A DNA stretch of 32,071 nucleotides from a virus. The DNA lies in IMG/VR virus record IMGVR_UViG_3300021513_000016, positions 1-32,071 of that record. One strand, written 5' to 3'. Within the stretch, counting starts at the first letter, position 1. Every line of letters starts with the position of its first letter. This document shows positions 1 to 32,071 of the stretch, in pieces. The notes beneath the pieces are model-generated. The model did no database searches. It was not told the origin of the DNA and was given only the letters and a program-made list of their open reading frames with translations. Made by a program: the position numbers and the translations under genes.

Positions 1-113
1 TTCTCAATTACTTCTTGTTCTTCAATCATTTTTGTTACAGTATTTTTAATATAATCTGTAAGTTCCGTAGGTTCAAAACGAACAATATTTTGATCTGTTG
101 GGTCTATTTCCAT
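1..113 (-). CDS. N-terminus of a structural gene, probable major capsid or scaffold (partial)
   Basis: The first 37 codons of a minus-strand gene that runs off the left edge; it begins MEIDPTDQNIVRFEPTELTD. A clear GGAGG ribosome-binding site lies 8 bases before the ATG. It is the next gene after the prohead protease in the direction of transcription, where tailed viruses usually encode the major capsid protein, so capsid (or a scaffold) is the inferred identity. The visible residues alone do not prove it. A degraded copy of its first ~35 codons lies just upstream of it. Confidence 0.55.
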   Translation of the reverse strand, partial: MEIDPTDQNIVRFEPTELTDYIKNTVTKMIEEQEVIE

Positions 114-143
114 ATAATTTTCCTCCATATTTTTTTTTAATTT

Positions 144-201
144 TGCGTGGATATTTTTAAAATCCCATGTCCACATCATGGGTTTTAATTGCCTCCACGC
201 A
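144..201. repeat. Nested inverted repeat between capsid-gene start and its duplicate
   Basis: The outer arms TGCGTGGA (144-151) and TCCACGCA (194-201) are perfect complements. Inside them CCCATG (164-169) pairs with CATGGG (177-182) and the pairing extends through A/T bases after one mismatch. The whole can fold as a two-tier hairpin of about 58 bases. It lies between the intact gene start and a truncated copy of the same start. It could be an RNA structure in the capsid leader, a processing or termination signal, or the scar of an insertion. Confidence 0.6.
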
Positions 202-224
202 TTAGTATCATTGGCATAATAAAT

Positions 225-344
225 TTAATAAATAATAATTTGATTTTGATTTTCAATTATTTTTGTTGTAGTAAATTTAAAATAATTTACATGTTTTGTA
301 AAATCAAAACAAATAATACTTTGATCTATTGGGTCTATTTTCAT
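225..344 (-). pseudogene. Truncated duplicate of the capsid-like gene start
   Basis: A 39-codon frame with its own GAGGT ribosome-binding site encodes MKIDPIDQSIICFDFTKHVN and ends in TAA. It matches the start of the next gene (MEIDPTDQNIVRFEPTELTD) at M-IDP-DQ-I--F, and later residues also align (Y-K-T-TK-IE-Q). At DNA level the first ~45 bases differ mainly by transitions, mostly toward A/T. I read it as a 5'-end duplicate that has lost the rest of the gene. It may still yield a short peptide, because start and ribosome-binding site are intact. Confidence 0.6.
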
Positions 345-352
345 TTTTACCT

Positions 353-1285
353 CTATAATTCATCTAAATTGATTTCAATTTTAAATGTAATTTTTTCACC
401 TTTGGGATGAATTTTACCTTTTATATTTTTACAATCTATTAATTTTTTATTATTAAAATCAAATAATTTATTATTTTCTTTTTTACTTGTTTCTATAAAA
501 TAATTTGCATCTTTTTCATCTTCAAAATTTTGAACTGCTTTACCGTTTGCATATCTAACTTGCCATATTTTATTTGTTTCATTTTTTAAAAGTGGACAAT
601 TTGGTCCTGAACATGCTTTTTCAATGACTTCAAAAATTCCTTCTGGATTCGCCGGTAAATCAACAACAGAAATTTCAGATAATCTTTTTACAATTACACG
701 ATTAATATCTTTTCCAAGAATATGATCAAATTGTTTTACTCGATCTGCTCTTCCGCCAATACTAAAACCTTTTAATATTCCTTCTTTTATTTTAGTTCTA
801 ATTGGTTTAACATCATCAGCATTAGATATTTTTACAACTATAAAAGGACCTTTTTCAGTAAATTCTGTTTTATATGTATTTCCTTTAGAATCAATATATT
901 CAGGTATTACTTTTCCGATTGCATCCGGATTTCGTATATCTTTACCATGCATATAGCGAACAATAGGATTTTGCATATAACGATCCCATTGTGCACGAAG
1001 AGAATCCATGTCAATTTGTTCAAGATCATGATCAAGATTTCCTGTTGAGGCAATTCCAACAATCACAAGATCATTTTCATTATCATCAATTTCATTTTCA
1101 ATTTTTTCTAATTTCATTACATATTCAAAATTAGATTCAATTTTATTCATTAACTCTTCTTTTTTCTTTTCAGTTAACATTCGAGCAGTTTCTGTAGAAT
1201 ATCCTTTTTCTTCAAGTTGAGTTTGATAATCTATAGGGTCAAAAGATTCAATTGTCATGGGTTCCCGTTCATCTTTATCTAACAT
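353..1285 (-). CDS. Prohead maturation protease (XkdF / HK97 protease-like)
   Basis: A 310-residue protein with a coiled, charged N-terminus (about 1-70) and a protease-like core (about 72-220). The core begins NDLVIVGIAS and carries His113 (RYMHGKD) and the motif KEGILKGFSIGG with Ser175, which fit the His/Ser pair of caudoviral prohead proteases. It ends with an SVVDLPANPEG segment typical of XkdF-like proteins. The C-terminal part (about 225-310) is an extra basic domain ending KIEINLDEL, an ending similar to that of a small protein at 5417-5575. The enzyme would cleave scaffold or capsid inside the prohead. The start is supported by GAGGAG eight bases upstream. The stop is TAG, followed two codons later by TAA. 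Confidence 0.8.
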   Translation of the reverse strand: MLDKDEREPMTIESFDPIDYQTQLEEKGYSTETARMLTEKKKEELMNKIESNFEYVMKLEKIENEIDDNENDLVIVGIASTGNLDHDLEQIDMDSLRAQWDRYMQNPIVRYMHGKDIRNPDAIGKVIPEYIDSKGNTYKTEFTEKGPFIVVKISNADDVKPIRTKIKEGILKGFSIGGRADRVKQFDHILGKDINRVIVKRLSEISVVDLPANPEGIFEVIEKACSGPNCPLLKNETNKIWQVRYANGKAVQNFEDEKDANYFIETSKKENNKLFDFNNKKLIDCKNIKGKIHPKGEKITFKIEINLDEL

Positions 1286-1294
1286 TTTTTAACT

Positions 1295-1322
1295 CCTCAA
1301 TATATAATTATTATTAATTAAG
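1295..1322 (-). promoter_or_regulatory. 28-bp recurrent virion-module leader element, copy 1
   Basis: On the minus strand this reads CTTAATTAATAATAATTATA then TATTGAGG, ending at the ribosome-binding site of the prohead protease gene. Nearly the same 28 bases recur at 4099-4126, 9703-9730 and 13363-13390, each just upstream of a virion-region gene. The recurrence is seen directly. A late promoter or transcript-processing signal is inferred. Confidence 0.6.
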
Positions 1323-1326
1323 ATTT

Positions 1327-1488
1327 TTAAATTTCACTTGTTCTATAATAACCTCTATTAAATTTTTTAATAACTTCATTTTTATTTAATTTTAAATCTT
1401 TAAATATTCCATTAAAATTTCCATTTTGCCATCGATCAATTTCAATAGCTCTTTTTGTATTTAAACGATATATAATTATTGTTTTCAT
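1327..1488 (-). CDS. Small hypothetical protein, 53 aa
   Basis: Encodes MKTIIIYRLNTKRAIEIDRW and ends YRTSEI. The start ATG overlaps the TGA of the preceding kinase-like gene (ATGA overlap), so it is translationally coupled. It is basic with no obvious domain. A role accompanying the kinase-like protein is only positional inference. Confidence 0.6.
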   Translation of the reverse strand: MKTIIIYRLNTKRAIEIDRWQNGNFNGIFKDLKLNKNEVIKKFNRGYYRTSEI

Positions 1489-2636
1489 CTTATCCTTTCC
1501 ATATATTCAAGATTATTTTTTATATTTGATCTTACTTCTTTCATTAACATTGTGCCTACTTTTAATGATCCATTATATTGTTTATAATAATTTAAAATTT
1601 CTTCTTTTTTATCTAATGATTCTCTAATATATTTAGTTACGTATTTTCTAAATTCTAAAAAATCTTTTCTATTTAAATTTTTATTAAGCCATATAATCAT
1701 TGCATTATAATTATGTTTTCTTGATAAACCACATGCTAAATCTAAAGCACCCATAAATTTTTCAGAGGCTCTTGCCATACCAATAAATTCATTATCAATT
1801 GCCCAACATTTATTTGCATTATCAATTATTAAATTTGCTTCATGACGATCACCATTTCCTAATATCATATCAAGTACAAAAATTTTTGCAAGATTATCAA
1901 AATGTTTTTTATAAATTTTTATGTTATCTACTTCATAACCTGCATAAGGTTCAACACCATTTATTATTTTTTGACATGAACCATTGCCTTTTCCAAAATT
2001 ACCTGAAATAGTTTCAGGCACAATATCCCAATTTAAAATTTTTGAAATATTATATGTTGATGTTTCACCAATAATATCTCCTTTTTTCATTATTTTATAT
2101 ATTCCGGCTGAACCATTATTAAATTTTATAATATATGAATTATCATCATGCATACCACCAATTATTCCAAAATCATTTAATGTAATTATTTCTTTTACAT
2201 TATTTTTTGTCATATATGTATGTTCTTTTTCTTTAGGAATTATATCTTTAATTCGTCTTTTATGTGGTTTATGCCAAAATCCTTTTTTATCTCTAAAACC
2301 TTTAACATTTATTTCTCTTTTATTTAAATCTTGTAAATTTAATTCTATTTTTTTTATTTTATCACCCATAAAAGATTCTGAATATTTATATCCTAATGAA
2401 ATTATATAAGCCATTCTTTGAATTTGAATTAATATATTATTTTTAAAATCTGAAAATTTTATTATTCCTTTATGAGTATAACCAAAAGAAAATTTTAAAA
2501 GATATTTTAAATCTGCTGATGCATTTGGACTCGAAGTCCAATGAATATTTTGACAATTTTTTGGATTTATACCTTTACCATCAATTCGAATCCATTTATC
2601 ACCATTTTTATAAATTGAATAAAAATTTTTATTCAT
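1485..2636 (-). CDS. Virion-region kinase-like protein (HipA / PI-kinase-like fold)
   Basis: 383 residues. The C-terminal half looks like an atypical kinase: a strand with GSAGIYKIMKKGD (possible ATP lysine near 181-185), Glu191 in IIGETSTYN, a catalytic-loop-like block LGNGDRHEANLI (Asp263, His265, Asn268) and a metal-site-like AIDNEF (Asp281). This arrangement is found in HipA-like and phosphatidylinositol-kinase-like families, including those near phage head genes. The N-terminal ~130 residues hold a basic stretch VKGFRDKKGFWHKPHKRR (about 111-128), which may be another version of a virion adaptor segment. The ATG overlaps the TAA of the upstream MuF/peptidase gene by one base. The substrate is unknown, and an injected host-modifying kinase is inference. 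Confidence 0.6.
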   Translation of the reverse strand: MNKNFYSIYKNGDKWIRIDGKGINPKNCQNIHWTSSPNASADLKYLLKFSFGYTHKGIIKFSDFKNNILIQIQRMAYIISLGYKYSESFMGDKIKKIELNLQDLNKREINVKGFRDKKGFWHKPHKRRIKDIIPKEKEHTYMTKNNVKEIITLNDFGIIGGMHDDNSYIIKFNNGSAGIYKIMKKGDIIGETSTYNISKILNWDIVPETISGNFGKGNGSCQKIINGVEPYAGYEVDNIKIYKKHFDNLAKIFVLDMILGNGDRHEANLIIDNANKCWAIDNEFIGMARASEKFMGALDLACGLSRKHNYNAMIIWLNKNLNRKDFLEFRKYVTKYIRESLDKKEEILNYYKQYNGSLKVGTMLMKEVRSNIKNNLEYMERIR

Positions 2637-4093
2637 TATATCCTCCCAGCCATTATTGCGAGTGTTAAATAAAAATGCTCAGGATCTTTTTCTAATAATA
2701 ATTCGGCAGTATTTTTATTATTTAAATATTGCATTCCCATTGAAAGTATTTCTGTTGATCTAAAACCAGTATAAATTTTTCCTATATATGGGTGAATAAA
2801 TTTATCTTTTTTTACAATTTCATATTTATTATAAGGAATATCTGGAAATAAATCTTTTAAATATTCTGTTTCATTATTTTTAGTTCTATTATTAAAAAAT
2901 TTTACTAAAATATTATGAATTTTTTTACTATTATTTTCTATTATATGTCCAAATTCATGTTCTAATGTTGCATTTAAATATCCTTCTTTTAATACAATTG
3001 TATCTTCAGTAGAATAAGATCTTCCTTTTTCATTACTTAAAATTATATTTATTTTTCCAATTAAAGATTTTAATGAATCCGAAATTTTTGATGATAGATT
3101 AATCATTTCATTTTTTACAAATACAACATCATTAATATTCTTTGAATAAAATTCAAGATCATAATTTATTTGATCTTTTTGTGATCCTATTACATTTTGA
3201 ATAGCAATATTAATATCTTTTTCTTTTTCAAAAGTTTTTTCAAAATCTTTTTTTACAAAATAAATTTTTTTATCAGTTTCAAAATCACCAGTTACATTTA
3301 TCCAATCTGCTGGTTTTTCTTGTTCTTTTCTACCCAATCTTTGTTTTCTTTGAAATACCTTACCTTGCCTATGAACAGTTACGTAACCTTCATGAGTTCC
3401 CCGTTCATTTTTTTCTAATGGATTAATATCTATTTCTATTTTTGAAATTGAATCAGCAATATACATTAAACCATTTTTATGTATTATTTCTGGAAGTTCT
3501 TGCAAAGGAATTATTGTACAACGACATTGAGGACGATTAGGTGGATACATAAATTTTTCATTAGTTTTTGGATCTATAAATGGATCATTTAACTTTTGAA
3601 TTTGTCCATTTAGTCTTTTACTGTCAGCAGCAGTACGTTTATTATTCATTGCTGCTTTCCACATTTTAAATTTAACAATACCAGATTTTTCATAAGCACT
3701 ATGTCTACCTGCATTCATTGCTGTTAATAATTCAGTTCGTGCAATTCTTTCAAGTTCAAAATCTTGCATTCGTTCAAAAATAGTTGATAATCTTTTTTTA
3801 ATTTGTGTTATAGATTCTTTATTTTGAATTCCTTCTAATAATTCTAATGATAAATTACCTTTTAATCTTGCCATTGTTTTATTAGAAAGAATAATTTCAC
3901 GATTATGTAAATATTCTAATGCTTCAGGATCTGGTTTTGAATTAGTAAAATTATAATATTTATTTGTTTCATTATAACTATTTATAAAAGTATCAATTAT
4001 TTTTTCTGTAAGAATTTTTTCAAATTCTTCGAATCCTATAGTTTCAATAATTTTTTCTATAAGTGAAAGTTCTATTTTTGAAAGATTCTGCAT
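2636..4093 (-). CDS. MuF-like head morphogenesis protein fused to an HExxH metallopeptidase
   Basis: 485 residues in three parts. Residues ~90-205 are a MuF/SPP1 gp7-like head domain: ARTELLTAMNAGRHSAYEKS, the block KMWKAAMNNKRTAADSKRLNG, then PPNRPQCRCTIIPL. Residues ~229-258 are a short basic segment ERGTHEGYVTVHRQGKVF followed by QRKQRLGRKE, which recurs in the ADP-ribosyltransferase gene. Residues ~290-485 contain HEFGH (379-383), a gluzincin-type zinc site, with a possible third ligand Glu448 in RSTEILSMG. MuF domains sit at the portal and can carry C-terminal effector domains that enter the cell with DNA. The peptidase target is unknown. The N-terminus follows a GAGGT ribosome-binding site. 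Confidence 0.8.
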   Translation of the reverse strand: MQNLSKIELSLIEKIIETIGFEEFEKILTEKIIDTFINSYNETNKYYNFTNSKPDPEALEYLHNREIILSNKTMARLKGNLSLELLEGIQNKESITQIKKRLSTIFERMQDFELERIARTELLTAMNAGRHSAYEKSGIVKFKMWKAAMNNKRTAADSKRLNGQIQKLNDPFIDPKTNEKFMYPPNRPQCRCTIIPLQELPEIIHKNGLMYIADSISKIEIDINPLEKNERGTHEGYVTVHRQGKVFQRKQRLGRKEQEKPADWINVTGDFETDKKIYFVKKDFEKTFEKEKDINIAIQNVIGSQKDQINYDLEFYSKNINDVVFVKNEMINLSSKISDSLKSLIGKINIILSNEKGRSYSTEDTIVLKEGYLNATLEHEFGHIIENNSKKIHNILVKFFNNRTKNNETEYLKDLFPDIPYNKYEIVKKDKFIHPYIGKIYTGFRSTEILSMGMQYLNNKNTAELLLEKDPEHFYLTLAIMAGRI

Positions 4094-4098
4094 TTTTA

Positions 4099-4126
4099 CC
4101 TCAATAAATAATTATTATTAATAAAA
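4099..4126 (-). promoter_or_regulatory. Recurrent virion-module leader element, copy 2 (divergent)
   Basis: On the minus strand it reads TTATTAATAATAATTATTTA then TTGAGG, directly in front of the MuF/peptidase gene. It differs from the other copies in its 5' edge and in the TATATATT segment. It sits between the end of the PKD/LRR gene and the ribosome-binding site. Confidence 0.5.
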
Positions 4127-4144
4127 AAAGAAAAATTAATTTTT

Positions 4145-5080
4145 TTAATTTGTTATTACTGTCGCCCCTTCAGATTCAATATTAGCAACTGCAGCATCAC
4201 TTGCCGATGATCTCACAGCATTTGTACCTGTTAGATTGATCACATTGCCAGATGCCCATGTGAGATCAGCATCAAAGTCGATGAGGAGCTGGTCAACTTC
4301 TGCTGTCGAGAGTCCGCCCGGTGAGACAGGACCAAATTTGAAGGTCGCTGGTTTCATTGTCCACATTTTGCCGCTGTATCCGGATATTGTGTTATTACCC
4401 CAGCAACTGAAATACGTAAGTTCTGCTGGCAGATTAGCAATATCTCCAGTGACCGTGTTACTACCCCAGCAACCGAAATATGTGAACCCTGTAGGTAAAT
4501 TCGCAATATTTCCAGTGACCGTGTTATTACCCCAACAACTGAAATATGTGAGCCCTACTGGCAGATTGGCAATGTCTCCAGTGACCGTGTTACTACCCCA
4601 GCATTTAAAAACCGTAAGCCCTGTAGGTAAATTCGCAATGTCTCCAGTGACCGTATTACTACCCCAACAACTAAAATACGTGAGCCCTATAGGTAAATTC
4701 ACAATATCTCCAGTGACTGTGTTACTACCACTGCAACCAAAATATGTGAGCCCTACTGGCAGATTGGCAATGTCTAACGAAATATCCACACCAGACCGAT
4801 CCATCATGAATTTCGTCAGCGCAACCGAACCAAATACCCGCACAACGTAATCACCAGCGCTGCCGTAGTCATGTGACCATGCCTGATTTATGCCGCTATA
4901 AGCCGATCTCGCTGATCCATCACCCCAATCAACACTGATCATCTGTCCTGGCAACATGCTAAACTGTCCGCTGATAATCTGTGTATTGTTCACATCGAAC
5001 TCGAAGTATCGGTGGCGACGGATCATGCCATCATCATTAAGGTATCCGACACTATGTAATGATTTTCTGCAGTGGATCAT
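4145..5080 (-). CDS. PKD domain plus leucine-rich-repeat protein, probable virion surface / receptor-binding protein
   Basis: 311 residues. Residues ~45-85 resemble a PKD fold (SVDWGDGSARSAYSG, then SHDYGSAGDYVVRVFG). Residues 106-237 are six 22-residue repeats with consensus NLPxGLTYFxCWGxNTVTGD, an LRR pattern of the BspA / plant type. Differences between repeats cluster at a few exposed positions. A short C-terminal domain follows (about 238-311). Base composition is much richer in G+C than the flanking genes, which suggests recent acquisition. No signal peptide or membrane helix is visible. A fibre, spike or head decoration that binds the host surface is the most likely role; this is inferred. 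Confidence 0.65.
   Translation of the reverse strand: MIHCRKSLHSVGYLNDDGMIRRHRYFEFDVNNTQIISGQFSMLPGQMISVDWGDGSARSAYSGINQAWSHDYGSAGDYVVRVFGSVALTKFMMDRSGVDISLDIANLPVGLTYFGCSGSNTVTGDIVNLPIGLTYFSCWGSNTVTGDIANLPTGLTVFKCWGSNTVTGDIANLPVGLTYFSCWGNNTVTGNIANLPTGFTYFGCWGSNTVTGDIANLPAELTYFSCWGNNTISGYSGKMWTMKPATFKFGPVSPGGLSTAEVDQLLIDFDADLTWASGNVINLTGTNAVRSSASDAAVANIESEGATVITN
4370..4765 (-). repeat. Six in-frame 66-bp repeats (LRR coding)
   Basis: The repeats encode the six 22-residue LRR units. Neighbouring units are near-identical at DNA level over tracts such as GGTAGTAACACGGTCACTGG, so copy number could change by recombination or slippage. Variable codons fall around the YFxCWGx positions. Confidence 0.75.
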
Positions 5081-5087
5081 AGTTGCC

Positions 5088-5405
5088 TCAATGAAAGTAT
5101 GATACCATTAGTTTACCTGATGTGTCACTTGTACGAGTTGCCTTAAAATCAGCAATTTGTGCTGGAGAATTAAGTGTAACTATATCACCAATATTGACAG
5201 AATGCCCTTCATTTGATGTGGGATCTGAACCATCATCCCAATATCTAATTTGTGCTATTTCAAGTGTCATAAATGCATATTCTGCATCACTATATTTTTC
5301 TGGTGTTAAATTAATTACTGAATCAGTAACTTCTATAATTTCATGATTAAAACATTTCCATTGAGCCGGAAATACTGTAACTGCTACATGTTTTATTCTT
5401 ACCAT
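5088..5405 (-). CDS. Virion decoration-like protein, 105 aa
   Basis: A compact, mostly beta protein. It contains IRYWDDGSDPTSNEGHSVNI and then ADFKATRTSDTSGKLMVSYF, a pattern familiar from small caudoviral virion proteins: a DG..PT strand pair, a turn, and a final KLMVSYF-like strand. The stop lies 8 bases before the PKD/LRR gene start, so the two are probably co-translated, and this protein may anchor or decorate alongside it. The exact role (head decoration or stopper) cannot be fixed from sequence. Confidence 0.55.
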   Translation of the reverse strand: MVRIKHVAVTVFPAQWKCFNHEIIEVTDSVINLTPEKYSDAEYAFMTLEIAQIRYWDDGSDPTSNEGHSVNIGDIVTLNSPAQIADFKATRTSDTSGKLMVSYFH

Positions 5406-5416
5406 TTTAATTTACC

Positions 5417-5575
5417 TCATTTTAATAAATTTAAATTAATTTCTATTTTATTTGCCATAATAGCCTTATGTTGTGCTAATGCTTCTTTTTTAGTTGGAAA
5501 ACATGATATTATTTTACCTTTATCTTTTCCATGACAATGAATTGTACAAAATTTATTATTAATTTTCTTTATCAT
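5417..5575 (-). CDS. Small basic Cys/His protein, 52 aa
   Basis: Encodes MIKKINNKFCTIHCHGKDKG, a middle CFPTKKEALAQHKAIMANK, and ends KIEINLNLLK. The CTIHCHG start and cFpTKKEAlaqhkAI pattern resemble short phage head-region proteins of unknown function. The ending resembles the C-terminus of the prohead protease (KIEINLDEL) and the starts of the adaptor-bearing proteins (MIEINLLKL). The start lies inside the 3' end of the preceding tiny gene, in another frame. Confidence 0.55.
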   Translation of the reverse strand: MIKKINNKFCTIHCHGKDKGKIISCFPTKKEALAQHKAIMANKIEINLNLLK

Positions 5576-5654
5576 TTTCCAACCTCATGTTTTTTCGTAA
5601 CCAATTCCGATTAATTGCTTCATCATCAATTTTAATAGTTTTTATTTTATTCAT
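5559..5654 (-). CDS. Tiny protein, 31 aa
   Basis: Encodes MNKIKTIKIDDEAINRNWLR and ends LENDKEN. Its ATG overlaps the TGA that would end the restored frame of the ADP-ribosyltransferase gene (ATGA overlap), with GGTGGAG as a ribosome-binding site. This tight fit is independent support that the upstream frame really extends to this point. Function unknown. Confidence 0.45.
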   Translation of the reverse strand: MNKIKTIKIDDEAINRNWLRKNMRLENDKEN

Positions 5655-6608
5655 AGATCTCCACCAAATGATGTATCATTTTTAAATACAATGATAGGAT
5701 TTGAAGATATTGTAAATTCTCTTTCACTGAATATATCAGATAAACCCCAAAATAACCAAATATTTTTTTTTTGGAAATGAGTGTCTAATAATTATTCCAT
5801 CCTTCATTGCAAAGGCTTTTGCAATATTAAAACGTTCTGACCATGATGATAAAGATGCTAATTCTACTTTACATTTTCCATCTTTATTTAATGTTTCTTT
5901 AATTTTTTCAGCTCTATTTTCTTTAATTCCACGATATAATTTTATATTATCTGTATCTGGAAACATTTTATCCATAACTTGATCAATAAATTTTTTCATT
6001 ACAATAACTTTTTGTAAATAATTTTTATCTAATGCTTTTTCTTTAAGATTTTCTTTAAATTCTTTATCAGGAAAATGACCAAGAATATGTCCAATAACAT
6101 CATCATTTGGTAAATGTGTATCTAAATCTTTTCCAGTTAATTCATTTATTGCCATTTGTAATTTTACTGAATCTATAAATTGTGGGTTATCAAAAAATTT
6201 TTCAACACTTTCTTTAACTGAATTATTTTTTATATTTCCAGCATAAAATGTAATATCATCAAACATATTTTTAAATTTTACAGCACCTTCTGTAATTTCA
6301 AGAGGTACATATAATTTACCATTTTTTAATTTAATATCATCCCATGTTCGAATTAAATTCGACCAATCCCAATCAATACCCATTTTTTTAAATTCATTAG
6401 AATATTTATCTAATTCATCACTGAAATCTAAAGAATCATAATATTCTTGATATTCTTTTTTAGCAAACAATTTTTCATTTTTATTTTTTTCTTTTTGACC
6501 AAGTCTTTGTTTACGCTGGAATATTTTTCCATTACGGTGAACTGTTACGTAACCTTCGTATGTTCCTCGTTCATCTTTTGATAATTTTAATAAATTAATT
6601 TCAATCAT
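5651..6608 (-). CDS. Virion-region ADP-ribosyltransferase with adaptor segment; frame interrupted at an A10 run
   Basis: The N-terminus (about 10-40) carries the adaptor ERGTYEGYVTVHRNGKIF followed by QRKQRLGQKE. The C-terminal domain is an R-S-E type ADP-ribosyltransferase: KLYRGI (Arg226), LSSWS (Ser254-Ser257), then FSEREF (Glu295 and Glu297). The single open frame stops at 5736 after PKKKYLVILGFI. Removing one base from the ten-A run (5763-5772) instead gives KNIWLFWGLSDIFSEREFTI and an end at 5651, restoring the ExE motif and giving 318 residues. The shift could be an assembly error, a recent mutation or programmed slippage. The enzyme would transfer ADP-ribose from NAD to a host target. 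It overlaps the upstream small gene by 8 bases. Confidence 0.7.
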
Positions 6609-6834
6609 TATATAACCGTTTTAATTCATCTTCAAGAATTTTTTGTTGATTTTTATTCCATTTTTTAATTTTATTAATAAATTTTTCTTCATTATCATCA
6701 AAAATTGTATTAACAGAAACTGCTTTTTCTAAATTTTTATTATATATATTTGAATCATCAATTTTTATTTCTTCTTTTATAGTATCAGAAGGGTCTAATT
6801 TTGATAAAAATATATCTAAAAATTTTTCATCCAT
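6601..6834 (-). CDS. Small acidic/basic coiled protein, 77 aa
   Basis: Begins MDEKFLDIFLSKLDPSDTIK and ends EDELKRLYND. It is strongly charged, and the C-terminal third is probably helical or coiled coil. I chose this ATG over one 15 bases upstream because GGAG is correctly spaced only for this one and it follows the JAMM gene stop by one base. It lies between two putative effectors and might be an immunity or chaperone partner, but nothing in the sequence shows that. Confidence 0.5.
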   Translation of the reverse strand: MDEKFLDIFLSKLDPSDTIKEEIKIDDSNIYNKNLEKAVSVNTIFDDNEEKFINKIKKWNKNQQKILEDELKRLYND

Positions 6835-6835
6835 T

Positions 6836-7582
6836 TTACCAATCTCCATTATATTCTTTTAAATTATCTGGTGGTCCTCCATATAATTTCATTTTAAATT
6901 TATCACAATATTTTTTTATTGCACGTCGATAAGATTTTTCATCATCATTCATAATTGCGTTTTCACAATCAGATTTAATTTTTGTTACAAATTTTTGTGT
7001 TTTTATAATATCTGCCATACCTTTTTCAATTTCATTTATCGTTTCAGATGAAGGAATACATATCCATAAATTATTACTATAAACAGTATGTGCCATCATT
7101 ATATTTGTTCTTTGATAATTATGTCGAGTTGTAACTAACATTATATCTTCTAATGATAATGAATCAAAAGGTAAAATATCACCAAGTGATGGATGAGTAT
7201 GATAAACTGCATAAGTATCCGTACCAGCAGGAACAGAAACAGATAAACCATTACCAATATTATTAACATTACCTAAAAACATTTTATTATTTTTAAAATG
7301 AATAGGAACTGCAATTTCTCTTTCAAGTTTTTTTGATTGTTCTTTTATTTTATTCATTTTAATAATTTCTTGATCTGAAATTCGTATATTTGATGGCATT
7401 GAATTAAGTATTGGTAATTTTCCAGCAATTATAACATTCATATCAATTTTAGTATTTTTTTGTTTTTCTGGTTTTATATCTTCACTTGATTTTACCCATC
7501 GATATTGTTGAAAAGTTTTTCCGCCACGGCGAACTGTAACTTTTTTACGTGTTAAACCAGGACGATCTTTTAAACTAACCAT
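6836..7582 (-). CDS. JAMM/MPN-type metallopeptidase with N-terminal adaptor segment
   Basis: 248 residues. The N-terminus (TRKKVTVRRGGKTFQQYRWV, 11-30) is a divergent version of the VTVHRxGKxF adaptor seen in the ADP-ribosyltransferase and MuF/peptidase proteins. A JAMM-like zinc site follows: a glutamate near 86-89 (KLEREIAVPIHF), then VYHTHPS (His128, His130) and SLSLEDI (Ser143, Asp146). The spacing between HTH and SxxD is a little longer than the classical motif. Families with this fold remove ubiquitin-like tags or process proteins, and archaea use SAMP ubiquitin-like modifiers, which makes a host target plausible but unproven. The start overlaps the portal TAA by one base. Confidence 0.65.
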   Translation of the reverse strand: MVSLKDRPGLTRKKVTVRRGGKTFQQYRWVKSSEDIKPEKQKNTKIDMNVIIAGKLPILNSMPSNIRISDQEIIKMNKIKEQSKKLEREIAVPIHFKNNKMFLGNVNNIGNGLSVSVPAGTDTYAVYHTHPSLGDILPFDSLSLEDIMLVTTRHNYQRTNIMMAHTVYSNNLWICIPSSETINEIEKGMADIIKTQKFVTKIKSDCENAIMNDDEKSYRRAIKKYCDKFKMKLYGGPPDNLKEYNGDW

Positions 7583-9072
7583 TAATCTTCACCATAATTA
7601 TATGAATGTTCTAATTCAGTTTCTTTTGTTTCTGATTCTTCTGAACCAGGTTCAGGTCCTTCTGATTCATATTCTGGTTCTTCTGAACCAAATTCTGATT
7701 CTCCAGGTTCTTCTGGACCACCCATTCCAGCTTGCATTATTTTTTGTTGCATTACTAATTGAGCAAATGGACTATTAAATTCTTTATCTTCATATTCTTT
7801 TTTACCTTCTCGCTTTCTAATTTCATTTATTGTTATTATTCCATCAGTAATTTGAATATGATCTATATCTGTTTGAATTTTTTTATCTTGAAGATCAAGT
7901 GATGTATCAAATTTAAATTGTATATCTTTAGAATAATATTTCCAAATAATTTCTCGATTAAAATAATTTTCTATAAGTGAAAGAATTACACGTACTCCAT
8001 TTTGTTTATAATTTTGTGATTGTGTAATTGCAGTAGCACGATTAATACGATCTGTAAAACCAAGCTCTGATGGTGCTATTTTAAATAATGCAAAAATTAA
8101 TTTTTGAAAATATTCTGCTGATTGGAGCCATTGCATATTTTGTGCTGATATCTGCAAAGGCATTACTTTTGTACCACCAGATGTTATAAGCCATTTACCA
8201 GTATTATTTTCACCTTTTAATTGTTGTTTATATAATTGTGCTCTTTTTCTAAGTTCTTCTGGATCTGTAATATCATCATGTGATATCATACCAGAAATTG
8301 GAAAATTATTTTCATAATATTTTCTTTGTGCTGCTATACTTGCAGTAAGATAATCAGCAATATCTTTTATAATTTGTAATGGAGCAGTACCATATAATGA
8401 TCGACTTTGTGGACGCATCATAAGATAAATAATTTCATCTTTTTGAAATGGAATTGGTCTTGCTTGCACATTTGTAAAAGAATATTGCCAATAACGATAA
8501 ATTTTACCAAATGGATCCGAATCTGCGAGAAAACTTCGACCATCACGACTCATCATTTCTATCGGTGGAATTTTATTATTTGGTTTTAATTCACCAGTTT
8601 CTTTATTATAACATTCTTCTGGAAAAACAAGAATTAATACTCCTGCATCATACATAAGAAGATCAGGAAGCATTCTTTTCATTGTTACTTGATAATCTTC
8701 CATCCATTTCCTGGAACTAAAAAAATCAATTGCATTATCTATTTTATTTTGTAAATCATTAGAAATATCTTCTTCTTCTTTTATTGGAATAATATTAAAT
8801 TTTGTTTGTAATACTGAATCAATAATATGTGATATTACCATTCGGACATAAACATTATTTTCATATTGTTCTAATTCCCCATAATCAATTCCAAGTCGCG
8901 GACGACCGAAAACTGGATTAATATAGAAATCTCGGGTAAAAGTGGCCTTATGACCTGGATTGGGTGAATCTAAGACATATTGAACAGGACTAACTTGATT
9001 TTGATAAACTGTTGTTGCTATTAAAGAACCCATCTGAGGATTAATTTGATAATTATAACCATTGTTTGCCAT
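7582..9072 (-). CDS. Portal protein (HK97-type)
   Basis: 496 residues with the usual portal layout. Features include an N-terminal strand region, RMVISHIIDSVLQTKFNIIP (clip/stem helices), MMRPQSRSLYGTAPLQIIKD, DYLTASIAAQRKYYENNF, the APSELGF element and a C-terminal helix with GKKEYEDKEFNSPF. The last ~50 residues are a low-complexity acidic tail rich in Glu, Gly, Pro and Ser. The portal forms the dodecameric DNA channel at one capsid vertex and docks the terminase. It is downstream of the large terminase, as expected, and its stop overlaps the JAMM gene start, tying that gene to the portal. Confidence 0.85.
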   Translation of the reverse strand: MANNGYNYQINPQMGSLIATTVYQNQVSPVQYVLDSPNPGHKATFTRDFYINPVFGRPRLGIDYGELEQYENNVYVRMVISHIIDSVLQTKFNIIPIKEEEDISNDLQNKIDNAIDFFSSRKWMEDYQVTMKRMLPDLLMYDAGVLILVFPEECYNKETGELKPNNKIPPIEMMSRDGRSFLADSDPFGKIYRYWQYSFTNVQARPIPFQKDEIIYLMMRPQSRSLYGTAPLQIIKDIADYLTASIAAQRKYYENNFPISGMISHDDITDPEELRKRAQLYKQQLKGENNTGKWLITSGGTKVMPLQISAQNMQWLQSAEYFQKLIFALFKIAPSELGFTDRINRATAITQSQNYKQNGVRVILSLIENYFNREIIWKYYSKDIQFKFDTSLDLQDKKIQTDIDHIQITDGIITINEIRKREGKKEYEDKEFNSPFAQLVMQQKIMQAGMGGPEEPGESEFGSEEPEYESEGPEPGSEESETKETELEHSYNYGED

Positions 9073-9079
9073 TTAAAAT

Positions 9080-9466
9080 TCACCTCTTCTCAATAACATC
9101 TAATTCATTCAATACAATTACATTTTTTTGTGATGGATTATCCCCACAGACTTCTATTGTAAATCTTTCACCAGCAGCAATATTAACTGTAATTAGAGCT
9201 CGATTTATTCCATTTTCAATTTCATTTTTATCTCCAAATGGAAATATTTTCTCTCCATTAATTAAAAATCGATAATATGCTTTAATATCTTTTTCCATTA
9301 AAAATTCAATTGCAATAATTTCTATTGGATAATCAAAAGTTTTTTGGAAAATAGAAACAAAGGAAACACCATTTAAAGCACAAGAACTTTGATAAATCTT
9401 AAAATAGGTTGTATAACCAAAAAATAATTTTTTTAATCCAACCCAAATTTTTTCAATAATATTCAT
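9080..9466 (-). CDS. Hypothetical virion-region protein, 128 aa
   Basis: Starts MNIIEKIWVGLKKLFFGYTT and is predicted to be mostly beta after residue ~40, with AYYRFLINGEKIFPFGDKNE and AAGERFTIEVCGDNPSQKNV. It ends seven bases before the portal start. GGAG lies about 11 bases upstream of the ATG. It could be a small head or neck protein, but no family is recognised. The tiny upstream gene is in the same frame, separated only by a TAG codon. Confidence 0.5.
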   Translation of the reverse strand: MNIIEKIWVGLKKLFFGYTTYFKIYQSSCALNGVSFVSIFQKTFDYPIEIIAIEFLMEKDIKAYYRFLINGEKIFPFGDKNEIENGINRALITVNIAAGERFTIEVCGDNPSQKNVIVLNELDVIEKR

Positions 9467-9487
9467 TTTATTTATAACTCCGTCTAT

Positions 9488-9616
9488 CTATTTTTTTCTA
9501 TTTATTTTCCTCTTTAATTTTTTTAAAATTTTTGGATTTATTTCGAGTTTTTCAAAATCTAAATCATGACGATCAATATTAATTTTATGTGGAGATTTTA
9601 TTTCTACTTCAATCAT
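9488..9616 (-). CDS. Small basic protein, 42 aa, ending in TAG
   Basis: Encodes MIEVEIKSPHKINIDRHDLD and ends in the basic stretch LKRKINRKK before a TAG codon. Beyond the TAG the frame stays open into the next gene. AAAGGT lies before the ATG. Function unknown; the basic tail could bind nucleic acid. Confidence 0.45.
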   Translation of the reverse strand: MIEVEIKSPHKINIDRHDLDFEKLEINPKILKKLKRKINRKK

Positions 9617-9702
9617 AATTATAACCTTTCTAAGGATAATTTTTAGAGATATTTTATATGCACATTGGCTGTATCCTTATTGGACCTGACTCTATTTTTA
9701 TC

Positions 9703-9730
9703 CTTCAATATATAATTATTATTAATTAAG
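9703..9730 (-). promoter_or_regulatory. Recurrent virion-module leader element, copy 3
   Basis: Minus-strand CTTAATTAATAATAATTATA then TATTGAAG, starting 12 bases after the end of the large terminase gene. It matches copy 1 except for the penultimate G, which is A here. The rest of the 125-base gap before the next ATG has no convincing gene; it contains AAGGATAAAAATAG, where a start ATG would be expected but ATA is present. Confidence 0.55.
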
Positions 9731-9741
9731 AAAATTATACT

Positions 9742-11100
9742 TTATATTGAAATAATAATTGGATCAATTACTTGGGTTTTAAAACTATTTATTGCATATC
9801 CAAGAGCATCTACCATATCATCGTGAACAGAATCGGGGAAAAGAAGTAACTCATCAATTAAATCTTGTTGATATTTTTTATGGAAAAATAAATTTCCATT
9901 TTCAATCCAAGGTGAAAAAGCCATTGCACGAGATATTTTATCGCCTACTGGTTTAATTCCTTTTATTGGCAATCCACCAATAGATTGCAATTCCTGAATT
10001 AAAGCTTTCTGGTAAGCTACATCTTCAATTAAAATCTTTTGTGGATTCCATATTTCATTCATTTCAATAATTTTCTCTTTTTGTTGTGTAAAAGTCCAAT
10101 GACCTTTTTTTACATCAAGAATATATAATTTATTATCTTCACCTTTACCAACAACACATAATACTGAAAAATCAGCAGAATCTTTTTGAGATATAGCAGG
10201 ATCTACGCCTATATGAATTTTTTTTATTTTTATAGATTTATTATCTTGGTTTATAATAATTTCATTCTTTTTTAATAATGAATCATAAAATTTAAACCAT
10301 TCATATTTAAATATATTTCCTTCTTGAAGTAAACTAACATCATTCATATATTGAAGATTCCATATAATAGATCCTAATTCTTCTCTTTTCTGTTCTAATT
10401 TTTTTAATGGATAAAGCCATTCACATAAAGCCTTTCCAGTTTCAGAATCAATTGCCGGCATTTTAAGCACAGAATACTTTAAATCATCAATAAGGAACTG
10501 ATAGAGATCTGATGGATGATAACGAGTTCCAAGGACCCCGATTTTTGAATTAGCAAGCGGAACGGGCATTAAACTGGTTTTATACCAATCTAAATCTTTT
10601 TCACGTTGTGATTGGGAACGAGCAGAAGCAAAGGAAATGAGATCATCGAGATATAAATGAGTTGAATGGAGTCCTGTAATTTGACCAGAACCAGAACCGA
10701 CAGACATAAGAGTTGGTTCTGTGTGATGCTCTGTCCTGGTACTTAATTCTATTTCATGGTCAGACCAAGGAATTCCTTTTAACTCTCCATAATATTTTTT
10801 AATTATTGGATTATATTCAATTGTATTTCTAATAGATCGAAGAAATACCATTGCTTTTTTATCCGATTCTGAAGCTAAAATTATACGTAAATTTGGATTA
10901 TTAACAATTAACCAAGTAATATAACCACTTAACATTTTAGACTTACCATGACCTCTTGGAAGTAAAATTAAAGCATTTTGTGCATTTTCAAGATGATCAA
11001 GAATCATTGAATGAATACCATCAATACGATATCCATAAACTTTATTAACAAAATAATGTGGAGAATATTTTAATAATTGTTTTATTTGAATATCTACCAT
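9742..11100 (-). CDS. Terminase large subunit
   Basis: 452 residues. ATPase domain: Walker A LLPRGHGKS (47-54), Walker B HLYLDD (148-153), coupling-motif-like LGTRYHPSD. Nuclease domain (RNase H fold): IGVDPAISQKDSADF (Asp300), ILIEDVAYQKA (Glu359/Asp360) and DSVHDDMVDALGYA (Asp427-Asp431). All three acidic clusters are present, so the enzyme should be active in cutting concatemers and pumping DNA into the prohead through the portal. The start has a GAGGT ribosome-binding site. It is unusual in being separated from the small subunit by a broken homing-endonuclease gene. Confidence 0.92.
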   Translation of the reverse strand: MVDIQIKQLLKYSPHYFVNKVYGYRIDGIHSMILDHLENAQNALILLPRGHGKSKMLSGYITWLIVNNPNLRIILASESDKKAMVFLRSIRNTIEYNPIIKKYYGELKGIPWSDHEIELSTRTEHHTEPTLMSVGSGSGQITGLHSTHLYLDDLISFASARSQSQREKDLDWYKTSLMPVPLANSKIGVLGTRYHPSDLYQFLIDDLKYSVLKMPAIDSETGKALCEWLYPLKKLEQKREELGSIIWNLQYMNDVSLLQEGNIFKYEWFKFYDSLLKKNEIIINQDNKSIKIKKIHIGVDPAISQKDSADFSVLCVVGKGEDNKLYILDVKKGHWTFTQQKEKIIEMNEIWNPQKILIEDVAYQKALIQELQSIGGLPIKGIKPVGDKISRAMAFSPWIENGNLFFHKKYQQDLIDELLLFPDSVHDDMVDALGYAINSFKTQVIDPIIISI

Positions 11101-11122
11101 TTATACCTCAAATATAAAATAT

Positions 11123-12018
11123 TTATAATTTATAAATATAAATTACATTTTCAATTTTTTCTATACACTTATCTATATCTTTTTTAATTTCATCATCCCA
11201 AAATCTAAGTATTTTGTATCCTTCTTTTTCTATTTTAATATCACGTTATTTATCTCTTTCTTGGACATTGGATTATCATGCCAATATCTTCCATCACATT
11301 CTATAATTATATTATAATCTGTTAATAGTATATCAACACTATATATTAATATTTTAAATTGTGTTTTAAAGTTATAATTTCTTTTTTCTAATTCTTTTTG
11401 CATTATAAGTTCTATATTTGTATTTTCTGTTGGATGTAAACAACCACAGGATTTTGTATGACCAGTTTTTAATGAATTTAATAAACAATTTTTTATAGTT
11501 TTATTTTCACATTGACATTGACATTTAAAAATTAAATTTCCATTTTTATCTCTTTTTACATATTCTAAAATTTTCCATCTTCCAAAAGTTTTACCAATCA
11601 TTTCTCTAATATTACATTCACCACATGATTTAGAAGATCCAGATAATAAACTTGTACTACTAACTATTTTTTTATTTCCACATTTACATAAACATAAATA
11701 AGCTGGTTTATTATATAATAATCCATTTTCTTTTAAAACTAACTAATCTCCAAATTTTTTTCCAATTAATTTATTTTTATGTAATTTATCAAAACATTCT
11801 CTACATAAAATTGATTTATATCTATATTCCATTTTTTGAACTTTTTTACAATGATTACATATTATAAAAACTTTTTTACCAGATTTTGGATATTTTTTAA
11901 AATATATTTCTAATTCTTCTTTAGTTTTATTATGTAATTTTGTAGTTTTTTCCCAATCAATTTTAAAATTTTTATTATTTTTATAAAAATTTTTAAATTC
12001 ACTTATTTTTTTCTTCAT
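11123..12018 (-). pseudogene. Broken homing-type endonuclease (Vsr/DUF559-like) inserted between terminase subunits
   Basis: One degraded gene in pieces. The N-terminal piece (MKKKISEFKNFYKNNKNFKI, then a zinc-ribbon-like IICNHCKKVQ and CRECFDKL) ends at a TAG (11743-11745) that falls where a tryptophan is expected in IGKKFGD-LVLKENG. The same frame then continues through CLCKCGNKKI and a second repeat unit IGKTFGRWKILEY with SCGCL. The nuclease part is IIECDGRYWHDN; after a frame change it reads VQERDK, a TAA, RDIKIEKEGYKILRFWDDEI. The shared motifs (ECDGRYWH, RD, LRFW) are those of very-short-patch/DUF559 nucleases. One nonsense codon, one shift and one TAA indicate an inactive element. Its N-terminus matches the HNH gene at 12583-13353. 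Confidence 0.7.
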
Positions 12019-12039
12019 AATTTCAATTATAAAAATTAA

Positions 12040-12579
12040 TTAAATATCTATGTTTTTATTTTTATTTTCTTTAGATGTAATTTCTTTTCCTAACTTTTTA
12101 ATCAATTCGGGATCCACATCTTCAAATTCAATCTTCATATCAGTCTCATTTTTAATAATTTCTGATGGTTGATTATTTAAAAGCATTTCAAGTTTTGTGG
12201 CCTTATCTATTAAAGAAATACAATCTTTTAATGACATTTCATCGATTTCTTCTTCAGATTTTAGAATTTTTTGTATTTTCTTTTGACCTAAAATTGCCAT
12301 AATCGATGCCAATTTCTTTTGTTTAATTCGAATAAATTGAAGTTCTTCATTGGCTTTTAACTCGTCCTGCTCGAATATAAAACGATCATAAGCCTTAGAT
12401 CTCGATTCCCAGTCATTAATGAATTTTAATCGATAAATACTACCTTTTAACTCTTTATATTGTAAAAATTCAAGCATTGTATATATTGACCGTGAAGGTC
12501 CTAAAGAAACATAATCAAGAAATATTCCATAATCTTCATCCGATTCTCTTTCTAATTGATCCCAAGCTTTTTTTGTCAT
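12040..12579 (-). CDS. Terminase small subunit
   Basis: 179 residues, mostly helical and highly charged. It contains the N-terminal SRSIYTMLEFLQYKELKGSI helix-turn-helix-like region and then FINDWESRSKAYDRFIFEQ, a pattern common in small terminases (W..RA..YD.....), followed by a long basic helix IRIKQKKLASIMAILGQKK and a C-terminal acidic/basic tail. It recognises viral DNA and recruits the large subunit. Position upstream of the large subunit supports the call. It is flanked on both sides by homing-endonuclease genes. Confidence 0.7.
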   Translation of the reverse strand: MTKKAWDQLERESDEDYGIFLDYVSLGPSRSIYTMLEFLQYKELKGSIYRLKFINDWESRSKAYDRFIFEQDELKANEELQFIRIKQKKLASIMAILGQKKIQKILKSEEEIDEMSLKDCISLIDKATKLEMLLNNQPSEIIKNETDMKIEFEDVDPELIKKLGKEITSKENKNKNIDI

Positions 12580-12582
12580 TTT

Positions 12583-13353
12583 TTATAATTCTCCTTTAAT
12601 TTTTAATAAATTTATCTTTTCTTCATTATAATATTCTTTATCATATTTTAATGCATATATGAATAATTTATTCCAAAATTCACGATTAAAATTTGTTTTT
12701 ATATGATTTGAACATGATAATGGTATTAATTGCCATTTTTTCTCATTACAACCTTGTTCTTTATCATAATCAATATGATGTACATGTAAATTTTGTCCAT
12801 TATTACATATATTTTTATGTAAACCTGAAATATAATCACAATTATTATATTTTTCACGTATTTCTTTCTTTATTTTATTATTAAACTTTGGACAATATTT
12901 TCCAAAAGATATACCACCTTTCCAATGTGGGCTTTTTTCACCAGATATTTTTTCAGATATTAATTTACTTGTTAAACATCCACATGATTTAGTATTACCA
13001 TTTTTTAAAAATGCTTCTAAAACTTTAAATTTATTTCCACAATGACATTGAGCCAATACTATTTTTAAACCATATTTATTTTTTCCAACTTCTTTTAAAA
13101 TTTTAATTCCATTATATTCTTTTCCAACATTATTTTTATAATTTGGATGATTTTTTCCTTTTTTAATACTACAATTATTACATAATCCTTTTGTTTTTTG
13201 ATATCTATAATATGGTATTAATCTTTTATATCTACATTTATCATAAATTGCATATACTTTTTTATGTGATTTTGAATATTTTTTAAAATATTCTTTTATT
13301 TCATTAATACTTTTATTATAATATTTTACAGTTTTCTCCCAATCTATACTCAT
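12583..13353 (-). CDS. HNH homing-type endonuclease with zinc-ribbon and FGxW-type repeat modules
   Basis: 256 residues. The N-terminal module (IDWEKTVKYYNKSINEIKEY, then YRYQKTKGLCNNCSIKKGKN) is shared with the broken gene on the other side of the small terminase. Next is a CGN/CGC module (LAQCHCGNKFKVLEAFLKNG, then SCGCL) and a NUMOD3-like segment KISGEKSPHWKGG. The C-terminus carries the HNH core: NLHVHHIDYD, then IPLSCSNHIKTNFNREF. It probably cleaves terminase-region DNA of related viruses lacking the insert. Its stop is 4 bases before the small terminase ATG. Confidence 0.75.
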   Translation of the reverse strand: MSIDWEKTVKYYNKSINEIKEYFKKYSKSHKKVYAIYDKCRYKRLIPYYRYQKTKGLCNNCSIKKGKNHPNYKNNVGKEYNGIKILKEVGKNKYGLKIVLAQCHCGNKFKVLEAFLKNGNTKSCGCLTSKLISEKISGEKSPHWKGGISFGKYCPKFNNKIKKEIREKYNNCDYISGLHKNICNNGQNLHVHHIDYDKEQGCNEKKWQLIPLSCSNHIKTNFNREFWNKLFIYALKYDKEYYNEEKINLLKIKGEL

Positions 13354-13362
13354 TCATATTAT

Positions 13363-13390
13363 CCTCAATATATAATTATTTTTAATTAAG
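13363..13390 (-). promoter_or_regulatory. Recurrent virion-module leader element, copy 4
   Basis: Minus-strand CTTAATTAAAAATAATTATA then TATTGAGG, overlapping the last codons of the zinc-finger gene at 13382-13783 and leading into the HNH/terminase operon. One base differs from copy 1. It is at the very head of the virion-gene block, which fits a late promoter. Confidence 0.6.
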
Positions 13391-13783
13391 ATTCAATCTC
13401 CTTTTTTCTTTTTCCAATTTCTCAAGTTCCTCTTCCCAATTTTTTGATGCATGTGGTCCTAAAAACCCTGTACCAACACGAGATTGCTTATTATACTTAT
13501 TATAGACTTGCCATTGAGTATAATGATCTCTATAATATTCTTGAGCACGTATCTTACATTCTTGCTGATGCCTTAAATAGTATAATTGTGCAACTGCCTT
13601 CTGTCTTTCTTTATTTTCATCATAATATTTTGAATTATATTTTTTTACTTTATCTTTATTATTTTTATACCACTTCTTTGCTACATTTAATTTACCTACT
13701 TCCCGGCATTCATCTGAACAGTATTTGAGAGCCGAATCTTTTATTTCCGCTCCACAAATAACACAATATCTTGTTTTTGGCAT
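13382..13783 (-). CDS. Zinc-finger, coiled-coil protein, 133 aa
   Basis: Starts MPKTRYCVICGAEIKDSALK with a second pair YCSDEC, so one CxxC...CxxxC zinc finger. It is followed by a long Lys/Tyr/Gln-rich helix (about 40-95) and a C-terminal charged helix EEELEKLEKEKRRLNLN. The shape resembles short phage proteins with an HNH-like or ribosome-hibernation-like zinc knuckle plus DNA-binding helix. No catalytic residues are seen. The start is 2 bases after the upstream stop, so it is co-transcribed with the zinc-ribbon gene. Confidence 0.6.
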   Translation of the reverse strand: MPKTRYCVICGAEIKDSALKYCSDECREVGKLNVAKKWYKNNKDKVKKYNSKYYDENKERQKAVAQLYYLRHQQECKIRAQEYYRDHYTQWQVYNKYNKQSRVGTGFLGPHASKNWEEELEKLEKEKRRLNLN

Positions 13784-13785
13784 AA

Positions 13786-13977
13786 TTAAACCCTTCTAAC
13801 TAATCCACATCCACCACAAACAAATTCACCGGTGATCTCATCATAAAAAAATGAGGCTTCTTTAGTTCCATTTCTACCAATTTTTCGTCTATATCCACAT
13901 TCACAAAGAATAGGAACACTTGGTTCCTCAATTCCAATATCCCAAAGACTTCTTCCATTTGATGCATTTTCAATCAT
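13786..13977 (-). CDS. Mini zinc-ribbon protein resembling the TFB/TFIIB ribbon
   Basis: 63 residues. The first cysteines are in PILCECGYRR and the second pair in a stretch FFYDEITGEFVCGGCGLVRR. The latter is close to the conserved TFB motif (D...GE.VC..CGLV), the part that docks RNA polymerase. The cyclin-like DNA-binding repeats of TFB are absent, so it could act as a transcription modulator or simply be a generic ribbon. The first cysteine pair is C-x-C rather than CxxC. It has a strong AAAGGAG ribosome-binding site. Confidence 0.6.
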   Translation of the reverse strand: MIENASNGRSLWDIGIEEPSVPILCECGYRRKIGRNGTKEASFFYDEITGEFVCGGCGLVRRV

Positions 13978-14013
13978 TTTGATTCAACTCCTTTTGTTTA
14001 TTAATTATTTGTT

Positions 14014-14036
14014 TTAATACCTTATAAATCTTTCTT
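14014..14036 (-). promoter_or_regulatory. BRE/TATA promoter for the zinc-ribbon operon
   Basis: On the minus strand AAGAAAGATTTATAAGG then TATTAA, about 45 bases before the ATG at 13977. The TATA box and purine-rich BRE match the repeated early promoters elsewhere, but the upstream AACTTTAAAAGTT palindrome is missing. It lies inside the 3' end of the Toprim gene. Confidence 0.65.
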
Positions 14037-15275
14037 TGTTACTCGATTTATAACTCTCTTTACAAGTTCATTAAATTGTTCACGTACCTTCAATCCTCCA
14101 GACCATGATCTTTGATCTTTAAGAGCTTTAATAATAGAATCTTCACCTTTTGCCTTCTGGAAATAAATATAATCTTCTTTATTACCTTCTTCTTTAACAA
14201 TAGGTAATACTTCATTCTTTTTATCATTTATTTTTTGATTTCGGAGATTTTGCAATCTTCTTATCTCTTCATCAATTTCTTTTAATTCATCCTTTAAAAG
14301 TTTTTCAGCCGCTTGTTTTGCGACTTGGTCTTTATTTGGCTGTATATTTTGATATCTAGCCTCGACTAGATCATTATATGTTATTCCAGTCCGTTTTAAA
14401 GCATCCCATATAAGAGGATAATAAAATGAAAATGGATTCGCCTCAACCTCAGCCCCAAGATAACGACCAGTTTTAGGATCTTTAATCAAGTTTTCAGCCA
14501 TCCATTCTGCTTTTGGACGGTTTTTATTATCTTGTTTTACCTCATATAATGCATCTTTTACATTCCGTCTTTTTTCAGGTATTTGGCTCATACAAATACC
14601 CACACGTGCCGATTTAACAAACTTGGCATAATGAATCATTTGTTTCTTAAATCCTTCTGCAATTGGCAATCTTCCATCATAATCCTCATCTGTGAGAATT
14701 AGCATACGAAGTGGTGTGTTTTCTGTTATTTTTCCTTCAAAATAATGCTTATATATATATTCTGAAGTACTAAAATTAGGCCGACCACTACCCTGTACTA
14801 AAGCCTTAATTCCCAAAATTTCGCATGATCTCTTAAATTTTGGAAATTCGGAACTTTTTTCAACAAATAATACAGCATTAAGATTTTTTATGTGTGCTTC
14901 GTCAAATTCGGCACAATATGCTGCATCCTCTACCGCAAAATCTGAATATTGATATCCTTCTCGAACAAGTGCTGAAAGACCCGTAGAAAGCAGCATATTG
15001 GCTTTATCAAGATCTACGTTACCTTTCATGACATGTTGACTATAGGACTTAAATGACCGATACCATAATACTCTTAAAGAACCCGTTTCTTTAGGATATT
15101 TTTTAAGTAATTCTGCTTCTGCGATTCCCCAACTTTTACCCATATTAATCCAACTGAATCCTTTAACTTCTTTTATATCAATATTTTGTGCTATAACTTC
15201 CATAGCATTCTTGTTTTCTGGAATCGGTTTTCCATAAACCTTTTTGCATTCTTTTACAAAATCTTGTGCTTTCAT
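14022..15275 (-). CDS. Toprim-domain protein resembling topoisomerase VI subunit A / Spo11
   Basis: 417 residues. The central part has a Toprim-like order: LFVEKSSEF (Glu139), LVQGSGRPNFST (159-170), then MLILTDEDYDG (Asp196, Asp198). The VEK, G.G.P..T and D.D..G spacing follows Topo VI A/Spo11. Upstream is VLWYRSFKSYSQ, whose Tyr72 could be the DNA-cleaving tyrosine, though the flanking arginine pair typical of Spo11 is not evident. The last ~130 residues are a charged coiled coil and a basic tail. No B (ATPase) subunit is visible here. It may act in replication or recombination. The ribosome-binding site is AAGGTGATT. Confidence 0.55.
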   Translation of the reverse strand: MKAQDFVKECKKVYGKPIPENKNAMEVIAQNIDIKEVKGFSWINMGKSWGIAEAELLKKYPKETGSLRVLWYRSFKSYSQHVMKGNVDLDKANMLLSTGLSALVREGYQYSDFAVEDAAYCAEFDEAHIKNLNAVLFVEKSSEFPKFKRSCEILGIKALVQGSGRPNFSTSEYIYKHYFEGKITENTPLRMLILTDEDYDGRLPIAEGFKKQMIHYAKFVKSARVGICMSQIPEKRRNVKDALYEVKQDNKNRPKAEWMAENLIKDPKTGRYLGAEVEANPFSFYYPLIWDALKRTGITYNDLVEARYQNIQPNKDQVAKQAAEKLLKDELKEIDEEIRRLQNLRNQKINDKKNEVLPIVKEEGNKEDYIYFQKAKGEDSIIKALKDQRSWSGGLKVREQFNELVKRVINRVTKKDL

Positions 15276-15287
15276 TTTGAATCACCT

Positions 15288-15671
15288 TTATACATAAGAC
15301 ATATCACAAGTCTCATTACAAGAAACCTGAGTTTGTGCAAACTGTTCAGCAACTTCATTAATTGATTTAATTGTCTCTATAGCCTCTCCAGCCACTTTTG
15401 CCGCTTCCAGGAAATAAACACGTCCTGGAAGTTCATGAATAGTCCCAAAACTATCCATTTTGTGAGTTGCATTATATAGTTCACTCATAAGTTGTCCCAT
15501 TGACATCATTGATTGACCGAGTTTAATTGATTCAATCACAATTCGTGCTTCCTTGCAAACTATTTCTGAATATTGATCTCTATGTGACATTACATAACGA
15601 TAATCCCGTACATTATTATCTGTAATTTCAAATTCGTTTTTTAGTTCATCGTATATATCTTTTAGATCCAT
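15288..15671 (-). CDS. Hypothetical helical protein, 127 aa
   Basis: Begins MDLKDIYDELKNEFEITDNN and ends VSCNETCDMSYV. It is predicted all-helical with no recognised domain. I chose this ATG rather than one 90 bases upstream because a TATA promoter lies between the two, and a GGTGATT ribosome-binding site is correctly spaced here. The stop is 12 bases before the Toprim gene start, so the pair form an operon. Confidence 0.6.
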   Translation of the reverse strand: MDLKDIYDELKNEFEITDNNVRDYRYVMSHRDQYSEIVCKEARIVIESIKLGQSMMSMGQLMSELYNATHKMDSFGTIHELPGRVYFLEAAKVAGEAIETIKSINEVAEQFAQTQVSCNETCDMSYV

Positions 15672-15710
15672 TTTAATCACCTTTTGATTTTTTACAATAT
15701 AACATTGAAC

Positions 15711-15750
15711 TAATACCTTATAAAGCTTTCTCTTTTCAACTTTTAAAGTT
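15711..15750 (-). promoter_or_regulatory. Early promoter/operator cassette A
   Basis: Minus-strand AACTTTAAAAGTTGAAAAGA then GAAAGCTTTATAAGG and TATTA. The first 13 bases are a near-perfect palindrome (possible operator), followed by BRE and TATA about 47 bases before the ATG at 15671. Related cassettes occur at 16312-16353, 18069-18110, 19576-19617, 20857-20898 and 26529-26566. Confidence 0.8.
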
Positions 15751-15761
15751 TTAATATCCAA

Positions 15762-15860
15762 TTATCTTATTATTATTCCAATAATTATACCCATAGTAAA
15801 TGTAACAAATTCCATTAATACGATTGGTATAATTATATCATTTATATCACTTGTATCCAT
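15762..15860 (-). CDS. Single-span membrane peptide, 32 aa
   Basis: Encodes MDTSDINDIIIPIVLMEFVT and ends GIIIGIIIR: one hydrophobic helix. The GGTGATT ribosome-binding site overlaps the end of the upstream gene. It closely resembles the C-terminal half of the peptide at 16512-16664 (DIIxPIxLMExxxFxxGIII), so the two are paralogues. It might act at the host membrane. Confidence 0.55.
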   Translation of the reverse strand: MDTSDINDIIIPIVLMEFVTFTMGIIIGIIIR

Positions 15861-15861
15861 T

Positions 15862-16041
15862 TTAATCACCTTTAATTACTTCACCTTTCATTAATTCAAC
15901 TTTTATTAATGTTTGAATTCTATTTCTAATATCAGTCCATTCCTCATCTGGATTATAGGCATGAATAACATCAGTTAATTGTGATATAGCACTATAAGCC
16001 GGATCACATTGAATAATTTTATTCATTTCTTTTAAATTCAT
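15862..16041 (-). CDS. Small hypothetical protein, 59 aa
   Basis: Begins MNLKEMNKIIQCDPAYSAIS and ends LMKGEVIKGD; helical, no known domain. The ATG is set by GGAG eight bases upstream, which overlaps the end of the HNH gene. Part of the three-gene operon driven by cassette B. Confidence 0.5.
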   Translation of the reverse strand: MNLKEMNKIIQCDPAYSAISQLTDVIHAYNPDEEWTDIRNRIQTLIKVELMKGEVIKGD

Positions 16042-16042
16042 T

Positions 16043-16270
16043 TTAATCATCTCCAGAATGGATTAAAAGATGGCAAGTTGTACATACCTCTACAATAGCC
16101 TCTTTATCATATTTTTCACTATTATAATACAAATGATGTATTTCTGTCTTTTGTCCATATATACCGCCGCAGATTTCGCAAACATGTGTTTTATGATAAT
16201 GTTTGTGATCTCTGCGTCTTATTTTCTCTTTCAATCGTCTCATTGGACTTTGGCTGTGATTTCTGGTCAT
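16043..16270 (-). CDS. Small HNH-type protein, 75 aa
   Basis: Contains HVCEICGGIYG, TEIHHLYYN and VEVCTTCHLLIHSGD: two CxxC pairs framing an HH and a terminal H, the HNH nuclease layout. The basic N-terminus (SPMRRLKEKIRRRDHKHYHK) would bind DNA. This ATG is chosen over a TTG nine bases upstream because GGAG directly abuts the TTG. It is the first gene after cassette B and may nick viral or host DNA. Confidence 0.7.
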   Translation of the reverse strand: MTRNHSQSPMRRLKEKIRRRDHKHYHKTHVCEICGGIYGQKTEIHHLYYNSEKYDKEAIVEVCTTCHLLIHSGDD

Positions 16271-16311
16271 ATTGTTCAACTCCTTTTTAAGTTGTACAAT
16301 ATAACATTGAT

Positions 16312-16353
16312 CTTAATACCTTATAAAGTTTTCCTTCTTAAACTTTTAAAGTT
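16312..16353 (-). promoter_or_regulatory. Early promoter/operator cassette B
   Basis: Minus-strand palindrome AACTTTAAAAGTT, spacer TAAGAAGGAAA and TATA region ACTTTATAAGGTATTAAG, 42 bases before the HNH gene ATG. Same order and spacing as the other cassettes. Confidence 0.8.
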
Positions 16354-16515
16354 TTAATCACACCATCCACCACCATTCCTGGCTCTTTCATACCATATTA
16401 TATTTTTCATTTCTTTAATAATAGAGTATAAAGCACATGAAAGAGTAGGATATTTTTCTATATCCCAATTTTCAGGATAATTTATACTTTCTGCTATATC
16501 TTTTTCAGTTTTCAT
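16354..16515 (-). CDS. Small hypothetical protein, 53 aa
   Basis: Encodes MKTEKDIAESINYPENWDIE and ends RARNGGGWCD. The start overlaps the TGA of the upstream membrane peptide (ATGA). Acidic N-terminus, aromatic middle, no recognised family. The stop codon adjoins cassette B. Confidence 0.5.
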   Translation of the reverse strand: MKTEKDIAESINYPENWDIEKYPTLSCALYSIIKEMKNIIWYERARNGGGWCD

Positions 16516-16664
16516 AATTTCACCATTATACCAATAATTATACCAATAAAAAATGAAATTAATTCCATTAATATTATTGGTACAATTATATCTCTTTGAC
16601 TTTTATTATAACCAGCATCAAATCCTTCTTTATATCCAATTATTTCTGCAATTTCTGGATTCAT
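16512..16664 (-). CDS. Single-span membrane peptide, 50 aa
   Basis: Starts MNPEIAEIIGYKEGFDAGYN followed by one hydrophobic helix ending GIIIGIMVKL. The start is fixed by GGAG at 8-9 bases; a more upstream ATG lies inside the preceding gene. The hydrophobic part matches the peptide at 15762-15860. Possible small membrane effector. Confidence 0.55.
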   Translation of the reverse strand: MNPEIAEIIGYKEGFDAGYNKSQRDIIVPIILMELISFFIGIIIGIMVKL

Positions 16665-16665
16665 T

Positions 16666-16872
16666 TTAATTAATCTCCTTATAGATATTTTCAATTATTT
16701 CAGGAATATTTTTTAAATAATTTGAAATTTCTTCCAATTTATTTAAATCAATATCATTTTCTTTTGATTCTTGTCTTATATATCTAATTTCTTGCATTAT
16801 ATAATATAATTCAATTTCATCATTTAATATATTTTTACGGAATTCTATTAATCTATTTTTTATATTTTTCAT
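16666..16872 (-). CDS. Helical hypothetical protein, 68 aa
   Basis: Encodes MKNIKNRLIEFRKNILNDEI and ends IPEIIENIYKEIN. It is charged and probably coiled. It is followed directly by the membrane peptide, whose ribosome-binding site lies in its last codons. No domain recognised. Confidence 0.5.
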   Translation of the reverse strand: MKNIKNRLIEFRKNILNDEIELYYIMQEIRYIRQESKENDIDLNKLEEISNYLKNIPEIIENIYKEIN

Positions 16873-16886
16873 TTATTAAATCCTCC

Positions 16887-17078
16887 TTATCTTTTCATTA
16901 TTATACGTTTTCTTTTCCCTTTTCCCGATAGTTGAACTAACGGTGGAATATATTCAATATCTTTTTCTCTTTTCATTGTTGGAATTTTATCTAAATCTGG
17001 TTTTTCAAGATCAAGATAAAATATAATATCATCTTTTAATTCTTTTAATTCATGTTTTATTTTATTTATTATTTTCAT
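16887..17078 (-). CDS. Small basic-tailed protein, 63 aa
   Basis: Encodes MKIINKIKHELKELKDDIIF and ends GKGKRKRIIMKR. An N-terminal helix, a PPLVQL motif and a strongly basic C-terminus suggest nucleic-acid binding, which is inferred. It lies 14 bases before the next gene. Confidence 0.5.
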   Translation of the reverse strand: MKIINKIKHELKELKDDIIFYLDLEKPDLDKIPTMKREKDIEYIPPLVQLSGKGKRKRIIMKR

Positions 17079-17104
17079 TTTAATCTACCTTCTTAAAATT
17101 ATTT

Positions 17105-17264
17105 TTAATCATATAATAATAAATGATTATAAAGATTACCAATGGCTTTATCAAGATATTCAACATCTTTATCGTCTTTTTCAAATTGTTTTTCTATATT
17201 TATTTAAATTAAAAATACAATTTTTAATTATTTCTATTATTTTATTTTCATTATTGTTTGTCAT
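17105..17264 (-). pseudogene. Small gene with an internal one-base shift
   Basis: The frame starting MTNNNENKIIEIIKNCIFNL stops early at a TGA. One base out of frame the sequence continues as IEKQFEKDDKDVEYLDKAIG and NLYNHLLLYD before TAA, so a single base too many in AATAAATATAG would explain it. The whole would give about 52 residues. It is either decayed or an assembly error. Function unknown. Confidence 0.4.
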
Positions 17265-17281
17265 TATTCTTATTCATCTTC

Positions 17282-17578
17282 TTATATTTTCCAAATCCAT
17301 TCATTATTTATATCAAATACTTTTTTAAACTGTTTAATATCATTTTTTATCAATTTATATACAACATGATTATCTTTCCATCTGTATAATTCATTAATAA
17401 ATTCATTAATATCCTCTCGACCATCCAAAACAATTTCTTTATCTTTATAATTTAAATATGCTACATAATATTTAGGTGCTCCAAAACATTCATAAGGATA
17501 ATCACACTGAATATATACATCCATATTATCACCACTAAATATTTTAAATGGTTTAGCCATGTGAAATTCTTTTGCCAT
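17282..17578 (-). CDS. Hypothetical protein, 98 aa
   Basis: Begins MAKEFHMAKPFKIFSGDNMD and ends VFDINNEWIWKI. Mixed alpha/beta with many aromatic residues. Its start overlaps the TAA of the upstream gene (TAATG). No recognised family. Slightly higher G+C than its neighbours. Confidence 0.5.
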   Translation of the reverse strand: MAKEFHMAKPFKIFSGDNMDVYIQCDYPYECFGAPKYYVAYLNYKDKEIVLDGREDINEFINELYRWKDNHVVYKLIKNDIKQFKKVFDINNEWIWKI

Positions 17579-17799
17579 TATTGATTCATCTCCTGTAATT
17601 CAATTTCTTTTATCTCATTATTGAATTTTTTAATTTCTTGATCCATAGTTAAAATAATACAAAATGCTTTTTCCATTTCCGCTTTAAGTCTGTAAATTTT
17701 ATTTATCTCTTCCCGTTTGACTCGTTCACAGATTTTTATTTCATCTCGAATCTCTGCTATACTCATACCACCGCCAATTCTTGTTGTTTGTGTGTTCAT
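17578..17799 (-). CDS. Coiled-coil protein, 73 aa
   Basis: Begins MNTQTTRIGGGMSIAEIRDE and then forms a long charged helix of coiled-coil character to ELQEMNQ. The GGGAGATGAATTAACA leader is of the same type as in several genes of this block. Likely a small DNA-binding or scaffold peptide; not identified. Confidence 0.5.
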   Translation of the reverse strand: MNTQTTRIGGGMSIAEIRDEIKICERVKREEINKIYRLKAEMEKAFCIILTMDQEIKKFNNEIKEIELQEMNQ

Positions 17800-17833
17800 T
17801 GTTAATTCATCTCCCTCGTTTAAACATAAATAT

Positions 17834-17850
17834 GGGAGATTTAGTCTCCC
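17834..17850 (-). terminator. Perfect GC-rich hairpin at the end of the UAG-containing gene
   Basis: GGGAGA, five-base loop, TCTCCC; the stop TAA of the gene at 17841-18032 is within the loop and 3' arm. It is the strongest short hairpin in this AT-rich block. It may terminate or attenuate transcription, or protect the transcript end. No U-run follows directly. Confidence 0.5.
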
Positions 17851-18032
17851 AATATTTCATTAAACATATCCCGTATCTGTATAAGATCATTCTTTGATAC
17901 GGACATTACCATTTCTTTATTCTGCAATCTATTTACTATTCTAATTCCTGTTGCGAATCCACAATCTTCTACAGTAATATAGCCAACAGATTTTATCTAT
18001 GCTCTTCTAAGTTCCTTGTTTTCTATTGCCAT
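17841..18032 (-). CDS. 63-codon gene with an in-frame UAG at codon 12
   Basis: Downstream of a full early cassette and a GGAG ribosome-binding site, the frame reads MAIENKELRRA, TAG (17997-17999), then IKSVGYITVEDCGFATGIRI, VNRLQNKEMVMSVSKNDLIQ and IRDMFNEILGD before TAA. The part after the TAG has the composition of real protein, and there is no alternative start with a ribosome-binding site. UAG may encode pyrrolysine, as in many methylamine-using methanogens, or this is a nonsense mutation. No domain is recognised. Confidence 0.5.
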
Positions 18033-18068
18033 AATGTTCATCTCCTTATCGGATAATATTATATTAAA

Positions 18069-18110
18069 CTTAATACCTTATAAAGCTTTCCTTCTTAAAC
18101 TTTTAAAGTT
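18069..18110 (-). promoter_or_regulatory. Early promoter/operator cassette C
   Basis: Minus-strand AACTTTAAAAGTT palindrome, TAAGAAGGAAAG, then CTTTATAAGGTATTAAG. The leader that follows (ATAATATTATCC, AAGGAGATGAAC) is nearly identical to that of cassette D. The palindrome touches the stop codon of the next upstream gene. Confidence 0.85.
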
Positions 18111-18519
18111 ACAAGATTCTAATAATTCTACCTTCTTTCTTTATATTACCTTTATATCTTATTTCAGGTATAGAATAACCATGTAATAATTTTAATAAAA
18201 CTAATGCTGTTGGAAAATCTAAATACCATCTATTATAAATATATGGGAATTCTACAAATAACTTATCAAATACCCAAAAAGGAATATAAGATAAATTAAT
18301 AATTTGATTATTATTTGTTATTACTCTATAACAACTTTCTACAGCACTAATTGGACATTTTTTATATTCTTGAATATTATAAATATCTAAATTATTAATA
18401 TTTATAAGATTTTTTAATTTCCATTTATTAAAATAATTATCAATTCCATATAAATTTTCCCAAAAATCCAATGATTTTACCATTGCCATATTTGGATAAA
18501 AATATAAATCTTGTACCAT
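18109..18519 (-). CDS. Hypothetical protein, 136 aa
   Basis: Begins MVQDLYFYPNMAMVKSLDFW and ends KKEGRIIRIL. Rich in Tyr, Trp and Asn, with a helix near DFPTALVLLKLLHGYSI. No recognised domain. Its stop is immediately upstream of cassette C, so it ends that operon. It is among the larger proteins of the small-gene block. Confidence 0.5.
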   Translation of the reverse strand: MVQDLYFYPNMAMVKSLDFWENLYGIDNYFNKWKLKNLININNLDIYNIQEYKKCPISAVESCYRVITNNNQIINLSYIPFWVFDKLFVEFPYIYNRWYLDFPTALVLLKLLHGYSIPEIRYKGNIKKEGRIIRIL

Positions 18520-18550
18520 TTTATTTATTTCCTTAATATTGATTCATTTT

Positions 18551-18745
18551 TTAAAATCCATCGCCTTTAGGTTGATATATATTTGTAATATAATATATCC
18601 ACTTATAATTACAAATTGGACATTTTCTACTATCAAATATTTGATCAGCAATATTTTTTGGTAAATATAATATAGAATTACATTTTTTACAATATATGCC
18701 AATTCTTCCAGATTTATCTTTATCGGGGTATTTTATATTTAACAT
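18551..18745 (-). CDS. Zinc-ribbon protein, 64 aa
   Basis: Starts MLNIKYPDKDKSGRIGIYCK and carries CKKCNSILYLP and SRKCPICNYKW: two CxxC knuckles about 24 residues apart. The ending YQPKGDGF matches STGKGF of its paralogue at 20639-20818, and the K/SDKS-R-G-YC start also matches. The ATG is set by GGAG seven bases upstream. Likely DNA- or RNA-binding. Confidence 0.6.
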   Translation of the reverse strand: MLNIKYPDKDKSGRIGIYCKKCNSILYLPKNIADQIFDSRKCPICNYKWIYYITNIYQPKGDGF

Positions 18746-18746
18746 T

Positions 18747-18815
18747 TTACACTCCACATCTATTTTTTACAACATTAACTATAATATCATCAATCTTATA
18801 TTCTTGTGTTTGCAT
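18747..18815 (-). CDS. Possible tiny protein, 22 aa
   Basis: A short frame MQTQEYKIDDIIVNVVKNRC fills the gap between two genes. Its ATG immediately follows the upstream TAA, but there is no strong ribosome-binding site of its own. It may be coupled translation or leader sequence. Confidence 0.3.
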   Translation of the reverse strand: MQTQEYKIDDIIVNVVKNRCGV

Positions 18816-18816
18816 A

Positions 18817-19005
18817 TTAATCTACCTTCTCAAGCTTAGATAATTGTTTTCTAATCCCCATTCCATAAATGGGAAAATCTCTATCTCCATAATTAATTAA
18901 TGCTTCATTATTTTTAATATCAGCAATAAATCCATATTCCCAACACGTATCTTTCGCATTGCCCAAGATACGTACTCTATCTCCAATTCTAAATTCTTGT
19001 GTCAT
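18817..19005 (-). CDS. Small KOW/SH3-like protein, 62 aa
   Basis: Encodes MTQEFRIGDRVRILGNAKDT, then CWEYGFIADIKNNEALINYG. The FxIGDRVRILG start and a following GxIxxI strand pair give the pattern of a small SH3/KOW beta barrel as in nucleic-acid or protein-interaction modules. GGAGATGAATTAAAA leader. The role is not determined. Confidence 0.55.
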   Translation of the reverse strand: MTQEFRIGDRVRILGNAKDTCWEYGFIADIKNNEALINYGDRDFPIYGMGIRKQLSKLEKVD

Positions 19006-19012
19006 TTTTAAT

Positions 19013-19180
19013 TCATCTCCTTATTTCTAATTCCAAAATTTCGATATCCTTTATTATTTTTTGTCGTAGTGCCGTGGCTTCTACAAATCGATCGAATCTA
19101 AAATTTATTCCTCGATTTATTATTGAATTAAATGTACGTATACATTCCATTAGATGTTGTGCTCTTGTTTTGTTTGTCAT
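19013..19180 (-). CDS. Small helical protein, 55 aa
   Basis: Encodes MTNKTRAQHLMECIRTFNSI and ends DIEILELEIRR. Amphipathic and basic. The AAGGAGATGAATCAAAA leader gives a well-placed ribosome-binding site. Its last codons include the ribosome-binding site of the SH3-like gene. Unidentified. Confidence 0.5.
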   Translation of the reverse strand: MTNKTRAQHLMECIRTFNSIINRGINFRFDRFVEATALRQKIIKDIEILELEIRR

Positions 19181-19221
19181 TTTTGATTCATCTCCTTATT
19201 ATAATATAAATAATGAGAGTG

Positions 19222-19539
19222 TTAATATATTCTCCCATCTACATATACATATCCTGTACAGGTCATGAATACCCTGTGTATACCATCTTTTAGCCTAATT
19301 GATCCACACTCATAGTCATGATCTTCGTCTGCCATGCGTGCTGCATTTCTACATGTATCAGCCCATGATGCTCTCCATGTAATGTCATACGCATCTACGG
19401 CATCCATGCAACCAGGTACAGCACCCTTTCCTGTAATATATACAGGTTTTCCGGAAGGCACTTTCACATCATACGCATTTGGAGCAGCCGATTCTGAATA
19501 TCTGTTCTTTATATCTGTTTTATATTTGTTGTTTATCAT
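19222..19539 (-). CDS. Hypothetical protein, 105 aa, GC-richer than neighbours
   Basis: Encodes MINNKYKTDIKNRYSESAAP, with KPVYITGKGAVPGCMDAVDA, RASWADTCRNAARMADEDHD and MTCTGYVYVDGRIY. Composition is balanced in Ala, Asp, Gly and Cys, and base content is clearly GC-richer than adjacent genes, suggesting a different origin. Four cysteines could form disulfides. The ATG is chosen because GGAG abuts an ATG nine bases earlier. First gene after cassette D. It could be an early anti-host protein; this is inferred from position only. Confidence 0.55.
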   Translation of the reverse strand: MINNKYKTDIKNRYSESAAPNAYDVKVPSGKPVYITGKGAVPGCMDAVDAYDITWRASWADTCRNAARMADEDHDYECGSIRLKDGIHRVFMTCTGYVYVDGRIY

Positions 19540-19575
19540 TATGTTCATCTCCTTATTGGATAATATTATATTGGT

Positions 19576-19617
19576 CTTGATACTTTATAAAGCTTTCCTT
19601 CTTAAACTTTTAAAGTT
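19576..19617 (-). promoter_or_regulatory. Early promoter/operator cassette D
   Basis: Minus-strand palindrome AACTTTAAAAGTT, TAAGAAGGAAAG, CTTTATAAAGTATCAAG. The box differs from the others by G to A at TATAAAG. The leader then reads ATAATATTATCCAATAAGGA before the ATG at 19539. Confidence 0.8.
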
Positions 19618-19630
19618 TCAATCACATCAA

Positions 19631-19852
19631 TCAAACTATAATTAATATTTTAAAAATAATAATTAACAAAAATACAATAAATAATGTAATATTACATATA
19701 TTTAAACAATTTAATGCCCATTTATTCCAAATTTTTGATTCAATAAAAATTTCTTCAATTGAAAGATTTATAATTAAAGAAATTGTTATAAACATTCCAT
19801 AATATAAAATTTCATTAATTGAAATAAATTGAGTGTTTATTATAGTTAACAT
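19631..19852 (-). CDS. Two-span membrane protein, 73 aa
   Basis: Two hydrophobic helices, YYGMFITISLIINLSI and ITLFIVFLLIIIFKILIIV, separated by an acidic and aromatic loop. The start overlaps the stop of the tandem-repeat surface protein gene. Holin-like size and topology, but no other evidence for lysis; could equally be an effector at the host membrane. Confidence 0.5.
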   Translation of the reverse strand: MLTIINTQFISINEILYYGMFITISLIINLSIEEIFIESKIWNKWALNCLNICNITLFIVFLLIIIFKILIIV

Positions 19853-20208
19853 TTATTAAACCTCAATAATATAATTAATCCCAAACAAAATAATATAAAT
19901 GATGATGCCTCAGAAACCGGTTCAACGGGTTCAATTGGTCTATTTCTTCTATTACCTTTAACTTTTGTATTATTATGATTTATTTTATCTTGGACTATTG
20001 TACCATTATCCTGGACCATTGTATCATTATCCTGGACCATTATATCATTATCCTGGACCATTATATCATTATCCTGGACCATTGTACCATTATCTTGGAC
20101 CATTGTACCATTATCTTGGACCATTGTACCATTATCCTGAATTATAAATATAATACACATTATTATTATTAAATTTATAATCATTAAACTAATTTTAATT
20201 ATATTCAT
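19846..20208 (-). CDS. Tandem-repeat surface protein with N-terminal signal and C-terminal sorting-like anchor
   Basis: 120 residues. The N-terminus is hydrophobic (LMIINLIIIMCIIFIIQ, signal or anchor). Seven copies of a 7-residue unit DNGTMVQ (variants DND-I-M) follow, then a basic linker (KGNRRNR). The C-terminus reads PIEPVEPVSEASS, one hydrophobic helix and a short basic end RFNKC. That layout (Pro/Glu motif, helix, basic end) resembles PEF/PEP-CTERM-like tails handled by archaeosortases. The repeats contain N-G-T/N-D-T sites that could be glycosylated. It may decorate the host envelope or the virion. The sorting role is inferred. Confidence 0.6.
   Translation of the reverse strand: MNIIKISLMIINLIIIMCIIFIIQDNGTMVQDNGTMVQDNGTMVQDNDIMVQDNDIMVQDNDTMVQDNGTIVQDKINHNNTKVKGNRRNRPIEPVEPVSEASSFILFCLGLIILLRFNKC
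19988..20138 (-). repeat. Seven 21-bp tandem repeats inside the surface-protein gene
   Basis: Units read GATAATGGTACAATGGTCCA plus one base, with a few third-base or A/G changes. The array is in frame and could expand or shrink by one unit without a frameshift. A related sequence, GGTACATTGGTCCA, occurs twice outside genes near 20.9 kb. Confidence 0.85.
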
Positions 20209-20264
20209 ATTAATTTAATTCTTATAACTCTATACCTATACAAAATATATCATCCAAATCAGAT

Positions 20265-20477
20265 TTATCTAAACCCTTCAAATCCTTTTTCTTTTGCTTC
20301 TTTTACTCCGTTTTTATATGATTGGGAGCAATCGCAACCATAAAACGGACATGACCGATCATTTATTGTACAATTACCCAAATCATCCGAATAAATACAT
20401 TGAGTACGCATTCTATCTAATTCATCTTCTAATATTTTTATTTTTTCATCTAATCGTTTTATATCTTCTAACGACAT
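20265..20477 (-). CDS. Coiled-coil, cysteine-rich protein, 70 aa
   Basis: Encodes MSLEDIKRLDEKIKILEDEL (coiled coil) and then a Cys cluster: TQCIYSDDLGNCTINDRSCP and FYGCDCSQSY. Five to six cysteines in 30 residues suggest metal binding. A helix KEAKEKGFEGFR ends it. It lies in the operon led by cassette E. Confidence 0.55.
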   Translation of the reverse strand: MSLEDIKRLDEKIKILEDELDRMRTQCIYSDDLGNCTINDRSCPFYGCDCSQSYKNGVKEAKEKGFEGFR

Positions 20478-20482
20478 TATAT

Positions 20483-20626
20483 TTATCTCTTATTCGCATA
20501 ATACCGCTGCAATTTACAATTGTAACCTTGTAATTTACCGTTTGTAAGAATGCAGGAATTAATCCCACATTCCTGTTCATTACCATACGCTTCACAGCGC
20601 ATACAGATCATAGTTTGTGTGTTCAT
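20483..20626 (-). CDS. Small Cys-rich protein, 47 aa
   Basis: Encodes MNTQTMICMRCEAYGNEQEC, then GINSCILTNGKLQGYNCKLQ and ends RYYANKR. CxxC plus single cysteines suggest a metal-binding fold. The stop lies five bases before the next ATG. GGTGG serves as ribosome-binding site, inside the end of the upstream zinc-ribbon gene. Confidence 0.5.
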   Translation of the reverse strand: MNTQTMICMRCEAYGNEQECGINSCILTNGKLQGYNCKLQRYYANKR

Positions 20627-20638
20627 TATTAACCACCT

Positions 20639-20818
20639 TTAAAATCCTTTACCTGTAGATTGATTACTATCAGTGATTAAATATACAGCCCCGTCACAAA
20701 CAGGGCACGGTGATAACCATACTCTTCTAAATTTTTTATGAGGAACATAAAAAATCGTTCCACAATTTATACAATATAATCCATTTCTATCCGATTTATC
20801 TGATTTGGGATAATTCAT
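20639..20818 (-). CDS. Zinc-ribbon protein, 59 aa
   Basis: Begins MNYPKSDKSDRNGLYCINCG and carries a second pair SPCPVCDGAVY, ending STGKGF. Paralogue of the zinc ribbon at 18551-18745, with the same start pattern, knuckle spacing and ending. First gene after cassette E, with GGAGATGAATCAACA leader. Likely nucleic-acid-binding regulator. Confidence 0.6.
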   Translation of the reverse strand: MNYPKSDKSDRNGLYCINCGTIFYVPHKKFRRVWLSPCPVCDGAVYLITDSNQSTGKGF

Positions 20819-20856
20819 TGTTGATTCATCTCCTTATTGGATAATTATTAATTGAA

Positions 20857-20898
20857 CTTAATACCTTATAAAGCTTTCCTTCTTAAACTTTTAAAATT
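20857..20898 (-). promoter_or_regulatory. Early promoter/operator cassette E
   Basis: Minus-strand AATTTTAAAAGTT (palindrome with one changed arm), TAAGAAGGAAAG, CTTTATAAGGTATTAAG. About 20-60 bases upstream lies a non-coding repeat pair (20909-20956) that may add further regulator sites. Confidence 0.8.
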
Positions 20899-20908
20899 TA
20901 AAAATCTT

Positions 20909-20956
20909 GGACCAATGTACCTGGAACCTGGACCCTGGACCAATGTACCTGGACCT
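20909..20956. repeat. Two 16-bp direct repeats related to the coding tandem array
   Basis: GGACCAATGTACCTGG occurs at 20909-20924 and 20937-20952. On the minus strand its GGTACATTGGTCC matches the 21-bp units (GGTACAATGGTCC) of the surface-protein gene ~0.8 kb away. Located just upstream of cassette E. Confidence 0.75.
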
Positions 20957-21169
20957 ATTTTTTGGCTAATTAACTAAAATAAACGCTTTATTTCAAAATT
21001 ATAAACTTGTAATTGGATAATTTTTAAACTACTTTATTTGGAAAAAAATTGGGTTTGGTGGGATATTTGGCTCTTTGCTTAATTTTTTGGGTCTTTTTTA
21101 ATTACTATTACTTATAATTTTCTGTTCGAATGTTAAGAGATAAGATAATATAAGTGCACTTTTCACAAA

Positions 21170-21298
21170 ATGATAGCAGGAGAGGCGCGAGCTAAGTCCC
21201 AAATACTTTTCATTTTAATTTTATTTTCTTTTGTTCTATTTTCTTATATTATAAAAAAGTATGTTCATTCACTACTTAACTCCTGGATTCAAAAATGA
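21170..21298 (+). CDS. Possible small membrane protein, 42 aa, opposite strand
   Basis: From the first repeat copy, the plus frame reads MIAGEARAKSQILFILILFS, then FVLFSYIIKKYVHSLLNSWI QK and TGA. It has one hydrophobic helix. The TGA overlaps the ATG of the second repeat copy. There is no ribosome-binding site, but an AT-rich box (ATAATATAAG) lies about 20-25 bases upstream, which could fit a leaderless transcript. It is on the strand opposite to neighbouring genes. Weak call. Confidence 0.3.
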   Translation: MIAGEARAKSQILFILILFSFVLFSYIIKKYVHSLLNSWIQK

Positions 21299-21319
21299 TA
21301 GCAGGAGATACAATAGCAT

Positions 21320-21357
21320 CGATATAAGTGGAAGTAACACCTATATCACTTACATCG
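21320..21357 (-). ncRNA. 11-bp stem-loop, candidate RNA element
   Basis: On the minus strand CGATGTAAGTG and CACTTATATCG pair over 11 positions (one G-U), with a 16-base loop. It lies downstream of the NucS/winged-helix gene and between two copies of the direct repeat. It may be part of a 3' untranslated structure, a small RNA or an origin hairpin. Confidence 0.4.
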
Positions 21358-21429
21358 ACAGGAGTAATAAAAAAATGAAATAAAATAACATTTTACTAAA
21401 AAATGATAGCAGGAGATACAATAAAAATT

Positions 21430-21456
21430 GTTAACTAATTAAATTTTTAAGTTAAC
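21430..21456 (-). terminator. Inverted repeat with T-run after the NucS/winged-helix gene
   Basis: GTTAACT and AGTTAAC flank an AT-only loop and are followed on the minus strand by AATTTTTATT. The stop codon TAA is in the first arm. This fits a transcription end for the replication operon; archaeal termination mainly needs the U-run. Confidence 0.5.
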
Positions 21457-22060
21457 AGGAATTATTATATGTAATTGAATATTTTTTTGTATTAGAATTC
21501 TTTCTTCCAATTTTATAACCTAATTTTTCAAGATCAACTTTAATTCGTTTTAATTCCTTTCCGATTGCAATTGCCGATTTATAAGGACAATTACCACTGA
21601 GTCTAAGTTCATTTAATAAATCAGTTGATGAACCAGTCCATTTATCTATTATATTATTAATTATCCATTTTCCTAAAATGTTTTGACTAATTTGATTTAT
21701 ATCTTGATCAATTTCTTTATTATCAATTATTGTAGTTATTTTATAAGGTATTAAACTAATATTTAATTTTTTAGCAATAAGTTTAACTCTTTTATTAAAA
21801 TCATTTGCCAAAATAATTCCTCTTTTAGCATTTATTGCTTCCATATAACCTAAAATCTGTCCAATGGCAGAATCACCAGCTTTACCAACCTTTATCTCAA
21901 TTACAACATAAAAACCATTTTTATCTTGTGCTAATATATCAATATATCCAACATTAGTTTTATATTCATATTGTGGCTTATATAATCCTAATTTAGAAAT
22001 ATCTAAATTTTTTTGAATTTCTTTTTCAATTTGTAAAATTTTATTATTATTTTGATTCAT
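21452..22060 (-). CDS. NucS-like (DUF91) nuclease fused to a winged-helix domain
   Basis: 202 residues. The N-terminal nuclease domain (about 20-110) has the PD-(D/E)xK layout of NucS/EndoMS: GYIDILAQD (Asp41), VVIEIKVGKAG (Glu55, Lys57), then AIGQILGYM (Gln68) and KRGIILA. The NucS N-terminal dimer/DNA domain is missing. The C-terminal part (about 125-195) is nearly the same as the C-terminus of the neighbouring primase-helicase: KWTGSSTDLLNELRLSGNCP and GKELKRIKVDLEKLGYKIG. This winged-helix tail probably targets the nuclease to the sites or partners used by the helicase. It probably cuts mismatched or branched DNA during viral replication. Confidence 0.75.
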   Translation of the reverse strand: MNQNNNKILQIEKEIQKNLDISKLGLYKPQYEYKTNVGYIDILAQDKNGFYVVIEIKVGKAGDSAIGQILGYMEAINAKRGIILANDFNKRVKLIAKKLNISLIPYKITTIIDNKEIDQDINQISQNILGKWIINNIIDKWTGSSTDLLNELRLSGNCPYKSAIAIGKELKRIKVDLEKLGYKIGRKNSNTKKYSITYNNSC

Positions 22061-22066
22061 TTTAAT

Positions 22067-24391
22067 TCATTCCTTTGAAATTGAATATTTACCCGTATGT
22101 GTATTCTTTTTTCCAATTTTATATCCCAATTGCTCAAGATCTATTCTAATTCGCTTTAATTCCTTTCCAACCCCAATTGCAGTTTTATAAGGACAATTAC
22201 CACTAAATTTAAGTTCATTTAATAAATCACTTGACGAACCAACCCATTTATCCGTTACATTTTCAATAATCCAACTACCTAATACACTTTCATTTATTAC
22301 TTGATTAATATTTCCAATTTGATTAATTTTAAAAGCAGTATCAACTTCTTCTTTAGTAATTCCATTATATTCAGCAACTAAAACAGTTACCCAATAATAA
22401 TCAGACAATCTAATAGGACTTTTTCCATTTAATTTATCAATATTTTTCATTACATATACTAAATTATCTAAAATTGCACCAAATGTTTCAGATTCATTCC
22501 CTTCTAATATACTATTACTATTCCAACCACCTTTAATTCTTTCTAATTGAATTCTAATTGTCCTATCCAAAATATCTGCTCTTCTAAACGTATCATTAAT
22601 CCCATTAATAATAACAGTTGGTCTAAAAATAACTCTAATCATTTTAGAAGTTTTATATAATTCACGAACATCAATTGCACCACCCGTCGCAGCCTGTGCA
22701 AAAATATCACTTTGACGTTGTGTCAAATTACTTATATTATCAACAACATAAATAGTATTTTGTGCCAAAGCCATACTTAATTCACGATCATTATCACCCA
22801 AAGCACTTCTACCATCTCCACTAACCGGATCAATTAACTGTTTTAAAAATGTAGAAATAGTACTTTTCCCTGAACCATGATCACCAGTTATATTCAAAAT
22901 TGGATGATTAATATTTTCAATTAACGAACCAACCAACATTCCCATAACCATTATTTTTTCATTTTTATTAATTGGTAATATATTCAATAAATCATATAAT
23001 TTTTTCCCACCAACAGGTTTAACATTTTCTTTTTGAATATCAATCGGTCTAAATATAACTTTATCAAGATCAATTTCTTTAATATTCCATCCATTACCAT
23101 TAACAACAATCATCTCATTTTCATTTAATTTATAATAAATATTATTATCAATAAAAGCAGTTCTTAAATAAGTTTTTTTAATATTATTTTCAGCACGCAT
23201 TGTTAAAATATCTCGAATATCATGTTTCCATTTAGTTGGGGTTCCAAACTTCTCATAAACCCAACTTGTGATAACAGCATTTATATTATCAGTAAATTCT
23301 AAACATTTATTATTATAAATTATAAATAATCGACCACTTTCAGAATCTTTATAAATTATAGAATCATTATAAATTCCTTCAACAATACTTTTTAAATTAT
23401 ATTCCAATTCATTATTATGTTTTTTAACATATCTTTCAATATCTTTAACAATTTCATTTAAATTATTATGTTTTCTACCAATTTTTGAAAATTTTATAAT
23501 ATAAGGTATTTCACTTTCTTTATCAAAACCATCTTTTATTAAATGTCCAATTAATGCCCATTCAACTTCACTTTTAGTATTATATTTATCATTTAATTTT
23601 CCTTTATATAATTTTTTTGATATAGTTGACATTTTATCTAATGTGTCAGGTGTTAATGTATTATTTTTAATTTTTAATTTAATATCAACTTTATTTAATT
23701 CATTTAATATATCATTTTTAACATTTTTAACTTTTTCAAGTTCTTTTAAAAATTCTTCATTTTCTATTCTTTCGACTCCATTAAATTTATCACGCATCCT
23801 ATTTATCATACCCCTTTTAACATCTTCCCTTTTCACATTAATAGTTCCCGGCATTCCTGAAACCCTTCTTTTATCTTTAACAGCCACATCAATATTAGGA
23901 CATATATTAACCAAATCATTTAAATATTTTTCAACTCCCTTACTTATGTCATTTTGTGTTTCAGGAATTGGAATAATCCATCTATAACCATTTCCAGTCA
24001 TAGATTCATAATAGTTTATTTCATTTTCATAAAGAAAAATATTAATATTATTTTTTTGTTCTATTAAATTATCAATATCTTGTTGTGAAGCCGCAAACCC
24101 ATTTCCATGATTAGTATTATCTAAATCAATATAAATATTTCTAACACATAATACATCACTATCTTTACCCCATCCCTCAACATCATATTTATAAGGATTT
24201 AAATTAACCCAAATTTGATATTTTCCATTATATTTATCAATAAATTTTTTACCATTATCAATATCATTTAAATCTTTAACATAAAATTTATCAATAGGTT
24301 TACTATTAATAGCATCAAAAACATTAATAATATAACATTCTTGTCCAGGTTTCCAACCAAGAAATTTCAAATATTCCTTTAAATTATACAT
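22067..24391 (-). CDS. Primase (AEP/PrimPol-like) - SF3 helicase fusion, replication initiator
   Basis: 774 residues. The N-terminal primase domain carries NIYIDLDNT (Asp89, Asp91), SMTGNGYRWIIPIP (131-143, where families often have sGxH) and KRRVSGMPGTINVK (174-187). A linker (about 210-470) follows. The helicase has Walker A ITGDHGSGKST (501-511), Walker B TIYVVDNIS (Asp551), sensor IINGIND (595-600) and RRADILDR (603-610). The last ~75 residues are a winged helix (KWVGSSSDLLNELKFSGNCP) shared with the adjacent nuclease. It should prime and unwind viral DNA at the origin. The likely origin is close by. The start overlaps none of its neighbours; no TATA cassette precedes it. Confidence 0.85.
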   Translation of the reverse strand: MYNLKEYLKFLGWKPGQECYIINVFDAINSKPIDKFYVKDLNDIDNGKKFIDKYNGKYQIWVNLNPYKYDVEGWGKDSDVLCVRNIYIDLDNTNHGNGFAASQQDIDNLIEQKNNINIFLYENEINYYESMTGNGYRWIIPIPETQNDISKGVEKYLNDLVNICPNIDVAVKDKRRVSGMPGTINVKREDVKRGMINRMRDKFNGVERIENEEFLKELEKVKNVKNDILNELNKVDIKLKIKNNTLTPDTLDKMSTISKKLYKGKLNDKYNTKSEVEWALIGHLIKDGFDKESEIPYIIKFSKIGRKHNNLNEIVKDIERYVKKHNNELEYNLKSIVEGIYNDSIIYKDSESGRLFIIYNNKCLEFTDNINAVITSWVYEKFGTPTKWKHDIRDILTMRAENNIKKTYLRTAFIDNNIYYKLNENEMIVVNGNGWNIKEIDLDKVIFRPIDIQKENVKPVGGKKLYDLLNILPINKNEKIMVMGMLVGSLIENINHPILNITGDHGSGKSTISTFLKQLIDPVSGDGRSALGDNDRELSMALAQNTIYVVDNISNLTQRQSDIFAQAATGGAIDVRELYKTSKMIRVIFRPTVIINGINDTFRRADILDRTIRIQLERIKGGWNSNSILEGNESETFGAILDNLVYVMKNIDKLNGKSPIRLSDYYWVTVLVAEYNGITKEEVDTAFKINQIGNINQVINESVLGSWIIENVTDKWVGSSSDLLNELKFSGNCPYKTAIGVGKELKRIRIDLEQLGYKIGKKNTHTGKYSISKE

Positions 24392-24396
24392 TTAGT

Positions 24397-24876
24397 TCAC
24401 CTTTTAGGTTCATAATGTGGGCAATAATCCAGATCTTCATTATTATGTTCTAATGTCATCATTATTTGATCAAATAAAAAACATTTTTTATTTATATTAA
24501 TACAATTATCACATATAAGTGGATTTTTATTTAAATCAATTTTATTTTCATTAAAATATTCTACTTCCACATTCAATTCATATTTAATAAGATCAATATT
24601 CAAATCCTCAGCAATAAGTTTAACTCTATCAGAAAAACTTTGTGCAATAATAATCCCTTTTTCAGCATTTATTGCCTTCATATAACCCAAAATTTGTCCA
24701 ATAGCATTATCACCCGCTTCACCCAATTTAACTTCAATTGGAACTAAATTTCCATTATCATCTTCACATAAAATATCAATATGACCAACATCAGTATTAT
24801 ATTCATATTCAAGAAAAATTAATCCCAATTCATTTAAATTAATATTATTTCTAATAAAATTTTCATTAATTTCCAT
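24397..24876 (-). CDS. NucS-like nuclease with C-terminal cysteine cluster
   Basis: 159 residues. Nuclease motifs VGHIDILCED (Asp34), VPIEVKLGEAG (Glu48, Lys50), AIGQILGYM (Gln61) and EKGIIIA are intact. After residue 110 a cysteine cluster follows (ICDNCININKKC, then YCPHYEPKR: Cys122, 125, 132, 152), probably a zinc or Fe-S site replacing the winged helix. It is in the operon just upstream of the primase-helicase, with a 5-base gap. Likely repair or recombination nuclease of the virus. Confidence 0.7.
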   Translation of the reverse strand: MEINENFIRNNINLNELGLIFLEYEYNTDVGHIDILCEDDNGNLVPIEVKLGEAGDNAIGQILGYMKAINAEKGIIIAQSFSDRVKLIAEDLNIDLIKYELNVEVEYFNENKIDLNKNPLICDNCININKKCFLFDQIMMTLEHNNEDLDYCPHYEPKR

Positions 24877-24881
24877 TTATA

Positions 24882-25229
24882 TCACCATTTAATATATTCC
24901 ATTTTCACATTTACTTCATATTTAACAAGATCAATATCAAAATCTTCAGCAATAAATTTAACATCATTAGAAAAATCTTGTGCAATAATAATTCCTCTTT
25001 CAGCATTTATTGCCTTCATATAACCCAAAATTTGACAAATATCTTCTACTTTTTCTAATTTAACTTCAATTGGAACTAAATTTTCATTATCATCTTCACA
25101 TAAAATATCAATACATTTAGCATTAGTATTAAATCCATATTTAATTAAATTTAATCCCAATTCATCTATATTAATATTTTCTTTAATATAATTTAATTTT
25201 AAATTGTTTATATTAATATTATCTTCCAT
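24882..25229 (-). CDS. Third NucS-like protein, shortened and diverged
   Basis: 115 residues, clearly a paralogue of the next gene (IDELGLNLIKYGFNTNAKCI; IDILCEDDNENLVPIEVKLE). Asp41, Glu55, Lys57 and Gln66 are present, but the GEAGDNAIG segment is reduced to KVEDIC and the glycine in VGHID is replaced by KC. It ends soon after the nuclease core and lacks the cysteine cluster. It could be a regulatory partner, a heterodimer subunit, or a decaying copy. Confidence 0.65.
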   Translation of the reverse strand: MEDNININNLKLNYIKENINIDELGLNLIKYGFNTNAKCIDILCEDDNENLVPIEVKLEKVEDICQILGYMKAINAERGIIIAQDFSNDVKFIAEDFDIDLVKYEVNVKMEYIKW

Positions 25230-25243
25230 TTAATCATCTCTTA

Positions 25244-25681
25244 TTATCTTTTTTTAATACCTTTTTCAATTTCATATATTTCTTTTCTATTTAATAATTG
25301 TTGTGCATATTCTCGTACTTGTTTATCAATTTTAATACCCATTTGAATAGGCATTATACTAATTCTAAATTTTCTTACATATTTTCCATATTTGAAAAAT
25401 CCATATATTGAATTAGTATCCCAATCATTATCATTTTTTAGATATATCTTTGGATATATAACAGATAATTGTGTTCCATTTTGTTTGAAAAATATATCAA
25501 ATAAATTATAATAAGTATAATAATCTTTTTTAATACATTTAGTAATTTCTGTGGATATTTTGTATGTTAATCCATATTCTTCTGCTACACTTGCTATGGT
25601 TTGAATTGTATAATCATAAATTTTTTGAATTTCTATATTCCTTTTATTTGTATATTCTTGAATATATTTTTTTGTTTTCAT
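25244..25681 (-). CDS. Hypothetical protein, 145 aa
   Basis: Begins MKTKKYIQEYTNKRNIEIQK and ends KEIYEIEKGIKKR. Mixed structure; a beta region with QLSVIYPKIYL, a strand FRISIMPIQMG and a C-terminal helix. No catalytic motif is recognised. First gene of the NucS/primase operon, so perhaps an early replication or DNA-binding protein. Confidence 0.5.
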   Translation of the reverse strand: MKTKKYIQEYTNKRNIEIQKIYDYTIQTIASVAEEYGLTYKISTEITKCIKKDYYTYYNLFDIFFKQNGTQLSVIYPKIYLKNDNDWDTNSIYGFFKYGKYVRKFRISIMPIQMGIKIDKQVREYAQQLLNRKEIYEIEKGIKKR

Positions 25682-25757
25682 TTATTTAACCCTTATTTTA
25701 TAATATTTTTTCTAAAATTCTTTTATATTTATTATTATATAATTTCATAATTTAAAA

Positions 25758-26081
25758 TTACCCAATATAATAAATTCTTTTAATCCCAACACTTTCAATA
25801 AGTTTTTGACATAATGAACATGGTTTAGATATTCTTCCATTTATCCTTAAAATAATCATTGTAGCATTAGAAAAATCAATACCAATTCTATTACCCTTTA
25901 AAATAGCCATTTCTTCAGCATGAATACTCCATTGTGTTCTTTTATTAGTTTTACAACCATAAGACCGATTCCAACCAATCACATATTTTTTAGAATCAAA
26001 CAAACAAACACCCAATTTCTGCCGCATATTTGATCGTCTACAAGCTTTTACTGCCAAATTATAAGCATCATTAAATTTCAT
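25758..26081 (-). CDS. Cytidine/deoxycytidylate deaminase family protein
   Basis: 107 residues from the chosen ATG (MKFNDAYNLAVKACRRSNMR). The zinc site is complete: SIHAEEMA (His54, catalytic Glu56) and KPCSLCQKL (Cys88, Cys91). It is short compared with bacterial dCMP deaminases and resembles the simple cytidine/dCMP deaminase core; a nucleotide-pool role (dCMP to dUMP) or base-editing role are both possible. An ATG nine bases upstream is an alternative start. The start overlaps the end of the upstream gene. Confidence 0.75.
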   Translation of the reverse strand: MKFNDAYNLAVKACRRSNMRQKLGVCLFDSKKYVIGWNRSYGCKTNKRTQWSIHAEEMAILKGNRIGIDFSNATMIILRINGRISKPCSLCQKLIESVGIKRIYYIG

Positions 26082-26298
26082 ACAAATCAATTCCAGTCAA
26101 TCTATAACCATTAATATTATTTTCTAAATATTTATAATCCAAAAGAAAATTTATATAAAGATCAATATCTAAATTTAAATTTTCTATATGTCTAATTAAA
26201 ATTTTTTTAGGAATATTTGATAAAATTCCAAATTCATTAAATCCATCATTTCTTAATTTTACACAAATCATAGTACAATTATTTTTTATCATTTTCAT
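26071..26298 (-). CDS. Hypothetical protein, 75 aa
   Basis: Begins MKMIKNNCTMICVKLRNDGF and ends RLTGIDLYEI. The helical middle (PKKILIRHIENLNLDIDLYI) followed by DYKYLENNINGYRLTGID suggests a winged-helix-like shape. Its end overlaps the deaminase start. Possibly a small regulator; not recognised. Confidence 0.5.
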   Translation of the reverse strand: MKMIKNNCTMICVKLRNDGFNEFGILSNIPKKILIRHIENLNLDIDLYINFLLDYKYLENNINGYRLTGIDLYEI

Positions 26299-26299
26299 T

Positions 26300-26502
26300 T
26301 TAATACCTAATTAATTTATTTATTTCAGAAATTGTTAAATTTTTCTTTTTTAATTTATTAATATAATTTTGTGCTTCAATTTTATTTTTAAAAACAATTT
26401 ACTTTTTCTTTAAATAGGTATTTTATTAATACATACATTATAACCTGTTTGTCCATAAGGAGTTTTTCTTGCAGTTATTTTTATTTTATTTATTTCAATC
26501 AC
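26300..26502 (-). pseudogene. Decayed small gene downstream of cassette F
   Basis: After promoter and a GGTGATT ribosome-binding site, the expected ATG reads ATA, with GTG just upstream. The frame begins VIEINKIKITARKTPYGQTG and stops after NKIPI. In another frame the end FKNKIEAQNYINKLKKKNLT and ISEINKLIRY looks like a real protein C-terminus. Lost start, a frame change and internal stops suggest decay. If repaired it would be ~67 residues. Confidence 0.45.
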
Positions 26503-26528
26503 CTTTTTTACATTATTATATCGATCAA

Positions 26529-26566
26529 CATCTTATATAAACCTTTCCTTTTACAATTTTAAAATT
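26529..26566 (-). promoter_or_regulatory. Early promoter/operator cassette F (diverged)
   Basis: Minus-strand AATTTTAAAATT palindrome, GTAAAAGGAAAG and GTTTATATAAGATG. Same order as cassettes A-E with several changes in palindrome and box. It faces a decayed gene. Confidence 0.65.
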
Positions 26567-26576
26567 TCAATTTGAT

Positions 26577-26897
26577 TTACTTAAACAATTCAAAATACTC
26601 TATAATCAATTCTATTTCATTTTTATTTAAAACAATAAAATAAAATTCCTGACTAATAGAATATTTATTATCATTATTATAATATCTAAATGTAATATTA
26701 TCAATTTTACCACATTTAATGTTTTTAGAATACATTTCTAAAATTTTATTAAATTGGTTCTTCAATATAATAATTAAATTATTATTTTTTTTATCATTTA
26801 AAGTTAAATATATTAAATTACTATTATATTTATAATATAATCTAAGTTCAAGATTTTCATTAATTTTATATTGAATATAATTTTTCTTTTTACTCAT
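26577..26897 (-). CDS. Hypothetical protein, 106 aa
   Basis: Begins MSKKKNYIQYKINENLELRL, beta-rich, and ends IVLNKNEIELIIEYFELFK. No recognised domain. First minus-strand gene at the divergent region; a 20-bp element (26919-26938) lies just upstream. Confidence 0.5.
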   Translation of the reverse strand: MSKKKNYIQYKINENLELRLYYKYNSNLIYLTLNDKKNNNLIIILKNQFNKILEMYSKNIKCGKIDNITFRYYNNDNKYSISQEFYFIVLNKNEIELIIEYFELFK

Positions 26898-26918
26898 TTC
26901 AAATTACCTTAACTAATG

Positions 26919-26938
26919 CTTATTTTTTAAAAATATTC
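26919..26938 (-). promoter_or_regulatory. 20-bp shared element GAATATTTTTAAAAAATAAG, minus copy
   Basis: Identical to the copy at 29821-29840 on the plus strand and with one change to the copy at 27003-27022. Sits 22 bases before the ATG at 26897, with AAGG between. The AT-box may act as a TATA or initiator region. Confidence 0.65.
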
Positions 26939-26975
26939 TCAAAAGATCATAAAATTAAAAATATTACCCACAAAC

Positions 26976-26990
26976 ATATTTATAAGTAAT
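26976..26990 (+). promoter_or_regulatory. TATA box for the rightward genes
   Basis: ATATTTATAAGTAAT has the TTTATAAG core of the early cassettes, on the plus strand about 60 bases before the ATG at 27045. It lacks the palindrome and the AAGAAGGAAAG block. Confidence 0.5.
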
Positions 26991-27002
26991 ATATCACCCC
27001 AA

Positions 27003-27022
27003 GAATACTTTTAAAAAATAAG
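27003..27022 (+). promoter_or_regulatory. 20-bp shared element, plus copy 1
   Basis: GAATACTTTTAAAAAATAAG, then TATATATTGAGGT, which repeats the right half of the virion-module leader elements. It is 22 bases before the ATG at 27045 and carries its ribosome-binding site. Confidence 0.65.
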
Positions 27023-27044
27023 TATATATTGAGGTTATAGAAAT

Positions 27045-27257
27045 ATGAAACGAACAAAAGAATGGTGGAATAATCTTACAAAAGAAGAACGATCAAGACT
27101 TGTATATCTTGAACGGGCATATAGTGAATCAATTTCATATCTTGGATGTAGATGTAAATCATGTGATAAATTACATGTAGGTGCTGGATTATGTAAATCT
27201 TGCTATAAAGAAATGAAAAATTTGATAAATAAAGCAAACAAAGCAATGAAGGAATAA
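27045..27257 (+). CDS. Zinc-finger protein, 70 aa
   Basis: Begins MKRTKEWWNNLTKEERSRLV and has CRCKSCDKLHVGAGLCKSCY, two CxxC pairs in one finger, then a basic helix NLINKANKAMKE. The EWWNNLTKEERSRLVYLERA start is a helical segment. Probably DNA binding. First gene of the rightward block. Confidence 0.6.
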   Translation: MKRTKEWWNNLTKEERSRLVYLERAYSESISYLGCRCKSCDKLHVGAGLCKSCYKEMKNLINKANKAMKE

Positions 27258-27258
27258 A

Positions 27259-27408
27259 ATGCAAATTATTATACCATTTAGCAATAATGATAAATATGAA
27301 AAAAATATAAAAATTGCTAAAGAAATTCTTTTAATAATAAAAAATAAAACAAATTATTGTGGATGGATTGAAGATAATAATGGAAATATAATATATGGTA
27401 CAGTTTAA
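27259..27408 (+). CDS. Small hypothetical protein, 49 aa
   Basis: MQIIIPFSNNDKYEKNIKIA, ending NNGNIIYGTV. The stop of the previous gene (TAAAATG) is immediately upstream and GGAAT is a weak ribosome-binding site; likely coupled. No known family. Confidence 0.45.
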   Translation: MQIIIPFSNNDKYEKNIKIAKEILLIIKNKTNYCGWIEDNNGNIIYGTV

Positions 27409-27410
27409 TA

Positions 27411-27632
27411 ATGAAAATGTTCAAATTACAACAAATTGGATTAATAGGTTCAATAATATCATTATTCCTATTATCTCAAGGCCAAACTTTTAATGGAAAT
27501 ATATTTTTATCTCTTACACAAGTTCCTTGGATAATATATTCGTATAAAAATAATTTATATGAACTATTAATATTATCATCAATCTATTTTATTATTGGAT
27601 TTATTGGTATTATTAGTATCATTAGTCATTAA
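27411..27632 (+). CDS. Two-span membrane protein, 73 aa
   Basis: Hydrophobic segments IGLIGSIISLFLLSQG and LLILSSIYFIIGFIGIISII flank a loop with QVPWIIYSYKNNLYE. The PWIIYS loop resembles small PQ-loop-like or toxin-like membrane peptides but is too short to assign. Third gene of the first rightward operon. Confidence 0.5.
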   Translation: MKMFKLQQIGLIGSIISLFLLSQGQTFNGNIFLSLTQVPWIIYSYKNNLYELLILSSIYFIIGFIGIISIISH

Positions 27633-27763
27633 AGTGACCAACTATTTATAAATAACTAGTCATTATTTATTAAAATCACGTTCAAACTATACTAAAACAA
27701 ATTATAAAGAATATTATAATTATAAAAAATTAAATTTATTAAAAATAAAGGAAGTAAAATAAA

Positions 27764-28615
27764 ATGTTGACTTTAAGTAAATCAAAAATAAAATCATTAA
27801 TAGATTGTCCATTAAAATTCAGATTCAATTATATTGATGATCCAAAACCTGAAAAAGATACAATTTTAAATGATAAATATCTAATTGCAGGTTTAGAAAT
27901 TCATGATCGATTAGATAAAATTTATAATAAAATAAATGAACAAAAATATAAAAATATGGATATTGTAGAAAAAATAGAATATTTAGATGATTTATTTGGT
28001 GATGCAAAAACAGAAAATTTAGAAGCAAACGAAATAATAAATATTGCACGAAAAAATTTTATTGAATATCAAATTAATTTAGATAAAGAATTTAATAAAG
28101 ATTTAGCAAAACCATATAAAAAAGAATTATTTGCCAAATTTATAATAACAGATAATTTTATAAAAAAATTTATAGAACCACGAAAAGATTCAACAACAGG
28201 AAAGAAAATTAGAAATCTAAATCCCCTTAATGAAGATATTTTAATTCGAGGCTATATCGATAGAATTGATCAATTTCCAGATAATACTTATGGTATTTTA
28301 GATTATAAATCCAAAACAACCTCAGTGACAATTTGGGAACTTTCAGGTTACATGCTTATGGCATCGATTCATTTAAATCTTCCTGAAATTAATAAAATCG
28401 GATGCTGGGGTTATAAGGATTCATCATATTTTTATAGACCAGTTAAAGTACAAAATATTGATTATTTTTTATTCAAAGTTCTTGAATTTAAAAATAATTA
28501 CGATAAATATCAAAAACTTGGTCGATGGCCTCGAAAACGTGGTTTTATGTGCAGATTTTGTGAATGGCAACAATTATGTAAAAAATACAATTCCAGAGGT
28601 GAACTGAAAAAATGA
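27764..28615 (+). CDS. Cas4/RecB-like Fe-S exonuclease (PD-(D/E)XK)
   Basis: 283 residues. Cys15 in LIDCPLKFRF, His47 (LEIHDRL), RGYIDRID (Asp166), GILDYKSK (Asp180, Lys182) and a QxxxY-like SGYML give a PD-(D/E)XK nuclease core. Three C-terminal cysteines (CRFCEWQQLC; 263, 266, 272) with Cys15 complete the four-Cys Fe-S cluster of Cas4/AddB/Dna2-type nucleases. It likely trims DNA ends in replication or recombination. No cas1/cas2 or repeats nearby, so not part of a CRISPR system here. TATA-like CTATTTATAAATAAC lies ~110 bases upstream and GGAAGT before the ATG. Confidence 0.75.
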   Translation: MLTLSKSKIKSLIDCPLKFRFNYIDDPKPEKDTILNDKYLIAGLEIHDRLDKIYNKINEQKYKNMDIVEKIEYLDDLFGDAKTENLEANEIINIARKNFIEYQINLDKEFNKDLAKPYKKELFAKFIITDNFIKKFIEPRKDSTTGKKIRNLNPLNEDILIRGYIDRIDQFPDNTYGILDYKSKTTSVTIWELSGYMLMASIHLNLPEINKIGCWGYKDSSYFYRPVKVQNIDYFLFKVLEFKNNYDKYQKLGRWPRKRGFMCRFCEWQQLCKKYNSRGELKK

Positions 28616-28779
28616 TTGGAAAAATATTAACAATAATATATTTTACACTAGCAACAATTTTTGGATTGGAAATGGAATTTCTAGAACATGGGCCATATTT
28701 AGTCATAGGTTTTTATTTTATAGCATTAATAGAATATCTATCAATATATCAAATTTTAAAAAATTGTGGATTGATTTAA
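28612..28779 (+). CDS. Two-span membrane protein, 55 aa
   Basis: MIGKILTIIYFTLATIFGLE, then EHGPYLVIGFYFIALIEYLS: two hydrophobic helices with an acidic turn. The ATG overlaps the stop of the nuclease gene (ATGA). Function unknown. Confidence 0.5.
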   Translation: MIGKILTIIYFTLATIFGLEMEFLEHGPYLVIGFYFIALIEYLSIYQILKNCGLI

Positions 28780-29042
28780 ATATAATAAATCCAATTTGCA
28801 GATGTGAAAATGTAAAAAATAAAATTATTAATTTAATAGAATCTTCATCAAATTTTCAATTAAAAAAAAATCCAAATTCAGATTTTATTTTACATTATGG
28901 ACATTATAAAGAATCAAAATTTAATGAAAGTTTTACAGTAATAATTGATAATCCTATTACAACAATATTTGTAAAAGATAAAAATAAAAATAAATGGACA
29001 TATAATTTATTAAAAAATAAAAATATAATGAAATATTTTTAA
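28764..29042 (+). CDS. Hypothetical protein, up to 92 aa, start uncertain
   Basis: The frame contains INPICRCENVKNKIINLIES, SDFILHYGHYKESKFNESFT and NPITTIFVKDKNKNKWTYNL. No ATG with a ribosome-binding site exists; the frame opens at TTG inside the previous gene's 3' end. The N-terminus may be lost or initiated at TTG. No family recognised. Confidence 0.4.
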   Translation: MWIDLNIINPICRCENVKNKIINLIESSSNFQLKKNPNSDFILHYGHYKESKFNESFTVIIDNPITTIFVKDKNKNKWTYNLLKNKNIMKYF

Positions 29043-29064
29043 AATTAAAATATAGAGGTATAAA

Positions 29065-29820
29065 ATGTTAAAATTATGTGCATTATTACCAATTAATTAT
29101 CTCCATTGGGGTAATAATCTTAATGATTATCATTTAATTTTACCACATATTGCCGAAAAATCAAAATTATATTTAAATCATTTTAAATATCAAAATGAAT
29201 ATAAAATAGTTGATAATTCAACATTTGAATTAGGGCATTCAGTTTCAAATGAATTAATATATCAAATAGTAAAAGAAATTAATGCTGATGCATACTTTCT
29301 TCCAGAAATTAAAAATAATGAAAAAGAAAGTACTAAAATACGAAATCAATTTTTAAAATCTGAAATATATAATAATTTATATGATAAATTAACATATCAT
29401 GCATTGCAATCGAAAGATGCAATTCCAATTGGAGATTATATTTCAATTCCAGCACATCTTAATCGCCCAAGAGTTATAGATCAATTATTTCAAAAATATG
29501 GTTATATTTTTAATCCAATATATCTAAGTGGTCTTACCGGTGGTAAAAGAAAATTTGATATAACAAAAATTGCAGAATTAATATATTTACAAAAAAAATA
29601 TCCAAATTTAGATATATATATGGATACATCTCTTCCTTATTTATTAACAAAAATAAATACATCATTGAATAAATTAATTTTGACAGGTAATCGACCAAAA
29701 CTTCCGAAAATGGATTTTTGGGATTTTAATTTATATGATTTTAAACTATTTCAATATAATTTTTGGAATCTAAAATCATTAACTCATATTAATGATAAAA
29801 TTAGTAAAATAAAAATTTAG
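29065..29820 (+). CDS. DpdA-like transglycosylase (TGT family), candidate 7-deazaguanine DNA modification
   Basis: 251 residues with a TIM-barrel TGT-like layout: IVDNSTFELG (49-57, similar to DNGaFE..), ADAYFLPEIKNNEKEST (74-90; PD/PE-x-xx region), YMDTSLPYL (Asp187, equivalent to the nucleophilic Asp of the DTS block), and LSGLTGGKRKFD. TGT paralogues such as DpdA insert preQ0 into DNA, giving deazaguanine marks that protect viral DNA. The tRNA-binding PUA domain is absent. None of the preQ0 genes (queC-F, folE) is in the window. The stop is TAG, followed three codons later by TAA. GAGGT is the ribosome-binding site. Confidence 0.5.
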   Translation: MLKLCALLPINYLHWGNNLNDYHLILPHIAEKSKLYLNHFKYQNEYKIVDNSTFELGHSVSNELIYQIVKEINADAYFLPEIKNNEKESTKIRNQFLKSEIYNNLYDKLTYHALQSKDAIPIGDYISIPAHLNRPRVIDQLFQKYGYIFNPIYLSGLTGGKRKFDITKIAELIYLQKKYPNLDIYMDTSLPYLLTKINTSLNKLILTGNRPKLPKMDFWDFNLYDFKLFQYNFWNLKSLTHINDKISKIKI

Positions 29821-29840
29821 GAATATTTTTAAAAAATAAG
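29821..29840 (+). promoter_or_regulatory. 20-bp shared element, plus copy 2
   Basis: GAATATTTTTAAAAAATAAG, identical to the minus-strand copy at 26919-26938, immediately after the TAG of the DpdA-like gene and 20 bases before the next ATG; TTGAGGT follows. Confidence 0.65.
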
Positions 29841-29859
29841 TACAAATTGAGGTAAACAA

Positions 29860-30024
29860 ATGTCAATAATAGTTTGTAAAGATTGTAATAAAGAAGCATT
29901 TAAAATAAAATTATTAGTTTATTGTTTTAACAATAATTGTAAAAATTATTTAAAATTTACAAAAATAAATACACCATATTTTTATAAACATTTTTGTGAA
30001 ATAAAATCTATTAATGAGAATTAA
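29860..30024 (+). CDS. Zinc-ribbon protein, 54 aa
   Basis: MSIIVCKDCNKEAFKIKLLV, then YCFNNNCKNY and HFCEIKS: CKDC and further cysteines spaced as in a small ribbon. It follows the shared 20-bp element and GAGGT. Confidence 0.5.
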   Translation: MSIIVCKDCNKEAFKIKLLVYCFNNNCKNYLKFTKINTPYFYKHFCEIKSINEN

Positions 30025-30025
30025 A

Positions 30026-30436
30026 ATGTGTACAAATTTTTATAAAGATCCAAAATATTTAAAAGATATAATATCTAATGAATATAGTAAAAAAGATATA
30101 TTTTATGATCTTTTAGAATTACCTTCAGGAAATTATATTCCAGTTTTATATCTTTTAGAAATTGGAATTTCTTGGAAAACATTTTTAGAAATTCCATTAG
30201 GTAATTATCGAGATTGGGAATTTTTTAAATGTCTTAATTGTAAAAATAAATTATTTTATCCAGGTTTATGTAAAAAATGTTGTAAAAATTTAACACAAGA
30301 AGAAATAAATCAATATAAAGAAAAATTAATAATTAAATATGAAAAAAATATTATTGAATTAAAAAAAATAATAAAAAATAATACCTGGAATAAATGTAAA
30401 TATATAAGATCATATTTTATAAGATTGGAGGAATAA
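30026..30436 (+). CDS. Zinc-finger protein, 136 aa
   Basis: Begins MCTNFYKDPKYLKDIISNEY. The middle helical domain (LLELPSGNYIPVLYLLEIGI, then TFLEIPLGNYRDWEFF) is followed by FKCLNCKNKLFYPGLCKKCC and a long basic helix. The ELPSGNYIPVLYLLE / EIPLGNYRDWEFF parallel looks like an internal repeat. The ATG is set by the preceding stop, one base away. Function unknown. Confidence 0.5.
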   Translation: MCTNFYKDPKYLKDIISNEYSKKDIFYDLLELPSGNYIPVLYLLEIGISWKTFLEIPLGNYRDWEFFKCLNCKNKLFYPGLCKKCCKNLTQEEINQYKEKLIIKYEKNIIELKKIIKNNTWNKCKYIRSYFIRLEE

Positions 30437-30437
30437 A

Positions 30438-30661
30438 ATGGTAAATATAAATCATGTTATAGAAATTACTAATAAAATTTATTATTTTAAAAAAGAAAAA
30501 CAAAAATTAATTATACATTTATTAAATAATATGGCTACAATTATTAATAAAAAGAAAAAACAAAAAATAAATGAAATTGATAATTTAATAATTATGAAGA
30601 ATTAGATGATTGGATTTATGATTATGATGATCCAAATTATTGGGATGAATTAAATGATTAA
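30438..30661 (+). pseudogene. Ligase N-terminal module copy, frame-interrupted
   Basis: Begins MVNINHVIEITNKIYYFKKE and KQKLIIHLLNNMATIINKKK, close to the first 40 residues of the ligase at 31351. It hits TAG at 30603-30605. In a shifted frame the sequence continues as NYEELDDWIYDYDDPNYWDE and LND, strongly protein-like and acidic. A one-base insertion (or two-base loss) near 30585 would join them. It is a partial gene, not a whole ligase. Confidence 0.55.
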
Positions 30662-30716
30662 AAGATGAAAATAAAATGAGAACATAGTCAAAATTAGATA
30701 TGAATTTGGATCTGAT

Positions 30717-30911
30717 TTGACAAATAAAATAATTAATAAATATAATTTAGAACCAGAATTTAATGATATAGTTAAAAAAGCAATATTAGAAAAATTAAAT
30801 AGTCTTAATGATGAAGAATTTATAAATATTTGGGATAAATATATATATTATTTAATTGGTTATACTGTTGATTATTTATATAAAAATGATAAAAATGATA
30901 AAAATGAATAA
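30717..30911 (+). CDS. Hypothetical protein, ~64 aa, start uncertain
   Basis: The frame opens at a TTG (LTNKIINKYNLEPEFNDIVK) and ends YLYKNDKNDKNE. Upstream in the same frame NIVKIRYEFGSDL also looks coding, and an ATG at 30676 lies one base out of frame, so a small indel may have removed the real start. No family recognised. Confidence 0.45.
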   Translation: MTNKIINKYNLEPEFNDIVKKAILEKLNSLNDEEFINIWDKYIYYLIGYTVDYLYKNDKNDKNE

Positions 30912-31116
30912 AGAATTTGAATTACAAAGATCATTAGCACATGTTTATGATATCCATGATCGTTTTGAAATAGCACTTGAATTTTGGAAAGAGAAAAATG
31001 ATAAACAAAAAATAGAAAATTGTATTCGTTCTATTAAAATATGTGATGAATTATCTGAATATTATATAAAAAGATTAAAAAGATTATATCATGACAAATT
31101 TACAAGAAGTTATTGA
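30904..31116 (+). CDS. Hypothetical helical protein, 70 aa
   Basis: Begins MNKEFELQRSLAHVYDIHDR and ends LKRLYHDKFTRSY. Probably an all-helix fold. The ATG overlaps the end of the upstream gene. An upstream ATG would add 16 hydrophobic residues overlapping the previous gene and is less likely. Confidence 0.5.
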   Translation: MNKEFELQRSLAHVYDIHDRFEIALEFWKEKNDKQKIENCIRSIKICDELSEYYIKRLKRLYHDKFTRSY

Positions 31117-31177
31117 AATTTCAAAAAAATAAAATCTTTCAAAACAAAGAGAGAAATAATAAAAAGGAGGAATAAAA
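31091..31177 (+). pseudogene. Second remnant of the ligase N-terminal module
   Basis: MTNLQEVIEISKK ends at TAA. Adding one A to the A-run gives SKKIKSFKTKREIIK, which aligns with the ligase start (VIKIADKIRSLKTKKE). No ribosome-binding site is seen. It overlaps the end of the previous gene and precedes the DnaJ-type zinc gene. Confidence 0.5.
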
Positions 31178-31339
31178 ATGATATTATATTATACTTTATG
31201 TCCTGGATGTAATGGTACCGGGATTCAAATACAAAATGATGGGATAAAAGTTATTTGTCCAATCTGCAATGGATCTGGAAAATGGAAAAAAGTAGTTAAT
31301 TCTTCAGATAATGATTATTATCCAAATATAACTTGTTAA
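31178..31339 (+). CDS. DnaJ-type zinc-finger protein, 53 aa
   Basis: MILYYTLCPGCNGTGIQIQN and VICPICNGSGKWKKVV: two CxxCxGxG elements, the hallmark of the DnaJ central zinc domain, without J-domain. Such mini-proteins may bind metal or nucleic acid or act as a thiol co-chaperone. AAAGGAGG ribosome-binding site. Confidence 0.65.
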   Translation: MILYYTLCPGCNGTGIQIQNDGIKVICPICNGSGKWKKVVNSSDNDYYPNITC

Positions 31340-31350
31340 GAGGAATAAAA

Positions 31351-32071
31351 ATGATAGATTTAAATTATGTTATAAAAATTGCAGATAAAATTAGGTCACT
31401 CAAAACAAAAAAAGAGAAACAAAAATTAATTGATACATTATCAGATGATATAATAACAATATTATCTAATACAATTAATAAAAATGGAATTGGGCCAGAA
31501 ATATTTGAAGAAATAAATACTTATAATTCAGATACAAATATAAATATCAGAAATATTATAGAAAAATTTGATATTGCATCAAAATTATCATCTACAAATG
31601 AAAAAAGAGAAATTTTATCAACATTATATTTAACTCCAAAAGAAAAAGAATTTTTATCTCACTGCTTTTATCCTATTAAATATGGTTCATTAAATCTTGG
31701 AATTAAAATAAACCCACGACAAACAATAACAGGGATAATTAAACCTATGTTAGCAAAATCGGGGGATTTTGATCCATCTAAAATGATTATTGAAAGAAAA
31801 TATGATGGACATAGATGTATTGCAAAAAATATAAATAATAAAATAGAACTATTTACTCGACAAGGAAAACCATTTAAAGGTGCAAAAATTATAGAAGATA
31901 AATTATATTTAGATCATAATACAATTGTTGATGGTGAGATAATTTCATTAGATGATAATTTTGAAAAATTAGATATAAATTCAACAAATTTGATCTATAA
32001 AATATTTGATATTTTATATTATAAAGGTGAAAATGTTCAAAATAAACCTTTTAAAATAAGAAGATCAATTT
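31351..32071 (+). CDS. ATP-dependent DNA ligase, N-terminal part (partial)
   Basis: 240 codons to the window edge. N-terminal helical domain (1-130; ends LGIKINPRQTITGIIKPMLA), then nucleotidyltransferase motifs: MIIERKYDGHR (motif I; Lys150 is the AMP-bound lysine), FTRQGKPF, IVDGEIISL (DGE 194-196) and KIFDILYYKG. The layout is that of archaeal ATP-dependent ligases. It seals nicks in viral replication or repair. AAGAGG ribosome-binding site. Two short remnants of its first 25-40 codons lie upstream. Confidence 0.85.
   Translation, partial: MIDLNYVIKIADKIRSLKTKKEKQKLIDTLSDDIITILSNTINKNGIGPEIFEEINTYNSDTNINIRNIIEKFDIASKLSSTNEKREILSTLYLTPKEKEFLSHCFYPIKYGSLNLGIKINPRQTITGIIKPMLAKSGDFDPSKMIIERKYDGHRCIAKNINNKIELFTRQGKPFKGAKIIEDKLYLDHNTIVDGEIISLDDNFEKLDINSTNLIYKIFDILYYKGENVQNKPFKIRRSI

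Follow-up and report, generated by a model that had tools for sequence, protein, structure and literature searches.

A viral NucS-type nuclease that carries a copy of the winged helix of its neighbouring replication helicase

Why would a virus keep NucS-type nuclease genes on both sides of its replication helicase, and what would one of these nucleases do with the helicase's own C-terminal domain? The locus that raises this question lies in a 32,071-nucleotide stretch of DNA (IMG/VR record IMGVR_UViG_3300021513_000016, positions 1 to 32,071; hereafter the window) from a tailed virus that is represented by environmental DNA alone. Four genes form an operon on the − strand, transcribed in the order N3 (24882–25229; 115 aa), N2 (24397–24876; 159 aa), HEL (22067–24391; 774 aa) and N1 (21452–22060; 202 aa). 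The gaps between genes are 5–6 nt and all four reading frames are intact. HEL is the replication helicase, and the NucS-type genes flank it within this one operon.

N1, N2 and N3 all score above the Pfam cut-off for the C-terminal (catalytic) domain of NucS, NucS_C (2e-10, 8e-12 and 1e-7, respectively), and the D, E, K, Q catalytic signature of PD-(D/E)XK nucleases is conserved in both the Pfam matches and the alignments. The nuclease domain of N1 comprises residues 1–110, with D41, E55, K57 and Q68 present. N2 keeps D34, E48, K50 and Q61 and continues into a C-terminal tail of 51 aa containing four Cys residues. N3 retains D41, E55, K57 and a Q, with two residues deleted between the catalytic K and Q in the alignment, and ends directly after the nuclease domain. 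An AlphaFold model of N1 (pLDDT 86) has the NucS fold, with a Z-score of 15.2 to 2vld. The N-terminal domain of NucS, which serves mismatch recognition, DNA binding and dimerisation, was not found in any of the three proteins, which start at most ~20 residues before the catalytic domain; the NCBIfam NucS models align to them only from model position 111–136 onward. No sliding-clamp (PIP) motif was seen by eye at the C-termini (TYNNSC, YEPKR and YIKW). Because the mismatch-recognition domain is missing, N1–N3 are not true NucS/EndoMS enzymes, and are NucS-like only in the catalytic domain. An earlier note on this DNA had described three NucS-like nucleases around a primase-helicase. That description holds for the catalytic domains and the layout, not for the rest of NucS, and the mismatch or flap activity implied by the name is unsupported, given the absence of the recognition domain.

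HEL has homologues in plasmids and phages. Its Walker A motif (GDHGSGKST) belongs to an AAA+/SF3-type helicase core, presumably hexameric, that is supported by the family alignment, and the helicase assignment is well supported. Among solved structures, its best match is the SaPI5 Rep primase-helicase (PriRep1): the C-terminal half of HEL, consisting of the helicase core and the C-terminal domain, aligns with 7ola/7om0 with a Z-score of 16.8 at ~12% identity. The N-terminus contains a DxD-like motif (IYIDLD) and later motifs recognised by eye, in a region modelled at pLDDT below 50 and with no Pfam match, beside a weak match to Pseudanabaena phage Pam3 (3e-4); the motifs, on which the "primase" of the earlier description depends, suggest an N-terminal AEP primase. 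The protein ends in a winged helix (residues 703–772; 22076–22285, − strand), modelled as H-E-H-H-E-E and found in all family members examined. In SaPI Reps, the C-terminal domain reads iterons located directly downstream of rep, and the C-terminal domain of Cch2 alone suffices to bind its repeats (PMC7581432). From SaPI Rep/Cch2, P4 alpha and pRN1 ORF904, we infer that the HEL winged helix recognises a replication origin.

N1 is a chimera, in which the nuclease domain is joined to a copy of this winged helix (residues 126–197; 21470–21685, − strand). In the N1 model, the NucS catalytic fold is followed by an H-E-H-H-E-E winged helix with the same order of elements as in the HEL tail. Residues 126–197 of N1 and 701–772 of HEL are identical at 50 of 72 positions (69%; ~80% in DNA), and the local alignment score of 293 compares with a maximum of 72 over 500 shuffles, ruling out chance similarity. 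The earlier note had called these ~70 residues "nearly matching"; the homology is confirmed, and the wording was too strong for 69% identity. The best-conserved part of the tail is the turn plus recognition helix (19 of 25 residues identical, 24 of 25 similar), that is, the region predicted to contact DNA. The N1 tail is more basic (+8, versus +3 for HEL). With 20% of bases differing between the two copies and both reading frames open, an assembly artefact is unlikely.

The distribution of the winged helix points to its donor. It was present in every HEL-family helicase examined and in no NucS relative examined, so N1 captured it from HEL, with the helicase as the source. The N1 tail is also recovered by family HMMs from which HEL was left out. 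Among the open reading frames of the first 57 loci, N1 was the sole non-helicase carrier. As the earlier note had stated, the other two nucleases lack the shared tail: it was found neither in N2, with its four-Cys tail, nor in N3. Trees of the two parts, which the same note had proposed as a check, placed the N1 and HEL tails as sisters (100/99) and the four viral nuclease domains (N1, N2, N3 and a copy from a sister virus) in one clade (99/95). Independent gain of the tails, the outcome that would have spoken against the note's reading, is ruled out by this sisterhood and by the identity of the N1 tail to any tail other than that of HEL, which is 39% or less.

Such a fusion could be a recombination by-product, a stray helicase 3′ end joined to a nuclease gene and adding nothing specific. 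The nuclease ends do vary within the operon (Cys tail, truncation, winged helix), and N3 compared with N2 has a dN/dS of ~1.2. However, both parts of N1 are intact and constrained: the tail has a dN/dS of 0.34 against HEL at synonymous sites that are not saturated, which indicates purifying selection on both copies, and the nuclease domain a dN/dS of about 0.6. The family profile, moreover, fits the N1 tail even better than that of HEL, and the same winged helix occurs on other accessory proteins. We consider a by-product very unlikely.

Direct scans of viral contigs with N1, HEL and the tail pair recovered no relative, and a phage collection yielded no relative of N1 and only weak relatives of HEL; the sister virus was the only related virus found, and no third virus with the HEL–N1 cassette was recovered. 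The sister virus is near-identical, at roughly 85–96%. Its similarity to the window breaks at 24569, at the end of the N2 nuclease domain, and resumes at 21135. Since the flanks are kept while the sister has a single NucS gene and a primase-helicase of a different family, the sequences indicate that the replication module was swapped between the two viruses; with only two viruses of the group compared, the swap counts as a single event. The sister's NucS gene (L006: 7980–8591) is the orthologue of N2, with 85% amino acid identity over the domain. No match to its tail or to that of N2 was found among the other sequences compared.

The N1 branch splits off before N2 splits from the sister copy, and for this reason N1 may have arrived with HEL in the swapped module and not have been born in this genome. 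The recent tandem duplication involves only N2 and N3. Of the duplication and domain shuffling inside the operon proposed in the earlier note, the shuffling of a winged helix from helicase to nuclease stands, the recent duplication shrinks to N2/N3, and N1 may be an import. The proportion of synonymous differences (pS) is the same for the N1/HEL tails (0.38) and the N1/N2 domains (0.39), with wide error bars and N1/N2 near saturation. Tandem duplication of a NucS–HEL unit followed by deletion would fit these equal values, and is not claimed in view of the errors and the near-saturation.

The position of the breakpoint bears on another reading, in which the NucS genes, placed on either side of the replication module, encode homing-like nucleases that drive its exchange between related viruses, the N1 winged helix aiming the cut at a rival's allelic replication locus. 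The similarity stops where the N2 nuclease domain ends, the NucS genes flank HEL, and in the sister as well the primase-helicase, although a different one, comes immediately after a NucS gene. There is precedent, too, in phage nucleases reported to lie at the edges of exchanged segments and on both sides of essential genes (PMC10448857). However, the comparison involves two viruses and one swap, a break at a gene boundary would equally be expected of homologous recombination within a gene that both viruses share, and the NucS domain is no known homing nuclease. We regard this reading as rather unlikely.

The noncoding stretch downstream of N1 (21135–21451, not assigned to a strand) lies within the swapped segment and is a candidate replication origin. 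Just 3′ of N1 it holds three exact 15-mers, absent elsewhere in the window, where 0.09 would be expected. The repeat copies lie on the + strand at 21166–21190, 21291–21315 and 21399–21423, with the core, AATGATAGCAGGAGA, at 21169, 21294 and 21402. By analogy with the SaPI systems, these repeats are a candidate HEL origin. Two near copies occupy the corresponding position in the sister virus, and the rest of its 73 kb has none. Because the sister shares the repeats despite its different-family primase-helicase, the repeats may be read by another factor or mark the end of the operon. Clear repeats downstream of the helicase were seen in only ~2 of the 19 relatives examined, and downstream repeats as a general feature of the HEL family were not upheld.

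What, then, might N1 do? Carrying a copy of the HEL DNA-recognition domain, it is probably directed to the same place on DNA as the helicase, and a replication origin is the likeliest such place. The earlier suggestion that the shared domain sends both to the same origin or fork fits the precedents of SaPI Rep, P4 alpha and pRN1, and the repeats 3′ of N1. We propose that the HEL winged helix would recognise the origin, with the repeats immediately 3′ of N1 as the candidate site, and that the N1 winged helix would consequently bind that origin sequence or a related one, where N1 would cut. Such a cut could disable replicons, related ones or satellites, that have a HEL-type origin, in competition of the kind described for Odn, or it could fall in the virus's own DNA, where N1 would nick or process the origin or replication intermediates; we give these options equal weight. 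N2 and N3 would be accessory copies without the address tag. On balance, an origin-directed N1 has a little under an even chance of being correct. A nuclease directed at its own origin would need a means of sparing it, and the winged helix might bind DNA without sequence preference. No competing element with an initiator tail closer to that of N1 was found, the nearest initiator being the virus's own HEL.

N1 could also be a fork-associated repair or processing nuclease, its winged helix being a general tether to DNA or the helicase and not an origin reader. Its place in one operon with the helicase and its more basic tail are consistent with such a role. However, N1 has neither the NucS mismatch-recognition/dimerisation domain nor a C-terminal clamp-binding motif visible by eye, and the C-terminal domain of the best-studied HEL relatives reads specific origin repeats. 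This makes a fork nuclease unlikely in our estimation.

The proposed origin-directed nuclease resembles Odn of phage ICP1 and its relatives (PMC8263062, PMC10448857), in which a nuclease domain is likewise fused to a replication initiator's DNA-binding domain (by homology, in the case of N1). The predicted target in both is three repeats at an origin, with cleavage by N1 putative. Odn combines T5orf172 with an N-terminal RepA_N domain, whereas N1 combines a NucS-type PD-(D/E)XK domain with a C-terminal winged helix; the initiator matching Odn comes from a satellite, whereas that matching N1, the SaPI Rep/D5-like HEL, adjoins it in the same virus. Origin-aimed nucleases with a borrowed initiator domain have been described in phage–satellite conflict from one set of building blocks; N1, if the proposal is true, would have been put together independently, by combining a nuclease of NucS type with a winged helix like that of SaPI Rep, and it is encoded beside its own helicase. 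With NucS/EndoMS (2vld, 5gke; PMC8228993), N1–N3 share the catalytic fold and active-site residues; unlike those enzymes, they lack the N-terminal DNA-binding/dimerisation domain and a visible clamp-binding motif, and have the catalytic domain N-terminal, followed by variable tails. According to a review, NucS is absent from viruses (PMC8228993), against which viral use of NucS-type catalytic domains is documented here. The SaPI5 Rep and SCCmec Cch2-type, D5-like primase-helicases (7ola; PMC7581432) resemble HEL in the core, the C-terminal domain and the downstream repeats, but identity is ~12%, and here a gene for a winged helix-bearing nuclease lies between helicase and repeats. The module was exchanged complete between viruses otherwise ~85–96% identical, and the breakpoint lies at a nuclease gene.

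Two further carriers of the helicase-type winged helix were found. One is an open reading frame of 130 aa that consists of the winged helix only and shares 4 nt with an overlapping exonuclease gene of phage type. The other is a Bro-N protein on an 18-kb plasmid of Methylobacterium bullatum (L077), in a gene string with a HEL-family helicase and an adjoining PD-(D/E)XK (Mrr_cat) nuclease gene. As in our virus, a second protein near the helicase bears the domain; here, however, it sits on Bro-N and not on the nuclease, and its identity to the plasmid helicase tail is only 45%. The winged helix might be a shared address tag, copied onto effectors in several unrelated replicons, such that helicase, nuclease and regulator would be directed together by a single origin code, and N1 would be an origin-directed nuclease built around the virus's own initiator. 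We offer this generalisation tentatively and consider it doubtful; N1, as a nuclease of this build, offers a direct test of the idea that the DNA-binding domains of initiators can be passed on as address tags.

The window, a complete IMG/VR virus record of 32,071 nt, holds the head module of a tailed virus (terminase, portal, Mu F-like head protein and prohead protease) and, on the − strand, an operon of four genes separated by gaps of 5–6 nt, in the order N3 (24882–25229), N2 (24397–24876), HEL (22067–24391) and N1 (21452–22060). HEL is the replication helicase, and N3, N2 and N1 each contain a NucS-type catalytic domain. A deoxycytidylate deaminase-like gene (PF00383, 6e-11; 25758–26090) lies upstream of the operon, at a distance of a few hundred bases.

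The C-terminal part of N1 duplicates the end of HEL, a winged helix referred to here as the tail, with 50 of 72 residues and ~80% of the bases identical. The alignment scored 293, and shuffled sequences reached 72 at most, which rules out a chance likeness; the repeat described in the earlier note is thus real, and its “nearly matching” amounts to those 50 residues. A tail HMM from which HEL had been left out was tested on N1, HEL, N2, N3 and the nuclease of a 73-kb sister virus (IMGVR_UViG_3300021512_000005). It matched the tails of N1 and HEL, and gave no match to N2, N3 or the sister nuclease, bearing out the claim that the tail sits on N1 alone among the three. When every ORF of the first 57 loci was scored with an HMM enlarged by further relatives, N1 was the sole non-helicase match (4e-7).

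Homologues of the C-terminal half of HEL were found on plasmids of Streptomyces, Stanieria, Methylobacterium, Chlorohelix and the archaeon Methanothrix, in Microbacterium phage Zeta1847 and in 11 viral contigs. Every homologue examined carries the same small domain (W.GTa.ELL ... P ... L.r..p.L...G) after its helicase core. Among the NucS relatives from cellular genomes, the nuclease domain is C-terminal, after varied N-terminal domains, and none has the tail. This distribution indicates that the tail moved from helicase to nuclease, in agreement with the domain shuffling previously proposed.

Separate phylogenies of the winged-helix and nuclease parts were run, as the earlier note had suggested. 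The N1 and HEL tails were sisters (support 100/99), with the shorter branch leading to N1, and the four viral nuclease domains formed one clade (99/95). Within this clade N1 branched first, N3 next, and then N2 with the sister virus copy, so that the N1 lineage predates the divergence of the copies in the two viruses. By these comparisons, N2 and N3 (pS 0.14) are a more recent tandem pair. Duplication inside the operon, as initially claimed, thus fits N2 and N3; the N1 lineage is older, and was perhaps imported with HEL. N3 is truncated, has lost two residues and, with a dN/dS of about 1.2, evolves almost freely. The N1 and HEL tails remain constrained (dN/dS 0.34, synonymous sites not saturated), and of the 25 residues spanning the turn and recognition helix, 19 are identical and 24 similar.

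The AlphaFold model of N1 (pLDDT 86) has a NucS catalytic domain, matching 2vld with a Z score of 15.2 (1.6 Å over 99 residues), and at its C-terminus a winged helix of the order H-E-H-H-E-E. The C-terminal half of HEL (residues 410–774) was mostly well modeled, with the same order of elements in its tail. Its top PDB match was the SaPI5 primase-helicase (7ola, 7om0; Z 16.8 over 365 residues); next came African swine fever virus PrimPol, poxvirus D5/E5 and SCCmec Cch. The N-terminal half was modeled at low confidence, and its motifs suggest a primase.

The sister virus shares terminase (94%) and portal (97%), and its DNA runs collinear with that of the window, about 85–96% identical. The sequences differ between 21135–24569 in the window and 8287–11036 in the sister virus, where only short repeats and a weaker match to the N1 nuclease domain are held in common. 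The sister virus has a single NucS gene, which ends in a 95-residue tail of its own; the next gene encodes a Prim-Pol/D5 primase-helicase of a family other than that of HEL. Searches of the sister virus for HEL gave no match, and those for NucS gave no further copy. The left break of similarity falls at the end of the N2 nuclease domain. Together, these features indicate a block exchange of the replication module between the two viruses, in each of which a NucS-type gene lies at the seam, and N1 may have arrived together with HEL.

Several other features were observed in the two viruses. An intergenic cassette (~54–85 nt) at 15711, 16314, 18071, 19578 and 20859 carries TTTATAAGGTATTA on the gene strand, often with a Shine-Dalgarno-like end, and precedes several leftward genes in window and sister virus alike; it has the look of a duplicated promoter, perhaps an archaeal-type one. 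The ORF at 19846–20208 contains a 21-nt tandem array (19964–20160) encoding repeated MVQDN(G/D)T units, flanked by two hydrophobic segments, and the sister virus has different copy types. Three head-region proteins (2636–4093, 5736–6608 and 6836–7582) have a short coding stretch in common, EG.VTVHR.GK.FQRKQRLG in the first two, with several copies in locus L008; one of the proteins has a DRAT-like ADP-ribosyltransferase domain, and the stretch is possibly a shared signal or linker segment. A 251-residue protein (29065–29820) with a poor NCBIfam match and none in Pfam or PHROGs resembles, by eye, the tRNA-guanine transglycosylase type (DNA modification).

The noncoding stretch downstream of N1 contains, within 21166–21423, three exact copies of the 15-mer AATGATAGCAGGAGA, against 0.09 expected, and none occurs elsewhere in the window. 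Two near copies are present at the same place in the sister virus (10854–11013), and none elsewhere in its 73 kb. In SaPIs and SCCmec, the C-terminal domain of Rep/Cch2 reads short repeats that immediately follow the gene (PMC7581432); the winged helix of P4 alpha binds origin repeats, and the pRN1 origin is downstream of the replication gene (PMC4234260). These precedents make the stretch the natural candidate for the HEL origin, which, like the primase assignment, we infer. The repeats are kept in both viruses though the adjoining primase-helicases belong to different families, and might therefore be read by a factor other than HEL; elsewhere in the HEL family, repeats in this position are rare.

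The tail profile gave ~60 matches in ~1,480 genomes, and of the 60 ORFs with a tail in the fetched loci, 52 had the helicase core as well. One exception, on an 18-kb Methylobacterium plasmid contig, is a Bro-N protein with a helicase-type winged helix (11316–12188), directly adjacent to an Mrr-type (Mrr_cat) nuclease gene (10422–11306) and upstream of a HEL-family helicase in the same gene string. Among the tails compared, that of the plasmid's own helicase scored highest against it (45% identity). On another contig, near its edge, a 130-residue winged-helix ORF (2–391) and the end of a phage-type exonuclease gene (388–1098; phrog_298, 2e-36) have 4 nt in common. Weaker or unrelated carriers were a TPR protein, unknown proteins and fragments. 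Tail sharing with accessory proteins thus reaches beyond this virus, twice beside nucleases, each case being single; the HEL–N1 cassette is known from one virus.

N1 joins the DNA-binding domain of the helicase to a nuclease that looks intact, and the chimera is under constraint. HEL would read its own origin through the winged helix, and the tail would bring N1 to that sequence or a related one, where it would cut the DNA. The best functional parallel is the origin-directed nuclease Odn of phage ICP1, likewise a nuclease with an initiator DNA-binding domain, whose RepA_N domain is 42% identical to that of the satellite initiator; Odn cuts the satellite origin only in the presence of the iterons, and is proposed to have driven the swapping of replication modules among satellites (PMC8263062; further cases in PMC10448857). 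N1 differs in both building blocks and in domain order, and its gene adjoins that of the matching helicase. The target could accordingly be either the origin of the virus itself, for processing or regulation, or that of a rival. N1 was classed neither as Odn nor as the mismatch endonuclease NucS/EndoMS, since defining features of each are missing; if the predicted binding is true, it would work like Odn.
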